A model generated the notes under the pieces. It was not told the DNA's origin. It made no database searches and worked only from the letters and a program-made list of their open reading frames with translations. A DNA stretch of 64,000 nucleotides, taken from the NCBI GenBank assembly GCA_020444265.1, contig JAHLLH010000002.1, forward strand, positions 547,033 through 611,032. The letters are read 5' to 3'. This document shows, in pieces, positions 1 through 64,000 of this stretch (within the stretch, counting starts at the first letter, position 1; every line of letters starts with the position of its first letter). The translations under genes were made by a program, and so were the position numbers. This stretch comes from a bacterium. Its GTDB lineage: Bacteria; Electryoneota; Electryoneia; Electryoneales; Electryoneaceae.

Positions 1-240
1 CACGGCACCGCACCGAAGTATGCGGACAAGGATGTGATCAACCCGTCCTCCGTGATGCTTTCCGGCTGCATGATGTTCCGCTACATCGGCTGGGGCGAAG
101 TGGCTGACATGATTGAAAGTGCGATTCAGAAGACGATTGAGAAGAAGACGGTGACCTATGACTTGCACCGTCTGATGGATGGCGCGACCAAGCTGAAGAC
201 GAGCGAGTACGCGTCCGCGATTATCGAGAACATGGGTTAA
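1..240 (+). CDS. icd: Isocitrate dehydrogenase, C-terminal fragment (partial)
   Basis: The reading frame is open from the first base and ends at TAA (238-240), giving the last 79 residues of a protein whose start lies outside the window. The segment starts [20 protein letters not shown], which matches the C-terminal HGTAP...NP block of NADP-type isocitrate/isopropylmalate dehydrogenases, where the His and the following residues help bind the adenine of the nucleotide. Isocitrate dehydrogenase oxidatively decarboxylates isocitrate to 2-oxoglutarate in the TCA cycle. The tail ([11 protein letters not shown]) favours isocitrate over isopropylmalate dehydrogenase, but cofactor preference cannot be read from this fragment. 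The gene ends 211 bases before the next one and is probably a separate transcript. Confidence 0.8.
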
Positions 241-246
241 AACCCT

Positions 247-287
247 CCCGATCCACCCGTAAGCAATTGCGAAACGGATGGTTCGGG
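247..287 (+). terminator. Possible terminator after the icd fragment
   Basis: An imperfect 14-bp stem (247-260 with 274-287, two mismatches) encloses a 13-base loop just after the isocitrate dehydrogenase stop codon. No T-run follows, so it is only a weak candidate for an intrinsic terminator. Confidence 0.3.
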
Positions 288-451
288 AACGGTTGATATG
301 CGTCGACAGGTGTGGGCTGTATGTCACTGGACATAGGAGTTCGTACCAGATCGGCGGGAATGTGATTCGCAACGACAGGTTGCTTGCCCGATGTTGGGGG
401 CGAGTGTACCTTGAGGGTTCTGATGTTTGAGAACGAAGACGGAGGTATGGT

Positions 452-3400
452 ATGCGAGGCATAGGCGCTCGGGCATCGTTAGCGATGGCGATCGTGCTTT
501 GCATGCTGCTGCCCAGCATGGCGTTTGCACAGTCCGGCAAGGTTGTCGGTGAAGTCGTTGAGCAGGGGACGGGAGATCCCATCATCGGCGCAAACGTTGT
601 GATTGAGGGTACCAGCCGCGGTGCGGCGACAGACTTGGACGGCCGTTTTGTGATTCTGGCAGTCCAGCCTGGCTCCTACACCGTGAAAGCGAGTGCGGTC
701 GGTTATGCGGCCACAGTGATTGAAGATGTAAAGGTCAACATCGACCGCACCACCAACCTTGAATTCCAGCTCCAATCCTCTGCGGTTCAGCTGGAAGAGG
801 TGGTCGTAACCTACTCGAAGCCGACGGTGGAGCTCGATGTTTCCTCGAAGGTGGAACGTATTTCCTCGGAAAGCCTCGGGATGATGGCCAACGACGACGT
901 TGCTGCCGCGTTGACCGCAACCCCCGGTTTCAAGATCGATGAGGAAGGCAAAATCCACATTCGTGGTGGTCGTGACACCGAGGCTCGTTTCCTCGTGGAC
1001 GGTATCGACACCCGTGACCCGATTACCGGTGAATCGCTACCGCTCAACCTCTCCTCGATCAATATTCAGGAAATCCAGATTCTGACCGGTGGTATGTCCG
1101 CGGAATACGGCCAGGCAATGTCCGGTTTCGTGACCATTTCCACGCCAGAAGGTGCGCCGGACAGCTACAACGGCAGCATCACCTGGCAGACCGATCAGAT
1201 GACAGACGACTACTCGTTCAATCAGGACGAGCTTAACGCCGCTCTGGGTGGTCCCGTTCCGTTCACTCGTAACATCATGGGTCGTCCATTGACCTTCTAT
1301 GCGACGATGAACGGGAATATCACGGATACCCATACGAACCTCGGCGTGGATTACGACCCGAACGATTACATTGGCACAGGCTTCTCCCTTCCCCAGCGTC
1401 AGTACAATGACTGGGGTGCCAGCCTGAAGCTCGCGTATGACCTGGGTCGCGGCAAAAAACTATCCGCCTATTTCACCGAACGCACCCTGACCTGGGATGT
1501 GTACGGGCGTGGTACCGCGGATGTGTCCGGCAACTATGGTTGGCAGTATGCCTTCAATACGGACAACCTGCCGCTGGCGCGCGACAAGCGCTCCTCCTTT
1601 AATATTGACTTCACCAGCCAGGCTTCTCAGAACACGGTGATGACCCTTTCTCTCGGTCGCCGGGTGATCAATGCCTCCGTCCGTCCGCGCGGCAAAACCC
1701 CGGGTCAGTTCACCCTCGAAGAAGAAGTGGAAGCTTTCCGTGGCACCGGCATCGACCAGAATGAAAATGGTCGCCTCGACCAGGATGCAGACGGTGACGG
1801 TGTGGTCCATAGCACCCTGGATGAGTTGAGCAACGATGTCGACCAGAACAATTTCCTGGACGGCTACTTCGATGCCAACCGTTCGTCCGCCTATGAAGGT
1901 GGGAATGAGGGCTATGAGGACCTGAACCAGAACGGTCGCTGGGATCGTGGTGAAGACTGGATTGATCTGAACGGCAACGGTGTCTACGATTATGCTGAAC
2001 CGTGGACCGATCGTGCCGATCCACTTACCGGCCAGAACAACCAGGGCGTCTGGGACCCGTGGGATCCCTTCGTGGACATCAACGGCAATGGCACCTGGGA
2101 TCCGGCTGAGCCGCAGATGGCTGAGCAGGATATCAACGGTAACGGTCGCTGGGATGGTGAACGTTTCCAGGATGCGAACGAAGACGGTGTCTTCGAACGT
2201 TGGGAGCCCTTTACCGACCTGAACGGCAACTTTACCTGGGATCCGGGTGAACCCTTTACCGATCTGAATGGTAACGGTGTGCAGGATGATGGCGAGGGGT
2301 ACGACGACTCCAACATGAACGGCTATCTCGACCAGCGCGATCTAGTCGATAACGGCAGTAGCACGGAAGAAGCCGCTGAGCCGTTCTGGGATGGCGACCT
2401 CTGGCATGACACTGGCGAGCCCTTCATTGATCGTCCAGATGAAAATGGGCACTATAACGGTGTCTATGATCCGGGCGAAAAATTCTGGGATCTGCCCAGT
2501 TCGGGCAGTGGACTGACGATTAATGGTGGCACCATCACCATTGTCGGCAACCGGGCGTACGGTACCCCGACCTTGAACGGCCAGTACGACCCGCCGAACG
2601 GTGCGTTCGACGAATACGAGCTCTTTACACAATGGTCGGGTGACCAGCAGATGCCGGTCGCCTATACCTACGATCTTGAGCAGCACGGTGCCGAGTGGAT
2701 TTACACCGACTTCATGAGCTTCAATCCGACTCACAGCACATGGCAGAATCGTACCCTGCACGACACGGAAGCTCCGGTCTTCGACCCGCCGAACCTGACC
2801 TATGATGAAGGCCAGGAACGGTATGTGGACTATAACGGGAACGGTGTCTGGAATGGCCAGGACCTCTTCCTGAACCCGGGTACCTGGGATCAGAGCGCAA
2901 TCTGGTCGAAACGTCGTACAGAAGAGTATTCCTTCAAGTTCAAGTTCCAGAGCCAAGTCCACAAGTTCCACGAGATGAAGGCCGGAACCGAGATGTACTA
3001 CTACATCATGAGTCAGCAGTACATCGAACAGCCTGACCAGCTTTACACTGGCGCAGCTGATGTGGGCGCCAATGAGCCCTATTCAGATCGTGGTTCAGTT
3101 CGTGACTTCTGGGAGTTCCGTCCGGTCGAAGGTGCAGCTTATATCGAAGACAAGATGGAATTTGAAGGATTGATCGTGCAGGCAGGTCTGCGGGGTGACT
3201 TCACCATTCACGACCAGAACGTGATTGACGAGCAGCGTCGTCGCTATGAAGCTGGTGAACCCGGAGCGGTTCTCGCAGACAAGTATCGTCTGCAGTTCGC
3301 CCCGCGTCTCGGCATCAGCCATCCGATCACAGAACGTTCCAAGATGTACTTCAACTACGGGCACTTTTACCAGCGTCCTTCCTTCACCTATTTCTACAAG

Positions 3401-4273
3401 GCTACTACAACAAACGTGGACGAAGGAACGGTCGGTAACCCGAACCTGAAGTACGAACGCACGGTGACCTATGAGGTTGGTGTTCACAACCAGATCTCCG
3501 ATGATATTTCGATCCAGATCGCTGGTTACTACCGCGACCTTTACAACCTGATCTCAACCGTCGCCCAGCGCGAAGGTCCGATCACCATTTACCGGTACAT
3601 CAACCTCGACTACGGCCGTATGCGTGGCTTCGAGATGAAAGTCGACAAGGCCTTCGCGAACCACTGGCAGATGAACGTCAACTATGACTTCTCCTATGCC
3701 TACGGCAAGGCGTCCGGCGCGCTGGATTCCTTCAACAACCGTGCTTCGAACGCGCCGGTGAACTACGATGAGCATCCGCTGGATTGGGATGAAACTCATC
3801 GCGTCACCATCAACACCGCGTTGATGTTCCAGCAGGATGACCACCCGGTGCTGTTTGGCTTCCGTCTCCCGGACAACTGGCTGATGTCTCTCCAGTGGCA
3901 GTTTGGGTCGGGACGTCCTTACACCCCGTCGCGGTACACCCTCGGTGTGGACAACGAGAACCTGATCCTCGAGAATTCTGCCCGCATGCCCTGGACCGAG
4001 ACGACCAACTTCCGGTTCGAGAAGTATTTCGGTATGGGCCAACGCGCGAATGGTCGTGAGTTGATTCGCTGGATCCTCGGTGTCGAGGTGTACAACGTGT
4101 TTGACAAGGACAACGTCAACTCGGTTTACGAGTCAACAGGAACGACGGATATCGCGGTTCACCCGCTGGATCCGAATTACAACCCGTTCCTCAACCGCAG
4201 TGTCTACGATGCAAACCCGCGCAACTACGGCGCTGGCCGTCAGATCGTGGCCAAAGTCGGCATCGAATTTTAA
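452..4273 (+). CDS. TonB-dependent outer-membrane receptor with Asp/Asn-rich calcium-loop-like insert
   Basis: Predicted outer-membrane TBDR of 1273 residues that would import a ligand using TonB energy. A signal peptide ends at AFA-Q (about residue 27). A carboxypeptidase-regulatory-like beta-sandwich follows (about 29-115; GEVVEQGTGDPIIGANVVIE). Next come a TonB-box-like LEEVVVTY and the plug domain (about 115-235; IHIRGGRDTEARFLVDGID, AEYGQAMSGFVTIST). The rest is beta-barrel, ending in a C-terminal Phe (VGIEF) as barrel proteins do. Between about residues 430 and 800 lies an unusual insert with about a dozen units of the type DxNGNGxWDxxEPF, resembling EF-hand or dockerin calcium loops. 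The start has a GGAGGT ribosome-binding site at 441-446. It is the first gene of an operon with surface lipoproteins and T9SS cargo. The ligand is unknown and no SusD partner is encoded beside it. Confidence 0.9.
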   Translation: MRGIGARASLAMAIVLCMLLPSMAFAQSGKVVGEVVEQGTGDPIIGANVVIEGTSRGAATDLDGRFVILAVQPGSYTVKASAVGYAATVIEDVKVNIDRTTNLEFQLQSSAVQLEEVVVTYSKPTVELDVSSKVERISSESLGMMANDDVAAALTATPGFKIDEEGKIHIRGGRDTEARFLVDGIDTRDPITGESLPLNLSSINIQEIQILTGGMSAEYGQAMSGFVTISTPEGAPDSYNGSITWQTDQMTDDYSFNQDELNAALGGPVPFTRNIMGRPLTFYATMNGNITDTHTNLGVDYDPNDYIGTGFSLPQRQYNDWGASLKLAYDLGRGKKLSAYFTERTLTWDVYGRGTADVSGNYGWQYAFNTDNLPLARDKRSSFNIDFTSQASQNTVMTLSLGRRVINASVRPRGKTPGQFTLEEEVEAFRGTGIDQNENGRLDQDADGDGVVHSTLDELSNDVDQNNFLDGYFDANRSSAYEGGNEGYEDLNQNGRWDRGEDWIDLNGNGVYDYAEPWTDRADPLTGQNNQGVWDPWDPFVDINGNGTWDPAEPQMAEQDINGNGRWDGERFQDANEDGVFERWEPFTDLNGNFTWDPGEPFTDLNGNGVQDDGEGYDDSNMNGYLDQRDLVDNGSSTEEAAEPFWDGDLWHDTGEPFIDRPDENGHYNGVYDPGEKFWDLPSSGSGLTINGGTITIVGNRAYGTPTLNGQYDPPNGAFDEYELFTQWSGDQQMPVAYTYDLEQHGAEWIYTDFMSFNPTHSTWQNRTLHDTEAPVFDPPNLTYDEGQERYVDYNGNGVWNGQDLFLNPGTWDQSAIWSKRRTEEYSFKFKFQSQVHKFHEMKAGTEMYYYIMSQQYIEQPDQLYTGAADVGANEPYSDRGSVRDFWEFRPVEGAAYIEDKMEFEGLIVQAGLRGDFTIHDQNVIDEQRRRYEAGEPGAVLADKYRLQFAPRLGISHPITERSKMYFNYGHFYQRPSFTYFYKATTTNVDEGTVGNPNLKYERTVTYEVGVHNQISDDISIQIAGYYRDLYNLISTVAQREGPITIYRYINLDYGRMRGFEMKVDKAFANHWQMNVNYDFSYAYGKASGALDSFNNRASNAPVNYDEHPLDWDETHRVTINTALMFQQDDHPVLFGFRLPDNWLMSLQWQFGSGRPYTPSRYTLGVDNENLILENSARMPWTETTNFRFEKYFGMGQRANGRELIRWILGVEVYNVFDKDNVNSVYESTGTTDIAVHPLDPNYNPFLNRSVYDANPRNYGAGRQIVAKVGIEF

Positions 4274-4291
4274 CCTGGGAGGTAAGGCGAC

Positions 4292-6355
4292 ATGAAGCTC
4301 TTGCGTCGCATCACAATGCTGATACTCGTCCCGGGGCTGATTTTAGGGTTTGCGGGATGTGCGGATGACGACGATGGTGTCGGTGGAGGTGGTGTTTCCG
4401 GTACCCCGCTTTCGGGGAACCTCACCAGCAACCTGACCCTCGGCGGTAGTCCCTACGTCATTACCAACGATGTGTTGATCGAGGCAGGGAACACCCTGAC
4501 GATCGAACCTGGTGTCGAGATCAAGGTCAACGGCAACTACACCTTTAAGGTGGAAGGCACCCTGCGGGCCGAGGGTAACGAGCTGTCGATGATTCATTTT
4601 ACGTCTGCCAACCGGAACCCCAATCGTGGTGATTGGAAGGGCATCTGGCTGGATGGCGCCGATGATTCATCCGTCCTCCGTTACGTCCGTGTCAGCTATG
4701 CAGGCCGGTACAACCTGATTGCAGACACCTCGCGTACCTATGTCGATTCGTTGCACGCGGGCGTCAACACGGTCAATCTGCAGCGTGGCGCTGTCACCGT
4801 GCAGGACTGCTCGCCGACGATTGAACGATGCATCATCGAGCTCGGTGGTTATGATGGTATTCATGTTGTCGGAGCAGCAAACCCGATCATCGAATACAAC
4901 ACCATCGTCCAGAACGCATTCAACGGTATCCGTGTTGAACCGGACTGGGAAATCTGGTGGACCACCCAGGACATGACCGGCCTCGGAACGGCGGAAATCC
5001 GGAACAACATCATCACCGATAATGATGATGCCGGTATTCGTCTGCCGGAAAATACAAACCTGTTCGACACAGGTCTGAGTCCTATTTCCGAGTACAACAA
5101 CATCTGGAACAACGTTTCTCCAGATTATGTACCGCCTTCATGGCAGCTGCATGAAAATACTGATGTCAGCAGGGATATCCATGTAAACCCGATTTTCGTG
5201 GACCTTGAACTTGGCGATTACCAGCTGCATCCTTGCAGCGGCGTGGTCGACAGTGGGGATCCGGATGATCCAAACGACATGGATGGTACACGTGCGGATG
5301 TCGGTGCACTGCCGCTTTTCCAGGGTGAGTACGATCTGGCCAAGACGCTGACGGATGCGAAGCTGACCCTTAGCGCGAACGACTACCATGTCACCTGTGA
5401 TGTGGTGATCGAACCGGGCCAGGTTTTGACCATCCAGCCTGGTGCACGCATCTTCTTCGATGGCCCCTACGGCATCGAAGTACGAGGCGACATTGACGCA
5501 CAGGGCACGGCCAACAACCCGATTCTCTTCACCTCGGGTCAGGCCGAGCCGAAGCGTGGCGATTGGCGTCAGCTGGTTTTGGATAACGTCTCTGATGCAT
5601 CGGTGATGTCGAACGTCATCCTTGAGTATGCTTCGATGGAGCGTCTATCCAAACCGGTTCCGGATACTGTCGGCGCGTTGACCCTGATCGGCAGCTCGCC
5701 CAACCTGACCAACATCACGATTCTTGAATCGTTCTACACCGGCCTCTACCTCTACAATGGTTCGAACCCGGTGGTGGACAACATCGTTGTGCGTGGTGCA
5801 GGTGTTGATGGCATCCTCTGCCAGTTGAACAGCAATCCAACGATTACTCGTGCAGAAGTCAGTATGGTGCAGGGATATGGTCTGCATTTCTCCAACAACA
5901 GCGCTGCAAATGTGACCAACGCGTTGGTCTATGACGCTGCTGTGGTGGGTGTGGTCATTGAAGACAACTCTTCACCGACCCTGAACTTCGTTACGGTATA
6001 TGGCAACCTGATTGACATTGCGGCCAGCGGTGGGTATGCAAACCGTGGTGTCCGGGTCAGCCGTTTCTGCGCCCCGCGTATCAGTAATTCAATTATCGCT
6101 GATTACTCCGGTACAGGAATCTTCTCCGAAGTTTCCTCCACGGTGACCTTGAACGAAGTCAACGTGTTTACCCGCTATACCGGAGTGGACGACATCCCCG
6201 CAATCGAGGGTAATGTGACCCCGGAGCCGATTGACGGAGTTACTGTGTTCGCGGATGACAGGGGTGGGAACTTCCGTGTTCAAAGCGGCGCTGCCAAGAA
6301 TGCCGCGACCGACGGTACTGATCTTGGCGCGTACGGTGGATCCAATCCGCTGTAA
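4292..6355 (+). CDS. Surface or periplasmic lipoprotein with duplicated right-handed beta-helix
   Basis: A 687-residue lipoprotein: the N-terminus has a hydrophobic stretch ending in the lipobox FAGC (Cys about residue 23). The rest has parallel beta-helix character, with many short repeats rich in N, I, V and G (such as NPIIEYNTIVQNAFNGIRVE). The sequence is internally duplicated. An opening module (DVLIEAGNTLTIEPGVEI ... RGDWKGIWLDGADDSSVLRYV) near residues 50-135 recurs near 370-450 (DVVIEPGQVLTIQPGARI ... RGDWRQLVLDNVSDASVMSNV). Such beta-helices often bind or cleave polysaccharide or act as adhesins, but I see no catalytic signature. A ribosome-binding site GGGAGGT lies just upstream, 18 bases after the receptor gene's stop, which supports one transcript. 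Function unknown beyond being a surface-associated beta-helix. Confidence 0.8.
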   Translation: MKLLRRITMLILVPGLILGFAGCADDDDGVGGGGVSGTPLSGNLTSNLTLGGSPYVITNDVLIEAGNTLTIEPGVEIKVNGNYTFKVEGTLRAEGNELSMIHFTSANRNPNRGDWKGIWLDGADDSSVLRYVRVSYAGRYNLIADTSRTYVDSLHAGVNTVNLQRGAVTVQDCSPTIERCIIELGGYDGIHVVGAANPIIEYNTIVQNAFNGIRVEPDWEIWWTTQDMTGLGTAEIRNNIITDNDDAGIRLPENTNLFDTGLSPISEYNNIWNNVSPDYVPPSWQLHENTDVSRDIHVNPIFVDLELGDYQLHPCSGVVDSGDPDDPNDMDGTRADVGALPLFQGEYDLAKTLTDAKLTLSANDYHVTCDVVIEPGQVLTIQPGARIFFDGPYGIEVRGDIDAQGTANNPILFTSGQAEPKRGDWRQLVLDNVSDASVMSNVILEYASMERLSKPVPDTVGALTLIGSSPNLTNITILESFYTGLYLYNGSNPVVDNIVVRGAGVDGILCQLNSNPTITRAEVSMVQGYGLHFSNNSAANVTNALVYDAAVVGVVIEDNSSPTLNFVTVYGNLIDIAASGGYANRGVRVSRFCAPRISNSIIADYSGTGIFSEVSSTVTLNEVNVFTRYTGVDDIPAIEGNVTPEPIDGVTVFADDRGGNFRVQSGAAKNAATDGTDLGAYGGSNPL

Positions 6356-6406
6356 GCACCCCGAGGCATTACGAACACGGTTCAGCACAAGGTACGGGAA
6401 GGCACT

Positions 6407-9181
6407 ATGTTGAGAGCAAACAAGACAGTGGAGCGTGTCGGGGCAGGACTGGTTCTGCTCCTGGCCCTGGCTGTAGCCATGCCCGCATTTGCATACATCG
6501 ACACCTCACAGGATGTCGAGGGTGCAGCGGGTCCGGTCAGCAGAGGGTTCCATGTCCCCGCGGAGTACATCGAAGAAGCCAACCGAACGATCGATGTTGG
6601 CCTGCTTTGGATGACCATCACGAACCACGGCTACTTCGGGAACGATGCCCAGGGTCGAACGGATGCATTGATCGACCCGTGTACAGGCCTTTGGGCTGTG
6701 CAGGCAGAGTATCCGGGTGGTACGGGTGTCCAGTATCTCTACCAGGCGGGTCTCTGGATCGGCGCCATGATCCAGGAAGAAGGCTTCGAGTACCCACGAG
6801 TCTCGGTAGGTACGGAAGGTTGGTTCGGGGATGCGGACGAAGAATTTGTTCCGACGATGGACATTGTCGAGCGGACAACTCGTTCGAACGCCGTCAACTG
6901 CCTCGGTGACTTTATCTTCAGTGATGATGCCGTCTCCGAACAGGACATGATTACCTCATACGCGGATACGTCCACCCAGCTTGCGGGCGGGACGAGTCGA
7001 TCACATCCCCGTGATGGTGTGCATGTGCCGTTGGGTATCCAGATTACCCAGCGTTCCTACGCCTGGTCATACAACTACGCGCAGGACTTCATCATCATCG
7101 ACTACGAGATCGAAAACATCGCGGACAAGTACCTGAAGAACCTTTATATCGGTCTCTATGTTGATGCGGACGTCGGAATTCCGAACACATCGGCCTACGA
7201 TGATGATATTTGCGGGTTCAAGAAGACCTATGAATATCGTCCTCCTGGTGCTGAGGAAGCGGAAATCCTGACCATCAACACGGCATGGATCTCGGATAAT
7301 GATGGCCGTCCGAGTGGGACGTTGAGTGGGACCAACCTGACGGCGCCCCATGTGACAGGTACACGTGTTGTCCGGGCACCAAACCCGAAACTGCGTACCT
7401 CCTTCAACTGGTGGATTTCCAACGGAACGGCCGCTCTCGACTTCGGTCCTTCCTGGGACGATGATGGCAGCCAGGGTGAGTGGACGGCGGAGTACGGTAC
7501 TCCGGTCGATGATACCCGTAAATACTTCGTCCTGTCGAACCGTGAATTCGACTTTGACCAGTACTATACCAACACACCGGACTCGATCACAGGGAATCCA
7601 CAGATTTTCTATGACCGTGATGGTGTTGAACTTGAACGCCATAACTGGCGACTCCCGCCGGAAGATAATGCGGGTACCTGGGCGAACGGTTTCGATACCC
7701 GTTACCTGATTTCCTGGGGTCCCCTCGGCATCTTTGACTTCATTGATGAAGCCGGCAACCGTGTCTACCGTCTGAACCCGGGCGAAAAGTTCTCGATGAC
7801 CATTGCCTACGTCGCAGGTGCGAACTTCCATGACACTGGTGATCATTTCCAGCCGACGGGTGAAACGATTGACTGGACCAAGTTCAACTACCTCGATCTG
7901 CAGTACAACGCCGATTGGGCGGCGAAGGTCTACGATAACCCAATGCTTGATACCCCGGATCCCATCACCGGCCTGACCGACGGCTGGTTTGGTGAGGATG
8001 TGGGACGTGACAGCATTTATGCGATCAACGAGCTGGATACAGTATCGTTCATCGATCTAAGCACGGGCGAACAGCTTACCCGTATCTACCCGGGACCGGA
8101 TGAGGATGGTTCAGAACGAGATGGTCGCTTCCAGCCGGAAGAAGACTTCGCTCCTCGTCCCCAGCGATTCGACTACACCTACGACAATGGTCTGTTCGAC
8201 CAGGGTGATGGCATCCCCGACTTCCAGGGACCGCCTCCCCCGCCGACGCCGATTCTTTCCTATCGCTCGGAAGGCAATGACTTGATCCTGCGTTGGACCA
8301 AGAAGCCCTCTGAGGATCCGGAGTATCGCGATCCGTTCAGCCGGATGCAGGACTTCGAAGGGTACCGGATTTATGTCTCGAACACGGGACAGGAAACCGA
8401 GTACAGCTTCCTGGCGGAGTTTGACCAGGTGGATTGGTCCTACTACACCGAAAGCGATTCGCTGCTGGACAGCATTTACACCGATCCCACAGGGCTGCCT
8501 CCGATTCGTCCGTTTGAGGATCGTAACCAGACCACCATCCAGGGCTACTTGAAGCCGGTCGGCTTGAACATTGGGTTTGATGCGATCGCGATCAACGATT
8601 CGACGTACGAATTTGTTGTTGAAAACGCTAACCCGATGATTCCGCGCTACTATGCGGTCACCGCGTATGACTACGGTGATTACCGTAGTGGTACTGAGCC
8701 GCTGGAATCGGCAAAGTCTGCCAACGCGATTTATGTTGCACCGGATCAGACCGCTGGCAGCGGAAAGAAGAAGCCGGGCGTGGTCCCCAACCCCTACAGG
8801 GCGGACCAGAATTACACCCGTCGCTTCCTCGAGCTGGCGTTCAACGAAACGGATACGACCTATGCGTCCTGGGAAAACCGGAATGATGGTTCCCCGGGCT
8901 ACTACCCGCAGTCAGATCGTCGGATCTATTTCTATAACCTGCCCGAAAGGTGCTTGATCCGCATCTTCACGGTTTCAGGCGACCTGGTTCAGATTCTCAA
9001 CCATGATCCGTCCAGCCCCAACCGAATTTCCCTCTGGCAGGCGGACCATGCGGAAGCATGGGATTTGAACAGCCGCAACCAGCAGCAGGTTGTGTCGGGC
9101 CTCTACCTGTTCAGCGTCGAAGATCTGACACCTGAGAACAAGGGGCATATCGATGTCGGCAAGTTTGTCATCATTCGTTAA
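6407..9181 (+). CDS. Secreted protein with Fn3-like domain and variant T9SS C-terminal domain
   Basis: A 924-residue exported protein. The signal peptide (residues 1-29) ends at AFA-Y. The long N-terminal part (about 30-600) is rich in Tyr, Trp and Asp and matches no family I recognise. A proline stretch near 607 leads into a fibronectin-III-like segment (SYRSEGNDLILRWTKKPSED ... GYRIYVSN). The last 130 residues resemble a T9SS sorting domain: VVPNPYR near 791, then IYFYNLPERCLIRIFTVSGD, then WDLNSRNQQQVVSGLYLFSV, ending KFVIIR. It is encoded directly before a PorV-family gene and shares the operon with another T9SS cargo gene. It is probably exported through the outer membrane and surface-attached or released. 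No enzymatic motif is visible. Confidence 0.75.
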   Translation: MLRANKTVERVGAGLVLLLALAVAMPAFAYIDTSQDVEGAAGPVSRGFHVPAEYIEEANRTIDVGLLWMTITNHGYFGNDAQGRTDALIDPCTGLWAVQAEYPGGTGVQYLYQAGLWIGAMIQEEGFEYPRVSVGTEGWFGDADEEFVPTMDIVERTTRSNAVNCLGDFIFSDDAVSEQDMITSYADTSTQLAGGTSRSHPRDGVHVPLGIQITQRSYAWSYNYAQDFIIIDYEIENIADKYLKNLYIGLYVDADVGIPNTSAYDDDICGFKKTYEYRPPGAEEAEILTINTAWISDNDGRPSGTLSGTNLTAPHVTGTRVVRAPNPKLRTSFNWWISNGTAALDFGPSWDDDGSQGEWTAEYGTPVDDTRKYFVLSNREFDFDQYYTNTPDSITGNPQIFYDRDGVELERHNWRLPPEDNAGTWANGFDTRYLISWGPLGIFDFIDEAGNRVYRLNPGEKFSMTIAYVAGANFHDTGDHFQPTGETIDWTKFNYLDLQYNADWAAKVYDNPMLDTPDPITGLTDGWFGEDVGRDSIYAINELDTVSFIDLSTGEQLTRIYPGPDEDGSERDGRFQPEEDFAPRPQRFDYTYDNGLFDQGDGIPDFQGPPPPPTPILSYRSEGNDLILRWTKKPSEDPEYRDPFSRMQDFEGYRIYVSNTGQETEYSFLAEFDQVDWSYYTESDSLLDSIYTDPTGLPPIRPFEDRNQTTIQGYLKPVGLNIGFDAIAINDSTYEFVVENANPMIPRYYAVTAYDYGDYRSGTEPLESAKSANAIYVAPDQTAGSGKKKPGVVPNPYRADQNYTRRFLELAFNETDTTYASWENRNDGSPGYYPQSDRRIYFYNLPERCLIRIFTVSGDLVQILNHDPSSPNRISLWQADHAEAWDLNSRNQQQVVSGLYLFSVEDLTPENKGHIDVGKFVIIR

Positions 9182-9194
9182 GCGAGGTGCGACC

Positions 9195-10220
9195 ATGAAA
9201 CGAAACAGACTGCTAAGTGCCGTGCTGGCGTTCGTGCTGATCGCACCGGGTTTCGCGTACGGTCAGGCGAAGGTGGGCACAACCGGTGCCAACTTCCTCA
9301 AGATCGGACCGACATCCCGTGGTGTCGCGATGGCGGATGCCTTCCTGCCGATCGCGGATGATGTGTCCGCGCTCTGGTACAATCCGGGTGGGCTGGTCAA
9401 CATTCGACAGACTCAGCTTGCCCTGACCCATGTGGACTACCCGGCGGATCTGCTGACCTATGATTTCCTCGGTTATGTCCAGCCGCTGCCCGCGATGGGC
9501 GCCGCATTGGGAATCCAGGTTTTCGGACTCAACTCCGGCGAGATGGATGAAACGACCCCGGCTCGCGTTTTCGGTACCGGACGTACCTTTGGTGCGTCGG
9601 ACCTCGCAGCGGGCGTGACCTATGCGCAGCGTCTGACCGACAAGTTCTCCGTCGGCGCCACCGCCAAGTACCTGCAGGAAAACCTGGCGGACGAGACGGC
9701 GTTTGGCTGGGCGGTGGATGTAGGAACCTTCTACAACACCGGCTGGAAATCGCTGCGGATCGCGATGTTGATTTCGAACTTCGGCCCGGACATGGAGTTC
9801 ATCAGCACGCCTTTCCCGATGCCGATCATGTTCAAATTCGGCGTTGCGGCAGACGTGATGAAATCGGACCGGAACCGACTCACCCTCGCGGTGGAAGGAC
9901 TTCATCCCAACGATAACGTTGAAGAGCTGCATATCGGGCTTGAATACGCGTTGAACGAGATGGCGTTCCTCCGCGTCGGGAAAAAGTTCAACGGATTCCA
10001 GCGCAGTTCGTACGAAGACTTCGAGGATGATCCTGAGGCGAACGATCCTTTCATCGAATACCCTGTCCTGAATGAGGATGGTTCGATTTCGATGCATGGG
10101 ATTTCGTTCGGTGGTGGTGTGTTGATTCCGGGTCTCGGCCTTGGCGTGGACTATGCGTACGCGCAGATTGGCTACCTCGGAAACATTCACCGCTTCAGTC
10201 TCAGTTACAAGTTCCGTTGA
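9195..10220 (+). CDS. PorV/PorQ-family outer-membrane beta-barrel protein
   Basis: A 341-residue protein with a signal peptide (MKRNRLL...FAYGQ) and the hallmark start of the PorV/PorQ/UPF0164 family: GANFLKIGPTSRGVAMADAF followed by ADDVSALWYNPGGL. It ends in an aromatic-rich strand (FSLSYKFR), typical of FadL-like outer-membrane barrels. In Bacteroidota, PorV (LptO) is the T9SS shuttle that accepts cargo with a C-terminal sorting domain and hands it to the attachment complex; other family members may be transporters. I chose ATG 9195 rather than an upstream in-frame ATG because a ribosome-binding site (GCGAGGTG) precedes it and the signal peptide begins there. The gene is flanked by two T9SS cargo genes, which favours a secretion role. 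Confidence 0.82.
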   Translation: MKRNRLLSAVLAFVLIAPGFAYGQAKVGTTGANFLKIGPTSRGVAMADAFLPIADDVSALWYNPGGLVNIRQTQLALTHVDYPADLLTYDFLGYVQPLPAMGAALGIQVFGLNSGEMDETTPARVFGTGRTFGASDLAAGVTYAQRLTDKFSVGATAKYLQENLADETAFGWAVDVGTFYNTGWKSLRIAMLISNFGPDMEFISTPFPMPIMFKFGVAADVMKSDRNRLTLAVEGLHPNDNVEELHIGLEYALNEMAFLRVGKKFNGFQRSSYEDFEDDPEANDPFIEYPVLNEDGSISMHGISFGGGVLIPGLGLGVDYAYAQIGYLGNIHRFSLSYKFR

Positions 10221-10313
10221 GACGTACGTGTGTGATGTTGTCAAACCGTCGGGTACGCTTTAGCGTCCTGAACGGTGAACCAGGATTTACTGAATCAATG
10301 GCGAGGTGATATC

Positions 10314-13300
10314 GTGCGTCAGATCACCAGAGGGATCGCAGTAGGTGCTATCCTCCTGCTCGCAGCAACGGGCCTTTTCGCCCAAACCGATGTGGGTGGA
10401 TCACCGATCACGAGCGATCAGACCTGGGACCTGGCAGGGAGCCCCTACCGGGTCATCGGGGATGTCTTTGTTGATACATCGGCAACCCTGACGATCGAGG
10501 CGGGTGTAACCGTGCAGTTTACAGGCCCCTTTGAAGTACGTATCAAAGGTATCCTGCATTCGAACGGTGCTCTGCCAGAGGTACCTCAGAACGTGCGTGT
10601 TGAACCCGACGAGGTCAACTGGGTGACGTTTACCCAGGACACGACGGGCTTGGCAATGGACCAGCGTTGGAAGGGTATCCGCTTTGACAACGCCAAGAGC
10701 GGGTCGGTGATCGAATGGACGATCATCGAGTTTGGATACGCACGCGGCGAATGGCCCGACAACAATGGTGGCGGCCTATACGTTAAGGCGACATCCCCAC
10801 GGATTGAAGGGGTTGTCCTGAGGGCAAACAGGGCGGACAACTTTGGCGGGGGCGCCTACATCGTCTCATCAGCATCGACATTCCGTAATAACCTGATTGT
10901 CGATAACTATGCTGATGTCTCCGGTGGCGGTCTCTACCTGGACTTGGCAACCATTCCGTTGCACAATGTTACGGTGGTGAACAACATCGCCGGTGCGACC
11001 GATGGCATCGCGGCCTCCCATGGCAACGGTGTTTACTTCGGGCCGGGAATCAACCCGTACATCCGTTCCAGCATTTTTTATCAGAATCAGCATGTGAACT
11101 CGGATGATGAGGGGTACTTCAACGCGGGCCAGAATACCAGCAGTGATCCGGAAATTCGTGCCAGCATTGATACCTCATTCCCGCAGGACGATATCGCAAA
11201 CCAGGTGTTCAGCGATCCGGACGAGGCTGGTTTTAAGGAGTTCTTCTTCTACACCCTGAGTGATTCTTCGATTGGTGTGGATGGCGGGATTCTGGATAAT
11301 GATCGCTGGGTCAACGAACCGACCCCGAATGGTGGGCCGAATGGTGGACGTATCAACATGGGTGCCTTTGGCGGTACTCAGCTTGGTGCCAAATCCCTTC
11401 CTGTGGCCATGCCGCTTAACACCCGAAACGAACGCAACTCGCGTGTCATCTTCCAGCCGGCACGTCCGGGCGAATCGACATCATCGTCCGCCCAGATCAT
11501 TAACATCGGTGCCGGTCTGTTGACCCTGCGTCATGACAGCTTGCGGTTCATGGAGGCCATTTCCGAGGATCGTTTCGAAATCCCCTACTTCCAGCCGATG
11601 AATGTCCGGCCGGACAGCCTCGGGGCTTTCGAGATCATCTACCATGCGTCTGCTGGCGATTCACTTCTCGATTCGCTTGAGATCGGAACCAATGGCGGTC
11701 CCGTCCGTTTCGGGCTTCGTGCACTCTCTATCGATCCCTTGATCGAGGTTGATATCACTCCGATCGACTTCGGGGTCGTTAATATCGGTGAACCGGAAAG
11801 CCGCGAACTCATTATTGGCAACAGCGGTACCTCGGCCTTGACATGCAGCTTCTCGTACCGGACAGGCAACTTCGACGAGATCAGCCAGATCACGATCGCG
11901 CCGGGGGAAGAAGACACGGTGACGGTCGTCTGCGATCCAATCTCGACCGGGCCAATTTCGGACATTCTGCGCATTGGCAACACCGATTCGCCTCGTTCCA
12001 TCGAGCTGAATGCATATGGTCGAGGTGCGATTCCGGAAGTTCTCTGGCCGCTGGAAGACGAGATCGATTTTGCGTTTGTGAATGTGGACGATACCGCCGA
12101 AAAGATCATCGTGATGCGTAACAACGGTAATGAGCCGTTGGTCATTGATTCGGTCTATTCGTCCAACTCGATGTTCACGACCGACTTCGAATCTTTCCAG
12201 GCGGACAGCGCGCTGACGGATACGCTGGTCGTTTCCTTTACCCCGACCGAGCTGAACATCTTCGCCGATACTCTGAGGATCTACTCACCGCATCGCAGCT
12301 GGACCTATTACCTGTCCGGTCGTGGAACTGAAGGTGGTGTTTACTTCAGCGGTGATATTCCCAGTGAAGAAAACCGTATCCCCGATGTCTGGGGTGCAAA
12401 CGGGGAAACCGTCTACGTCTGCGCGGGCCCCTCGACCATTCCGCCGGGTGAATCGTTGACCATTCTCCCTGGTGTGCGTGTGCTGTTCGAGTCGAACGAT
12501 TTCATCCAGATCGAGGGTACCATCGAGGTACTGGGTGTGGAAGGTGACTCGGTCTACTTCGAACCGCTCTTCAACCAGCGACATGGCGGTCTGCGATTCC
12601 TCGCCAGCAGCGCCGGAACCCGGATGAAGTACGCGGTTATCGACAGCGCCCGCAGTTGGACACTTGACGAGATCAACGATTACTTTGACTATTCGACCGC
12701 GGATGGCAACCTGATCCGTGCGGGTGAACCGCATTACCTGGCGCATGGAGGCGGCCTTAGCATTTACAATTGCAACCCGACGTTCACCGACATCGCCATC
12801 CGTAACAGCTTCAGCAACCAGGATGGTGGCGGCATGTGGATTTATCAGGCCGCTCCAACTTTGATCAATGTTGATATCGAGAATAACGAGGCAACCGGAA
12901 GCGGCGGTGGTGCCTACTTCTGGGGTAGCGCGCCCAACTTCCACGCCAGCTCGATCAACAATAATGTTGCCGGACTTCAGGGCGGTGGTGTTTACTTCAA
13001 ATCGTATTCCAACGCCTTGTTCACCAACAATGTTGTCCATGACAACCTGGCACATGGCTGGGGTGGTGCGGCGTATGTCACCGACCACAGCAACCCGTTG
13101 ATCCTGAACAACGTGCTTTACTCGAATCAGGACGACAGCCTTGCGAACGGTCTTTACGCAGCGGGCGCATCACGGCCGATTATTCGGAACACGGTACTGT
13201 GGGAGACGGATGGCGAGTCGATCGTCAACCTGACCGGCACCGAAGTGATTGCTCGCTACAGTGTTATTCAAGGCGGGTTCCCTGCTGGTACGAACATCCT

Positions 13301-14459
13301 CGATACCGATCCGATGCTCGACCTGGCGAATGGTTATGTGCCCCTGGCCGGCAGCCCGCTGATTGATGCTGGTGATCCTGCGGAAGCGTTCGAAGATTAC
13401 AGCTTCCCGCCATCCCAGGGTGAAGCGCGAGGCGACATCGGTATTACCGGTGGTCCTTATGCTGCCTATATCGGTGGTGCGGTTCTTCGAATGGCTGTCT
13501 TCCGCAACCCGGCAAGCCCTCGTGGCCTCCAGTTTGTTATCAACGGGATGCAGGCATTGGACGGTGGTGCACCGCAGGTCACCCTGACCACGTTTAATGG
13601 GGAAGAAGATCTGTCGGTGAGCACGGTGGACAACACCCACCACATCTGGCGTGCACCCTATGTCGCCGAAGAATCGGTCTTCTTCGAGGTCGAAGCATCT
13701 GGCGCTGTTGGTGGGGAGTTGGTGTCAACCAGACGCCGTGGAACGATTGCCCTCTTCAAGACCGCCACAGGTGGTTTGATGAATCTCGCCTCCGGTGCAC
13801 GGCTTGTTCTGCCGCCGTACGCCCTCAGCCAGGATGTCGTTCTGCTCGGACAGGCTGAAATTTCCACCAACCTTCCCGAGGAAGCTTCCTTCGCGAGCAT
13901 TGCGGCTGAACGCTTCAATATCTCCGGGCCTGCTGGTAGCTGGAGCGAGGCTGCCGAACTGGTGGTGCCGTATGACGATCAGGTTGTGATGACAGGTCGT
14001 GAACGTGGCCTCTCAGTCTGGCGTCACACAGACGGAAGCGGATGGCAGCAGCTTAACAGCTCTGTCGAGCCGGACAACAAGACCGTCCATGCAACGGTGG
14101 ATGGTCCGGGCAGCTTTGTGGTGCTGTATCAGACGACATCTGAGAGCAGCGATCTGCTGCCACAAACGTCGGTACTTGGCAACAACTACCCGAACCCTTT
14201 CAACCCGACCACGACGATCCCCTTCAACCTCCGGGGATCGGCAGAGCTTTCGATCTCGGTATTCAACGTGCTCGGCCAGAAGGTGGCGACAGTTACTCAT
14301 GGCTGGTACACCGCAGGACAGCATAATGTGGTCTGGGATGGCCGGGATATTTCCGGGCACCAGGTTGCCAGCGGTGTTTATCTCTACCGGATGGAAACAC
14401 ATCCCGCGGACGGGTCAAAAGGCATCACGCAGACCCGTAAGCTGGTCCTGATGCGATAA
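10314..14459 (+). CDS. Large T9SS-secreted beta-helix protein with sorting domain
   Basis: Exported protein of 1381 residues from the GTG at 10314, chosen because GAGGTG lies at ideal distance and a signal peptide (RGIAVGAILLLAATGLFAQ) follows; an ATG at 10275 is the alternative. Order of parts: a right-handed beta-helix (about 25-370; repeated GGGLYxxxxxP and NN turns), an ASPM/Hydin-like choice-of-anchor segment with repeated IDFGVVNIGEPESRELII-type units (about 480-660), a second beta-helix (about 680-1040), a beta-rich region, and a classical T9SS type A sorting domain (NNYPNPFNPTTTIPFNL, ISVFNVLGQKVATV, WDGRDISGHQVASGVYLYRM). The beta-helix opening modules resemble those of the lipoprotein at 4292-6355. 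It is probably displayed on the cell surface as an adhesin or polymer-binding protein. No active site is recognised. Confidence 0.85.
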   Translation: MRQITRGIAVGAILLLAATGLFAQTDVGGSPITSDQTWDLAGSPYRVIGDVFVDTSATLTIEAGVTVQFTGPFEVRIKGILHSNGALPEVPQNVRVEPDEVNWVTFTQDTTGLAMDQRWKGIRFDNAKSGSVIEWTIIEFGYARGEWPDNNGGGLYVKATSPRIEGVVLRANRADNFGGGAYIVSSASTFRNNLIVDNYADVSGGGLYLDLATIPLHNVTVVNNIAGATDGIAASHGNGVYFGPGINPYIRSSIFYQNQHVNSDDEGYFNAGQNTSSDPEIRASIDTSFPQDDIANQVFSDPDEAGFKEFFFYTLSDSSIGVDGGILDNDRWVNEPTPNGGPNGGRINMGAFGGTQLGAKSLPVAMPLNTRNERNSRVIFQPARPGESTSSSAQIINIGAGLLTLRHDSLRFMEAISEDRFEIPYFQPMNVRPDSLGAFEIIYHASAGDSLLDSLEIGTNGGPVRFGLRALSIDPLIEVDITPIDFGVVNIGEPESRELIIGNSGTSALTCSFSYRTGNFDEISQITIAPGEEDTVTVVCDPISTGPISDILRIGNTDSPRSIELNAYGRGAIPEVLWPLEDEIDFAFVNVDDTAEKIIVMRNNGNEPLVIDSVYSSNSMFTTDFESFQADSALTDTLVVSFTPTELNIFADTLRIYSPHRSWTYYLSGRGTEGGVYFSGDIPSEENRIPDVWGANGETVYVCAGPSTIPPGESLTILPGVRVLFESNDFIQIEGTIEVLGVEGDSVYFEPLFNQRHGGLRFLASSAGTRMKYAVIDSARSWTLDEINDYFDYSTADGNLIRAGEPHYLAHGGGLSIYNCNPTFTDIAIRNSFSNQDGGGMWIYQAAPTLINVDIENNEATGSGGGAYFWGSAPNFHASSINNNVAGLQGGGVYFKSYSNALFTNNVVHDNLAHGWGGAAYVTDHSNPLILNNVLYSNQDDSLANGLYAAGASRPIIRNTVLWETDGESIVNLTGTEVIARYSVIQGGFPAGTNILDTDPMLDLANGYVPLAGSPLIDAGDPAEAFEDYSFPPSQGEARGDIGITGGPYAAYIGGAVLRMAVFRNPASPRGLQFVINGMQALDGGAPQVTLTTFNGEEDLSVSTVDNTHHIWRAPYVAEESVFFEVEASGAVGGELVSTRRRGTIALFKTATGGLMNLASGARLVLPPYALSQDVVLLGQAEISTNLPEEASFASIAAERFNISGPAGSWSEAAELVVPYDDQVVMTGRERGLSVWRHTDGSGWQQLNSSVEPDNKTVHATVDGPGSFVVLYQTTSESSDLLPQTSVLGNNYPNPFNPTTTIPFNLRGSAELSISVFNVLGQKVATVTHGWYTAGQHNVVWDGRDISGHQVASGVYLYRMETHPADGSKGITQTRKLVLMR

Positions 14460-14469
14460 GGAGTAAGCT

Positions 14470-15096
14470 ATGCGTGCAGTGATTTTTAAGCGATCCTACA
14501 CTGCGGTCGCCCTGGCACTCGCCCTCCTGATGTGCGTGGGATGCTCAGGATGTGAGGATGACCCGACCAGTCCGGATGACGGTCCGGACGCGGTGGAACT
14601 GACTCGGGACGGCTGGAATGCCTTCGAGGCACTCGATTGGACCGGAGCGTTGGACAATTTCGAACGCGCGATCAATCGTGGTGCCGAGTCCACTGAAGCG
14701 TACAGTGGTGCTGGATGGGCCAACTTCAGGTTGGGCAACCAGGCTGATGCCCGGGTTCGTTGGAATGAGGGCCTTCAGGAAATTGGCGGCGTGCATGACA
14801 TCAACTTCGGTCTTGCTTCGCTCGATATGCTGGAAGACGATTTTGATTCCGCAATCGACCATTTCCTGGCGGTGCTTGAGACTCACCCGAACTATACCTT
14901 TATCCACGCTTCGGGGATCAACAACGACGACATCCGTCTCGGGCTCGCGCAGTGCTACTTTTTCAACGAGGAGTATCAGAACTCTCTGGCGCAGGTCCAG
15001 GTGCTGAACTCCAGATTCGAGGCCGACTTGACGACTGTGGAAGGTCTGACCGAGTTGAGCCAGGAAATTGACCGGCTGATCTCGATCTACGGCTAA
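14470..15096 (+). CDS. TPR-containing lipoprotein
   Basis: A 208-residue protein with a lipoprotein-type signal ending near LLMCVGC-SGC (a second Cys follows) and then Asp/Pro-rich linker sequence. The mature part is helical, with TPR-like units (AFEALDWTGALDNFERAINR, AYSGAGWANFRLGNQADARV). TPR lipoproteins usually act as periplasmic scaffolds for outer-membrane or secretion machinery. AAGGAG overlaps the stop codon of the preceding gene and serves as its ribosome-binding site, so it is co-transcribed and probably translationally coupled with the T9SS cargo gene. The partner is not known; the inner leaflet of the outer membrane is the likely location. Confidence 0.75.
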   Translation: MRAVIFKRSYTAVALALALLMCVGCSGCEDDPTSPDDGPDAVELTRDGWNAFEALDWTGALDNFERAINRGAESTEAYSGAGWANFRLGNQADARVRWNEGLQEIGGVHDINFGLASLDMLEDDFDSAIDHFLAVLETHPNYTFIHASGINNDDIRLGLAQCYFFNEEYQNSLAQVQVLNSRFEADLTTVEGLTELSQEIDRLISIYG

Positions 15097-15111
15097 TCGG
15101 GAGACCAAACC

Positions 15112-17109
15112 ATGCGAAAAAGCAACCGCCTGATCATCGTCTTTCTGGCATTGAGTCTGCTGTTGGCAGTACTGGCAGGCTGTGCTGAGATGCAAGGCGA
15201 CGTGGACGAGAACAGGGCGCCAAACGTATTCTTCGTGAACGTGCACGACAGCAGTGCGAGCATCGTTTATGACTATGCGCCGGTGATTCAGTGGCACGGG
15301 AACGATCCTGATGGCTTTGTAGACCATTATTCCTATGCTGACATCACCGACTCTGCGGCCATTCAGAATCCGGAAGGGTACATCAACCAGATTCCGGCTG
15401 AAGTCTGGAAAGACACCATCGCCACTTCTGCCCGAATCTTCCTGCTCTCCGAAGCAGGGGATACGACGGAACATGTCTTTTACGTCCGCTGTGAGGACAA
15501 CGAAGGCATGCTCAGCGATATCGCCTATCGGACCTTCTTCCGCACCAACCGTCCACCGGACGTTCCCAAGATCGGGATTACGGGTGAGGATGAGGATAAT
15601 TTCTCAGAACGGCGTGTGATTACGAGCGATACGCTCTTCAGCGCACCTGAAATTACCTCCACCTTCCCGGGCATCTCCTTCTCCTGGCGCGGCAAGGATC
15701 CGGATGACAAAGCGTTGTTCAAGATCCCGTTGGAATTCCAGGCGATCTTGATCAAGTCGCCGTCGGATACCGTCTTTGTCCGGAACTGGTCGGATGACAC
15801 GGATATCACTCTTGCAGACCTTGAGACGGGTAACTATACGCTCAATGTCTGGGCACGGGATGATGGCTTCACCCGTTCGGTCAACCCGGCGCGGATCGAG
15901 TTTTACGTCATTCGTCCGACCTTTGAGCACCATCTGTTGGTCGTCTACGAATCGAACAACCAGGGAACGATTGCCACCCTTCCAAGCACAGCGAGCAGTA
16001 TGGCGTTCTATGATGGGATTTTGCAGGATGCCAACGAATCGCTGGAGAACGTAGAGTTCGACTTTGACGGGTTGGATGTTCAGTACATGGTGATCAACCA
16101 GGCGCAAATTACGGCTGCGAATCTGCCATCTCGATCCCTCATTTCCCAGTATCAGATGGTGATATTTATTCAGGATCAGTTCAAAACGGCCAGCTTCTCG
16201 ACGAGTAACTATATCCCGGAGAAGGCCAATCTGCTGGGAGATTATCTCGCAGTTGGTGGACGTGCCTGGCTGGTTGGCCGCATGATGGGTGGCCAGATGT
16301 TGAACTGGACTTCGGCATCAGCAACTGAACGTGATATCTACTTGCGCTATTTTGGTGTCAGCAGTATCACGACAACCTCTTGGTTGAGAACCGGATCGCT
16401 TTGTTACGCCGAATTCATCGGTTCAAGAAAGGCGATTGCTGAATTCCCGGACTTGGCTTATGATTACGCCAAGGCTGCAGAGAATTGGCTGGAAACACCT
16501 GGTTACCTGCCGAACAGTGAAGGCCAGTCCGGAGTCGAACGTATTGAGCGTGCGCAGGGTGCGCAGACGACTCAATACATTTACTCCAACACTGCTGGAA
16601 GCTTGATCGAAACAGAGCCTGAAGATGCCACAGTGGTGCAAGCTGTGACCATCAACGGTGTGAACATCAACTATCCGCCTACACCCACAACCTGCTACTT
16701 GCAGACAGCAAATCCGAACATCGAAGAGGTGCTTTCGGTTGTGAATGTCACCAAGCAGGAAGCGGGTGCAGTCAATGCGGTTGGTGAAGTGGTTTTCGTC
16801 AACAACAGAACCATATTTGTCAGCTATGACGAAGGTCAGCCCTGGGCCGACAGCGATTCGCTCGCGGTAACCTACACCTACGATCCAATTTCCGATTTCC
16901 ACCTGAAGCCGTGCGCGATCCGCTACGAGGGTGTTGACAATGGCGATGTCTTTGCCGAGTTGCGATTCCGCACCGCTCTGACCGCCTACTCCCCCTATTT
17001 CATGGAACGTGATGGAGTGTTGGAAGAGTGGATCCTGATGTTAGACTGGTTCTTCAATCCCGAGTTGAACAGTGGTGGTATTATCATTGATTTTGACACG
17101 GGTGGTTGA
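15112..17109 (+). CDS. Large lipoprotein of unknown function, last gene of the surface operon
   Basis: A 665-residue protein with a textbook lipobox LAGC (Cys near residue 22). The first third is beta-rich and contains two Ig/Fn3-like segments (APVIQWHGNDPDGFVDHYSY; ISFSWRGKDPDDKALFKIPL). The middle (about 280-400) looks like an alpha/beta Rossmann-like or glutamine-amidotransferase-like fold (HHLLVVYES, YQMVIFIQDQF, LLGDYLAVGGRAWLVG), but I cannot see a catalytic Cys-His pair, so no activity is claimed. GGGAGA precedes the ATG. It lies 15 bases after the TPR lipoprotein gene and is followed by a strong terminator, so it closes the operon. Similar lipoproteins often accompany T9SS cargo in FCB genomes, but the role is unknown. 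Confidence 0.7.
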   Translation: MRKSNRLIIVFLALSLLLAVLAGCAEMQGDVDENRAPNVFFVNVHDSSASIVYDYAPVIQWHGNDPDGFVDHYSYADITDSAAIQNPEGYINQIPAEVWKDTIATSARIFLLSEAGDTTEHVFYVRCEDNEGMLSDIAYRTFFRTNRPPDVPKIGITGEDEDNFSERRVITSDTLFSAPEITSTFPGISFSWRGKDPDDKALFKIPLEFQAILIKSPSDTVFVRNWSDDTDITLADLETGNYTLNVWARDDGFTRSVNPARIEFYVIRPTFEHHLLVVYESNNQGTIATLPSTASSMAFYDGILQDANESLENVEFDFDGLDVQYMVINQAQITAANLPSRSLISQYQMVIFIQDQFKTASFSTSNYIPEKANLLGDYLAVGGRAWLVGRMMGGQMLNWTSASATERDIYLRYFGVSSITTTSWLRTGSLCYAEFIGSRKAIAEFPDLAYDYAKAAENWLETPGYLPNSEGQSGVERIERAQGAQTTQYIYSNTAGSLIETEPEDATVVQAVTINGVNINYPPTPTTCYLQTANPNIEEVLSVVNVTKQEAGAVNAVGEVVFVNNRTIFVSYDEGQPWADSDSLAVTYTYDPISDFHLKPCAIRYEGVDNGDVFAELRFRTALTAYSPYFMERDGVLEEWILMLDWFFNPELNSGGIIIDFDTGG

Positions 17110-17125
17110 TCCAACCTGGTAATCA

Positions 17126-17162
17126 ATAACGCCCGATCCGGATGTTCCGGATCGGGCGTTAT
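17126..17162. terminator. Strong bidirectional terminator
   Basis: A perfect 17-bp inverted repeat (17126-17142 and 17146-17162) with a 3-base loop sits between the convergent ends of the surface operon (stop 17109) and the GT39-like gene (stop 17185). AT-rich ends on both arms fit intrinsic termination in both directions. Confidence 0.85.
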
Positions 17163-17184
17163 CATTTGATCGTTGAAACCCTTA

Positions 17185-18930
17185 TCAGGGTAGTGTGACT
17201 CGTTTCTGCTTGAGGATACGAATCAGGTTGATGCGTGCATCCTCAAAATCAGGATTGAGACGAAGGGCGGCGCGGTAGCAGGTTTCCGCCATCTCACGTT
17301 TCCCTTGCAGTTCAGCGGCTACACCGAGGTTGTTCCACGCCTGGGTGTTCTTCGGGTCCTTGCGGGTCAGCTCCCGGAATACATCGTAGGCCTCATCATT
17401 TCGATCCTGGCGCAGGAGGCAAACTCCGAGGTTGAGGGCGGCGGTGGGATGGTATCGAGTATCCAGGATGTCACGGAAGAGTCCTTCCGCCTTTTTTACA
17501 TCCCCCAATCGCATCTCAGCATGGGCTACATGCAGTTCCCATTGACGTTCCTCCGGCACCTCGCCCATTGGATTCAGGCCGATACTGACGATAATCAGCA
17601 GACTGGCTGCAAGCAGACCACGAACCAGGCTGGGGACCTTGACCGGTCCCCGGCGTAATGTCCAGAGACGCTGCACACTCGCTCCAGAAAGCAACGTGAG
17701 AGCAGGTGCTACAGGAAAACGATAGCGTGCTGTGATAAAAAAAGCGAGCAGCGAAAGGGTATAAATGCCAGCGAAGGTAAGCACTGGCCGAATACCGGGC
17801 GCATGGTCCCATGCCCAGAAGAGAGAGGGCAGGCCGGTGATCAACAGTAGCGGGAATCCGATGATGACGAGGAAGGCAAAGAAGGGGTGAACCTCGCGCA
17901 GTAGCGGATGAAGGGCACGATTATTATTGATTTCGCGTGCATTGAGCAGTAATAACAGTTTTTTTCCTGTCAAGCGAAGAGCATCACCGGGGTGGTCGCG
18001 CCAGAATTCAAACGCTTTCAAGGTGTAGAAAGCGGAAACATCGGCATCATTAAGTTCCGCTCCCTCGATTTGTTCGGCACGCATCTTCACTTCGCTGCGA
18101 GTCCAATCGGCGCCGTAGACCGGGTCCACGGCATACGCGCCGGACGCACCAGGATGGTTGCCGAGATAGAGATTGATACCCCCCTGTGTGCTGATCGACA
18201 ATCCACCGCCATGCTGTACATTGTGCAACAGGATCGGCAGGACAATCAGCAGCATCAACAGGAACTGCAATAGTGGGATAAAACTACGCATCTTTCGCAG
18301 GTTGTCATCATTGCGACGAAACCACCATTGCGCCAGCATCAGTAGCGGCCACCAGAGCAGGGCATTGGCACGCAAGCCTGTCAGCAGGCCGAGGAGCAGG
18401 GCAGGGGGAAGAAGTGTGATCCAGGATTGACGGATTCGGTCCCACTCGAGCAGGGCGATCAGAAAAATGAATCCACTGACGAACAAGCTGGTGATCAGCC
18501 CTTCGCCGTCGAAGTAGATGCTCATGCCATACAACGCCCAGAGCAGGCCTGTCGTCCATCCTGCGGCCCATCCAAACCATCGCCGGGCAAGCAGGGCGAG
18601 GATGCCTGCTGAGAAGGACGAGAAGAGCACTTGGAGGAAACGGATGGGCCAAAAGGTGTCACCACCGAACAAGTGGCCCAGCAAGGCGATAACCTGCGGG
18701 TACAAAGGTGCGCGGAAGAACGCCCCCTCGGGGGGTGCCTCATGGAGGATCGCATCGGCCCAGTTGCGGTAAATCTCAGCGTCCATACCCGGGCTTAGCC
18801 ACGGGGCAAGATCGGATGCCATCAGCAAATAGACCGTGCGTACTGCGAGGGCGACAAGCGAGACCACGGCGAACAGGATGTAGGACTGCTTCCCGTGCCC
18901 GGTTTCTCCCGTGCCTGTTGCGAGTTCCAT
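17185..18930 (-). CDS. GT39-like polytopic glycosyltransferase with C-terminal TPR tail
   Basis: A 581-residue inner-membrane protein from ATG 18930; a GTG at 18969 would add 13 residues but has no ribosome-binding site. It has about ten to twelve hydrophobic segments. The first periplasmic loop carries an acidic motif (PGMDAEIYRNWADAIL) and FFRAPLYP, as in the PMT/ArnT/GT39 (GT-C) superfamily, which transfers sugars from polyprenyl-phosphate donors on the periplasmic side. The last 110 residues contain two or three TPR units (AALNLGVCLLRQDRNDEAYD; AWNNLGVAAELQGKREMAET), a combination common in environmental bacteria. The substrate cannot be predicted. It is divergently transcribed from the M20 peptidase and convergent with the surface operon. 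Confidence 0.72.
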   Translation of the reverse strand: MELATGTGETGHGKQSYILFAVVSLVALAVRTVYLLMASDLAPWLSPGMDAEIYRNWADAILHEAPPEGAFFRAPLYPQVIALLGHLFGGDTFWPIRFLQVLFSSFSAGILALLARRWFGWAAGWTTGLLWALYGMSIYFDGEGLITSLFVSGFIFLIALLEWDRIRQSWITLLPPALLLGLLTGLRANALLWWPLLMLAQWWFRRNDDNLRKMRSFIPLLQFLLMLLIVLPILLHNVQHGGGLSISTQGGINLYLGNHPGASGAYAVDPVYGADWTRSEVKMRAEQIEGAELNDADVSAFYTLKAFEFWRDHPGDALRLTGKKLLLLLNAREINNNRALHPLLREVHPFFAFLVIIGFPLLLITGLPSLFWAWDHAPGIRPVLTFAGIYTLSLLAFFITARYRFPVAPALTLLSGASVQRLWTLRRGPVKVPSLVRGLLAASLLIIVSIGLNPMGEVPEERQWELHVAHAEMRLGDVKKAEGLFRDILDTRYHPTAALNLGVCLLRQDRNDEAYDVFRELTRKDPKNTQAWNNLGVAAELQGKREMAETCYRAALRLNPDFEDARINLIRILKQKRVTLP

Positions 18931-19045
18931 GCTTGAACCCTGAGCTCTTTTCGCCGTATCCTGTCGCACAACAGAAAGTAGGTTCGCCAGCGCCTCCGGG
19001 CAATGGTAGATGGTGGTCCGGGTAGACGAACAGCAACGGTTGCGG

Positions 19046-20425
19046 ATGATGCGAGGGATTCATGCAGGATTGCTGCGGTGGGGGCTGGTTATGAGCCTGC
19101 TTGCGGGTGTTCCCCGTGCCGGTGTGGCGGATGCGATGGAAGAGGCGGGACGTGAAGCGGCACGCATCCTGGGAGACCTGGTGCGACTCGACACTACCAA
19201 CCCTCCGGGAAACGAATCCCTCGTGGCTGATTACCTGGCACGTCTCTTTGAACGTGAAGGCATTGCCTACCAGCGCCTGAGCCGTGATGAAGGCCGTGAC
19301 AACATCATCGCCCGTTTGCACGGTAGCGGTAAAGGTAAACCTGTCCTGCTGTACAGCCACAGCGATGTTGTTCCTGCCGATCCCGGTTGGGGGACCTGGA
19401 CGGTTGATCCTTTCTCGGGGGAAGTGCGTGACGGTTTCCTTTACGGTCGCGGTGCGATTGATGCGAAGGGGTTGCTTGTCTGCCACCTGATGACCCTGCT
19501 GATGCTGAACCGTGAAAACGTTCCTCTCGACCGGGATGTCATCTTCCTCGCCGCCGCTAGTGAAGAAACGGGTAGCGGTCCCGGAGTGATCTGGCTGTTG
19601 GAAAACCATCGTGAAGTGATCGATGCTGAGGTGGCGTTGGGCGAGGGGGGACGTGTCTGGGCATCCAGCGATACGGTCTGGGGTGCCTGGGTGCAGGCAG
19701 GTGAAAAATCTGCTCATAACTTGACGGTAACTGCCATCGGGGATGCTGGTCATGCAAGCGTGCCGCGTGGGCGAAATGCTGCGGGCAGGTTGGCACGTGC
19801 CATCACAAGGATTGAGGCGCTGGACCTGCCGGAACGTCCCAACCCGGTCAGCAAAGCATTCCTCGAAATCATGGGGCCGATGGACAGTCGCCTTGACGAG
19901 GGAAAACCTCGTTTCGAGGCGATTACCCGTTCGACAGTAACCGTCACCAGCCTGCGGAGCGGTGTCAAATCCAATGTGATTCCACCCTTTGCGGAGGCGA
20001 ACCTGAACCTGCGTCTCCTGCCCGGCGAAGATTTAGATGAGATCACCCAGTTGATCGAAGACGCTGCCGCGGAAAACGGGGTTACTGTGCGTCATAAGCC
20101 AGGAGTATCGAACGGGGCCTCATGGATTCCCTTTGACACCCCCTTCTTCGGGACGATCCGTGACGCGGTGAAAGCACATTGGCCCAACGCGGTTGTTGCG
20201 CCCTATCTTTCCCCCGGGACATCGGATGCATCCAAGCTGCGTGCAGCCGGAATTTTCGCGTACGGTCTCATGCCCTTCCCGATGACACGTGAAGAGAGCC
20301 GGGGCGTGCACGGTGTGGATGAACGAGTCAGCCTGGACTACCTGACCGAGGGTGTTTCGCTGACCCACACAATTGTGTTGAACTGGGCCGGTGCTACCCA
20401 GAAGAAGGAGTCGGACGGGCGCTGA
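19046..20425 (+). CDS. Exported M20 family zinc peptidase
   Basis: A 459-residue protein with an N-terminal signal peptide (cleavage near GVADA) and the M20/M28-like di-zinc catalytic domain. Visible metal and catalytic elements in order: YSHSDVVP (His ligand and Asp), GRGAIDAKG (bridging Asp), AASEETGSG (catalytic Glu pair) and, near the end, SRGVHGVDERV (His ligand). A dimerisation domain is inserted between them (about 210-330). Family members hydrolyse dipeptides, aminoacyl chains or N-acyl amino acids; the substrate is not predictable. I chose ATG 19046 because the signal peptide begins there; an in-frame ATG at 19010 is possible. The patatin gene follows 35 bases later on the same strand. 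Confidence 0.85.
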   Translation: MMRGIHAGLLRWGLVMSLLAGVPRAGVADAMEEAGREAARILGDLVRLDTTNPPGNESLVADYLARLFEREGIAYQRLSRDEGRDNIIARLHGSGKGKPVLLYSHSDVVPADPGWGTWTVDPFSGEVRDGFLYGRGAIDAKGLLVCHLMTLLMLNRENVPLDRDVIFLAAASEETGSGPGVIWLLENHREVIDAEVALGEGGRVWASSDTVWGAWVQAGEKSAHNLTVTAIGDAGHASVPRGRNAAGRLARAITRIEALDLPERPNPVSKAFLEIMGPMDSRLDEGKPRFEAITRSTVTVTSLRSGVKSNVIPPFAEANLNLRLLPGEDLDEITQLIEDAAAENGVTVRHKPGVSNGASWIPFDTPFFGTIRDAVKAHWPNAVVAPYLSPGTSDASKLRAAGIFAYGLMPFPMTREESRGVHGVDERVSLDYLTEGVSLTHTIVLNWAGATQKKESDGR

Positions 20426-20460
20426 GCGATTCTGTTCGATGGATCGGGGAGACTTCGACG

Positions 20461-22974
20461 GTGGTGAGGTCATTCAGTTATCGATGGTGGAAGACGGTTG
20501 CATTCCTCGCGGGGTATCTCGCCCTCCTCGGTTTGCTGGTCCTTCTCCCTGTTTCAACCTCTGGACAGTCGGTTTCTACCCAGATCGACTATACCGTTTT
20601 TTCCCAGTATCCAGATTCAATTTTGGAAGCGGGGTATCGTCCCGCCCATGTCCCCAGCGGATTCCTACCCGAACTCGACGCGGAACGTCCACGTATTGCC
20701 CTGGCTCTGTCCGGTGGTGGTGCGCGCGGACTTGCGCATATCGGGGTGATGCAGGTGCTGCAGCGCGAAAACATCCCGATCGATATTATCGCCGGAACCT
20801 CTATGGGAGCCGTGGTCGGAGCGCTTTACACCTCCGGCTATACCACAAATGAACTGGAACGATTGACCCTCGCCATTGACTGGGGATCCCTGTTCAGCGA
20901 TGCACCCAGTCGCAGGAACCTTTTCCTCGGACAGAAAGAGACCGCCAACCGTGAACTGTTGAATCTTCGGTTACGGAATGGACGTCCTTATATCCCGGAT
21001 GCACTGGTTACCGGGGAACGTCTTTTTATCGAACTGTACCGTTTAATGCGAAACGCCCCATATGCCCCCCTTGGTGGATCGTTCGACAAGGCGAGGACGG
21101 TCTTCGGCGCTGTCGCGACCGACTTGAACAGTGGCAATCGTATCATCTTCCGGGAGGGGGACATCGCTCTCGCGTTGCGCGGGTCAATGGCGGTGCCCGT
21201 CGTGTTTCGTGCGCTGCGTATGGACGGCATGCTGGTGGTCGACGGGGGTGCAGTCGAAAACATTCCGACTCGTTCCGCGCGGGAGCTGGGTGGTGAAATA
21301 GTGATTGCCGTCGATTGTGCCACTCCCACAGAACCGGAACTCGACCCCGACTTGCCCTGGGAAATTGCGAACCAGGTGACCACACTGATGACGGCGGTCA
21401 ATGATTCGATTTCACGTGATGCTGCCGATGTGGCGATCATTCCCGCACTTCAGCAGTACAACAATACCGATTTCCAGAATGTGCGGGACATCATTCGTGC
21501 GGGACGAACTGCCGCGGAAGAGATGTTGCCACTGATCAAGGATATTGTTGACTTACCCCCAGTCGCTCCAAGGTTGATGGTGGATGTGAAACGAGTGCGT
21601 CTGGTGACAGACGCTTCGCTCAAGACACCGCTGGATGCCGGAGTGTATGGTTTCCATAGGGGACGAGTCAGCACGCATGAGATCAATGATGGTCTTACCT
21701 CCCTGCTGCGTGACTTGCGTGCTCAAGGATATGGTGCAGCATCTGTCCGTGCTGAACTTCTGTCGGATAACACCCTCCGGGTGAATGTTGATCTCGGGGT
21801 TGTCAGGATTATCCGGATCGAAGGTGTTCCGGGCCGTCGCCTGCCGATGGTCCTGCGTGATATCCGAGTCAAACAGGGACAGCCGCTTCGCACCGAAGAT
21901 GCGGTCAAAAGCCTGGTGCAGCTGCACGCGACAGGACGTTATACGACCGTCTATTCCACCTTGCGTCCTCATGAAAAAGGTGGAGTGGTCCTCACCTTTA
22001 TCCTCGAAGAATCTCCCCTGCCAAGGATTGGGTTGGGGATGGGATTTGACTCGGATCGACGGTCACGGTACCTGGGAGAATTTGCCATTGGGAACCCCTT
22101 CCCCGACTTAAGTGAAGAACTTGTGATCCGGGCACGGTACGGAGAACGAGACCGTCACTACGGCCTCTACACCAGCGCGGATCGCATTTCACGGAGCTAC
22201 ATCGGATGGCAGGGCCAGATCGAATATGTGGAGCGAGAACAGACGATCTATGATACGAAGGGTGACAAGTTACGGGAGGCAAATGTCTGGACGACACGTG
22301 CCCAGGCGATCGCCCTGTTCAACATGCGAACGTGGGGACGTGTTTCCGCGGGGATGAAGATCGAGAATGTGGCCGACAAGCTGAATGTCACCAGCCGGGA
22401 ACGTCTCTACAATGGTGTTCTGCTTCGAGCCACCCTTGACACCCAGGACCGTCGCCCCTTCCCGAATCGCGGCTACCTGGTTGACTGGGGGTACGAGTCC
22501 TACATCGACCCGGCGGACGAGACCCGCAACTTTAACCTCTTCCATTTCAACCTGGAATCGGTGGTGCAGGTTCAGCAACGGACCGTGCTGCGAGCGGGTG
22601 TGGTAGGTGGCGTCGCTGAGTTGTCGACTCCGACTACTCATCGCTTTGCCATCGGCGGATTGACCAATTTCCCCGCCTTACCGCCCTATCGTTTCCTCGC
22701 CCAGCAACGGATCGGGGGGACGTTTGAAGCACGGTACGATTTGATCAGCAAGGTTGTCGCCGATGCCTACCTGCTGTTCCGTTACGATGCCATGGCTTTC
22801 AGCGACCAGAAAGATTGGCGTCCTCAACGTCAAGACATCATCCAGTCCTATGCCCTCGGTTTCGCGCTGGATACCATTCTCGGACCGATTGAATTCTGGG
22901 GCGCCTACTCGCCGGCTTCCCACACAGGCCCGGAGGAGACACGAGTGGCGGTGAACTTCGGCTACCGGTTCTAA
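20461..22974 (+). CDS. Patatin-like phospholipase fused to POTRA and outer-membrane barrel (type Vd-like)
   Basis: An 837-residue protein starting at GTG 20461, with GGGGAGA eight bases upstream. Order: an N-terminal hydrophobic signal; a patatin domain with the oxyanion motif GGGARG (about 85), the nucleophile elbow GTSMG (about 113) and the catalytic Asp in DGG (about 260); one or two POTRA-like domains (about 370-530); and a C-terminal Omp85/D15-type barrel (about 535-837) ending NFGYRF. This is the layout of PlpD-type (type Vd) autotransporters, where the barrel carries a phospholipase A1/A2-like passenger to the surface. The Ser-Asp dyad is intact, so activity is likely. It lies downstream of the M20 peptidase, perhaps co-transcribed. 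Confidence 0.88.
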   Translation: MVRSFSYRWWKTVAFLAGYLALLGLLVLLPVSTSGQSVSTQIDYTVFSQYPDSILEAGYRPAHVPSGFLPELDAERPRIALALSGGGARGLAHIGVMQVLQRENIPIDIIAGTSMGAVVGALYTSGYTTNELERLTLAIDWGSLFSDAPSRRNLFLGQKETANRELLNLRLRNGRPYIPDALVTGERLFIELYRLMRNAPYAPLGGSFDKARTVFGAVATDLNSGNRIIFREGDIALALRGSMAVPVVFRALRMDGMLVVDGGAVENIPTRSARELGGEIVIAVDCATPTEPELDPDLPWEIANQVTTLMTAVNDSISRDAADVAIIPALQQYNNTDFQNVRDIIRAGRTAAEEMLPLIKDIVDLPPVAPRLMVDVKRVRLVTDASLKTPLDAGVYGFHRGRVSTHEINDGLTSLLRDLRAQGYGAASVRAELLSDNTLRVNVDLGVVRIIRIEGVPGRRLPMVLRDIRVKQGQPLRTEDAVKSLVQLHATGRYTTVYSTLRPHEKGGVVLTFILEESPLPRIGLGMGFDSDRRSRYLGEFAIGNPFPDLSEELVIRARYGERDRHYGLYTSADRISRSYIGWQGQIEYVEREQTIYDTKGDKLREANVWTTRAQAIALFNMRTWGRVSAGMKIENVADKLNVTSRERLYNGVLLRATLDTQDRRPFPNRGYLVDWGYESYIDPADETRNFNLFHFNLESVVQVQQRTVLRAGVVGGVAELSTPTTHRFAIGGLTNFPALPPYRFLAQQRIGGTFEARYDLISKVVADAYLLFRYDAMAFSDQKDWRPQRQDIIQSYALGFALDTILGPIEFWGAYSPASHTGPEETRVAVNFGYRF

Positions 22975-23091
22975 GCGACAACAAAGTCACTGCGAGGCAT
23001 CAAGTGGTTTGGGTGCCCCGTCACCCAAGCTCGCATATCAGCACACTCGGCCTCGAACAGGTCGCATGGAAGGTAACCATAATAGAATAAA

Positions 23092-23113
23092 CCCCGACAG
23101 CTAATTGCCGGGG
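23092..23113 (-). terminator. Intrinsic terminator of the M14 carboxypeptidase gene
   Basis: Read on the minus strand, a 7-bp GC-rich stem (one mismatch) with an 8-base loop is followed directly by TTTATTCTATTAT. It lies 33 bases beyond the stop codon of the gene at 23146-25695. Confidence 0.7.
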
Positions 23114-23145
23114 CCACGTTGTAAATCAAGGTCGCGTCCTTCGCA

Positions 23146-25695
23146 TTACCGGATCAGACTCACCGGTATCACCCTCTCCCTTTCTCCTGCACGAAGACGG
23201 AGGAAATACTGGCCGCTGGATACATTAGCACCGCTGTCGCTGCGCCCATTCCAATGCAACGTATGACGCCCGGCGGAAAGCGACCCGTACTGAATGTCCC
23301 GCACTCGCTGACCGAGCAGGTTGAAGAGGGAGATGCGTACATCGCTCGCCGTCGGTAGGCTGACACGGACCGAAACACTGCTGTTGAATGGATTCGGCCA
23401 GGGGCTGCTGATGGCGAATTCGGTCGGTAGATCGGGATCATCAACCGAGTTGACTGGGAGGGCAGTTCCGGTCAGGTCAACCGCCACGGTGTTGGTGTCA
23501 TCATAGCTGACGACCATCTGGCCCTGATGGACCCCTTCGCTTCCGGGGGAGAAGGTGAGGGTCAGGGAGATGGATTCACCCGAGGCGATGCTACTCTGTG
23601 TTTCCGCATCCCAGTTGCTGCTGAAGGGTGCATCGAGCTGGATATCAGTGATCGTAAGGTCGGATAGGCCACGATTTTCAAGGGTAACCGTCAGTTCGCT
23701 GCTCGCGTCAACATCCGTATCCTCGAACTCAACCCTGCCCGGAAGGATCGCGAGGTAACCGCCATCGGTGGCACGAAACTTAGCATCATCGATGTACCAT
23801 CCCTCGCGAGACACCGACACGTCCGAGACGAACCGCCAACGAAGCTGAACGACCCCCGCGTAGTCGCTCAGGTCAAACCGTGTATGCAGGCCGTTGATCC
23901 CACCCGCCCAGATCGGCGCATCTTGCGGCAGTGCGGTATTGCCATCCGTGTTACGGACTGTATGCTCATACCCGCCGATTGGTGTGAGTAGGATCCACTC
24001 GGTTTCGCCTTCGGGCAGAATTTCGAGACGGGCGCCATCATAGGCTTCCGGGTAGTGGGTGGCTGAAATTTCGGTGTCAACAAATTGCCAGAAGCTGAGT
24101 TCCGTATTGGCTTGCAGCTCAATCACCGGGCTGATCAGCACCGCATCCAGGTCATTGTCATACCCACCCTCCCCGCTCGCACCACATTTCCAGGCAGTTG
24201 AGCCCGAGTTTGAGCGCATGGTGGATAGGTGCCACTGATCGCCGAACCCTTCGGTGGCGTAGCCGTGGGTAAACTCCCCGACACCCTCCTCGAAATCGAA
24301 GGCGAGGTAGGGGTCAACCTCCGGGTAAAGCTGGACATCATACCTGCTGAACGAACCGCTCATCACACGAATGGTGGGGGAGGATACGCTGCGGTAGCCG
24401 GGTGCTTCGATGTGAAGCACATGGTGACCAGGATCGGCAAGCCGGTAGTAGTCACCCAAGTCTGGATCGGGGAAAACCTGGATCGGATTGTCACCCAGGG
24501 TGATGGATGCATACACCGGTTCGCCAGTATATGCATCGGTTACCACACCACGAATGCCCTGGTGGGCGGCGTGCATCAGCTCGATCATGGCGTCCCGGTT
24601 GTCATCCCAGTAGGTAGGAAGATCATCGGCGGGTGGCCAGTGATCATCGGACAGCTCGATGGTGAAGTGGAGGCAACCACGCCATTTGTAGGTCCAGTCC
24701 TGCATGCCGCCGGTGATCGAATACCAATCGGCCCCGTTGGTGATCCCGTTGGGAAACTGGGTGCTGTTGGCCATCATCGGGTTCAGGCTGGCGTAGGTCA
24801 AGCCGGCGTTGATGTACCAGGTGTCATCCGGGCAGATGGTATAGACCGCCTGGCCGTCCGGGTTGGTGTCCCAAGGGTAGTTGACCACATACACACCACC
24901 GTGGAAATTGGCGGCGAGAACCGGTGAGTGGGCAGCGAAAAAGCCCATCATGGCTACTGTTTCCGGCTCACGGTCCAGTTCCCAATCGTAGGGATCGGCG
25001 ATACGGTCAGGAAAATTGCGGTTCAGATCGACACCATTAGCGTTGAATCGGGCGCCCACTACGGTGCCATCGGGATTGATCGAGGGGACGATGTAGATAT
25101 GGGTTTCATCAATGAGGTTCTGAATCTCGGTGTTACTATCGTAATTGTCGAGCAGGTAATGGATGAACTGCATGCAGTTCTCTTTGCCGACCACCTCGTC
25201 ACCATGCATGGATGAGAGGTAGGCGAATTCCGGCTCTTCCTCTTCTTCCAGCACGTTGTCCGAGATCTCCATCAGCCATAATTCTCGTCCCTGGACGGAC
25301 TGTCCGATGGAACTCAGCCGGGTCAATCCCGGGTTGTCGCGGGCGATGGATTGCAGCTCAGCAGTCAGGGTTTCGTAGGTATGGTAGTCATCCGTCTCAT
25401 CCAACCCATCGGCCAGCAACTGGGCACGTTCACGGGCGAGGTCGGGCAGGAATTCGATGGTGTACCCAGCCCCACGCAGGGAGTCTGCTTCACGGTCACT
25501 CAGGTAGAGGACAGCACGGTTCTGCTGGATGCGGTCTACGATCAGGCCGCCTCGCACCAGTGCCTGCGCATCCGCAGGGTTCAAGGCTGTCGCTTCTGCC
25601 GGACGGCGGTCGAAGAAATGGGTGCTGGCAAGCAATCCAGCTGGAAGAAGAATAATGATGAACAACGCGATGAAGGATCGACTGCGCCATGCCAT
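23146..25695 (-). CDS. Secreted M14 zinc carboxypeptidase with T9SS sorting domain
   Basis: An 849-residue exported protein: signal peptide, propeptide-like region (to about 100), then an M14 (carboxypeptidase A/T-like) domain. The HxxE zinc motif appears as SSMHGDEVVGKEN near residue 163, followed by GVDLNRNFPD (substrate-binding Asn-Arg), a third ligand in AANFHGG and the catalytic Glu in FTIELSD. After it come a carboxypeptidase-regulatory-like domain (GVVTDAYTGEPVYASITL), a MAM/immune-inhibitor-like beta-sandwich, a choice-of-anchor segment (LENRGLSDLTITDIQLDAPF) and a T9SS C-terminal domain (SPWPNPFNSSVSVRVSL, LFNLLGQRV, SGQYFLRLRAGE). It probably degrades extracellular peptides. It forms its own transcription unit with a terminator on its downstream side. 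Confidence 0.92.
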   Translation of the reverse strand: MAWRSRSFIALFIIILLPAGLLASTHFFDRRPAEATALNPADAQALVRGGLIVDRIQQNRAVLYLSDREADSLRGAGYTIEFLPDLARERAQLLADGLDETDDYHTYETLTAELQSIARDNPGLTRLSSIGQSVQGRELWLMEISDNVLEEEEEPEFAYLSSMHGDEVVGKENCMQFIHYLLDNYDSNTEIQNLIDETHIYIVPSINPDGTVVGARFNANGVDLNRNFPDRIADPYDWELDREPETVAMMGFFAAHSPVLAANFHGGVYVVNYPWDTNPDGQAVYTICPDDTWYINAGLTYASLNPMMANSTQFPNGITNGADWYSITGGMQDWTYKWRGCLHFTIELSDDHWPPADDLPTYWDDNRDAMIELMHAAHQGIRGVVTDAYTGEPVYASITLGDNPIQVFPDPDLGDYYRLADPGHHVLHIEAPGYRSVSSPTIRVMSGSFSRYDVQLYPEVDPYLAFDFEEGVGEFTHGYATEGFGDQWHLSTMRSNSGSTAWKCGASGEGGYDNDLDAVLISPVIELQANTELSFWQFVDTEISATHYPEAYDGARLEILPEGETEWILLTPIGGYEHTVRNTDGNTALPQDAPIWAGGINGLHTRFDLSDYAGVVQLRWRFVSDVSVSREGWYIDDAKFRATDGGYLAILPGRVEFEDTDVDASSELTVTLENRGLSDLTITDIQLDAPFSSNWDAETQSSIASGESISLTLTFSPGSEGVHQGQMVVSYDDTNTVAVDLTGTALPVNSVDDPDLPTEFAISSPWPNPFNSSVSVRVSLPTASDVRISLFNLLGQRVRDIQYGSLSAGRHTLHWNGRSDSGANVSSGQYFLRLRAGERERVIPVSLIR

Positions 25696-26007
25696 GATGA
25701 AACCCCTTGAGCTGGAAAACGAGCGGTATTCAGGTAAAGTAGGGCAGGTGGGTACAAAAGGCTAGAAACATGGCTCCGGGGATGATACGGCAACAACGGT
25801 CCAGGGGGGTGCCCCGGCGTGGCTCGCAGCAGGGTTAGCATCGAGGGGAAAAATCAGGTGTTACCCTTTTGTCTGTGCCGAAACAGGTCAACACCCTAAA
25901 GAATGCAAGCATGGCAAGCTTCGCTTTCCACGCCATCCGTATGTCCAACAGGAGGAAACCCGGACATCAAGCTGTCCGGGCCGGAATTATTCAGAGATGG
26001 ATCGCGC
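25696..26007. other. Spacer between M14 carboxypeptidase and ClC genes (312 bases)
   Basis: No credible coding sequence is seen. It must hold the minus-strand promoter of the carboxypeptidase gene (not confidently placed) and, at its right end, the terminator of the ClC gene. Confidence 0.6.
25959..25980 (-). terminator. Terminator downstream of the ClC channel gene
   Basis: A perfect 8-bp GC-rich stem (25959-25966 with 25973-25980) with a 6-base loop lies 28 bases beyond the ClC stop on the minus strand and is followed there by TTTCCTCC. The T-tract is short, so efficiency is uncertain. Confidence 0.6.
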
Positions 26008-28095
26008 CTACCGTCTCGCCAGCCGCTCCACCACGTCCTGCGGGCCGCTGAGCAGGACCACGTCCCCTGGTTGCAGGATCAGATCGGGTGACGGGACAAT
26101 GCCTTCGATGTTGCCGGGTTTGTCAGGGCTTGGGCGACGGACCAGCATCACCTCGATTCCCCTTTTCGCTCGCAGGTCGAGAGTGCGCAGACTTTTGCCC
26201 GCGAACTCACTCGGGACCTCGATCTCGGCCATTGAATAGCCGGGGCTGAGTGGGCTCGACTGCACCTTGTTGGCCACAATCATCGAGGAGGCCATGCTGC
26301 CCATCAGGTCCCGTTTCAGGATCTCGTGGTTGTACGCTTCAACAACGTCCGCACGATGAACCGAACCGATCACGCGGGTCGGGTCTGCCGGATCGACCAC
26401 TGGGAGCTCGTCCAGATTTTTCCTACCGAAGAGCTTGATGACCACATCCAGGGTTTCATCCGGACTCACCGCCACCGGGTTGAGATTGGCGATGTCCGCG
26501 GCAACCAGGATCGGTTCAAGGGCTTCGACATCAAAGAGGACACGCCGCAGCTCTTGGAAGGAGATGAGGCCGATGAGCCGTTCTTTTCGATCGGTGACAA
26601 AAATGGTGGAGTGGGTGGCAGCATCACCGATGACATCGAGCAGGGGTCGCAGACGCATGTTATCCGGGACCACTTTGAATTCGGTGCGCATCACGTCTGC
26701 AGTGCGAATGCCTTTCAGCACATTCACCTCCGCTCCGCGGCGCAGGTTGATCCCCTTCGCCTTCAGTTTCACCGTATAAATCGACTCGGTCATCAGCTTG
26801 CTGCCAAAGAGGACGGCAATGATCGAGGAGAGCATCAATGGCAGAATGACCGCATAACCCCCGGTCAATTCGAAGAGAATCAAGATCGCCTGGAGTGGCG
26901 CACGTGTCGCACTGGCCACCACGGCTGCCATACCAACAAGCGCATAGGGACCGTAATTGGGCGCCATCAATTCCGGAGTGATCAACTGGCCGCCGTACCA
27001 GACGACACCTCCTGTCATCGCGCCCAGGAAGAGGGAGGGAGCGAGAATGCCACCCGAGCCGCCGGTCCCCAGGGTCGCCGAGGTGGCAACAATTTTAGCA
27101 ACGATCAGTCCGAGCAGCAGCATCAACGGCAGGTGCCCACGTAGTGCTTCTTCGATAAACTCGTATCCAACACCGTAAACATGCGGTAGACCCGCGACAC
27201 CAAGCAGGCCGATGGTCAAGCCGCCAATGGCAGGCTTGAACATTTCAGGGATACGAGCCCGTTCAAAAACATTTTCTGTGGCGGTCAGCGATTTGGCGAA
27301 GGCGACCGCGACCATCGCAGCAGCGAGCCCGAGGACAGCATAGTGAATCAGCTCAATCGGGCTGACCAAGGCATATTCCGGAACCTCGAAAGCGGGAGCA
27401 TTGCCTAAGTAAGCGCGGCTTACGGCTGTGGCAGTGACCGAGGCGACAATGATCGGGGAGATGTGCATGACGGTAAATTCGCCGAGAATGATCTCGAGCG
27501 AGAAGAGCATTCCAGCTACCGGCGCGTTAAAAACCGCCGCAATGCCCGCCGCCGATCCACACCCGACAAAGGTCTTCATCTTGGAGGGGCTGACCTTGAG
27601 GAACTGGCCGATTGCCGAGGCAATTGAGCTGCCGATCTGGACAATTGGCCCTTCCGAACCGGCTGATCCGCCCGACCCGATCGTCACCGCACTGGCAACT
27701 ACTTTTGCCGCCGCGACTCGTCCACGAATGATACCGCCCTTGGTGGCAACCGCAGCCATCACCTCCGGCACACCATGCCCCTTCGCCTCACTGGCGAAGA
27801 AGGTGACAATCGGACCAACAATCAGGCCGCCGATGGTCGGAATCGCGAGCAGCCAGTACCAGGGAAGATCGAGCAAGTAGTGGTAGGTCGGTTCCGCGGT
27901 GCCGAACATGAGACGTTCCACACCATGAATGGCATAACGGAACCCCACGGCCCCGTACCCGCCGATCACCCCGATAACCAGGCCGACCAGCAGGTTGAAG
28001 CTGTATTCCCGGGAGGGAAACTCGCGAAGCAGATGCAGGAAACGCTCCCAGAGGGAGAGATGCTGTTTCCGTTCGTCTGATTCCTGTCCAAGCAT
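26008..28095 (-). CDS. ClC-family chloride channel/transporter with CBS pair and RCK_C domain
   Basis: A 695-residue inner-membrane protein. The ClC core (about 30-440) has KGHGVPEV near 107 where the classical central-serine motif GSGIP lies, GSGGSAGSEGPIVQIG near 145-150 with the gating glutamate in GSEGP, and GTGGSGGILAPSLFLGA near 350 (GxFxP region). At the position of the E. coli internal proton glutamate (LFIIEE) it has LFSLEI, so the second Glu is Ile. Two CBS domains follow (about 465-590; TADVMRTEFKVVPDNMRLRP, AVSPDETLDVVIKLFGRKN), then a TrkA-C/RCK_C domain (about 620-695; FAGKSLRTLDLRAKRGIEVM, LQPGDVVLLSG). It moves chloride or a similar anion, probably gated by nucleotide or another ligand through CBS and RCK_C. 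Confidence 0.9.
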   Translation of the reverse strand: MLGQESDERKQHLSLWERFLHLLREFPSREYSFNLLVGLVIGVIGGYGAVGFRYAIHGVERLMFGTAEPTYHYLLDLPWYWLLAIPTIGGLIVGPIVTFFASEAKGHGVPEVMAAVATKGGIIRGRVAAAKVVASAVTIGSGGSAGSEGPIVQIGSSIASAIGQFLKVSPSKMKTFVGCGSAAGIAAVFNAPVAGMLFSLEIILGEFTVMHISPIIVASVTATAVSRAYLGNAPAFEVPEYALVSPIELIHYAVLGLAAAMVAVAFAKSLTATENVFERARIPEMFKPAIGGLTIGLLGVAGLPHVYGVGYEFIEEALRGHLPLMLLLGLIVAKIVATSATLGTGGSGGILAPSLFLGAMTGGVVWYGGQLITPELMAPNYGPYALVGMAAVVASATRAPLQAILILFELTGGYAVILPLMLSSIIAVLFGSKLMTESIYTVKLKAKGINLRRGAEVNVLKGIRTADVMRTEFKVVPDNMRLRPLLDVIGDAATHSTIFVTDRKERLIGLISFQELRRVLFDVEALEPILVAADIANLNPVAVSPDETLDVVIKLFGRKNLDELPVVDPADPTRVIGSVHRADVVEAYNHEILKRDLMGSMASSMIVANKVQSSPLSPGYSMAEIEVPSEFAGKSLRTLDLRAKRGIEVMLVRRPSPDKPGNIEGIVPSPDLILQPGDVVLLSGPQDVVERLARR

Positions 28096-28237
28096 GGCGG
28101 TTGTCTTTACGCGATTACCCGACGGGACACACTAGTTCCCGCATCCCAAAAAGTTCGTAACCTTCCGGGCGCGGGAAACTTAGCGGGTCAAAAGGAGGGG
28201 ATCAAGGGCGTGATGGAGCCAGCAACACGAGGCGGAG

Positions 28238-28253
28238 GGCGGGAAATCCCGCC
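28238..28253 (-). terminator. Weak hairpin after greA
   Basis: A perfect 6-bp GC stem with a 4-base loop immediately follows the greA stop codon on the minus strand. No T-run follows, so it may be a weak terminator or an mRNA-end structure only. Confidence 0.3.
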
Positions 28254-28256
28254 GGA

Positions 28257-28745
28257 TTACGCCTCAAATCGTTCGCCGAGAATGTTGGTGAAGCCTAGTA
28301 CCTTGATATCGAAGGTACGTGCGGGTGTCTTAAGGGTGACCTTCTCCCCCGCTTTTGCGCCACGCAACTGCTGACCGATCGGAGAGAGAATCGAGATCAT
28401 CCCCTGCTTGATGTCCATCTCCTCGGCGAGCACCAACTCGTACGCGTATTTCTTGCCGTTCTCCACTTCCTGCAAGTCCACCAGCGAGTAAAGGCCAACC
28501 GAGCTCTTGTCGACATCGTTCAGGTCGATCGAGCTGAGCTTGGTCAGACGGTGCTGGAGCTGGTTGATGTAGACACCCAGGTAGGACTGACGTTCCTTTG
28601 CCGATTCATATTCGGCATTTTCGGACAGGTCGCCCTTGGAACGTGCTTCCTCAATACGCAACGGGAGGTCGACCTCGTATTCGTGTCGTGCCTCGGCGAT
28701 CTCGCTCTGGAGTTTTTTACGGACGGCTTCCAACCGATCGTTCAT
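28257..28745 (-). CDS. greA: Transcription elongation factor GreA family
   Basis: A 162-residue Gre factor, close to the usual 158. The N-terminal antiparallel coiled coil (1-75) carries the conserved acidic tip motif in SKGDLSENAEYESAKERQ; the Asp and Glu there reach the RNA polymerase active site and stimulate transcript cleavage to rescue backtracked enzyme. The C-terminal FKBP-like domain has the usual SILSPIGQQLRGAKAGE signature. I chose ATG 28745 because GAGG precedes it and the family begins there; an upstream in-frame start at 28862 would translate through a terminator hairpin. The leader carries a terminator (28782-28815), suggesting regulation by premature termination. The gene lies upstream of the ClC gene on the same strand. 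Confidence 0.92.
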   Translation of the reverse strand: MNDRLEAVRKKLQSEIAEARHEYEVDLPLRIEEARSKGDLSENAEYESAKERQSYLGVYINQLQHRLTKLSSIDLNDVDKSSVGLYSLVDLQEVENGKKYAYELVLAEEMDIKQGMISILSPIGQQLRGAKAGEKVTLKTPARTFDIKVLGFTNILGERFEA

Positions 28746-28781
28746 CGGTTCCTCATACCTAAGAATCGAAACAATAAAAAC

Positions 28782-28815
28782 GCATCGGGGTCGCCGTACC
28801 ACGGCGCCCCGATGC
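28782..28815 (-). terminator. Intrinsic terminator inside the greA leader
   Basis: On the minus strand a 15-bp GC-rich stem with one bulge and a 3-base loop is followed by GTTTTTATTGTTT, an excellent rho-independent terminator. Its U-tract ends only about 30 bases before the greA ATG, too close for a complete promoter in between, so greA transcripts must read through it or start within it. Confidence 0.8.
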
Positions 28816-28884
28816 AATGGTTGAAGATAGGGCTCAATTCCCTGAAAGGTCAAGGGGGACAAGCCATTTCGGCGTTCCGAGCTT

Positions 28885-28935
28885 CTTATTAGTGACAGGT
28901 ACGAATTAAATTAATTCGTACCTGTCACTAATAAG
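28885..28935. repeat. Perfect 51-bp palindrome (25-bp arms)
   Basis: Arms 28885-28909 and 28911-28935 are exact reverse complements around one central base. It lies between the greA leader and the small ORF at 29000. The AT-rich core and lack of flanking gene ends make it look more like a REP-type or transposon-derived palindromic element, or a large operator or cruciform site, than a plain terminator. Confidence 0.85.
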
Positions 28936-28999
28936 ATTCCGATGGAACATCCCCACACCTGATCCGTGAGACAATTACAGGAAAAACAAGGAGGATTCT

Positions 29000-29200
29000 A
29001 TGACATGGCCATCTGGTGATATTCGCGCACGTGCTGAAAAGGCAGGAGTTCCCGAGTGGCTTTGGGCGGAATTTGTGGTGAATGTCCACATGAAAAGCCA
29101 GTACATCCCGGAAGAAGAGGCGATCCGTTCGGTGATCGGCGAACTGCACCGTGCCACCTCGGATACTCACCCCACCCAACTGAAGGCGGGGTCGGAGTAG
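29000..29200 (+). CDS. Small hypothetical protein (66 residues)
   Basis: ATG 29000 is preceded by a near-consensus ribosome-binding site (AAGGAGGA, 28988-28995) at ideal spacing, which is the main reason to believe in this short gene. The product is predicted helical and soluble (AEKAGVPEWLWAEFVVNVHM, EEEAIRSVIGELHR) with a polar, possibly disordered tail. There is no signal peptide, membrane segment or motif I recognise. It stands alone, divergent from greA, just downstream of the 51-bp palindrome, and is followed by repeat-rich sequence. Function unknown. Confidence 0.6.
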   Translation: MTWPSGDIRARAEKAGVPEWLWAEFVVNVHMKSQYIPEEEAIRSVIGELHRATSDTHPTQLKAGSE

Positions 29201-29370
29201 CAGACGAGCAGTCGGTTCCGAGTGTCACTCCGGACTTGACAGGGGTCCAGCCTCGAATGGGTAACAGTCCGAGACGGTAGGAATCGAGGTTGCTGGAGGG
29301 TGCGACGGGGAGTGGTGGCTTTGCCGTGCCGGTTGACCTCGGATCGATCGGGCGTTCAGCGTTGCATTTA

Positions 29371-29407
29371 TGGATGCTGGATCCCGGGTCAAGGCCCGGG
29401 ATGACAC
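29371..29407 (+). repeat. Dispersed GGATCCCGGG-type palindromic repeat, copy 1
   Basis: A unit of the form CTGGATCCCGGGTCAAGGCC followed by CGGGATGACA. Near-identical units occur at 43281-43310 (inverted) and 43438-43469. It has the look of the short mobile palindromes widespread in bacterial intergenic DNA. Confidence 0.75.
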
Positions 29408-29504
29408 GGCGATCCGTGTCCTGGGTGAGTGGCACGGCTTGGCTTGCAAGCCGGGTTTTTGTTAGGGAAATGGGTGTCCGTCAGGACAACCCTTTCGCGC
29501 GGAA

Positions 29505-29537
29505 GGCGCGATGCACGGGCAGGATGCCCGTGCTACA
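29505..29537 (+). repeat. Dispersed double-hairpin repeat, copy 1
   Basis: 33 bases identical, as the reverse complement, to 33139-33171. The unit has a 9-bp inverted repeat around GGA (GCACGGGCA / TGCCCGTGC), preceded by a second small inverted repeat (TTCGCGC / GGCGCGA). Similarity continues imperfectly beyond the 33 bases. Confidence 0.85.
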
Positions 29538-29555
29538 CGCAGTTGCAGGATGCCA

Positions 29556-29894
29556 TCAATACGTCACATCAAAGCCGAGCATACCGCCGCGGGGGTCGGT
29601 CCATTTGACAACAACACGGTCCACCCGTGCGCCGCGAGGACCACGTTTCAGGTAGTTCAGCAGGGCATCCACATCTTTTTCCGGTCCTTCAGCGATCACC
29701 TCCACCTGGCCGTCTGGCATGTTCTTCACCCAACCGACGATCTCGGGGTATTTTTGACGGACCGTATCCATCACAAACCAGCGATATCCGACGCCCTGTA
29801 CACGTCCCTCGATGGTCGCGAAGAGACGTCGTTTCTCGCTCTTGGCCTCTTTATCGCCCTGCAACACAACTCCTCCGGGGTCATACCCGAACAC
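29556..29894 (-). CDS. acyP: Acylphosphatase
   Basis: A 112-residue protein with a normal-length acylphosphatase core of about 90 residues after a 20-residue polar extension. The catalytic signature is clear: RLFATIEGRVQGVGYRWFV (phosphate-binding loop with the catalytic Arg in GYR) and GWVKNMPDGQVEVIAEG (catalytic Asn in KNMPDG). The enzyme hydrolyses carboxyl-phosphate bonds such as acetyl phosphate in the cytosol. An internal start nearer the core is possible, because the extension (MFGYDPGGVVLQGDKEAKSE) is not conserved in the family. It stands alone between repeat-rich DNA and the asnS end. Confidence 0.88.
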   Translation of the reverse strand: MFGYDPGGVVLQGDKEAKSEKRRLFATIEGRVQGVGYRWFVMDTVRQKYPEIVGWVKNMPDGQVEVIAEGPEKDVDALLNYLKRGPRGARVDRVVVKWTDPRGGMLGFDVTY

Positions 29895-29920
29895 CTTTTT
29901 AAGTTACAATACTGACACGA

Positions 29921-29950
29921 CAAAACCCGACATAATGTTGCCGGGTTTTG
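29921..29950 (-). terminator. Terminator downstream of asnS
   Basis: A perfect 9-bp stem (29921-29929 with 29942-29950); the loop can pair further (ACAT/ATGT). On the minus strand the 3' arm ends GGGTTTTG. It lies about 120 bases beyond the asnS stop and could work in both directions. Confidence 0.6.
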
Positions 29951-30017
29951 GGATTTCTCGGGAGATGTTCCCATCTCCAAGATTCTTGAATGTCTGACTC
30001 AAGGGGATACAATGAGA

Positions 30018-30037
30018 CCCGGGGCTGAAGCCCCGGG
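30018..30037. repeat. Short GC palindrome of a dispersed type
   Basis: Arms 30018-30026 and 30029-30037 (CCCGGGGCT and complement) around GA. The sequence CCCGGGGCTGAAGCCCCGGG followed by CCACC is a type of intergenic palindrome seen in many bacteria; here it sits just past the asnS stop codon. Confidence 0.55.
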
Positions 30038-30068
30038 CCACCCTGTATGCTTCCGATTTGAATGCCAA

Positions 30069-31385
30069 TTACGGGGTCATCCGGTACATCATGCGTGGGA
30101 AGGGGATCGCTTCACGCAGGTGATCCCGTCCGCAGATCCAGGTGATGGTCCGTTCGAGGCCGAGGCCGAAGCCGGCATGCGGCACGCTGCCATAGCGTCG
30201 CAAATCGAGGTACCAGTTGAAGGGTTCCTCGGGCAGCTCATGCTCACGGATCCGTCCCAGCAGCACATCGAGATCGTCCTCACGGACCGACCCACCGATC
30301 AGTTCGCCATAGCCTTCCGGTCCGAGCATGTCGAAGCCGAGGACACGGTCCGTCTGCTCGGGATCACGCTTCATGTAGAAAGCTTTGATCTCCGCCGGGA
30401 AATGGGTGACGAAAACAGGGCGATCATAGGCGCTGGCGAGGATGGTTTCGTGACGTCCACCGAAATCTTCGCCCGGCTCAAACTTCGCCTCTTCCTCGTC
30501 CGGATGCTCTTTCTGGTAGGCCATCAATACTTCGCACGCCTCGTCGTAGTGCAGACGCGGGAAGGGCTTCTGGATGCTCTCCAGCTTGCTGAGGTCGCGG
30601 TCCAGTGCTTTCAGTTCGGTCTGACGATTTTGCAGCACACGCTGGACGACAAAAACGGTCATGTCCTCGGCGAGGTCCATGTCACCAGCGAGATCGAGGT
30701 AGGCGACCTCAGGTTCTATCATCCAGAATTCGGTCAGGTGACGGCGTGTTTTTGACTTTTCTGCACGGAAGGTCGGCCCGAACGTGTAGACCTTGCCGAA
30801 AGCCATCGCTCCCGCTTCGGCATAGAGCTGGCCGGATTGGGTCAGGTAGGCGATGCTGTCGAAATATTCCGTGCTGAAGAGGGTGGTCGTTCCCTCGACG
30901 GCGTTTGGGGTGAACATCGGCGTATCGAAGTTGATGAAACCACGCTCGTTGAAAAAGTCACGGATCGCGCGGATGACCTCATGGCGAATGCGCAGGATCG
31001 CATGCTGCTTCGAGCTACGCAGCCAGAGGTGGCGGTTGTTCATCAGAAAATCGACCCCATGCTCTTTTGGGCTGATCGGGTAGTCGACCGAGTCGGCCAC
31101 CTTCTCGAGGTCAGTAAGGACAAGTTCATAGCCGCCGGGGGCACGGTCATCCTGCTTGATGGTGCCGCGGACGAGAATCGAGGTTTCCTGGGTCAAAGCC
31201 TTGGCAAACTCGAAGAACTCATCACCTTTTTCCTCACGGGAGCAGACGGACTGGACAATACCGGTGCCATCCCGCACGAGCAGGAAACGGAACTTGTTGC
31301 TGCCACGCTGGTTGTAAAGCCAGCCGGCCACTTCCACTTCTTCCCCGACATGCCTGGGGAAGTCTTCGATGTAGACGCGCTTCAT
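30069..31385 (-). CDS. asnS: Asparaginyl-tRNA synthetase
   Basis: A 438-residue class IIb aminoacyl-tRNA synthetase that charges tRNA-Asn with asparagine. An N-terminal OB-fold anticodon-binding domain (about 1-110; [20 protein letters not shown]) is followed by the class II core with motif 1 ([12 protein letters not shown]), motif 2 ([20 protein letters not shown]) and motif 3 ([15 protein letters not shown]). The GPTFRAE form and [18 protein letters not shown] favour AsnRS over the AspRS and LysRS paralogues. The start codon overlaps the gpsA stop (ATGA), so it is translationally coupled as the last gene of a plsY-gpsA-asnS operon. The charging enzyme argues against an obligatory Asp-tRNA-Asn transamidation route here. 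Confidence 0.95.
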
Positions 31386-32389
31386 AGGTGTCGTTCCACT
31401 TTCAGCGAACGGGTCATGAGTTGAATCACGGCTTCCCGTGCGGAAGCCCCTTCAAAGAGAATCTCGTACACTTTTTCGGTGATCGGCATCTCGACCCCTT
31501 CACGTTGAGCGAGGTCCCATGCCGAGCGGGTGGTGGCGACCCCTTCCGCCACCATGTGCATCGACTTCAGAATGTCTTCCAGGCTGCGTCCTCGGCCCAG
31601 CTGCTCGCCCACGTAACGGTTCCGGCTGTGTTTCGAGGTACAGGTGGTGATCAGGTCGCCCATCCCGGACAACCCGGCAAAGGTTTCTCGTTTTCCACCC
31701 AGCACGCTGCCAAGCCGTGAGATTTCGTGCAACCCACGTGTAATCAACGCCCCACGTGTATTGTCCCCGAAGCCCATGCCGTCGCAAATACCGGTTGCGA
31801 TGGCGATGACATTTTTCAGCGAGGCTCCCAGCTCGACCCCAACCGGATCATCGGATGCGTAGACACGGAATGTCTGCCCGCTGAACCATTCTTGAACCGT
31901 CTGCGCGGTTTCCAGGTCATGGCAGCCTGCGACGACGGTTGTGGGAATCGACTTGCCCACTTCTTCTGCGTGGCTTGGGCCACTGAGGGCAACGTACCGA
32001 CGGGCGACCTCTTTCCCGAGAAACTCCTCGGTGACCTCGCTCATCCGTTTCAGCGTTTTGTTCTCGATCCCCTTGGAGGCGCCGATCCAGATCTTGTCGG
32101 ATTGGTCGCCCTCGATGGTTTTGAGGACGGATCGGACCAGTTGTGAAGGAACCACGACCAGCACACCATCGACCCCGTCCAGGCTGTAAGGCAGATCGTT
32201 GGTCACTTCGAGATTGTCCGGGAACATCACATCCGCGAGGAATTCACGGTTTTCACGATCTTTTGCGAGTTTTTTTGCGGCCTCCGGAAAGAACTCCCAC
32301 ATTTTCACCTTGTGGTTCTGTTCTCCGGCAAGCAGCACGGCCAGGGCAGTTCCCCAGCTTCCGGCCCCGAGTACGGCGAAATTCGCCAT
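31382..32389 (-). CDS. gpsA: NAD(P)-dependent glycerol-3-phosphate dehydrogenase
   Basis: A 335-residue cytosolic enzyme reducing dihydroxyacetone phosphate to sn-glycerol-3-phosphate for phospholipid synthesis. An N-terminal Rossmann fold begins [36 protein letters not shown] and the catalytic-Lys block [20 protein letters not shown] with [13 protein letters not shown] are typical of GpsA. I chose ATG 32389 over an in-frame start at 32422 because the family begins at this Met and the latter overlaps plsY. It starts one base after the plsY stop and overlaps asnS by four bases. Pairing with plsY is logical: GpsA makes the substrate that PlsY acylates. Confidence 0.95.
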
Positions 32390-32390
32390 G

Positions 32391-33035
32391 TTACTCGTCC
32401 TCGTGTTTGTCCATCGGCTCATTCATCCCGTGCTCCCCGCCCTGCAGCAAACGCAGGACATTTTTTCGATGAGTGAAGAGCAACAGGGTGGGGACCAGCA
32501 GTCCCCATAGAGCCGTTGGCAGATGACGATCCCCCTCGAGAAAATAGAGGAGGACGGGAATCGATGCTCCGGCAATCAAGGTCGCCAGCGCAAAGGTTTT
32601 CCAAAGATAGAGTGTGATACCGTAGATCACGATGGCTGTGGTCACACTGTGCGGTGCGATGGCGAACATCGCACCCAGGCCTGTCGCTGCGCCCTTGCCG
32701 CCTTTGAAACGGAGGAAGGGGCTGTAGACATGGCCGAGAAAAGCGGCGAAACCAACCCAACCCAGCACCGCGATTGGGGTTGGGGCGAGCAACGGATGCA
32801 GCAGGTCGGCCGCAACTTTCGAGGTCAACCAGACCGGCAGATAACCTTTCAGAACATCCACCATGAAGGTCGCAATGGCCCAGCGCGGGCCAATCAGACG
32901 AAAGACATTGGATGCGCCAGGGTTACCGCTGCCATGCTCGAGGATGTTAATCCCCGCCACTCGCTTTGCCACCAGAACCGCAGTGGGCAGCGAGCCCAAA
33001 AGGTAGGACGCTAGCAGAATGACAAACAACCGCAT
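32391..33035 (-). CDS. plsY: Acyl-phosphate:glycerol-3-phosphate acyltransferase
   Basis: A 214-residue inner-membrane protein with five to seven hydrophobic segments and the three PlsY motifs: GSLPTAVLVAK near the N-terminus, HGSGNPGASNVFRL (glycerol-3-phosphate binding) and FLRFKGGKGAATGLGAM. It transfers the acyl group from acyl phosphate to the sn-1 position of glycerol-3-phosphate, the first committed step of phospholipid synthesis in the PlsX/PlsY system. The C-terminus has a short charged cytosolic tail. It heads an operon with gpsA and asnS. No plsX is in the window. Confidence 0.95.
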   Translation of the reverse strand: MRLFVILLASYLLGSLPTAVLVAKRVAGINILEHGSGNPGASNVFRLIGPRWAIATFMVDVLKGYLPVWLTSKVAADLLHPLLAPTPIAVLGWVGFAAFLGHVYSPFLRFKGGKGAATGLGAMFAIAPHSVTTAIVIYGITLYLWKTFALATLIAGASIPVLLYFLEGDRHLPTALWGLLVPTLLLFTHRKNVLRLLQGGEHGMNEPMDKHEDE

Positions 33036-33104
33036 GGTGTCCTCGCCTTCTTCGTCTGTTCCGTCAGGCTCTTCTGTTCGGACAGGTCTCCCGACCTCTT
33101 CGTT

Positions 33105-33138
33105 CCGTCAGGTCTTTAGCGTAGCGGAGACCTGACGG
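33105..33138. repeat. Stem-loop with 11-bp perfect arms
   Basis: Arms 33105-33115 and 33128-33138 (CCGTCAGGTCT and complement) around a 12-base loop, directly next to the dispersed repeat that follows. No T-run. It is probably part of the same composite repeat rather than a terminator. Confidence 0.6.
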
Positions 33139-33171
33139 TGTAGCACGGGCATCCTGCCCGTGCATCGCGCC
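33139..33171 (-). repeat. Dispersed double-hairpin repeat, copy 2 (inverted)
   Basis: Exact reverse complement of 29505-29537 over 33 bases, about 3.6 kb away in opposite orientation. It lies in the promoter-side spacer of the plsY operon. Confidence 0.85.
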
Positions 33172-33424
33172 GCAGGCGCGAATGGTGCGTCAGATCTGAG
33201 GATCTGACACAACCCTCCGGGTCTGACACAACCCGAACTGTCATCCCCAGCTCGCATGCCCGTGTCAGCAGGCACGTGACCGAAGGGAACCGGCGAGTGT
33301 CGGGGATCCCCCGGGGCGATGATCCACCGGTACCGTCTTCGATCAAAGGGGATGCCCGACGGCCCCAATCCCAACACCGTGCCCGGCTACCGCCGGACAT
33401 GGGGCCTGGGCATGACAGCATTCC

Positions 33425-34438
33425 CTATCCTGCGACCACCTTGCCGATACGGACGGTATCAATGCCGAGGTTCATCGCGTGCATGATCAGTTCCTTAGCC
33501 CGGCCCGGCTGCATCACCATCACCCAGCCGATGCCGAGGTTGAAGGTGCGTCGCATATCCTCTTCGGGGACTTGTCCCAATTCCTGGATGTGACGGAAGA
33601 TCGCGGGACGTTCCCATGCATCCCAGTCAATCTCGAAGCTCAATCCGTCCGGCATAATCCGTTTTGTGTTGCCGACAATCCCGCCGCCCGTGATGTGAGC
33701 CATGCCACGCACCGGCAGGGAACGGTCCAGCCAACGTGAGACGGCGGGCCTGTAGCAGATGTGGGGCTTGAGCAGCGCGTCGGCGACATCGCCATCCAGC
33801 CCCGGGAGAGTATCGGTAGGTTTCAGGCCGGCCATCTCAATCAGCACCTTGCGTGCAAGGGTGTAGCCATTGGTGTGCAAACCACTCGAAGGCAAGCCGA
33901 CCAACAAGTCTCCCTCACGAATTTTCTCGCCGGTGATCATTTTGTCACGGTCCACTACTCCGACAATGGTCCCGGCGAGGTCATAGGAACCCTCGTGATA
34001 GACGGCGGGCATTTCGGCGGTTTCACCCCCGACCAGCGCGACACCCAGGTCGGCACAGCCGTTCGCGAGACCATTGATAACAGCGGATGCAGTGTCCACC
34101 TCGAGGTGGCTGGTGGCGAAGTAGTCGAGGAAGAAGAGGGGTTTGGCGCCGCAGGTGAAGATGTCGTTCACACAATGGTTCACCAGGTCGCGCCCGATGT
34201 TGTCGTGCCGTCCCGCCCACAGTGCGGCAGCGGTTTTGGTCCCTACCCCATCCGTGCTCGATATCAGGATCGGATCTTTCATGCCGGAGGTGTCCAGACG
34301 GAACGCACCGCCAAAGAGACCGAGGTCGGCGGCGACTTCGGGCCCAAATGTATTCCTCACAGCGGGCTTAATTCGCTTGACGAGTTCCTCGCCCGCATCG
34401 ATGTCCACACCCGCATCACGATAGGTCGCTCCGCCCAC
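33425..34438 (-). CDS. purM: Phosphoribosylformylglycinamidine cyclo-ligase (AIR synthetase)
   Basis: A protein of about 337 residues catalysing the ATP-dependent ring closure of FGAM to aminoimidazole ribotide in purine synthesis. Family signatures are the N-terminal TYRDAGVDIDAGEELVKRIK, the nucleotide-binding STDGVGTKTAAALWAGRH and DLVNHCVNDI blocks, VGGETAEMPAVY, and HITGGGIVGNTKRIMPDG near the end. The GTG at 34438 is preceded by GGAGGA but with short spacing; ATG 34456 (six residues longer) has no clear ribosome-binding site, so the start is uncertain. It is a single gene, divergent from the GAF-domain gene at 34680. Confidence 0.95.
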   Translation of the reverse strand: MGGATYRDAGVDIDAGEELVKRIKPAVRNTFGPEVAADLGLFGGAFRLDTSGMKDPILISSTDGVGTKTAAALWAGRHDNIGRDLVNHCVNDIFTCGAKPLFFLDYFATSHLEVDTASAVINGLANGCADLGVALVGGETAEMPAVYHEGSYDLAGTIVGVVDRDKMITGEKIREGDLLVGLPSSGLHTNGYTLARKVLIEMAGLKPTDTLPGLDGDVADALLKPHICYRPAVSRWLDRSLPVRGMAHITGGGIVGNTKRIMPDGLSFEIDWDAWERPAIFRHIQELGQVPEEDMRRTFNLGIGWVMVMQPGRAKELIMHAMNLGIDTVRIGKVVAG

Positions 34439-34616
34439 AACTCCTCCACATCTCAAGTCGGTTGATCAACAGGCCGAATATAGCGAGCAATCGCCCCCAT
34501 CTCCACAGCACGGAAGGGACTTCCGAGGGGCGGGAGTGACAGGGTGGCTAGAATCGGCGACTCAAGCTAACTTCATCTTCTCTCGCTGAAAAACGCAGGT
34601 CTGAAACCGGAATTGG

Positions 34617-34645
34617 TTGCGGACATTTTGTCCACCAGTTATAAT
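34617..34645 (+). promoter_or_regulatory. Sigma-70-type promoter of the GAF gene
   Basis: A -35 box TTGCGG (34617-34622), 17 bases, then a perfect -10 TATAAT (34640-34645), about 35 bases before the ATG at 34680. Confidence 0.7.
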
Positions 34646-34679
34646 AAGATGTCGGGTTTCTTGTTTTTGGGGGTTAACG

Positions 34680-35384
34680 ATGAAAGATGGCGATACCTCA
34701 GCCTTGCTCCTGGATGTGCGCCCGGAAATCCCGGAGAAAATCATTGAACGGTGGCAGAATGTCGCAAATATTGCGGCGAAGCTGATCGGTGTCCCGTCCG
34801 GTCTAATTATGCGTGTGCATACCGATACGATTGAAGTATTTGTAGGCAATCATTCGGATGCATCCCCCTATCACGCTGGTGAACGGGAGAAACTGAACTC
34901 CGGTCTCTACTGTGAGACTGTTATCAAAGAACGGGATAAGCTACTCGTACCCAATGCGCTAGCAGATCCCGATTGGGACAAGAACCCGGACATCAAACTT
35001 GGCATGATTAGCTATTTGGGTTTTCCTGTCTACTGGCCGGACGATGTGGCATTTGGCACGATCTGTGTTCTGGACAACAAGGAAAACGCTTACAACACCC
35101 TGCACATTGAGCTGCTTGAAACTCTACAGCAGGCCCTTGAAAGCGATCTCCAGCAGCTCTATCGTCTTGCGCAGTTGGAGAAGGCTATTGACCAGATCAA
35201 CGCTTTGCATGAAATTCTTCCGATTTGCAGCGTCTGCAAGAAGGTGAAAAACGACAAAAACTATTGGGAACAGGTTGAGGATTACCTGCTAAAAAACAAA
35301 GGTCTACGCTTTACACACTCACTTTGTTCAGACTGTTCAATTAAATACATCGAAGAAATAAAGCAGGACTTGAAACGATCCTGA
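34680..35384 (+). CDS. GAF-domain protein with C-terminal four-cysteine motif
   Basis: A 234-residue cytosolic sensor-like protein. A GAF domain fills about residues 20-165 (KLIGVPSGLIMRVHTD, YCETVIKERDKLLVPNALAD, GFPVYWPDDVAFGTICVLD). A short coiled coil follows (about 166-192). A C-terminal block, PICSVCKKVKNDKNYWEQVE ... THSLCSDC, has two CxxC pairs likely to bind a metal. This tail resembles those found at the ends of PAS, GAF or receiver proteins in other bacteria, where its role is not established. No kinase, cyclase or DNA-binding domain is present. ATG 34680 follows GGGGGTT and lies below a strong promoter. It stands upstream of the arginine operon but is separated by a hairpin and T-run. 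Confidence 0.75.
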   Translation: MKDGDTSALLLDVRPEIPEKIIERWQNVANIAAKLIGVPSGLIMRVHTDTIEVFVGNHSDASPYHAGEREKLNSGLYCETVIKERDKLLVPNALADPDWDKNPDIKLGMISYLGFPVYWPDDVAFGTICVLDNKENAYNTLHIELLETLQQALESDLQQLYRLAQLEKAIDQINALHEILPICSVCKKVKNDKNYWEQVEDYLLKNKGLRFTHSLCSDCSIKYIEEIKQDLKRS

Positions 35385-35754
35385 ACGAGACGTTTTACAC
35401 TCTTTTTATCAACCTCGAAACGGCGGTAACGACACCAGCTTCAGACCTGTTTCTCCTCCTGCTCTACTCATGCATCCCACAAAAGAAATTCCTTGCAAGC
35501 AGATCATTCAGCCTTGATATTGATTTCTACCGCTCTAAAAAGTATTGACATCATTTCGAAATCGTTTTTGTCACAGAGCAAGCGGTTTCGTCTCAAGATC
35601 GAACCGGGTTCTCTCGCAGAAACCGGGGCTCGTCGCATTTCTGCCTCGTTTTTTGAACCATCCGCATCGTGATGGAATCCATCACCTCTCCGGGAACTCC
35701 CGGATCGGTCATCCAGAAACTCAGAACAAGTACGCCTCAGACACGAGGAACATC
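35385..35754. other. Spacer and leader region before argB (370 bases)
   Basis: No gene is supported, although a frame open from 35545 joins argB. A hairpin plus T6 lies at 35616-35654. An arginine operator (ARG box) was not recognised by eye. Confidence 0.6.
35616..35654 (+). terminator. Terminator or attenuator upstream of argB
   Basis: A 7-bp stem (35616-35622 with 35638-35644, GCAGAAA/TTTCTGC) with a 15-base loop is followed four bases later by six T residues (35649-35654). It is 100 bases before the argB ATG. It may end transcripts of the GAF gene or attenuate the arg operon. Confidence 0.5.
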
Positions 35755-36822
35755 ATGGAACCGCTCAAGGAGTTGGATGCCCAATCGCGTGCGCACGTGA
35801 TGGACGAACTCCGTGCTATCCTGCGGGAACGATCTCCGCAGCAAGCAGATGAACGACGTAAAACCCTCGCCGAAAGCCTGCAACCCGACCACCCGCAAGC
35901 TGCCGAATGGATTCTCGGCCAGAACGGTCAGGAAGACAAAAAACCGATCACCCCTCAGCGTGAGTTCGAACTCGATCAGAAAAAGATCGACAAGCTGAAG
36001 GGGAAGGTTGTCCTGATCAAGTACGGCGGCAATGCGATGGTTGATGAAACCGCCAAACAGCATGTCATCCGTGACATCTGCACCTTCAAACAGGTCGGCG
36101 TCAAGCCGGTGGTGGTCCATGGTGGCGGTCCGGTGATCAGCGAACTGCTGAAGCGGGTCGGTGTAAAAAGCCGTTTCATCGGCGGCCACCGTAAAACAGA
36201 CCCTTCGGTCATGGCTTATGTCGAAATGGCCTTGTCAGGCAAGGTGAACAGTGAAATTGTCAAACTGATCAGCTTCAATGGTTTCCGATCTGTCGGTATT
36301 TCCGGCAAGGATGGCAACCTGGTTACCGCGACCAAACGTATCCACGAGGTACGTGATGGCAGCATGGTCCGTAAAAGCGATCTCGGTCAGGTCGGGGATG
36401 TCACTTCGATTGATACGACCCTCGTAGATGCGCTGCTCGATGCCGATTTTATCCCGGTTATCGCACCGATCGGGGTCGGCGAAGATTTGCAGGATTACAA
36501 CATCAATGCCGACATGTTCGCCGGGCATATGGCTGCCGCGCTCGAGGCCGGGGCCTATGTGGCGATGACCGATGTGGACGGCATCTTCCTTGACAAGGAT
36601 GATCCCACCACCCTCATCCCGGAATTCAGCGCACACGCCGCACGAGCGGAGTTGGGACGAATCGTTCAAGGCGGAATGATTCCCAAGATCGAATCCTGCC
36701 TGATCGCCCTGGACAGCGGCGTAAACGAAGCGCATATCGTCAGCGGAATGGTCGAGCACGCGATGCTTGAAACCCTGCTCGGCCACCAACAACATGGAAC
36801 CTGTATCACGGCAGACTCATGA
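35755..36822 (+). CDS. argB: Acetylglutamate kinase with long N-terminal extension
   Basis: A 355-residue amino-acid-kinase-family enzyme phosphorylating N-acetylglutamate, the second step of arginine synthesis. The kinase core starts about residue 81 (LKGKVVLIKYGGNAM) and shows VVVHGGGPVISELLKRVG, FIGGHRKTD, GISGKDGNLVTA, NINADMFAGHMAAALEAG and GGMIPKIESCLIALDSGV. The roughly 80 residues before the core (MEPLKELDAQSRAHVMDEL...) are helical and charged; the usual enzyme is 260-300 residues long. Arginine-inhibited forms carry a shorter N-terminal helix for hexamer formation. ATG 35755 was chosen for its GAGGAA ribosome-binding site. The stop overlaps the argD start (ATGA). Confidence 0.93.
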   Translation: MEPLKELDAQSRAHVMDELRAILRERSPQQADERRKTLAESLQPDHPQAAEWILGQNGQEDKKPITPQREFELDQKKIDKLKGKVVLIKYGGNAMVDETAKQHVIRDICTFKQVGVKPVVVHGGGPVISELLKRVGVKSRFIGGHRKTDPSVMAYVEMALSGKVNSEIVKLISFNGFRSVGISGKDGNLVTATKRIHEVRDGSMVRKSDLGQVGDVTSIDTTLVDALLDADFIPVIAPIGVGEDLQDYNINADMFAGHMAAALEAGAYVAMTDVDGIFLDKDDPTTLIPEFSAHAARAELGRIVQGGMIPKIESCLIALDSGVNEAHIVSGMVEHAMLETLLGHQQHGTCITADS

Positions 36823-38033
36823 CACCCACTCAAGAGCAAAATCGGGCACAAGCCCTCGAACAGAAACACCATCTCCAACTCTACAAACGATACCCGGTCA
36901 CCTTCGTCGATGGTAAGGGGTCGATCCTGACCGACAGCGAGGGCAAGAAATACATCGATGCCCTCGCTGGCATTGCCGTCAACTCGGTTGGTCATTGCCA
37001 TCCCCAAGTAGTCAACGCGATCCAGGAGCAGGCGGCGAAGCTGATTCATGTCTCCAACCTCTACTTCACCGAACCGCAATCGGAATTGGCTGAACGGTTA
37101 ACACGGATCAGCGGGATGGACCGTGTCTTCTTCACCAACAGTGGCACCGAAGCGGTAGAAGGGGCGATCAAGCTGGCGAAACGTCGTGGGGCCAACAAGG
37201 GACGCCGAGGGCAGATCATCTCCTTCGATGGCTGCTTCCACGGTCGTTCGAGCGGTCCGTTGTCGGCTCACAGCGCGAAACAAAAGCAGGCCTTCGAACC
37301 GTTACTTCCAGGGTTCGCGCAACTTCCATTCGGCGACGAACAGATCTTGCGTCATACTGTCGATGACAACACCCTCGCTATCCTGATCGAACCGGTCCAG
37401 GGGGAAGGCGGAGTACGTGCCGCACCGGACAGCTTTCTCCAGCTCGCAAGGCAGCTTTGTGATGAACATGATGCCTTGTTGATCGTTGATGAGGTACAGT
37501 GTGGTGTTGGACGGACCGGATCGTGGTGGGGCTTCCAGCAGTCGGGGGTCAAGCCCGACATCATGACGGTTGGCAAGGCCCTCGGCGGAGGGTATCCCAT
37601 CGGCGCAGTATTGGCGACCGAAGAAGCTGCGGGCCATTTCGCCTTCGGGGATCATGGCACCACCTTCGGCGGCAATGCCCTCGGCTGCGCTGCAGCCAAT
37701 GCGACACTCAAGGTATTCGAGGAGGAGAAGCTCGTCGAACGCGCTGCTGAGATGGGTGAGTATGCTCGTCATAAGCTGCAAAAAGCGGCGGAAAGCAGTG
37801 ACCGTATCCAAGAGGTACGAGGACGCGGAATGATGATTGGCGTCAACCTCGCTTTCGAAGGCAAAAAGCTGGTGGTTGAGCTGATGGAAAAAGGAGTCCT
37901 TGCCAACTGCACGGCGGATACCGTGATTCGTTTCCTGCCACCCCTGACCATCAGCAAAGAAGAACTTGACCAGGTGCTCGACACCTTCCTCGAAGTCCTG
38001 GCGAAGCATGAAACGGAGGGTCAGGACGCATGA
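36819..38033 (+). CDS. argD: Acetylornithine aminotransferase
   Basis: A 404-residue class III PLP aminotransferase converting N-acetylglutamate semialdehyde to N-acetylornithine with glutamate as amino donor. Visible landmarks: VFFTNSGTEAVEGAIKLAKR, SFDGCFHGRS, LLIVDEVQCGVGRTG (cofactor Asp) and the Schiff-base Lys in MTVGKALGGGYPIGAV. The start overlaps argB and the stop overlaps argC by four bases each, so the four genes are strictly coupled. In some bacteria ArgD also serves lysine synthesis as succinyl-diaminopimelate aminotransferase; the sequence alone does not decide this. Confidence 0.94.
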   Translation: MTPTQEQNRAQALEQKHHLQLYKRYPVTFVDGKGSILTDSEGKKYIDALAGIAVNSVGHCHPQVVNAIQEQAAKLIHVSNLYFTEPQSELAERLTRISGMDRVFFTNSGTEAVEGAIKLAKRRGANKGRRGQIISFDGCFHGRSSGPLSAHSAKQKQAFEPLLPGFAQLPFGDEQILRHTVDDNTLAILIEPVQGEGGVRAAPDSFLQLARQLCDEHDALLIVDEVQCGVGRTGSWWGFQQSGVKPDIMTVGKALGGGYPIGAVLATEEAAGHFAFGDHGTTFGGNALGCAAANATLKVFEEEKLVERAAEMGEYARHKLQKAAESSDRIQEVRGRGMMIGVNLAFEGKKLVVELMEKGVLANCTADTVIRFLPPLTISKEELDQVLDTFLEVLAKHETEGQDA

Positions 38034-39067
38034 AACCCCTCAGAGTAGGCATTGTCGGGGCGACCGGGTATACGGGAAGTGAACTGGTCCGTCTCCTGCA
38101 CACCCATCCTTCCGCGAACATCGAAATCATCACCTCTCGCAGCAAGGAAGGGGTCTGTTTCAGTTCGATTCACCCCGCCTTTCATGGCATCGAAGACCGC
38201 GAACTCGAATCAAAGGATGCCTTGCGGGACCGTGACCTCGACCTCATTTTCCTCGCCCTGCCTCATCGTGTTTCGATGCAGACGGTGGCGGACCTCGGGT
38301 TGGAGGGTCCGAAAATCATAGACCTTTCTGGTGATTTTCGTTTGCGAAGCGCCGAGGTCTACGAATCCTGGTACGGCACGGAACATGTGGCGCCTGAGCT
38401 GCTGGAGCAGGCCGTATTCGGCTTGCCGGAACTGCACCGTGACAAGATTCGCGGAGCAAAACTGGTCGCCAATCCCGGTTGCTACCCGACGGCCAGCATC
38501 CTGACCCTGTATCCCCTGATCAAGCATGGCTTGATCAAAACAAAAGGGATTGTGGTTGACGCAAAATCCGGGGTGACCGGTGCGGGCGCAAAGGCGAAAG
38601 AGTCGACCCACTTCCCGAGCGTTCATGGCAATTTTTCCGCCTATGGCCTGCTCAACCATCGTCACACCCCCGAGATTGAACAGGAATTGAATCGGGCTAC
38701 GGACGAGGAGGTGCAGTTCCTCTTCACGCCGCACCTGCTTCCGGTAGACCGTGGCATCCTCGCGACCGTCTATGCGGAACCGTATGAGGGTGTTAGATCG
38801 GACGAAATCGCCGAGGCATACCGGCAGACGTGGGGCGAAGAACCCTTTGTTCGGCTGGTAAACCAGCCACCCTCCATCAAGTCGGTACGAGGCTCAAACT
38901 TCAGCGATATCTACTCATCGTTCGATCCTCGGACAGGACGTGTGCTGGCAATCGGTGTGATCGACAACCTGGTTAAAGGCGCGGCGGGACAGGCTGTACA
39001 GAACATGAACCTGATGTTTGGACTGGATGAAACGCTTGGATTAACCCAGGGACCCATTGACCCATGA
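38030..39067 (+). CDS. argC: N-acetyl-gamma-glutamyl-phosphate reductase
   Basis: A 345-residue NADPH-dependent reductase for the third step of arginine synthesis. It begins with a Rossmann motif (RVGIVGATGYTGSELVRLL), has the catalytic Cys in VANPGCYPTASILTLYPL, and the SGVTGAGAKAKESTHF and VHGNFSAYGLLNHRHTPEIE blocks with the active-site His, as in type 1 ArgC. Length is normal for the family. It is flanked by ATGA overlaps with argD and argJ. The order argB-D-C-J is a rearrangement of the common C-J-B-D order. Confidence 0.95.
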   Translation: MKPLRVGIVGATGYTGSELVRLLHTHPSANIEIITSRSKEGVCFSSIHPAFHGIEDRELESKDALRDRDLDLIFLALPHRVSMQTVADLGLEGPKIIDLSGDFRLRSAEVYESWYGTEHVAPELLEQAVFGLPELHRDKIRGAKLVANPGCYPTASILTLYPLIKHGLIKTKGIVVDAKSGVTGAGAKAKESTHFPSVHGNFSAYGLLNHRHTPEIEQELNRATDEEVQFLFTPHLLPVDRGILATVYAEPYEGVRSDEIAEAYRQTWGEEPFVRLVNQPPSIKSVRGSNFSDIYSSFDPRTGRVLAIGVIDNLVKGAAGQAVQNMNLMFGLDETLGLTQGPIDP

Positions 39068-40344
39068 AGGATGCAAAAGAGCAGTCGAGCGAGATTGTTG
39101 TGGAGGACCAGAAGATCATTGGGAATGGTTCCTCGATTCGTGAAACCATCACCGATGTCCGTGGCTTTCTAGCGTGGGGAGCGTACACCGGCATCAAGAG
39201 CAAGCGACGTGACCTTGCGTTAATCTATTCGGAGGTCCCAGCCAGCGCGGCGGCGGTCTTTACTCAGAATATGGTGGTAGCTGAACCGGTCAAGATCAGC
39301 CGGAAGCACATCAAGCAGGGTCGTGCGCAGCTCTTTGTGATCAATGCGGGCAATGCGAACGCCTGCACCGGCGAGCAGGGAAGGCTTGGCGCACAGGAAA
39401 TGGTGGACACGGCCGCGAAAACCTTCGACCTCGATCCGAAGCACATCATCATCGCCTCAACCGGTGTGATCGGACGGAAATTCCCGACGGAAAAAGTGGT
39501 CAAGGGGATCATCAAGAATGCGAGCAAGCTGACCAGCGACCCGATCGCCGGAACCCTCGCAGCCAATGCCATCCTTACCACCGACACCTTTGCAAAGGAA
39601 AGCTACAGCCGTGCAAAGATCGGGAAGCATGAGATCCGGATGGCCGGGATCGCGAAGGGGTCGGGCATGATCCATCCGAATATGGCGACCATGTTGGGTT
39701 TCATTGTGACCGATGCCGCCATTACTCCTCCGCTCCTCGATGAGGCGCTGCGCGAATGTGTCAATGAGTCCTTCAACATGATTACGGTTGATGGCGACAC
39801 GTCGACCAACGACATGGTCGCGGTAATGGCGAATGGCCAATCCGGCATGCCGGAGATTAAGACAAAGGGTAAGGCCTACAAAGCGTTTCGCGAGGAGTTG
39901 ATGGAGCATTGCGTCGTGCTGGCAAGTCAGATTGTATCCGATGGCGAGGGCTCAACCCGTCTCATCCAGTACGATGTCGAGGGCGCGCCGAATAAAGTGG
40001 CTGCGCGTCAAATCGCACGGACCATCTCGGACTCGAACCTGGTGAAGACCGCGTTCTTTGGTCGTGATCCGAACTGGGGGCGGATTGTCGCAGCGGCAGG
40101 CCGTGCCGGGGTCAGCTACAACCCGGACAAAACCGATCTCTTCATCTCGACTGAGAAACGGACCGTGCAACTGCTCGAAAATGGACAACCAGTCAAGTGG
40201 AATGCACGAACCTTGAAGAGCATGATGCGTGCGATCCACCTCTTCGTCCGTATCAACCTGAAGAGCGGCAAAGGCAGAGCGACTGCCTGGGGATCGGACC
40301 TATCCTACGAGTATGTCCGGATCAATGCGGAGTACACAACCTGA
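39064..40344 (+). CDS. argJ: Ornithine acetyltransferase (glutamate N-acetyltransferase)
   Basis: A 426-residue protein of the ArgJ Ntn-hydrolase family, which transfers the acetyl group from N-acetylornithine back to glutamate and so makes the pathway cyclic. The precursor cleaves itself before a Thr in the conserved block GSGMIHPNMATMLGFIVTDA (ATMLG), and the rest of the family pattern is present (GNANACTGEQG, ASTGVIGR, FFGRDPNWGRI). The C-terminus ends YEYVRINAEYTT, as usual. It overlaps argC by four bases and is followed by two terminators, so it ends the operon. No argA is in the window. Confidence 0.95.
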   Translation: MKDAKEQSSEIVVEDQKIIGNGSSIRETITDVRGFLAWGAYTGIKSKRRDLALIYSEVPASAAAVFTQNMVVAEPVKISRKHIKQGRAQLFVINAGNANACTGEQGRLGAQEMVDTAAKTFDLDPKHIIIASTGVIGRKFPTEKVVKGIIKNASKLTSDPIAGTLAANAILTTDTFAKESYSRAKIGKHEIRMAGIAKGSGMIHPNMATMLGFIVTDAAITPPLLDEALRECVNESFNMITVDGDTSTNDMVAVMANGQSGMPEIKTKGKAYKAFREELMEHCVVLASQIVSDGEGSTRLIQYDVEGAPNKVAARQIARTISDSNLVKTAFFGRDPNWGRIVAAAGRAGVSYNPDKTDLFISTEKRTVQLLENGQPVKWNARTLKSMMRAIHLFVRINLKSGKGRATAWGSDLSYEYVRINAEYTT

Positions 40345-40369
40345 CGCTGCATGCTTCAGGTCGATGATC

Positions 40370-40391
40370 ACTGCCCGGGAAACCGGGCAGT
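40370..40391 (+). terminator. Arginine operon terminator 1
   Basis: A perfect 9-bp stem (40370-40378 with 40383-40391) with a GAAA tetraloop, followed by TTCTCTC, 25 bases after the argJ stop. Confidence 0.8.
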
Positions 40392-40421
40392 TTCTCTCTG
40401 GATCAGGCGAGAGGGGAACAG

Positions 40422-40440
40422 GCAGGTTTTACCTGCTTTT
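40422..40440 (+). terminator. Arginine operon terminator 2
   Basis: A perfect 6-bp stem (GCAGGT/ACCTGC) with a TTT loop, followed by TTTT. In tandem with the preceding hairpin it insulates the next gene and argues that its translation starts further downstream. Confidence 0.65.
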
Positions 40441-40512
40441 CAATCCTATCTTGTGGGAAGACGAGCCACTGTTGATTCTTTGTCACCTTCAACCATCCTG
40501 TGGGGGGATGTT

Positions 40513-41892
40513 TTGGAGCGTTCGCTCAGACAGTACCGAAAGAAGCTTTTTCTTCGCTACGAGGCGGTTTCGCTGCTACTGCTTACCCTCTTTCTGGTCG
40601 TTCTCTTTCAATTTGTCCTTTACTTTTCGCGGCAATCCTACACCACGCTTTCTGCCGAGCAGCTTGCAACCACTGAACAACGGGTAAAGCTGTTTATCGC
40701 GGACTACATCACCGATGCTCAATTCCTCTCGGAACTGAGCTGGGTTCGTCGGTTAGACAACGATGCGTCCGTCTCAACCTGGCAGGCGGCACGAGAGGAT
40801 CTGCGAGCATTCGCAAGAGACAAGCAAGCCACGTTCGATCAAGTGCGTATTCTCGACGAAAGAGGGATGGAACGACTTCGGATCGATACCGATCCGGATA
40901 ACAGAGTGTATGTCGTTCCAGAAAACCAGCTGCGCGACAAGTCAAATCGTTACTACTTCACGGAATCACGTGGGTTGGAACCCAGCCAAGTCTATGTTTC
41001 GTTACTTGATTTGAACGAAGAGGACGGTGAGATTGAGGAACCGTGGAACCCCATGATCCGGTATGTTACCCCAATTCGCGGGAACAATGGTTCGAACGAC
41101 TGGACTATGGTGCTGAATCTGCGGGCATCACGCATGATCAACTCCCTGCGCATTCGGGAGGAGGGTCGGCTTGGCAAACTGCTCTATGTCAATCCGTTGG
41201 GCTATTTCGTGGAAGCACCCCAACCTGACATGGCCTGGGGATGGCAACTTCCTGAACGGGTGAATGCAACGGTGGCCAATTGGAATCCAGAGCTGGCGAC
41301 GGCTTTGGAAGAAGCCGATGCCGATACGCTTTTAATTGGCGGGGATCTCTTTGTTTTCCAGATGTACAACCCGGTTGGTGTGGCGGAACTGGGGAAGGAC
41401 GGTCTCAGGTCAATTCTTCCGGATGAAGAACGGAGTCGTGGTCACCTCATCATCTGGGTCAAGAAAGAGATTATCCGTGCTTTCGCCTGGTCTGAGTTCA
41501 TGCCGGTACTCATCCTTGCTGTGATCAGTATTCTGCCGATGACTCTGTTGAGCTGGTCCCTGGCGACACGTCAAATGCACCGGGTCGAACGGGCCCAGTT
41601 GCGTGAAGAGGCGGAGGTGCTGCGCGCTACCCAATCCCTGGCACGCGGGATCGCGCACGAGTTCCGTCAGCCCCTCGCCGCGCTGAAGCTCGCTGCCGAC
41701 CTGGCAGATCATATGGATCTTCCGGATGATGCCCTGGGGAAACTGGTGAAACGGATCCCGCCCAACGTGAAACGTGTCAACGACTTGGTGTCCCAGCTGA
41801 TGCACCTGACCAAGATCAAGGAAATAGAGTATCCAGGAGGCAACAAAATCCTTGATCTGCACGGGGATGAGAGCGAGGAAAGAGACAACTGA
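40513..41892 (+). CDS. Membrane sensor with HisKA domain but no ATPase domain
   Basis: A 459-residue membrane sensor-like protein from TTG 40513, which follows GGGGGGAT. An ATG at 40351 is open in frame but lies upstream of both arg terminators and is rejected. Transmembrane segment 1 (about 15-40), a periplasmic dCache/PAS-like sensor domain (about 45-310; VRILDERGMERLRIDTDPD, LRDKSNRYYFTESRGL), transmembrane segment 2 (about 330-352), a short linker, then a HisKA dimerisation helix with the phospho-acceptor His382 in LARGIAHEFRQPLAALKLA. After the second HisKA helix (LVSQLMHLTKIKEIEYPGG) the chain ends; the N, G1 and G2 boxes of a HATPase_c domain are absent. It may receive phosphate from another kinase or be a naturally shortened kinase. 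A terminator follows. Confidence 0.75.
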   Translation: MERSLRQYRKKLFLRYEAVSLLLLTLFLVVLFQFVLYFSRQSYTTLSAEQLATTEQRVKLFIADYITDAQFLSELSWVRRLDNDASVSTWQAAREDLRAFARDKQATFDQVRILDERGMERLRIDTDPDNRVYVVPENQLRDKSNRYYFTESRGLEPSQVYVSLLDLNEEDGEIEEPWNPMIRYVTPIRGNNGSNDWTMVLNLRASRMINSLRIREEGRLGKLLYVNPLGYFVEAPQPDMAWGWQLPERVNATVANWNPELATALEEADADTLLIGGDLFVFQMYNPVGVAELGKDGLRSILPDEERSRGHLIIWVKKEIIRAFAWSEFMPVLILAVISILPMTLLSWSLATRQMHRVERAQLREEAEVLRATQSLARGIAHEFRQPLAALKLAADLADHMDLPDDALGKLVKRIPPNVKRVNDLVSQLMHLTKIKEIEYPGGNKILDLHGDESEERDN

Positions 41893-41896
41893 ATGC

Positions 41897-41929
41897 AAAA
41901 CGGTCAGCAACAGAATTGCTGACCGTTTT
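41897..41929. terminator. Bidirectional terminator between the sensor gene and hemL
   Basis: A perfect 14-bp stem (41897-41910 with 41916-41929) with a 5-base loop, an A4 start and a T4 end. It serves the convergent sensor gene (stop 41892) and the haem operon (hemL stop 41936). Confidence 0.88.
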
Positions 41930-41935
41930 CATATT

Positions 41936-43228
41936 TTAGTGTTTCAGACCTGCCTGAAAGGACCGGAAGACCTCTTCAGCAGCGACCACCGTTGACTTGA
42001 TCTGTTCATCCCTGTGCGCGGTCGAGAGGAACCATGCTTCGTACCCGCTTGGCGGCAGGTAGATGCCACGTTCCAGCATGCCACGGAAAAAGACGGCATA
42101 GCGCTGGTGGTCCGCTGCCTGCACATCCTCGAAGCAGCTAATCGCTGTATCGTTGAAGAAGAGGGTGATCATCGATCCAACCCGCTGAATCACTCCTGGC
42201 ACCCCTGTGGATTTCAAAGCCGCATCCAGACCCACCTGCAGCTTTTCGCCTACCATTTCGAGGGTCGAGTAAGCGTCATCATCCAGCAAGCGCAGGGTTG
42301 CGAGACCCGCTGTCATCGCGAGGGGATTGCCCGACAGGGTCCCGGCCTGATAGACCGGTCCAGAGGGGCTGACCTTCTCCATCAGTTCGCGACGGCCACC
42401 ATAGGCCCCGACCGGCAGGCCGCCACCGATCACCTTGCCGTAGGTCGCGAGGTCCGGGGTGATGCCAAAGCGCTCCACTGCGCCCCCTCGTGCGATTCTG
42501 AACCCGGTCATCACCTCGTCGAAGATCAGCAAGGCACCGAACTCATCGCACAGCTCGCGCAACCCCTCAAGGAAACCCTCGTTGGCCAGGATGACACCCA
42601 TGTTGCCAGGGACCGGCTCGACAATCACTGCTGCGATGGCGTCCGGTTCCGCTTCGAAGAGGCTGCGGACGCTGTGCAGGTCGTTGAACCGTGCGACACG
42701 TGTATCCTTCGCTGCGCCTTCGGTCACTCCGGGGCTGTCCGGTGCGCCGAAGGTGGCAACGCCTGACCCCGCCTGGATCAGGAAGGAATCGGCATGACCA
42801 TGATAGCCGCCGGCAAATTTGATGATCACCTCGCGTTTGGTCGCAGCACGTGCCAACCGAAGCGCACTCATCGTCGCTTCGGTGCCGGAGTTGACGAAAC
42901 GGACCATCTCAAGTCCGGGGACACGGTTGACAATCTCCTCGGCCAGCTCGACTTCCGCCGCACAGGAGGCGCCGTAGCTGGTGCCATGGTCGAGCGCGTC
43001 ACGCAAGGCGGCAGTGACCTCCGGGTGGGTGTGGCCGAGGATCATCGGGCCCCAGGAACCCATATAATCGATGTACTGCTTCCCCTCGACATCGGTCATG
43101 GTCGCGCCCTTCGCCGAAGCGATGTAGGGCGGGTTGCCGCCGACCGCTTTAAAGGCCCGCACCGGGCTGTTGACCCCGCCCGGGAGGACGGCTTTTGCTC
43201 GTTCGTTCAGGTTCTGGTTGGTGGGCAT
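41936..43228 (-). CDS. hemL: Glutamate-1-semialdehyde 2,1-aminomutase
   Basis: A 430-residue class III PLP enzyme converting glutamate-1-semialdehyde to 5-aminolevulinate, the last step of the C5 route. Signatures: KAVLPGGVNSPVRAFKAVGG at the start, RFVNSGTEATMSALRLARAA, KFAGGYHGHADSFL, LIFDEVMTGFR and the Schiff-base Lys in TYGKVIGGGLPVGAYGG. ATG 43228 gives the usual family N-terminus; the frame continues upstream into a dispersed repeat, which is rejected. It is the last gene of the haem cluster, separated from hemB by 271 bases that contain two inverted copies of a palindromic repeat, so it may have its own promoter. Confidence 0.95.
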   Translation of the reverse strand: MPTNQNLNERAKAVLPGGVNSPVRAFKAVGGNPPYIASAKGATMTDVEGKQYIDYMGSWGPMILGHTHPEVTAALRDALDHGTSYGASCAAEVELAEEIVNRVPGLEMVRFVNSGTEATMSALRLARAATKREVIIKFAGGYHGHADSFLIQAGSGVATFGAPDSPGVTEGAAKDTRVARFNDLHSVRSLFEAEPDAIAAVIVEPVPGNMGVILANEGFLEGLRELCDEFGALLIFDEVMTGFRIARGGAVERFGITPDLATYGKVIGGGLPVGAYGGRRELMEKVSPSGPVYQAGTLSGNPLAMTAGLATLRLLDDDAYSTLEMVGEKLQVGLDAALKSTGVPGVIQRVGSMITLFFNDTAISCFEDVQAADHQRYAVFFRGMLERGIYLPPSGYEAWFLSTAHRDEQIKSTVVAAEEVFRSFQAGLKH

Positions 43229-43280
43229 AAAACGCTCGTTGGTTCGACGGTGATAAAATCTGAGTCGTTGAGATTGGTGT

Positions 43281-43310
43281 GTCATCCCGGACTTGATCCG
43301 GGATCCAGCT
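43281..43310 (-). repeat. Dispersed GGATCCCGGG-type palindromic repeat, copy 2 (inverted)
   Basis: The reverse complement reads GCTGGATCCCGGATCAAGTC followed by CGGGATGAC, matching copies at 29371-29407 and 43438-43469. It lies in the hemB-hemL gap. Confidence 0.75.
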
Positions 43311-43437
43311 ACCAAATCTTGCGACGAGAGACAAAGTTAAAGCCGAGGTGATCTTGGGAATTGGAGCGTTGTCCTTCTTTGCTTTTGATCCGCTATCAGC
43401 CAAGGATCAGACCGAGTCACTCAGCCCTTCCTGTGGA

Positions 43438-43469
43438 GGCTGGATCCCGGGTCAAGCCCGGGATGACAG
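43438..43469 (+). repeat. Dispersed GGATCCCGGG-type palindromic repeat, copy 3
   Basis: Reads CTGGATCCCGGGTCAAGCCC followed by GGGATGACAG. Together with the inverted copy at 43281-43310 it brackets about 130 bases of the hemB-hemL gap. Confidence 0.75.
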
Positions 43470-43499
43470 ACAGGATGCCTTCGTCGCATATACCTCTTC

Positions 43500-44477
43500 T
43501 CACCCCTCCTTCAACCACTCCGCCACTTCGGTGGCATGGTAGGTGAGGATGAAGTCGGCACCAGCGCGTTTGAAGGAGACGAGGGTTTCGAGGATGACTC
43601 GCTTGCGGTCAATCCATCCCTTCTCGGCGGCGGCTTCAATCATCGCATACTCACCGGAAACCTGGTAGGCGGCGGTGACACGGCCAAACACTTCCTTGAC
43701 ACGCGCCAGCACATCGAGGTACGCCACGCCCGGTTTGACCATGATCATGTCGGCACCTTCCTGCAGGTCGAGCTCCGCTTCACGCATTGCCTCGAGGACA
43801 TTGGCTGGGTCCATCTGGTAGCCGCTGCGGTCGCCGAAGGAGGGGGCTGAGCCGGCGGCGTCACGAAACGGGCCGTAGTAGCCGGAGGCATATTTGACGG
43901 CGTAGCTGAGGATCGGGATCTCCTCGAATCCGTCGGCATCGAGTGCATCCCGGATCGCTTCGACCCGTCCGTCCATCATGTCAGAGGGAGCCACAATGTC
44001 TGCCCCGGCACGTGCATGGCTGACCGCTGCTTTGCCGAGCAGCTCGAGCGTGGGGTCGTTTTTTACCTCGTGGTCGTGGATCACCCCGCAATGACCGTGG
44101 TCGGTGTATTCGCAGAGGCAGACATCTGTGATGACCATCAGCTCAGGAACCGCCTCTTTGATGGCACGAGTCGCCCGCTGCACCTCGCCCTGCTCATCCC
44201 ACGCACTCGATCCGGTCGCGTCCTTTGTTTCCGGAATCCCGAAGAGGATGATCGCCGGGACACCAGCGGCGGAAATGCGCTTCGCCTCTTTCACCGATTC
44301 ATCCACACTGAGGTGGAACTGCCCCTTCAGGCTCTCGATCGGAGTGCGGACCCCTTCGCCGGGGACAATAAAGAGCGGCTGCACGAGATCGTCCGCACGG
44401 AGATGGGTTTCACGTACCAGCCTGCGCATCGTTGCGGTTCGCCGTAAGCGGCGGGGTCGTTCAATGGGAAAGCTCAT
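43500..44477 (-). CDS. hemB: Delta-aminolevulinic acid dehydratase (porphobilinogen synthase)
   Basis: A 325-residue enzyme condensing two 5-aminolevulinates to porphobilinogen. The zinc-type cysteine cluster is intact ([13 protein letters not shown]), so the enzyme should be Zn-dependent rather than Mg-only. The two active-site lysines are in [20 protein letters not shown] and [10 protein letters not shown]. The start at ATG 44477 overlaps the end of hemA by 17 bases; an in-frame ATG at 44513 would lie deeper inside hemA and lacks family support. It is part of the coupled haem operon. Confidence 0.96.
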
Positions 44478-45762
44478 GGTCCAGTTTCTCCAAAACAGTA
44501 TCGGCATCGTCACGATGGTCGTCCGTCACCAGTGCCATCGTCAGGGCGCGAGCAGTCTGCAGCCCATCTTCCTCCAATGCAGACTTCTTCAAGTTCGCGA
44601 TCAGGAGGCTCGTAATTTTACGCACCAGGGAGCGTGAAAACTTGTCCACTTGCTCCTGGTCGCTGTCGGCAAATCGTTTTGCACTGCGCGCCACTTCCTG
44701 CTGACGCAGCTCTTCGAGGACCTGCTGAAGCTGTTGAATGGTCGGGGCGACACGGTTTTCACGGTACCACTCCGCGAACTCCTCAACCAGCTTGTCCACC
44801 AATTTTGTGGCACGTTGCGCTTCTTTTTCACGCGACGCAAGGTTTGCGGCTACCAGTTCCTCGAAATCGTCTACAGTATAGAGGTACGTATCATCCAGTT
44901 TTGCAATGCCCGGCTCAATATCACGCGGCACGGCGAGGTCGAGCAGGAGACGCATCTGTCGCGCTTGTTTACGTGCCTGCTTCATCAAACGAGTGGTAAG
45001 CACCGGCTCGTCCGCGCTGGTTGCACTGACCACCAGGTCGGCCCAGGCGAGGTCTTCTGCTGAAGGGGGCCAGGCAACCGCCATACCGCCCAACAGGTCG
45101 GCGACTACCTGCGCATTGGCATGTGTCCGGTTGCTGATCCGCCAGCCAGCGACCCCGGCGGATTGCAGGTGACGTGCTGCCAAACGGCTTGTCTCGCCCG
45201 CACCGACCAGCAGCACCTTGACCTCGTCCAGCTTGCCAAAGATACGAGTTGCCATCTCGACCGATGCACTCGCAACCGAGACCGCGCCCCGGCTGATCTG
45301 AGTGCGGTGCCTCGCCTGCTTGCCCGCCTCAATTGCCTTGCCAAACAGCTTGTTGAGGACGGTGTTCGGCGCGTTCTGCTCCTGCGCCTGGGTGAGCGCG
45401 TCCTTCACCTGTCCGATGATCTGTACCTCACCCAACATCTGAGAATCGAGACCCGCCGCGACACGGAAAAGGTGCGAAACGGCCTCTTCGTCCCGCAATG
45501 TGAATGCCGATGCAACCTCCTCGCCCGTCAACCGGGTCAGGCTGGCGAAAATGTCACGCAGCCGAGTGGTCTCATGATGCTGGTAGGGCGAGAGGTAGAG
45601 CTCCGTCCGATTGCAGGTCGAGAGGATGATTGCACCCTCGATGTTGCTCGACAGCAAAAGTGTCTCATAGGCCGCAACGATCCGCTGCGGACCGATGGAC
45701 CCCTTGTCGCGAACCTCGATGGGGGAGGTGTGATGGTTGATGCCGATTGCCTCGATTCTCAC
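44461..45762 (-). CDS. hemA: Glutamyl-tRNA reductase
   Basis: A 433-residue NADPH-dependent enzyme reducing glutamyl-tRNA to glutamate-1-semialdehyde, the entry and usual control point of the C5 pathway. Signatures: [17 protein letters not shown] at the N-terminus, the active-site Cys in [29 protein letters not shown], the NADPH-binding [17 protein letters not shown], and a C-terminal helical dimerisation domain (from about 310). It starts at GTG 45762, overlapping the stop of the HemX-like gene (GTGA). Confidence 0.96.
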
Positions 45763-46583
45763 GCGAACCTCCCGGTGAAAATTTCCACCACGGAGACAAC
45801 AATCAGCAGCAGCATCACGCAGGAAAGCGCCAGCGAAGCACCCGCTAGCCTGCGGTTGCCGAGCCAGCGGAAACGATCTGCCGCAGCCAGCAGCGAGATC
45901 AAGAACCAGAGGGTGAGCATCGGGTGCAGATGTGAGACCATCGCCGCATCACGTTCAGGGTTGAGGTAGAGGTTGCTCATCGCGGAGATGACACTGATGG
46001 TAATCAGCAGCCAGCCATAGCCGAGGGTCGTGCCGCGCAGACGGTCCAAATCGTTCAACGAGGGAAGGTTCTGGTACCATTTTCCAAAAGATCGTCCCTT
46101 GATCTGACGATGCAGGATCAAATGGGCGGTGCCGAAGACACCGCTACCCAGCAGCAGTGCAACACCGGCGACCGAGAGGGTGATGTGGAAGCCAGAGCGA
46201 AAGCCAAACAGCGATGCCGGAACATCCGCACCCGGCTGGAGGCCGAGGCAGGTGCCGAGGACCATCATCACAGTAAGGACTGTGAGCGGAAAAATCGAGA
46301 AAAACCTCTGACGCACCTTCCTTTGCAACAGCGAGTGCATCGACCAGATCTGGACGCCGAGAAAGACCAGTACCTGGCCCGGGGTCAGCACCGGCGCCTG
46401 GTTCTGGATCGCTGCCATCACCACCAGCCAATGGATCATAATGAGCGACAGGACGGTTCCGATCCGGACGAGGACCTCTTCAATCTTCCGGTCGGGCCGT
46501 GCGATCAGCATCAGCCACGCCGCCAGCAGGCCACTGGAGAAGGCGACAAGGATCAGGGGAAGGGTGACATAGAGAGTGTTCAT
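45759..46583 (-). CDS. hemX: HemX/CcsA-like membrane protein of the haem operon
   Basis: A 274-residue protein with about eight hydrophobic segments and no soluble domain. Size, topology and position immediately upstream of hemA match HemX, a member of the CcsA/CcmF-related cytochrome c assembly family found in Bacillus-type hem operons, where it influences HemA level. It contains several His residues in or near membrane segments (RSGFHITLSVAGVALLLGSG; AMVSHLHPMLTLWFLISLL) that could contact haem. It overlaps the neighbouring genes by four bases on both sides. Assignment rests on context as much as on sequence; CcsA-type haem exporter is the alternative. Confidence 0.72.
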   Translation of the reverse strand: MNTLYVTLPLILVAFSSGLLAAWLMLIARPDRKIEEVLVRIGTVLSLIMIHWLVVMAAIQNQAPVLTPGQVLVFLGVQIWSMHSLLQRKVRQRFFSIFPLTVLTVMMVLGTCLGLQPGADVPASLFGFRSGFHITLSVAGVALLLGSGVFGTAHLILHRQIKGRSFGKWYQNLPSLNDLDRLRGTTLGYGWLLITISVISAMSNLYLNPERDAAMVSHLHPMLTLWFLISLLAAADRFRWLGNRRLAGASLALSCVMLLLIVVSVVEIFTGRFA

Positions 46584-47998
46584 ACCGCCTCCCCGATCTT
46601 GAGGATGGATTGTGCGATGCGTTTGGCATCTTTCGCGCAGCCGTTGACCGACACTCCACGGTAGGAGGCGCCGGTGAAGTAGAGGCCAGGCAGCTCCTGT
46701 TCGAGGGATTCGCTCTTGGCGACTCGTTCCTGATGACCAAGGGTGTACTGGGCGATACCGCGCGCGTGACGAAAGGCCTTTCTGTAGGAAGGTTCGCCGC
46801 GTACGTCCATCACACGGCGATGAGCTTCGTCGGCGGTTGCATGCAACTGCTTCTCATCCAGCTCGCTGATGCCCGCGTCATGGGCACCGCCGAGGATCGT
46901 GCGTAGCAGACGATGGTTCTCCGGGGCTTGCCCGGGGAAGATGGCATCGGACCAGAGGGAACCCAGTGCGCGAACCCCTTCGCTACGCGGGATCAGGACA
47001 CCGAACCCGTTGAGCGGGTGGCCGAGGTCGCGCTGATGGTACCCATGGCAGACCACGTCGACCGGCGCGTGCCAGATGTCGCCGATTGCCCCGGATACTT
47101 CGCGGTCGAGATCGAAAATAATCTCCGCGGTCGCCCAGGAAGGGGCGGCGAGGATCACCGCATCGCCGGTCGTCTGCCAGCCATCCCCACGAACCAGAAA
47201 GCTGCCGTCTGGGTTTGTCTCAACTCGCTGGACAAGACGGCCCATATGCAACGACCCCTCAAAGGATGACGCGAGGGTGTCGGTCAAGGTGCCCATGCCA
47301 TTGAGGAAGGTGTGGAGGACGGCATTTGGGCCTGAAGGTCCACCCGCCGTGGTACCCTTTTTCCTCGCTTCACGCTGCTTGGCGATCATCGCTCTGAAGA
47401 GGCCGCCATAGTCACGTTCCATCGCAACCATTTTCGGGAATACCGCTTCCAGGCTGAGGTTGTGCGTATTGCCCGCGAAAATGCCGGAAACCATCGGGTC
47501 GAGCATCAGATTGGCGAAGGTCGATCCGAGGCGTCGTGTGCCGAACGAGTGTACCGACTCTTCCGGGCCATTTCGTTTAGCAGGAACCAACGGCTCCAGC
47601 GCAATGCGCAACTTGGCACCCAGCGGGAGAATGTTGGACTTGAGGAACGCCGGTGGCTTGGTCGGTACCTGGCGCATCTGACCGGAGTGGTAGATGTAGC
47701 GATTAGCGGAGGCCTCATCGGCACGGACCAGCTCACTCGTCAATCCAGCCCGTTCCACCAGCTCAAGAGTGGCGGGCTCGTTATCGAGGAAGCCATTTGG
47801 CCCCCATTCGCAGGTGTAGCCTTCCTCGATACTCGTGCGTGTCGTCCCCCCGGCGGACTCATCAGCTTCGTAAATCTCAACTTCCGGTTCGACCCCCGCT
47901 TCCCTGCCATAGCTACGCAGGAAAAAGGCGGTTGCGAGACCGGCAATCCCCCCGCCGATCACGATCACTCGTGGACGGTCCCCGGTTGGATCATACAT
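46580..47998 (-). CDS. hemY: Protoporphyrinogen oxidase, FAD-dependent HemY/HemG type
   Basis: A 472-residue flavoprotein oxidising protoporphyrinogen IX (or coproporphyrinogen III in the alternative route). The N-terminal dinucleotide-binding motif VIVIGGGIAGLATAFFLRS is followed by EADESAGGTTRTS and the WGPNGFLDNEPATLELVERA block typical of this family; the C-terminus has PGLYFTGASYRGVSVNGCAK. ATG 47998 overlaps the hemH stop by eight bases. This form normally uses oxygen as acceptor. With HemN and HemH beside it and no HemQ seen, the protoporphyrin-dependent route is favoured. Confidence 0.92.
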   Translation of the reverse strand: MYDPTGDRPRVIVIGGGIAGLATAFFLRSYGREAGVEPEVEIYEADESAGGTTRTSIEEGYTCEWGPNGFLDNEPATLELVERAGLTSELVRADEASANRYIYHSGQMRQVPTKPPAFLKSNILPLGAKLRIALEPLVPAKRNGPEESVHSFGTRRLGSTFANLMLDPMVSGIFAGNTHNLSLEAVFPKMVAMERDYGGLFRAMIAKQREARKKGTTAGGPSGPNAVLHTFLNGMGTLTDTLASSFEGSLHMGRLVQRVETNPDGSFLVRGDGWQTTGDAVILAAPSWATAEIIFDLDREVSGAIGDIWHAPVDVVCHGYHQRDLGHPLNGFGVLIPRSEGVRALGSLWSDAIFPGQAPENHRLLRTILGGAHDAGISELDEKQLHATADEAHRRVMDVRGEPSYRKAFRHARGIAQYTLGHQERVAKSESLEQELPGLYFTGASYRGVSVNGCAKDAKRIAQSILKIGEAV

Positions 47999-48935
47999 GG
48001 TCCATCTCCTGAAGGATTTCGGCCATGACGTTCCCGAAACGAGGGTCGTCATTGTAGGCTGGCACACGTACGATGGTTTCTACTCCACGGCTGCGGGCGT
48101 AGGTGGCTGCTTCCGTGTCGAGGTCATGGATGGTTTCGAGGCAATCGGCGACGAAGCTGAGTGGTACGATGACCAGCGGTTCGGTGCTGTCGCAGAGACG
48201 TTTCAATTCATCCTCGATGTAGGGACGTGTCCACTCGACCGGTCCGAGACGCGATTGGAAAGAGACGGTCCAGTCAGTGGTTTCAGGCAAGCCCTGCATG
48301 ATGCGTTTCGCATTTTCACGCACCTGGTCCGGGTAATCCTCACCCGCATCCACATTTCGCTGCGGGATGCCGTGGGCGACAAAGAGGACCCGAGCATGTG
48401 GTCCGGCTTGCTCCAAGGCGTCGTTGACCATCGCTTTTTGCAATTCAATCACCGAGGGATGCAGACCCCACGCGGGCAGGTGGGCGAGGTCGAGGCCGAG
48501 ACGACTCGCCTGACGGACCGCTTCGGCGACCACGGACCCGGTCATTGCTTTGGTCGAATGGGGGAATAAGGGGACCAGCAGGATACGTTTCCGTCCATCA
48601 CGCCGTAGCTTGAAAAGTGCTTCCTGGATGGTAGGGGAGGTGTAGCGGAAGGCGTAGGAGACACGAATCCGCTCGCCATGACCATTCAATGAGCTTTGCA
48701 GCACATCCACCTGTTTCCGTGTCCACTCCGGCAGGGGTGATCCGCCGCCGAGTGCCTCGTAGCGCTTCCGCACTTTCGGCGTCCTGCGCCAGGCGATCAG
48801 CTCACGGACCAGGCTACGTACCGGTGCGGGCATCGGCAGGATGTGCGGGTCGGAAAAAATGGCGCGCAAGTAGGGTTTGATGTCCGCGAGGGTTTCCGGA
48901 CCGCCCATGTTTACCAGCAGAATGTCGCGATCCAT
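47991..48935 (-). CDS. hemH: Ferrochelatase
   Basis: A 314-residue enzyme inserting Fe(II) into protoporphyrin IX (or coproporphyrin III). Signatures: ILLVNMGGPETLADIKPYL, YEALGGGSPLPEWTRKQ, LLVPLFPHSTKAMTGSV, the metal-site His in VLFVAHGIPQRNV, and the Glu-containing VVPLSFVADCLETIHDLDTE. Its start shares the A of the hemN stop (TGATG), so translation is coupled. Length is typical of bacterial enzymes without a C-terminal Fe-S cluster. Confidence 0.94.
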   Translation of the reverse strand: MDRDILLVNMGGPETLADIKPYLRAIFSDPHILPMPAPVRSLVRELIAWRRTPKVRKRYEALGGGSPLPEWTRKQVDVLQSSLNGHGERIRVSYAFRYTSPTIQEALFKLRRDGRKRILLVPLFPHSTKAMTGSVVAEAVRQASRLGLDLAHLPAWGLHPSVIELQKAMVNDALEQAGPHARVLFVAHGIPQRNVDAGEDYPDQVRENAKRIMQGLPETTDWTVSFQSRLGPVEWTRPYIEDELKRLCDSTEPLVIVPLSFVADCLETIHDLDTEAATYARSRGVETIVRVPAYNDDPRFGNVMAEILQEMDHV

Positions 48936-50329
48936 CAGACGGTCCTCGAAAAGGTGACGTTTTGTTGATCGGGCAGGTACTGGTCGAAGGGCATGGCGAG
49001 GTTGCGGACAAACAACTGGCCGAGTGGAGTGATGTCCCAGCCCTCGTCCGCAGGTACAATCAGCCCATCCTCCTCAAAGGCTTCCAACTTCTGCATCGCC
49101 ACATGAAGATCGACTGCTTTGTCGAGGGTTGCTCCCTCGGGCATCCTGATTCGCAGATTGCACATCAGCTCGTTGATCAGCGCTTTGCGCTGGATGTCAT
49201 CCTCGGTCAGTTTGTGGCCTCGAAACGTCGTCCATCCGCCCTGCCCGATCTTTTCCTCGTACTGCTGCGGCAGCGGAAGGTTCTGTGCGAAAAGAGCGTC
49301 GAGCTCGCTGATTGCCGATGCACCAAAACCGACCATTTCGAGCCCACGAATGCTTGTGTAGCCCATGAAATTGCGCCACAGCGTGCCCTCGTTGCGTGCC
49401 ATCGCCAGCTTGTCTTCGGGGACGGCAAAGTGGTCCATGCCGATGGAGACATAGCCGCTGTCGGTGAAATGGTGGAAGGCGGTCAGCAACATCGAGAGGC
49501 GTTGTTTCGGGCCGGGCAGGTCGATTTCCTTAATAGCACGCTGATGCTTGATCTTGGCCGGGAGATGAGCATAGCCGAAAACCGCGAGACGGTCCGGGCG
49601 AAGCTGTGCGATCTGCTCGAGGGTATGCTTCCAGGTGTCGCTGGTTTGAAGAGGCAAGCCGTAGATCAGGTCGACATTGACCCCGGTGAAACCGTGCGAA
49701 TGGCAACGGTCGATGAAGCTCTTCAGCTCGTCATAGCTGAATTCACGTTGGACAGCTTTCTGCACGGCGGGATCGAGGTCCTGCAAGCCGATGGAGATGC
49801 GACGGAAACCGCGATCGGCCAAGGACTTCAAGTGAGCATCGCTGGTCACTCGTGGGTCCACCTCGACGGATCGTTCCGCACCTACCGCACCGGGGATTTC
49901 CTCGAGCACCGTGTCGATCAGACGGCCCAACTCATCGGGCGCATTGTGGGTCGGGGTGCCGCCGCCCAAGTGCAGCCAGCCGTGCTCGACCTGGCCCTTG
50001 AAGATGTTGCCGGCGCGACGGATTTCCTGCGCGATGTAGCCAGCGTGGCCAGCAATTTTCTCACGGTCATTCGAGATGAAGGAGTTGCAGCCGCAGTAGA
50101 GGCAACGCTTCTGGCAATAGGGCAGATGCAGGTAGACCGCGATGGGTCGTCCCTTGTCCGGCAACGCTTCGAGCCCTTCGAGGTACGGGGCGGCGGGGAA
50201 CTCATTCGACCAGACCGGCGCGGTCGGGTAGGAAGTGTAGCGCGGGCCACGCACATCAAACTTCTCGACCAGTTGCACAATCTGCTCGTAGGGAATCTGG
50301 TTCAGCGGAGTGAAGGTTCGGTCGCTCAT
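48935..50329 (-). CDS. hemN: Oxygen-independent coproporphyrinogen III oxidase
   Basis: A 464-residue radical SAM enzyme decarboxylating coproporphyrinogen III to protoporphyrinogen IX without oxygen. The 4Fe-4S motif CxxxCxxC is in YLHLPYCQKRCLYCGCNSF, followed by LHLGGGTPT, VEVDPRVTS and GLQDLDPAVQKAVQREFSYD. The N-terminus (VEKFDVRGPRYTSYPTAPVW) and full length indicate true HemN rather than the shorter HemW chaperone. It overlaps hemE by four bases and hemH by one. Confidence 0.95.
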   Translation of the reverse strand: MSDRTFTPLNQIPYEQIVQLVEKFDVRGPRYTSYPTAPVWSNEFPAAPYLEGLEALPDKGRPIAVYLHLPYCQKRCLYCGCNSFISNDREKIAGHAGYIAQEIRRAGNIFKGQVEHGWLHLGGGTPTHNAPDELGRLIDTVLEEIPGAVGAERSVEVDPRVTSDAHLKSLADRGFRRISIGLQDLDPAVQKAVQREFSYDELKSFIDRCHSHGFTGVNVDLIYGLPLQTSDTWKHTLEQIAQLRPDRLAVFGYAHLPAKIKHQRAIKEIDLPGPKQRLSMLLTAFHHFTDSGYVSIGMDHFAVPEDKLAMARNEGTLWRNFMGYTSIRGLEMVGFGASAISELDALFAQNLPLPQQYEEKIGQGGWTTFRGHKLTEDDIQRKALINELMCNLRIRMPEGATLDKAVDLHVAMQKLEAFEEDGLIVPADEGWDITPLGQLFVRNLAMPFDQYLPDQQNVTFSRTV

Positions 50330-51369
50330 CGCGCGCCTCCACGGATTTCGTCAAGCAATATTTCCACCGCCTCAATCGGGGTCTGCGGCAGGATGCCATG
50401 GCCCAGGTTGAAGATGTGCGGCGCATCGCCCGCCTCGTTCAGTACGCGGCGTGTTTCACGCCGGATGACGGATTCATCGCCAGAGAGCAGAATCGTGGGG
50501 TCGAGGTTGCCCTGGATCACCTTGCCCTCAGGCAGGATGTCGCGTGCCTCATCCAATGGGGTCCGCCAGTCGAGACTGACCACATCGGACCCTGTTTCGC
50601 CGAGGGAGCGAACGAGGTGTCCACTCCCTCGGACGAAGTATGTGCAGGGGATGTCTTCCTCACGCAAGCGGGAGAGGATGCGCTGCAGCGAGGGGAGGAT
50701 CATCTGGCGAAACTCACGGTCCGGCAGGATGCCCGCCCAGGTGTCGAAGAGCTGGACCGCATCCGCACCCGCTTCGACCTGGGCGATCAGGTAGTCGCTG
50801 ACCATGTCGGCGAGACGGTCCAGCAGGCTGCGGAAAGCATCCGGCTCGGCATACTGCATCCGTTTCACATTGGCGAACGGATCCGGTTTGCCGCCCTCGA
50901 TCCAGTAGGTTGCGAGAGTAAAGGGTGCCCCGGCGAAGCCGATCAGGGAGACCGTCTCCGGCAGTTCACGACGCAGGATGGTGACCGTTTCCAATACCTC
51001 GGATAACGCTTCACGCGGCTCAATATCCTTCATCTGCTCGAGGTCGGCGGCGGTGCGAATCGTGTTGGCGATCCTCGGGCCGTGCCCCTTGCCGAACGTC
51101 AGTTCCGCACCCATCGGCTGAAGCGGCACGAGGATGTCGCTGAAAAGGATGGAGGCATCGAAGCCGAATCGACGGATCGGTTGCAGGGTCACTTCGGCGG
51201 CGAGGTCCGGGGTGTGGCAGACCTCTAGGAAGCTGTGGTTGGCACGGATCGCGTTGTATTCGGGCAGGTAGCGCCCTGCTTGACGCATCAGCCAGACCGG
51301 CGGTGTATCCAGATGCTTCTTCTCACGCACGACTTGTTCGTAGGCTCGGCGGTTGGTTGCCTCAGGCAT
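50326..51369 (-). CDS. hemE: Uroporphyrinogen decarboxylase
   Basis: A 347-residue cytosolic enzyme that removes four acetate carboxyls from uroporphyrinogen III to give coproporphyrinogen III. The substrate-binding block PPVWLMRQAGRYLPEYNAIR is at the N-terminus, followed by ASILFSDILVPLQPMG, GFAGAPFTLATYWIEG, and DAVQLFDTWAG, all standard for HemE. ATG 51369 overlaps the hemD stop by eight bases; an in-frame ATG at 51408 lies inside hemD and is less likely. The stop overlaps the hemN start (ATGA). Confidence 0.95.
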   Translation of the reverse strand: MPEATNRRAYEQVVREKKHLDTPPVWLMRQAGRYLPEYNAIRANHSFLEVCHTPDLAAEVTLQPIRRFGFDASILFSDILVPLQPMGAELTFGKGHGPRIANTIRTAADLEQMKDIEPREALSEVLETVTILRRELPETVSLIGFAGAPFTLATYWIEGGKPDPFANVKRMQYAEPDAFRSLLDRLADMVSDYLIAQVEAGADAVQLFDTWAGILPDREFRQMILPSLQRILSRLREEDIPCTYFVRGSGHLVRSLGETGSDVVSLDWRTPLDEARDILPEGKVIQGNLDPTILLSGDESVIRRETRRVLNEAGDAPHIFNLGHGILPQTPIEAVEILLDEIRGGAR

Positions 51370-52123
51370 GGTTGCTCTCACTCTCGTTTGAAGGAAGGGA
51401 TGTCGCATCGCTTCCCAGTACAGTCGTCACGGCATGCATCATGCCGATGGTGTCAGGGGTTTCGGCGGTGGTGATGTTGGTCGCACCCGCCTGCTTCAGC
51501 GCCTTCTCAGTGGTTGAACCGATGGCGATGCAGGGTCGCTCGAATGGCTGTTCAATGGAATGGGCCCAGGTATTCACCGCGCTCGGTGCGGCGAAGAGGA
51601 TCGCATCAGGGGTCGGTAGAAGGGCTAGTTCGTGACGGATTAATTCTGCCGACAGCGGTTGTGTCTGGTAGAGTGGCCAACGAATTACCTCTGCTCCCGC
51701 TTCGGTCAAGACCTTGCTCAGCTCGCCGATGGTCTTCTCTGCGCAGGGCCAGAGGACGATTCCAGGTGCAGGGTCCACCTGCAGCAGTTCGGCAGCCAGT
51801 TCCGCTCCGGTTCGTCCCTTGGCAACCGTTACCGGAAAGCTCAGCAGGCCACGTGCTGCATCAATTGTCACCTTGCCAAGCGCAGCGATTCGAATGTCCG
51901 TTGGGAGGGTGGCCTGCCATTTCTTTTCGCACTCGTGGAAGCGACGGACGCCGTTGACACTGGTCAGCACCACCCAACGGACCTTATTCAACTCGGGGAC
52001 GGTGGTCTTCAGCGGGAGGATGCGTGTTAACGGCAGAGAAATTACCTCGATCCCCACTGAAACCAGCGCTTCGGCGAGAGGCTCGGATCGTTCCGCATCC
52101 CTTGTCACCAGCAGCCGTTTCAT
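51362..52123 (-). CDS. hemD: Uroporphyrinogen-III synthase
   Basis: A 253-residue protein cyclising hydroxymethylbilane to uroporphyrinogen III. The family is poorly conserved in sequence; supporting elements are the opening KRLLVTRDAERSEPLAEAL, WVVLTSVNGVRRFHE, IRIAALGKVTIDAA, the second-domain LFAAPSAVNTWA and IAIGSTTEKALKQAGA, and its place between hemC and hemE. The start overlaps the hemC stop (ATGA). It is probably a monomer of two alpha/beta domains. Confidence 0.9.
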   Translation of the reverse strand: MKRLLVTRDAERSEPLAEALVSVGIEVISLPLTRILPLKTTVPELNKVRWVVLTSVNGVRRFHECEKKWQATLPTDIRIAALGKVTIDAARGLLSFPVTVAKGRTGAELAAELLQVDPAPGIVLWPCAEKTIGELSKVLTEAGAEVIRWPLYQTQPLSAELIRHELALLPTPDAILFAAPSAVNTWAHSIEQPFERPCIAIGSTTEKALKQAGATNITTAETPDTIGMMHAVTTVLGSDATSLPSNESESNHA

Positions 52124-53004
52124 GCCGGCACCTCGATCAGCGCACGTGCGAGGTCAAGCGCCAGGTGCTCGGCCTGGCCTGAAACGTTCTTCCATGTGGG
52201 TTGGCCTTCCCCACCCCAATACCCGCAAATATGCCAGCTCTTCTGATCCTGCCAGGCGTAGGCGCCGAGCGGCAGACTGCAGCCGCCGCCAAAGGTATCC
52301 AGCACCGCTCGCTCAATCTGAGCAGCCTGACCGGAGGGAGCATGGTGGATGGATTCAATCACCGTCTGGATACGGGGATCGTCCGCACGCATCTCGACTG
52401 CGAGAATTCCCTGAGCGGGGCTGGGGATGAACTCAGTTGGGTCGAGGGTGAGTACATGAAAATCGGACAGGTCGAGATTGAGACGCTCGATGCCTGCGGC
52501 GGCGAGGAAGATGGCGTCGTACTGACCGTCCGCCAGTTTCGCGAGACGGGTTGGGACATTGCCGCGCAAGTCTTTCAGGGTGATGTCCGGACGGAGTGCC
52601 TGAAACTGGCTCCCACGTCTCACCGCACTGGTACCGACTATCGCCGCCAGTTTCAGCGGGTAGGGATCAGCGTTGTCGTCCACACTCTCTCTGCGGATAA
52701 TGAGCAGGTCCGATGGGTTGGCGCGTTCGGACAATGCCACAACCGCCAACCCTTTCGGCTGTTCCAGCGCCATGTCCTTGCAGGAATGGACCGCGAGGTC
52801 GATCCGCTCGTCGAGCAGAGCTTCCTCGATCTCTTTGGTGAAAACTCCCTGCACTCCCAGTTCACGAAGAGGACGATCCTGTACACGGTCACCGTGAGTG
52901 GAGATCACCATCTGCTCGACCTCGAGCCCGGCCTCTTCCAGCTTTCCCCCCACCCAAAGCGCCTGCCACTGCGCCAGGTCACTTCCTCTTGCACCGATTC
53001 TCAC
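52120..53004 (-). CDS. hemC: Porphobilinogen deaminase (hydroxymethylbilane synthase)
   Basis: A 294-residue enzyme joining four porphobilinogens into hydroxymethylbilane. The start is GTG 53004, preceded by AGGAGGG, giving the family N-terminus RIGARGSDLAQWQALWVGGK; an in-frame ATG at 53055 has no such support. Other landmarks: DLAVHSCKDMALEQPKGL, GTSAVRRGSQFQALRPDI, LRGNVPTRLAKL, and the dipyrromethane cofactor Cys in TFGGGCSLPLGAYA. It is the first gene of the haem operon; an imperfect inverted repeat (53021-53040) lies in the leader. Confidence 0.95.
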   Translation of the reverse strand: MRIGARGSDLAQWQALWVGGKLEEAGLEVEQMVISTHGDRVQDRPLRELGVQGVFTKEIEEALLDERIDLAVHSCKDMALEQPKGLAVVALSERANPSDLLIIRRESVDDNADPYPLKLAAIVGTSAVRRGSQFQALRPDITLKDLRGNVPTRLAKLADGQYDAIFLAAAGIERLNLDLSDFHVLTLDPTEFIPSPAQGILAVEMRADDPRIQTVIESIHHAPSGQAAQIERAVLDTFGGGCSLPLGAYAWQDQKSWHICGYWGGEGQPTWKNVSGQAEHLALDLARALIEVPA

Positions 53005-53124
53005 ACTACCCTCCTGGTTGCTTGCACTAAAAAGTACAAGGAGGGTGTGGGGCACTTGTCATGGAATTGTTATGTAAATCTTCGACTCCCCTAACAACGG
53101 GGTACTTGGAAACGGTGGATTGCA

Positions 53125-53306
53125 CGTCATTGCGAGGAATCAGGGCGAAGCGCAGCGTAGCCTGATGACGTGGCAATCTGAGTTTTTTTGCCGCTCACGG
53201 AGCGGCAGAGGGGTGAAATGGTTTTGGGTGCAGGGCCGTCCCCTTCCGGCGATGACCGCCGTCAGGGGAGGACAGAGCAGATTGCTTCGCTTTACTCGCA
53301 ATGACG
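53125..53306. repeat. MITE-like element with 12-bp terminal inverted repeats
   Basis: CGTCATTGCGAG at 53125-53136 is exactly complementary to CTCGCAATGACG at 53295-53306, bounding 182 bases with no gene. The ends resemble a repeat type widely scattered in bacterial intergenic DNA. It lies between the start of hemC and the end of the aldehyde dehydrogenase gene. Confidence 0.7.
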
Positions 53307-53335
53307 TGGTCACCATGGTGCGGGAGAATAGCACC

Positions 53336-54763
53336 CTACTCCCGGATCATCACCATCTTGATCTCGGTCATCTCGTCCACAGCGAAACGGACCCCTTCAC
53401 GGCCGATGCCGCTGGCACGCATGCCGCCATAGGGCATGTGGTCGACACGGAACGTGGGCACGTCGTTGACCATCACTCCGCCAGCGTGGATACGACGGAT
53501 CGCCCGGAAGGCTCGTTGAAGGTTGCTGGTGAAGACCCCGGCTTGCAGACCAAAATCGGTGTCGTCTGCCAGACGTAACCCGTCCTCGAAAGAGGGGACC
53601 GTTTCCAGAACCACTACCGGCGCGAAGACCTCATCGCAGCTCACCTTCATCGCGGGGGTTGTATTGGTCAGGACTGTTGGAGCATAGGCACGGTCACTCA
53701 GCTTTTGACCACCCGCCAGCAGGGTGGCACCGCCTGCGACTGCTTCCTGCACCCAGTCGTGGGTACGGTCCACGTCGGCGGGGCTGATCAGGGGGCCGAT
53801 ATCACTTTCTTTAACAAGGGGGTGATCCACCCTGAGCGTTTTTGTGGCGGTGACGAACCGTTCGGTGAATGTTGCCGCGATCTCTTCGTGGAGGTAGATC
53901 CGTTGCACGGAAATGCAGACCTGTCCGGAGTTGGCGAATGCACCCATCAGGCAACGTTCAAGGGCAAGCTCGAGGTCGGTATCCTTGTCAACCACTACCG
54001 CGGAATTGTTGCCCAATTCGAGGGTCACTCGTTTGAGGTCGCTGTGCTGCTTGATCCAGGTGCCTACCTCACGGCTGCCGGTGAAAGTGATCTTGCGGGG
54101 GCGAGGATCGGTGACCAGTTTTGCGCCGATAGTCCGTCCACTGCCATGGATCACATTCAGCCCGCCTTTTGGCAAACCGGCATTCTTGACTATCTCGGCC
54201 AGCAGCAGCGCGGTTAACGGGGTTGTCCCTGCCGGTTTCAGAACGAGGGGGCAGCCTGCGGCGATGGCAGGCGCAACCTTGTGGGCGACAAGGTTAAGCG
54301 GAAAATTGAAGGGGGTAATGGCAGCGACAAGCCCGACCGGCTCACGGTACCAGAAGCCGAAACGTCCTTCACCAGCAGATGATGCATCCATCGGGACCGT
54401 CTCGCCGTGCAGGGTACGTGCGATCCCCGCCGCGAAAATGAAAGTCTCTCGTGCCCGGCTTGCTTCACCGAGTGCGTATTTCCAGCTCTTGCCCGCTTCG
54501 AGCGCGATCATCGTCGCGATCTCTTCTTCACGCTGTTGCAAGCCGTCGGCAATCGCTTCGAGGATCGAGGCACGTTGATGCGCAGGCAGTTCCGCCATCG
54601 TGTTGGTGGCGTTGTGACCGGCTTCAAGTGCACGTTCTACCGTGGCCTCATCTGCCACAGGAAGCCGTCCCACCACTTCGCCGGACCATTTGTCCTTAAC
54701 CTCGTCCCACTGACCAGTTTCGATCCACTGACCATCGACAAAAAGATGGAAATCCCTGCCCAT
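53336..54763 (-). CDS. NAD(P)-dependent aldehyde dehydrogenase
   Basis: A 475-residue member of the ALDH superfamily oxidising an aldehyde to the acid. The catalytic Cys is in ANSGQVCISVQRIYLHE, the general-base Glu in RVTLELGNNSAVVVDKD, and the cofactor motif in KITFTGSREVGTWIKQH; AITPFNFPLNLVAHKVAPAI is also typical. The NNSAVVV form and overall pattern are closer to lactaldehyde, succinate-semialdehyde or glyceraldehyde-3-phosphate (non-phosphorylating) types than to betaine aldehyde enzymes, but the substrate is not determined. The ATG follows a strong GGGAGGTG site. It is divergent from the response regulator cluster. Confidence 0.88.
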   Translation of the reverse strand: MGRDFHLFVDGQWIETGQWDEVKDKWSGEVVGRLPVADEATVERALEAGHNATNTMAELPAHQRASILEAIADGLQQREEEIATMIALEAGKSWKYALGEASRARETFIFAAGIARTLHGETVPMDASSAGEGRFGFWYREPVGLVAAITPFNFPLNLVAHKVAPAIAAGCPLVLKPAGTTPLTALLLAEIVKNAGLPKGGLNVIHGSGRTIGAKLVTDPRPRKITFTGSREVGTWIKQHSDLKRVTLELGNNSAVVVDKDTDLELALERCLMGAFANSGQVCISVQRIYLHEEIAATFTERFVTATKTLRVDHPLVKESDIGPLISPADVDRTHDWVQEAVAGGATLLAGGQKLSDRAYAPTVLTNTTPAMKVSCDEVFAPVVVLETVPSFEDGLRLADDTDFGLQAGVFTSNLQRAFRAIRRIHAGGVMVNDVPTFRVDHMPYGGMRASGIGREGVRFAVDEMTEIKMVMIRE

Positions 54764-54992
54764 CTACACCTCCCTCGAGTCGTGTGCACATCTCAAGAAT
54801 GACAATGTAAGAAATGCTAAGGAAGGGGGGTACATGGTGCCGGGTGCATCAGGCAAAGGAGGATGGTCACATAATTGGAATACATGAGCGACCTCGTTGA
54901 AATCTGGAATCACAATTGCAACATTGCGGAAGATGTGGTTACCGCTGTTCAATTCCAGAACAGTTTCGCACCGAACATAAAGGTTGGTGGTC

Positions 54993-56516
54993 GTGCTAAA
55001 TCAAGGAAAAGACCAGAAAGCAGTTTTCCGAAAAAGTGTTCCAGTAGCGATCGAAGCACTCGATGTTGCTCTCCGTCAACTCTCTACTGGAAACATGGAA
55101 GCTGTCGAAAGCTTGAGGCGAATCGCCAATCAGCTTCAGATAAACAGCAGTAAATTCGGGTATAATGATGTGGCGAAAGCCAGCGCCCAACTTGCCTCCC
55201 TCCCTGACGTAGAGCTTACCAAGCAGGGGCGTGAACTAGTCAAACTACTATATGGACTTCTCGGGGATCATGAGAATCCGTCGACCCATATCCTGATTAT
55301 TGACAGCGATCTGGATTCTGTGCAGAAAATGGAATCTCTCTTGCAGAACAGATTCCATTGCGTCATCACTGTCGCTCATTCAGCTCATGAGGCCATGCAC
55401 TTGCTCGCCGATTTGACCCCTAACCTGATTCTGCTTGGCCTCATCTTGCCTGATCGAGACGGACGCTCTCTGCTGGTCGATCTAAAAAGGATGAAGCGAC
55501 TCGAGGATACGCAGATTGTGATGATCAGCGCCCTTGATGTGCAAGTCGTCCGTTCTGAGTGTTTGTTACTCGGTGCGGATGATCTCCTTGGCAAACCCTG
55601 CAGCGAAGAAAGTTTTCTCCGCTTGATGGGTAATATTATTGAGACGACCAGTCTTGAGGCGATGGAGGAATCCACGAATGAGTCTCTGCCGAACCTGCAA
55701 GTAGGGATTGAATGGCTGGAGAAGAATGCAAAGGTGGGGACTCTCGTTGCGCTCCTCGATGTGGATCACTTCCATGAAGTTTTTGATCATGAGCCCTTTG
55801 AGGAAGCAGAACGAATCCTCAGCGAGGTAGCAGCTCGTATTAATGGCCAGTTGGACGAGGGAACGACCCTGTATGGCGGTGATATCGATGACTTCCTTCT
55901 GATCCTTCCGGAAGGAGAGATCGAACAGGCGAAGAAGACAATCCGTGACTTGCAGCAAGTTGTCAGTTCCATTCCCTTCACAAGTGTGGGAGGGGCCTCC
56001 TACCCATTGACCTTCTCTGCAGGTCTAGTCAAGGTGACCCAACCTGACTCAACCGAACAGGTACTGACTGAAGGACGACATGCCCTGGCGCAGGCAAAAC
56101 GCAAAGGGGATGGAATTCTTCACACCCATGGTGACCCGGATCAACCGCCACGTATCCTGCTGGCCGAAGATGATCCGATGATCGTAAAACTCGTTCAGCA
56201 CAGGTTGCAACGGGCAGGTGTCGAAGTGGTCGCTGTAAACAATGGTCGTGATGCGCTTGAAAAGGGGCTTTCCTTACCCTTCGATCTCATTATTCTTGAT
56301 GTGAAAATGCCAGTTCATGATGGATTTGAGGTGACACGACGACTACGTCTGGAGCCATCACTGAAAGATGTCCCCATCGTTCTCTTCACTTCTCTCGGAT
56401 CTGAGCAGGATCTCATCCGTGGATTTGAGCTGGGAGTAGATGACTACATCACAAAGCCCTTCTCACCGGCTGAGCTACTTGCGCGGCTCCTGCACTTGAT
56501 CAGGAAACGGCCTTGA
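54993..56516 (+). CDS. Multi-domain response regulator with degenerate Hpt, receiver and GGDEF modules plus intact receiver
   Basis: About 507 residues from GTG 54993 (AAAGG nine bases upstream; TTG 54984 is the alternative). Domain order: a helical Hpt-like domain (about 10-92) in which the phospho-His position appears to be Asn46 (RRIANQLQINSSKFGYNDVA); receiver 1 (about 97-220) with IIDSD, ISA and GKP kept but Gly149 in place of the phospho-Asp (LILLGLILPDRDG); a GGDEF-like domain (about 230-365) keeping LLDVDHF but with GGDIDDF at the signature (about 294); and receiver 2 (about 385-505) with all key residues, phospho-Asp436 in LIILDVKMPVHDG, Thr and Lys (ITKPFS). It is coupled to the HEAT, glycosyltransferase and outer-membrane genes, so it probably controls that polysaccharide system. 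Confidence 0.8.
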   Translation: MLNQGKDQKAVFRKSVPVAIEALDVALRQLSTGNMEAVESLRRIANQLQINSSKFGYNDVAKASAQLASLPDVELTKQGRELVKLLYGLLGDHENPSTHILIIDSDLDSVQKMESLLQNRFHCVITVAHSAHEAMHLLADLTPNLILLGLILPDRDGRSLLVDLKRMKRLEDTQIVMISALDVQVVRSECLLLGADDLLGKPCSEESFLRLMGNIIETTSLEAMEESTNESLPNLQVGIEWLEKNAKVGTLVALLDVDHFHEVFDHEPFEEAERILSEVAARINGQLDEGTTLYGGDIDDFLLILPEGEIEQAKKTIRDLQQVVSSIPFTSVGGASYPLTFSAGLVKVTQPDSTEQVLTEGRHALAQAKRKGDGILHTHGDPDQPPRILLAEDDPMIVKLVQHRLQRAGVEVVAVNNGRDALEKGLSLPFDLIILDVKMPVHDGFEVTRRLRLEPSLKDVPIVLFTSLGSEQDLIRGFELGVDDYITKPFSPAELLARLLHLIRKRP

Positions 56517-57673
56517 GTGGGCTGTGGAGCAAACTATCGGGTGCGGTGGCGGGGGTGCGAGATATCCCGGCATTGCATGACATCCTCCTTTGGTTTGAAA
56601 GTCTCTGGCAAAGATTTTTGCAACTTGGATCTGGTGATCAGGCGTTCGCGATCATTATTATTGCGATTCTGGTATTCACCTTTTTAAGTCTGCTCTTTGG
56701 TCTGCGCGCCCTGTTGATCCACTTGAGACGGCAACAGATCAGTCGGCGAACAGCACGGTTAGAGGAAAAGTGGACCCAAACCTTGCTCGATGTGCTTACG
56801 GGGGAGCGCGAGGTGAAGTCGATTTGGCGAATGGTGCAATCCCGCGACCGTCATTACTTCATAGACTTCCTTGCTGCTTACGCCCGCCGTGTGACCGGAC
56901 ATGAACGTGAACTGATCGAGGATGCGGCTCGACCCTGGCTGCGGTTTGTCCGACGACAAATAAAAAGCAGAGATCCCGCAAAACGTGCTCGTGCGTTGCG
57001 TACACTTGCTGATCTGACCCCACATCGAACTGCCCGACTGCTGCTTGAAGCGTTAAACGATCCCTCTGATCTGGTGTCGATGGTCGCAGCTAGGACCCTG
57101 ATTCGGATCGGGGACAGTGCACATCTGCCACTCATCTTGAATCGTCTGAAACGGTATGATATCTGGTCGGAACAATACACTGCATCCATGCTTGCTTCCG
57201 CAGGAATTGGTGCGGCGTTTTTTCTCAGGGTCTACCTGAATCAGGCAAGTACCGGCGAGCGGGAACGAGCCATTGTGTTGCGAGCCCTGGCCATGATCGG
57301 AGATTCACTGGCACTTCCGATCGCGGAAACAGCACTTCGTTCATCTTCGAGTCTATCGACCCAGATAGTTGCCCTCGACATGATTGGTGAGCTTGGTACA
57401 GCTGAGCAGGCCCCCCTGGTTCGTCAACATGTACGATTTGCAGAAGAAAGTGTTCTCGCTCATGCTTTGCTGGCGCTTGGGCAGATCGGCGATGAGAGTG
57501 ATATTCCTCTGCTGGAAGCACACCTTTCGCACCCCTCTACCTGGGTGGCCCTTCGAGCTGCCATTGGGTTGGTAAAGCTTGGCGCTGAAAAGACGCTTCA
57601 CGAGTTTGTAGCATCCGGTTCACCAAACACCGTCTTTGCGCAGCAGGCGCTGGCGGAGGAGGTGTACGGATGA
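56513..57673 (+). CDS. Membrane-anchored HEAT-repeat protein
   Basis: A 386-residue protein starting at TTG 56513, whose codon overlaps the stop of the regulator (TTGA). One strong transmembrane helix lies at about 44-71 (FAIIIIAILVFTFLSLLFGL), followed by a basic, presumably cytosolic, linker. Residues about 135-385 form an array of HEAT/PBS-lyase-type helical repeats (AKRARALRTLADLTPHRTAR, SDLVSMVAARTLIRIGDSAH, STWVALRAAIGLVKLGAE). No catalytic motif is present. Such scaffolds mediate protein contacts; its position between a response regulator and a membrane glycosyltransferase suggests it links the two. The start codon choice is inferred from the overlap and lack of alternatives. Confidence 0.75.
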   Translation: MSGLWSKLSGAVAGVRDIPALHDILLWFESLWQRFLQLGSGDQAFAIIIIAILVFTFLSLLFGLRALLIHLRRQQISRRTARLEEKWTQTLLDVLTGEREVKSIWRMVQSRDRHYFIDFLAAYARRVTGHERELIEDAARPWLRFVRRQIKSRDPAKRARALRTLADLTPHRTARLLLEALNDPSDLVSMVAARTLIRIGDSAHLPLILNRLKRYDIWSEQYTASMLASAGIGAAFFLRVYLNQASTGERERAIVLRALAMIGDSLALPIAETALRSSSSLSTQIVALDMIGELGTAEQAPLVRQHVRFAEESVLAHALLALGQIGDESDIPLLEAHLSHPSTWVALRAAIGLVKLGAEKTLHEFVASGSPNTVFAQQALAEEVYG

Positions 57674-59088
57674 GTGTTGACTTTCATTCGTTTGTCTGGG
57701 CAGTAAACTGGATTGTCCTAACGTATTTCATTGTGTTGAATGGCTTTTACCTGATGCTATCGCTGGCGGCGAATTTCTATGTGAAGAGATATTATCGCCG
57801 TATCAGCGGGATGCATTTTGACGATCTCATCAGCGAAAACGAGGCGCCGCCAATTACCCTGGTCGCTCCGGCCTACAACGAGGAGGCGACGTGTGTTGAG
57901 TCGGTGCGTAGCCTCCTCTCCCTGCACTTTCCCGACTTTGAAGTCATTGTGGTCAATGACGGATCAAAAGATCATACCTCCCAAGTGTTGCGTGAAGCCT
58001 TCGAACTCTACGAAGCGCCCATCGCACCGACGGCGAAGATTCCATGTCAGCCGGTCGAACTCGTCCTGCGGAGCAGAATCCATCCAAACCTGGTTGTTCT
58101 GGAAAAGAAAAATGGTGGCAAGGCAGATGCACTGAATGCCGGGATCAACTACACAGCGACTCCCCTTTTCTGCGCAATGGATTCCGACAGCCTCTTAGAA
58201 CCTGATTCTCTGTCGAGGATGGCACGTGCCTTTCTCGAGGACAGTAAAACCCTCGCAGTCGGCGGGTCGATTCGTGTTGTTAATGATTGCACCATTGACT
58301 CGGGGTGGATCAAAGAAGTACGAATGCCTCGCCGTTTGCTGCCAGCGATCCAGGTAGTGGAGTATCTACGTGCGTTCTTAGTTGGACGCATCGGGTGGCA
58401 TGCGCTTGGTTCAACCTTGATCATTTCCGGTGCGTTTGGAGTATTCCGACGATCTGCAGTGGTCGAAGTCGGTGGGTATGCACATGATACGGTAGGCGAG
58501 GACATGGAACTGGTCGTTCGGTTGCACAAAGCGATGCGTCGGCAGAAACGGCCCTATGCGATCAAGTTTATCCCCGATCCTGTCGCGTGGACCGAAGCTC
58601 CCGATTCCCTAAAGGTGCTTGGGCGGCAACGGGACCGCTGGCAACGCGGTTTGTGGGATGTTCTGTGGCGGCACAAAGGGATGTTGTTGAATCCCCGGTA
58701 CGGGTCCATCGGGATGGTCGCGTATCCATACTACTTTTTCCTCGAAATGCTGGGGCCGGTGGTGGAAGCTCTTGGGTATATCACCTTTGCGATCACTTTG
58801 ATTCTTGGGTGGGGGACAGGGTGGTACGCGTTGGCTTTTCTGACAGTTGCAGTCGTTCTTGGTATTGCGCTCTCATTTCTCGCCCTGGGGATTGAAGAGC
58901 TCTCATTTCGCAAGTATTCCCGTTTGAGCGATCTGTTCAAAATGTTTGGCCTGGTGCTGATCGAAAACTTTGGCTATCGTCAATTGACAACGTGGTGGCG
59001 GATCAAGGGAGTGTACAACGCAATCCGTGGCAAGAAAGGGTGGGGGAAGATGACAAGGCGCGGGTTTGCATCCGGGAGTTCATCATGA
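57670..59088 (+). CDS. Membrane GT2 family processive glycosyltransferase (exopolysaccharide synthase)
   Basis: A 472-residue inner-membrane synthase of the BcsA/PgaC/NfrB-like GT2 type. One N-terminal hydrophobic segment (about 8-38), the catalytic GT-A domain, then about three C-terminal membrane segments (about 355-420). Catalytic motifs are complete: VAPAYNEEATCVESV, VVNDGSKDHT (nucleotide-binding Asp), AMDSDSLLEPDSL (DxD-like), EDMELVVRL (base) and QRDRWQRGLWDV (the QxxRW motif of processive enzymes). No PilZ domain is fused, so control must come through partner proteins. It overlaps the HEAT gene (ATGA) and the outer-membrane gene. Product sugar unknown; poly-N-acetylglucosamine-like is a guess. 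Confidence 0.85.
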   Translation: MSVDFHSFVWAVNWIVLTYFIVLNGFYLMLSLAANFYVKRYYRRISGMHFDDLISENEAPPITLVAPAYNEEATCVESVRSLLSLHFPDFEVIVVNDGSKDHTSQVLREAFELYEAPIAPTAKIPCQPVELVLRSRIHPNLVVLEKKNGGKADALNAGINYTATPLFCAMDSDSLLEPDSLSRMARAFLEDSKTLAVGGSIRVVNDCTIDSGWIKEVRMPRRLLPAIQVVEYLRAFLVGRIGWHALGSTLIISGAFGVFRRSAVVEVGGYAHDTVGEDMELVVRLHKAMRRQKRPYAIKFIPDPVAWTEAPDSLKVLGRQRDRWQRGLWDVLWRHKGMLLNPRYGSIGMVAYPYYFFLEMLGPVVEALGYITFAITLILGWGTGWYALAFLTVAVVLGIALSFLALGIEELSFRKYSRLSDLFKMFGLVLIENFGYRQLTTWWRIKGVYNAIRGKKGWGKMTRRGFASGSSS

Positions 59089-60356
59089 TCTACGCCGTCG
59101 TTCTCAGCGCCCTGACCGCTCTCGCTTCCATCGACTCAGCACAGGCCGCCCCTCCCAATGGCACAGTAGAAGCGGTTGACCACTGGCGGGCTATGCTCGC
59201 TAAGGATTCTACCTCGTACGATGCCTGGTTCGGGTTGGCCCGTTCGCTCGCCTTCACAGGTGATCATGTGGGTGCCGTGGAGGTGGCAACTGAACTGTTG
59301 GCGGGATTTCCCGATGATCCCGATGCCCTGCTGTTGCGAGGGCGAGTGTATGGATGGCTTGGGCAGTATGAGCGTGCGGAAAAGGACTTGCTGAAAGTCT
59401 CCGAACTCACGCCTGACTACGCCGATGCCTGGTCGGCGCTAGCAGACCTCTATCGCTGGTGGCAGAAGGGAGAAAAGGCCGTCGCGGCAGCGAAGCGGAA
59501 CCTTCAGCTATCCAATGGTAATCCCCAAGCGTGGATGAACCTTGCACGAGCTCAAATTGCGGCAAGACGGTTTCCAGAGGCGCGAGAAACCCTGAACGGA
59601 GCTCGGTCAAAGGGTGCCGATCCAGATGTTGTTGCGCGCACGTATGCCCAGATTTCCCGGGTTCAATTGCCTTCCCGCTATGAGGCGACCACACTGGTGG
59701 ATCTCGAAAAACGGGATGGTGTCAATCAGCTTAATCAGGTCATTACGCTGCTTGTAAAACGGCAGTGGAAGCGGGGATCGTTGATCCTGGGCGGTCAGCA
59801 ATACGTCCATGACCCCACCGACAGGTCCGACCTTGTAGGAGAGGGCTACCTTGACCTCTGGCCGGGTTATTATGGGCACTCTCGTCTGGTTTATCCTGTC
59901 GTGGGGGAATCCCCACTTGATCTGGATGCTACGGTAGACTTGACCAGAACTCTGCAGGGACGGTACGAGGTAACCGCAGGGTGGAGACGGATGCTGTTTG
60001 GCACAGCCACGGCAAATATCGGGTTTGTAGGAGGCGGCGTTTATCTCAACAGTTTCTATTTTCGGGCCCAGTTCATGAGTAGTTCAAGTGAAACGACATC
60101 CGGGACAACCCTGATGGGTGCTGTTCGCTGGTACTTCCATACGGTGGATGATTATGTCGATGCCTCGTTATTCAGAACGAGGGATAGCATCCTGTACCCA
60201 GGTTCGTCAGAATCCCTTGAAACTAGCGGTTGGACTACAGTCGTACGAGGCCAGCTCAAAGTTTGGCGCAACCATGGCCTTCAGTTTGGGTTGAGGTACC
60301 AATCCGACTCATCACTCACCAGGGCTGGCACAGCAGGTTATTTCTTCCGCTTCTAA
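59085..60356 (+). CDS. YaiO-like outer-membrane protein with TPR domain and beta-barrel
   Basis: A 423-residue exported protein with a signal peptide (MIYAVVLSALTALASIDSAQ, cleavage near AQA-A). TPR units fill about 30-195 (DAWFGLARSLAFTGDHVGAV, ALLLRGRVYGWLGQYERAEK, AWSALADLYRWWQKGEKAVA). The C-terminal 200 residues are amphipathic beta-strands ending YFFRF, typical of a small outer-membrane barrel of the YaiO type. A periplasmic TPR plus outer-membrane barrel is the plan of exopolysaccharide export proteins such as PgaA, BcsC and NfrA. ATG 59085 overlaps the synthase stop (ATGA). It likely exports the polymer made by the GT2 protein. Confidence 0.8.
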   Translation: MIYAVVLSALTALASIDSAQAAPPNGTVEAVDHWRAMLAKDSTSYDAWFGLARSLAFTGDHVGAVEVATELLAGFPDDPDALLLRGRVYGWLGQYERAEKDLLKVSELTPDYADAWSALADLYRWWQKGEKAVAAAKRNLQLSNGNPQAWMNLARAQIAARRFPEARETLNGARSKGADPDVVARTYAQISRVQLPSRYEATTLVDLEKRDGVNQLNQVITLLVKRQWKRGSLILGGQQYVHDPTDRSDLVGEGYLDLWPGYYGHSRLVYPVVGESPLDLDATVDLTRTLQGRYEVTAGWRRMLFGTATANIGFVGGGVYLNSFYFRAQFMSSSSETTSGTTLMGAVRWYFHTVDDYVDASLFRTRDSILYPGSSESLETSGWTTVVRGQLKVWRNHGLQFGLRYQSDSSLTRAGTAGYFFRF

Positions 60357-60454
60357 AAGCTTCTCATGGCACTGTTTCGCTCGTAGTGGGGCGTCATACA
60401 GGTTGCTCGGTGAGGCGGCCCCTCATCGAATTTGTGAAAGTCCTCTCGAACTCC

Positions 60455-60484
60455 TTGACTTTTCCGGCCTCTCTTAAATATTAT
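60455..60484 (+). promoter_or_regulatory. Sigma-70-type promoter before the PPIase gene
   Basis: A -35 box TTGACT (60455-60460), an 18-base spacer and a -10 box TATTAT (60479-60484), 28 bases before the ATG at 60513. It separates the PPIase-receptor pair from the polysaccharide cluster. Confidence 0.6.
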
Positions 60485-60512
60485 GCAAACGATTGCGTAA
60501 CACGGACCACAC

Positions 60513-62237
60513 ATGATTCGATGGCCCCTAGTACGGTCTTTTTTGGCTTCCCGGGGGGGGCGGATTCTTTTTTCTGCCGTCCTGCCGGGCCTCCTCATTT
60601 TCTCCAGTTGTTCCACTTCTGATCGCAACTCATCCCGTCCCCTCGCAATTGCAGGCTCTGCAAGGATTTCGCAATCTCAGTTTATAGATAGGCTTACCGA
60701 CCTTCGCTTCAAACAAGGGTTTCCCGATAATGCAGCGGTTCGTCAGCAGCTGCTCGACCAGATGGTTAACGAGGAGTTGCTGCTCCAGGAAGCGAAAACA
60801 CATGGCTATGACCGTGACGCCCTTGGGCAGCGCGAGCAGGAGCTGATCCGCCAAAAAGCCCTGGTCGATGCCTACACGCAACACATCATCCACCCCAAAG
60901 TAACGGTTGCAGATAGAGAGCTGGAAGAGCTGTTTATCCGCTTTAATACGAAGATTACGGCGCGTCATCTTATTGCGCAAACGTTTGCGGAAGCCACCGA
61001 GCTGCGTCAACGGTTGTTGGACGGGGAATCATACCAGGTTCTGGCGAAGGAGGTCTTCGAAGATCCGGTGCTGAGCAACAATGGTGGGTTGCTACCGCTC
61101 TTTACGGTCGATGATACCGAACCCGCCTTCGAAGAAGTGGCCTACAGTCTGCCAGTGGGGACTGTTTCCGAACCGATCAAGCTGAAGCATGGCTATTCGG
61201 TGATACGTGTCGAATCACGTGTTCGTACCCCGATGATGACACGTACTCAGTTCACCAACAAACGCGCGGAGTTGGAAGCCTTTCTTCAGAGACGGAAGCT
61301 GCGAAGTGCGGCGAACGAACACACGGCATGGGTTCGGGATGAAGTCCTCGCCCTGCAATTCCATCCCGAGGCAAGCCTCCGGTTGTGGCAAGAGCTGCAG
61401 GGCGAAAGCACCCATCAGCCGGACGCAACCCTCTCAGCCTTCACATCCGATGGCAAACCCATCGCGGCAGTGACCCGTGACGGGGAAATCGACATGAAAG
61501 CATGCCGACACCTGCTAGATGGGGCGACGGAGGAAGAGCTGAACTGGATCGATAGTCCGGATCAACTTGAAGAGTTGTTGACCGGGCTGATGGTTCGTCG
61601 CTACATGGTCGAGCAGGCCGAACAAGCTGGATTGGGTGACGGACCGGAGTTCGAAAAGGGTGTTGAGCAGATGTGGCAACGCTACCTGTTGGGACGGATG
61701 CAGGAGACGTTGCACGCCACCCAACCGATTCCGCAGGATTCTTTGACCGCCTTTTACGCCGCGCACACCGATCGATACAACCAGCCCGCATCGATTCTGC
61801 TGTGCGGCATTCGTTTGTCATCCCTGGATGAAGCCAAACGGCTGGAGGTTCAAATGCGTGATGGCTTGAGCTTCGAGCAGGCGGCAAGGGAGTGGTCGAT
61901 AGACCGTGAGAGTGGTCAACGCGGTGGCATGCTGGGTCTGTTTACCCAGCGAGATCTCGGCCCCGAGGTCAGAGCGGTCTGGCCGTTGTCGATTGGAGTG
62001 GTCTACGGTCCGGTCAGGATGCCGGGTGGTGGTGCGGGCTTCTTCCAGGTCGCGGATCGTCGCGAGGAAGTCCACCATGCCTACAACGACATCAAGGACC
62101 GTGTCGAAGCTGATTACCGTGCCATGATGGGCGATCGTCTCGAACAGGATTTCTGCGCAGCACTTCGCAAAGAGAAAGATGTGGTCATCTACCGGGATCG
62201 CTTGCTTAACCGTGATCTGAAGGGGGAGGCGCGATGA
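60513..62237 (+). CDS. Lipoprotein peptidyl-prolyl isomerase with two parvulin domains (SurA/PrsA-like)
   Basis: A 574-residue protein with a lipoprotein signal (GLLIFSSCS, Cys near residue 33). A SurA_N-like helical region (about 50-145; DQMVNEELLLQEAKTHGYDR) is followed by a parvulin-like domain (about 148-240; RHLIAQTFAEATELRQRLLD, NGGLLPLF), a helical segment, and a second parvulin-like domain (about 425-525; ILLCGIRLSSLDEAKRLEVQ, SGQRGGMLGLFTQRDL). It probably works in the periplasm as a folding chaperone for outer-membrane proteins. The stop overlaps the start of the downstream receptor gene (ATGA), so the receptor is a likely client. Whether isomerase activity remains in either domain is unclear. 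Confidence 0.8.
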   Translation: MIRWPLVRSFLASRGGRILFSAVLPGLLIFSSCSTSDRNSSRPLAIAGSARISQSQFIDRLTDLRFKQGFPDNAAVRQQLLDQMVNEELLLQEAKTHGYDRDALGQREQELIRQKALVDAYTQHIIHPKVTVADRELEELFIRFNTKITARHLIAQTFAEATELRQRLLDGESYQVLAKEVFEDPVLSNNGGLLPLFTVDDTEPAFEEVAYSLPVGTVSEPIKLKHGYSVIRVESRVRTPMMTRTQFTNKRAELEAFLQRRKLRSAANEHTAWVRDEVLALQFHPEASLRLWQELQGESTHQPDATLSAFTSDGKPIAAVTRDGEIDMKACRHLLDGATEEELNWIDSPDQLEELLTGLMVRRYMVEQAEQAGLGDGPEFEKGVEQMWQRYLLGRMQETLHATQPIPQDSLTAFYAAHTDRYNQPASILLCGIRLSSLDEAKRLEVQMRDGLSFEQAAREWSIDRESGQRGGMLGLFTQRDLGPEVRAVWPLSIGVVYGPVRMPGGGAGFFQVADRREEVHHAYNDIKDRVEADYRAMMGDRLEQDFCAALRKEKDVVIYRDRLLNRDLKGEAR

Positions 62238-64000
62238 AGAAGAATTGTGTCTGGTGTCTGCTGTTTCTCCTCCCACTGATGATGCTGCCGACCATCACTC
62301 ATGCGCAGACCTTCGGCAAGATTGCTGGCCGTGTCCTCGATTCCGAAAGCGGGGAACCATTACTTGGAGCAGCGGTGGTGGTCGAGGGAACACGTCTCGG
62401 AGCCTCCACCGACCTGGACGGCAACTTCATCATTCTCCGTGTCCCGCCGGGCAGCTACACACTGGAAGCTTCCTTCCTTGGCTATTCGACCACACGTGTG
62501 CAGGAGGTCGAAGTCAACATCGACCTGACAACCCGTCTGGACGTCATCCTCACTCCCCAGGCCCTGGCGGCGGCGGAGGAGGTGGTCGTTGTCGCGGAAC
62601 GTCCATTGGTCAGGCGTGACCAGACCTCGATGGAAAGCCGTGTTGGGTCGAAAGAAATGGATCGTATGCCGGTCCAGAATCTCGCCGATGTGATCGACGT
62701 ACAGCCGGGTGTGGTGCGTGGCGGGGATGGCGGGTTGCACATCCGTGGCGGGCGATCTTCGGAAGTCAGCTACCTGATGAACGGCATCAGCATCACGGAT
62801 GATTATGACAAAAGCCAGGCGATGGATGTGATGAACGAAGCCGTCGCCGAGTTGCAGATCATCAGCGGGGCGTTTAACGCCGAGTATGGCAACGCGATGT
62901 CCGGGGTGATCAATGTGGTTACCAAGGGCGGCTCGAACCAATTTCATGGCAGCGTACAGATGGAGGCGGGCGATTACTACAGCGGTCGTACCGAGCTATT
63001 CCCCCACCTCGATGATGTATCCCCATCCTCCAACAACAACCAGACCTTCACCCTCAGCGGCCCGATCCTGAAGGACAAGCTGACTTTCTTTGCCTCCGGC
63101 CGCCGATCTCAGTCCGAGGGCTGGATGTACGGTGAACGCTGGTACCGTCCGCAGGGACGTGGGACGATCAACGGTGATGGAGAGGTCGTGGCCGCCTATG
63201 GTGACAGTGCCGTGGTGCCGTTGAACGATTGGGAGCATCTGAACGGTCAGGGTGTGTTGCAGTGGACTGTGACCGATCAACTTCTGGTCAAAGCGGACCT
63301 GCTTGCGAACGGTGGGTCGAGCCGTGGCTACAACCACGACAACAAGTATAACCCGGATGGAACCGGCTACACCGATACCTGGGGCAGAACCGGGATACTC
63401 AAACTGACCTGGCTCTTCTCGGAAAACACCTTTGCCGAAGCCTCCTTTGCTGACCGTGAGAACAACTCCTCGTACTCGCTCTATGACAACCCCCACGATG
63501 CACGCTACGCGCACCCCGATTCTGCGATTTATGGCAGCTACAGCTTCGCGCAGGGGGGGACTGATTTGTCTGTCTTTGAAAGGACAACAATCAGCCGGAT
63601 CGGCAAGCTGGACCTGACCAGCCAGGTCAATGACCGTCACCAGGTCAAAACGGGCCTCGAAGTGCAATTGGACCGGGTGGATTATGATGATATCACCCTG
63701 ATTCCAGCGAAGGATGAGAACGGACAGGAGTTGGTGCCCTTCCAAACCAGTATCCCGAAGCCGAGCGAACAGAACCGCAGCAAGTACAGCCGAACGCCCT
63801 ACAAGTTCGCGGCCTACATGCAGGACAAGATTGAGTACAAAAGTGTAGTGATTAATGTCGGCCTGCGTTTCGACCTCTTTGATCCCCAGGGCAAGCTGCC
63901 GGTCGATCCGCAAGACCCGAACATTTACCGTCCGCTGAAGCTCGCCAACCAGTACCACGACAGCAATGGCGACGGAGTGATCGACCTTTCGGAACAGACC
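62234..64000 (+). CDS. TonB-dependent receptor, 5' part (runs off the window)
   Basis: An open frame from ATG 62234 to the last base gives 589 residues without a stop. A signal peptide (MKKNCVWCLLFLLPLMMLPT ... THAQ) is followed by a carboxypeptidase-regulatory-like domain (about 26-110; GRVLDSESGEPLLGAAVVVE), a TonB-box-like AAEEVVVVAERPLV and the plug (about 115-235; GLHIRGGRSSEVSYLMNGIS, FNAEYGNAMSGVINVVTKGG). Barrel strands begin after that. The last visible residues include DSNGDGVIDLSE, a canonical-looking 12-residue calcium loop like those in the first receptor of the window. AGGGGGAGG lies just upstream and the start overlaps the PPIase stop. Confidence 0.9.
   Translation, partial: MKKNCVWCLLFLLPLMMLPTITHAQTFGKIAGRVLDSESGEPLLGAAVVVEGTRLGASTDLDGNFIILRVPPGSYTLEASFLGYSTTRVQEVEVNIDLTTRLDVILTPQALAAAEEVVVVAERPLVRRDQTSMESRVGSKEMDRMPVQNLADVIDVQPGVVRGGDGGLHIRGGRSSEVSYLMNGISITDDYDKSQAMDVMNEAVAELQIISGAFNAEYGNAMSGVINVVTKGGSNQFHGSVQMEAGDYYSGRTELFPHLDDVSPSSNNNQTFTLSGPILKDKLTFFASGRRSQSEGWMYGERWYRPQGRGTINGDGEVVAAYGDSAVVPLNDWEHLNGQGVLQWTVTDQLLVKADLLANGGSSRGYNHDNKYNPDGTGYTDTWGRTGILKLTWLFSENTFAEASFADRENNSSYSLYDNPHDARYAHPDSAIYGSYSFAQGGTDLSVFERTTISRIGKLDLTSQVNDRHQVKTGLEVQLDRVDYDDITLIPAKDENGQELVPFQTSIPKPSEQNRSKYSRTPYKFAAYMQDKIEYKSVVINVGLRFDLFDPQGKLPVDPQDPNIYRPLKLANQYHDSNGDGVIDLSEQT

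Follow-up and report, generated by a model that had tools for sequence, protein, structure and literature searches.

The operon at positions 54993-60356 of the window (the whole 64-kb stretch of DNA that was analysed) raises two questions: what would a regulator, a membrane HEAT-repeat protein, a family-2 glycosyltransferase (GT2) and a TPR/YaiO-like barrel protein produce together, and how would the synthase among them be controlled? Very probably, the operon specifies the machinery for making and exporting a surface polysaccharide. Its genes are, in order:

54993..56516, + strand: regulator of 507 aa, Hpt-REC-GGDEF-REC (Pfam/NCBIfam; alignment with 10 relatives; motif check)
56513..57673, + strand: membrane-anchored HEAT-repeat protein of 386 aa (HEAT_2; AlphaFold2; conserved adjacency)
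57670..59088, + strand: processive-type family-2 glycosyltransferase (polysaccharide synthase) of 472 aa (Pfam; 49 homologues; AlphaFold2; fold neighbours)
59085..60356, + strand: periplasmic TPR plus YaiO-like outer-membrane beta-barrel protein of 423 aa, putative exporter (Pfam, TIGR04390)

An earlier, sequence-only reading had described four genes chained by 4-base overlaps. The ORFs were confirmed, and the three junctions are TTGA, ATGA and ATGA. The regulator starts with GTG at 54993, and its frame is open from a TTG at 54984 as well; the HEAT gene starts with TTG, and the GT2 and TPR/barrel genes with ATG. No Rfam element was found in the 64-kb window.

The GT2 protein matches GT2 Pfam families at 1.2e-24. 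As the sequence-only reading had proposed for a processive GT2 with a full QxxRW set, the motif check and the 49-homologue alignment revealed a complete catalytic set (D97, D171xD173, GED 276-278 and QRDRW 320-324), which is invariant across the homologues. The AlphaFold2 model (pLDDT 92.4) is hyaluronan/cellulose-synthase-like, and the nearest solved folds are PcManGT, hyaluronan synthase, BcsA and chitin synthase. One hallmark of synthase-dependent exopolysaccharide (EPS) systems, an inner-membrane processive GT2 with the D, DxD, xED and QxxRW motifs, is therefore present.

The second hallmark, periplasmic TPRs with an outer-membrane barrel, is also found, strongly for the TPRs and weakly for the barrel, which passes the Pfam cut-off only. 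The window protein carries TPRs and a YaiO domain (PF19413, 25.2 bits, cut-off 23.9), and scores 26 bits against TIGR04390, below its cut-off of 32; the YaiO match is thus weak. TIGR04390 is matched by 34 of the 40 members of the related set, and no YaiO-like barrel other than that of the window was found in the host genome. The barrel is missing from the Gram-positive and archaeal loci. It is an optional Gram-negative add-on, and therefore the core of the system is receiver-HEAT-GT2, not a set of four parts.

The operon is unlike the Pga, Bcs and Nfr systems, as had been anticipated: scans of the four proteins and of adjacent genes detected no domain of the PilZ, deacetylase, PgaD or BcsB type, and the NCBIfam scores lie far below the cut-offs. 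Pga/Ica, which makes PNAG, also joins a GT2 synthase to a TPR-barrel exporter, and PgaC_IcaA is the best NCBIfam match of the window GT2, but at 144.7 bits against a PgaC cut-off of 422.3; in addition, the window operon has a HEAT protein and a receiver instead of the PgaB deacetylase and PgaD. With Bcs (cellulose) it shares the GT2 fold with D, DxD, xED and QxxRW, BcsA being among the structural neighbours, whereas the score against the CelA model is 44.1 bits (cut-off 699.1) and both PilZ and BcsB are absent. NfrA/NfrB of E. coli likewise combine a GT2 with an outer-membrane partner. However, NfrB is annotated as c-di-GMP-activated and sits on a long branch outside the GT2 family; in the window GT2, no additional domain was recognised. 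The E. coli YaiP and YaiO genes lie near one another, but there is no HEAT or receiver gene, the pair is close to the putative deacetylase gene yaiS, and YaiP branches far outside.

Other EPS loci were also compared. In Myxococcus xanthus, the single-domain response regulator EpsW binds the synthesis enzyme EpsZ and activates EPS post-translationally (PMC12802240). This is a precedent for activation of EPS synthesis by a single-domain response regulator after translation, although that system uses a Wzx/Wzy pathway and a phosphoglycosyl transferase, and has no GT2 synthase or HEAT adaptor (PMC12802240). The APS operon of Sinorhizobium meliloti (uxs1-uxe-apsS-apsH1-apsE-apsH2), compared by gene order only, is another rhizobial EPS operon; of the 151 Rhizobiaceae genomes searched, only 5 gave strong homologues (E < 1e-120). 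The zetaproteobacterial stalk genes (Sfz2) were rejected as a match, their EpsE-like/GT2 protein being different. In the open-access literature searched, we found neither a published description of a receiver-HEAT-GT2 set nor a characterised system that matches the window locus.

The sequence-only reading had suggested a search for the gene set in other genomes, and had named a lack of co-occurrence in relatives as a refutation; the genes do co-occur, well outside this genome. In a first sample of 89 loci, collected with a GT2 profile that was itself derived from HEAT-linked genes, a HEAT gene lies directly upstream of the GT2 gene in 88 loci from many bacterial phyla and archaea (83 pairs from ORF calling, 5 added by a six-frame check). 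The HEAT and GT2 ORFs overlap in 70 of the 83 ORF-called pairs. The GT2 family is present in 31 of 386 broadly sampled genomes, and in this broader sample the HEAT gene is directly upstream in 27 of 30 loci. The adjacency holds down to 34% GT2 identity, and the HEAT-GT2 association is far beyond chance. Of 78 loci, 52 have a receiver gene directly upstream of the HEAT gene and 65 have one no more than two genes upstream, against a background of 13/261 (5%) among more distant genes. Twelve HEAT-bearing loci, e.g., those of Legionella adelaidensis and Deinococcus, have no receiver nearby; hence input from a receiver is either not universal or comes from genes located elsewhere. Annotated loci display the relay: they read ATP-binding kinase-RR-RR-YaiO-HEAT-GT2-Hpt in Mesorhizobium and RR-TPR-HEAT-GT2-Hpt in Devosia, and the haloarchaeon Salinirubellus has RR-HEAT-GT2. 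The neighbourhood differs in three GT2-YaiO loci that lack a HEAT gene (L165, L166 and L168). We conclude that the window operon is one member of a large family whose loci come from many bacterial phyla and some archaea; in this family, the polymerase nearly always has a HEAT protein as its partner and usually a receiver too.

The HEAT protein of the window matches HEAT_2 at 1.1e-18, and 62 of 63 members of its family also match HEAT_2. The window protein is modelled by AlphaFold2 (pLDDT 95.6) as a confident membrane-anchored solenoid: a long N-terminal helix (residues 40-95) carries a hydrophobic segment, and the HEAT solenoid follows. Domain scans recognised no c-di-GMP-binding regulatory domain and no co-polymerase in the HEAT or GT2 proteins. 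The earlier idea that the HEAT protein may replace the usual c-di-GMP receptor is supported to this extent: the operon has a membrane HEAT protein where such a receptor, or a co-polymerase, usually stands. A HEAT protein that passed the state of the regulator on to the synthase, as that reading suggested, would fit the co-occurrence.

The regulator had been described as of phosphorelay type, and its REC and Hpt-like parts are indeed there, but a GGDEF domain had been overlooked. Pfam detects two Response_reg domains (1.2e-43) and GGDEF (5.1e-11). In the Hpt-like domain the catalytic His is replaced by Asn, and in REC1 the phospho-Asp by Gly. As revealed by the motif check and the alignment with 10 relatives, the GGDEF domain is degenerate (YGGDIDDF, without an RxxD I-site), and so lacks the GG(D/E)EF motif of an active diguanylate cyclase. 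REC2 keeps its Asp (ILDVKMP). It is the only intact domain of the four, the others having lost key residues; therefore, receiver output is what was kept.

These results suggest, with a probability of about 0.6, that the operon encodes a synthase-dependent EPS machine in which a phosphorylated receiver controls the synthase by way of a HEAT adaptor; the case for synthesis and export is strong, and the gating is the inferred part. A histidine kinase or phosphorelay would charge the receiver, which here would be the last REC of the regulator and in many relatives a ~125-aa free-standing REC. The phosphorylated receiver would bind the membrane-anchored HEAT solenoid, which would sit on the synthase and switch or assemble it, in whichever direction. 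From its fold and motifs, the GT2 is predicted to polymerise sugar from a nucleotide-sugar donor and to thread the polymer through the inner membrane. The TPR/YaiO-like protein, judging from its family and co-occurrence, would carry it across the periplasm and outer membrane.

Alternatively, the same export machine could be gated by c-di-GMP, with the GGDEF regulator making or sensing the dinucleotide and the HEAT or GT2 protein acting as an unrecognised receptor. Synthase-dependent EPS systems typically have control of this kind (PMC7112194). The regulators of close relatives (L046-L049) carry RWGGEEF and an RxxD I-site, some Bacillota regulators adjoining the HEAT gene have an intact GG(D/E)EF, and, outside this locus, the host encodes two GGDEF proteins that are intact and two proteins with PilZ. 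However, the GGDEF of the window regulator is degenerate and has no I-site, the HEAT gene is in many loci accompanied only by a free-standing receiver and not by a GGDEF-bearing regulator, scans of the HEAT and GT2 proteins (window Pfam and family scan) recognised no PilZ, and receiver-HEAT-GT2 occurs in a haloarchaeon as well. We consider this explanation unlikely.

Somewhat less probable again is a HEAT protein that serves the synthase as a constitutive scaffold, for assembly or stability, with the receiver acting elsewhere or via transcription. HEAT solenoids are generic binding scaffolds, and the HEAT gene is near-obligatory (88/89) while the receiver is not. Yet receivers are strongly enriched, often directly adjoining the HEAT gene; many of those next to it (38 of 78 loci) have the length of a single domain, and Pfam found no DNA-binding domain in the window regulator, so that a protein target is likely. 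It is very improbable that the GT2 product is a short glycan attached to a lipid or protein and that the barrel serves another purpose: the best structural match is indeed PcManGT, an archaeal mannosyltransferase (Z 32.1), but QxxRW is invariant, hydrophobic helices at both ends of the protein flank the GT domain, the alignment to hyaluronan and cellulose synthases is near full-length, and a TPR/YaiO exporter is paired with the GT2 in many Gram-negative loci.

A survey of synthase-dependent EPS operons covers five polymers (cellulose, acetylated cellulose, PNAG, alginate and Pel), describes c-di-GMP-binding control as typical, and does not mention HEAT in its main text (PMC7112194). The broader proposal is of an undescribed synthase class, present across many bacterial phyla and in some archaea, whose processive GT2 would be switched not by c-di-GMP but by a phosphorylated receiver acting via a membrane HEAT adaptor. 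It is tentative and falls a little short of an even chance. If true, this GT2 family, tied almost always to a HEAT protein and usually to a receiver, would extend the list of EPS machines by one and bring in a second way of controlling EPS after translation, and many poorly studied phyla would gain a testable biofilm or surface-polymer locus.

Some neighbouring features were also noted. A supply of UDP-pentose, suggested by the Legionella locus, was considered and rejected: the enzymes of that locus resemble TviB/TviC-like and other sugar-nucleotide families, but score below the equivalog cut-offs. In Gram-positive loci, a ~720-aa neighbour that has no Pfam match and no PDB relative looks glycosidase-like, by eye only. 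An apparent HEAT-GT2 fusion (L040) was an ORF artefact, the HEAT sequence lying in another frame. The C-terminal tail of the GT2 in L040 and L068 is barrel-like by eye, and weakly so by profile.

The four ORFs placed by the sequence-only reading were confirmed at their positions, and its 4-base stop/start overlaps were present at all three junctions (TTGA, ATGA and ATGA). Pfam and NCBIfam assigned the products as follows:

54993-56516, forward: regulator with two response-regulator receiver (REC) domains and a GGDEF domain
56513-57673, forward: protein with HEAT repeats
57670-59088, forward: glycosyltransferase matching GT2 families
59085-60356, forward: protein with TPRs and a weak YaiO barrel

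The strongest inference is that the operon encodes a predicted synthase-dependent exopolysaccharide (EPS) machine. The GT2 catalytic residues were invariant across 49 homologues, and the AlphaFold2 model (pLDDT 92.4) had PcManGT as its closest solved structure (Z 32.1, 334 residues), followed by viral hyaluronan synthase (Z 28.6, 393 residues); BcsA and chitin synthases were further neighbours. The HEAT protein model (pLDDT 95.6) shows an N-terminal helix of 56 residues leading into a solenoid, and the protein's solved matches were generic HEAT/armadillo proteins; conservation peaked near residues 340-362, and HEAT_2 was matched by 62 of 63 family members. YaiO TIGR04390 was matched by 34/40 barrel proteins of the related set; the window protein, the only YaiO-like barrel found in the host genome, scored 26 bits (cut-off 32) and exceeded the Pfam YaiO cut-off.

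The search of other genomes proposed by the sequence-only reading revealed that receiver-HEAT-GT2 recurs within and beyond the phylum: querying 99 relatives with the HEAT protein located it in other members of the window's family, elsewhere in the phylum and in further phyla. When 84,980 species genomes were scanned with a GT2 alignment, its profile derived from HEAT-linked loci, at least 568 relatives emerged; the best 80 represent Gemmatimonadota, Neomarinimicrobiota, Balneolaceae, Actinomycetota, Bacillota, Thermus, Acidobacteriota, Bdellovibrio, several Proteobacteria, Chloroflexi, archaea and others. Neighbourhood analysis covered these along with the window itself, six plasmid loci and five relatives; the loci are partly dependent (L061 and L062 are near-copies). 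HEAT lay directly upstream of GT2 in 83/89 loci by ORF calling, and in 88/89 once a six-frame check was added, the exception being L114, a Nitrospira locus. The two ORFs overlapped in 70 of 83 loci, by approximate lengths, as ORF starts were set to the longest possible. In a broader sample of 386 genomes, picked by kinship independently of the GT2 gene, GT2 was present in 31 (E <= 1e-60), and HEAT preceded it in 27 of 30 fetched loci; in the remaining three the neighbourhood differed and a YaiO-type gene lay downstream. Pairing held down to 34% GT2 identity (Bacteroides and Planococcus plasmids), and HEAT gene annotation was absent at 29-30% (Sphingobium and Sulfitobacter loci). Nine whole-genome searches (E <= 1e-30) found one GT2 copy per genome. 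On a quick GT2 tree, where long branches make exact placements unsure, HEAT pairing was clustered (4 changes versus a shuffled mean of 9.8), and PgaC, YaiP and NfrB, GT2 proteins of known systems, sat on long branches outside.

A receiver stood immediately upstream of HEAT in 52/78 loci and within two genes upstream in 65/78, against a background of 13/261 among genes more than 6 away; in 38/78 loci the receivers beside HEAT were of single-domain length. The sequence-only reading had seen a phosphorelay-type regulator and had overlooked its GGDEF domain. Alignment with ten relatives, the basis for the Hpt (phosphotransfer) assignment, which has no Pfam match, resolved the window regulator as Hpt-REC1-GGDEF-REC2. 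Relatives retain the Hpt His (e.g., RISHSLKGSG) and the REC1 Asp; in the window regulator these are Asn and Gly, respectively, and a phospho-Asp is left only in REC2 (ILDVKMP).

The main rival explanation is that c-di-GMP controls the machine. It is favoured by intact GGDEF domains in relatives' regulators, those of L046-L049 carrying RWGGEEF and an RxxD I-site, and by the presence, at other host loci, of two PilZ proteins and two intact GGDEF proteins. The window GGDEF domain reads YGGDIDDF and lacks an I-site; by these motifs the regulator would function neither as a cyclase nor as an Hpt, and could still act as a phospho-receiver. Since HEAT-GT2 pairing is near-obligatory, receivers are enriched beside HEAT and often of single-domain length, and REC2 alone is retained in the window regulator, we infer receiver control, in which the phosphorylated receiver would act on the synthase via HEAT. 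EpsW/EpsZ offer a precedent for a receiver directly controlling EPS synthesis (PMC12802240). Five polymers are treated in a survey of synthase-dependent EPS operons, whose main text mentions neither HEAT nor response regulators (PMC7112194); no description of the receiver-HEAT-GT2 set was found in the open-access literature, S. meliloti APS being outside the comparison.

Annotated loci had the following gene content:

Mesorhizobium ciceri: ATP-binding kinase, two response regulators, YaiO, HEAT, GT2, Hpt
Devosia: response regulator, TPR, HEAT, GT2 (annotated as two pieces), Hpt
Salinirubellus (haloarchaeon): response regulator, HEAT, GT2
Deinococcus: TPR, HEAT, GT2
Legionella adelaidensis: nucleotide-sugar dehydrogenase, epimerase-like, YaiO, HEAT, GT2, epimerase-like (sugar-enzyme family matches all under equivalog cut-offs)

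In several Gram-positive loci a secreted protein of ∼720 aa is encoded, for which the members scanned gave no Pfam match. From the gene content of the annotated and Gram-positive loci, the predicted core is receiver-HEAT-GT2, and the exporter an add-on of outer-membrane-bearing cells.

The ∼720-aa family is conserved and adjoins HEAT-GT2 in seven Gram-positive loci (L067, L072, L081, L098, L105, L115 and L127); by eye, it has glycosidase-like motifs and a common C-terminal SYY...AF motif. An unassigned domain, marked by D(K/Y)TVP, is free-standing in L066, fused to GT2 in L084 and fused to the ∼720-aa family in L115. Three sister loci without HEAT, from the window's family and phylum (L184, L185 and L186), carry GT2, a small protein of ∼215-325 aa (lipoprotein-like by eye) and a YaiO-type gene, with a ∼1000-aa ORF in two of them; they are possibly another uncharacterised EPS operon.

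Other genes in the window were:

9153-10220: PorV-like protein
20461-22974, forward: Omp85-type barrel C-terminal to a patatin phospholipase domain
23146-25695, reverse: M14 carboxypeptidase bearing a C-terminal FlgD_ig domain
∼44461-53055, reverse: ORF run, haem-biosynthesis-like by translation (hemE-, hemN-, hemC-, hemD-like and others)
60513-64000, forward: SurA/PrsA-like protein carrying two PPIC-type rotamase domains, then a large ORF that looks TonB-plug-like by eye and is truncated at the window end

The rotamase gene starts 156 bases after the operon and overlaps the large ORF by 4 bases; the pair possibly supports outer-membrane folding. The FlgD_ig-bearing carboxypeptidase and the PorV-like protein hint at a type IX-like secretion system.
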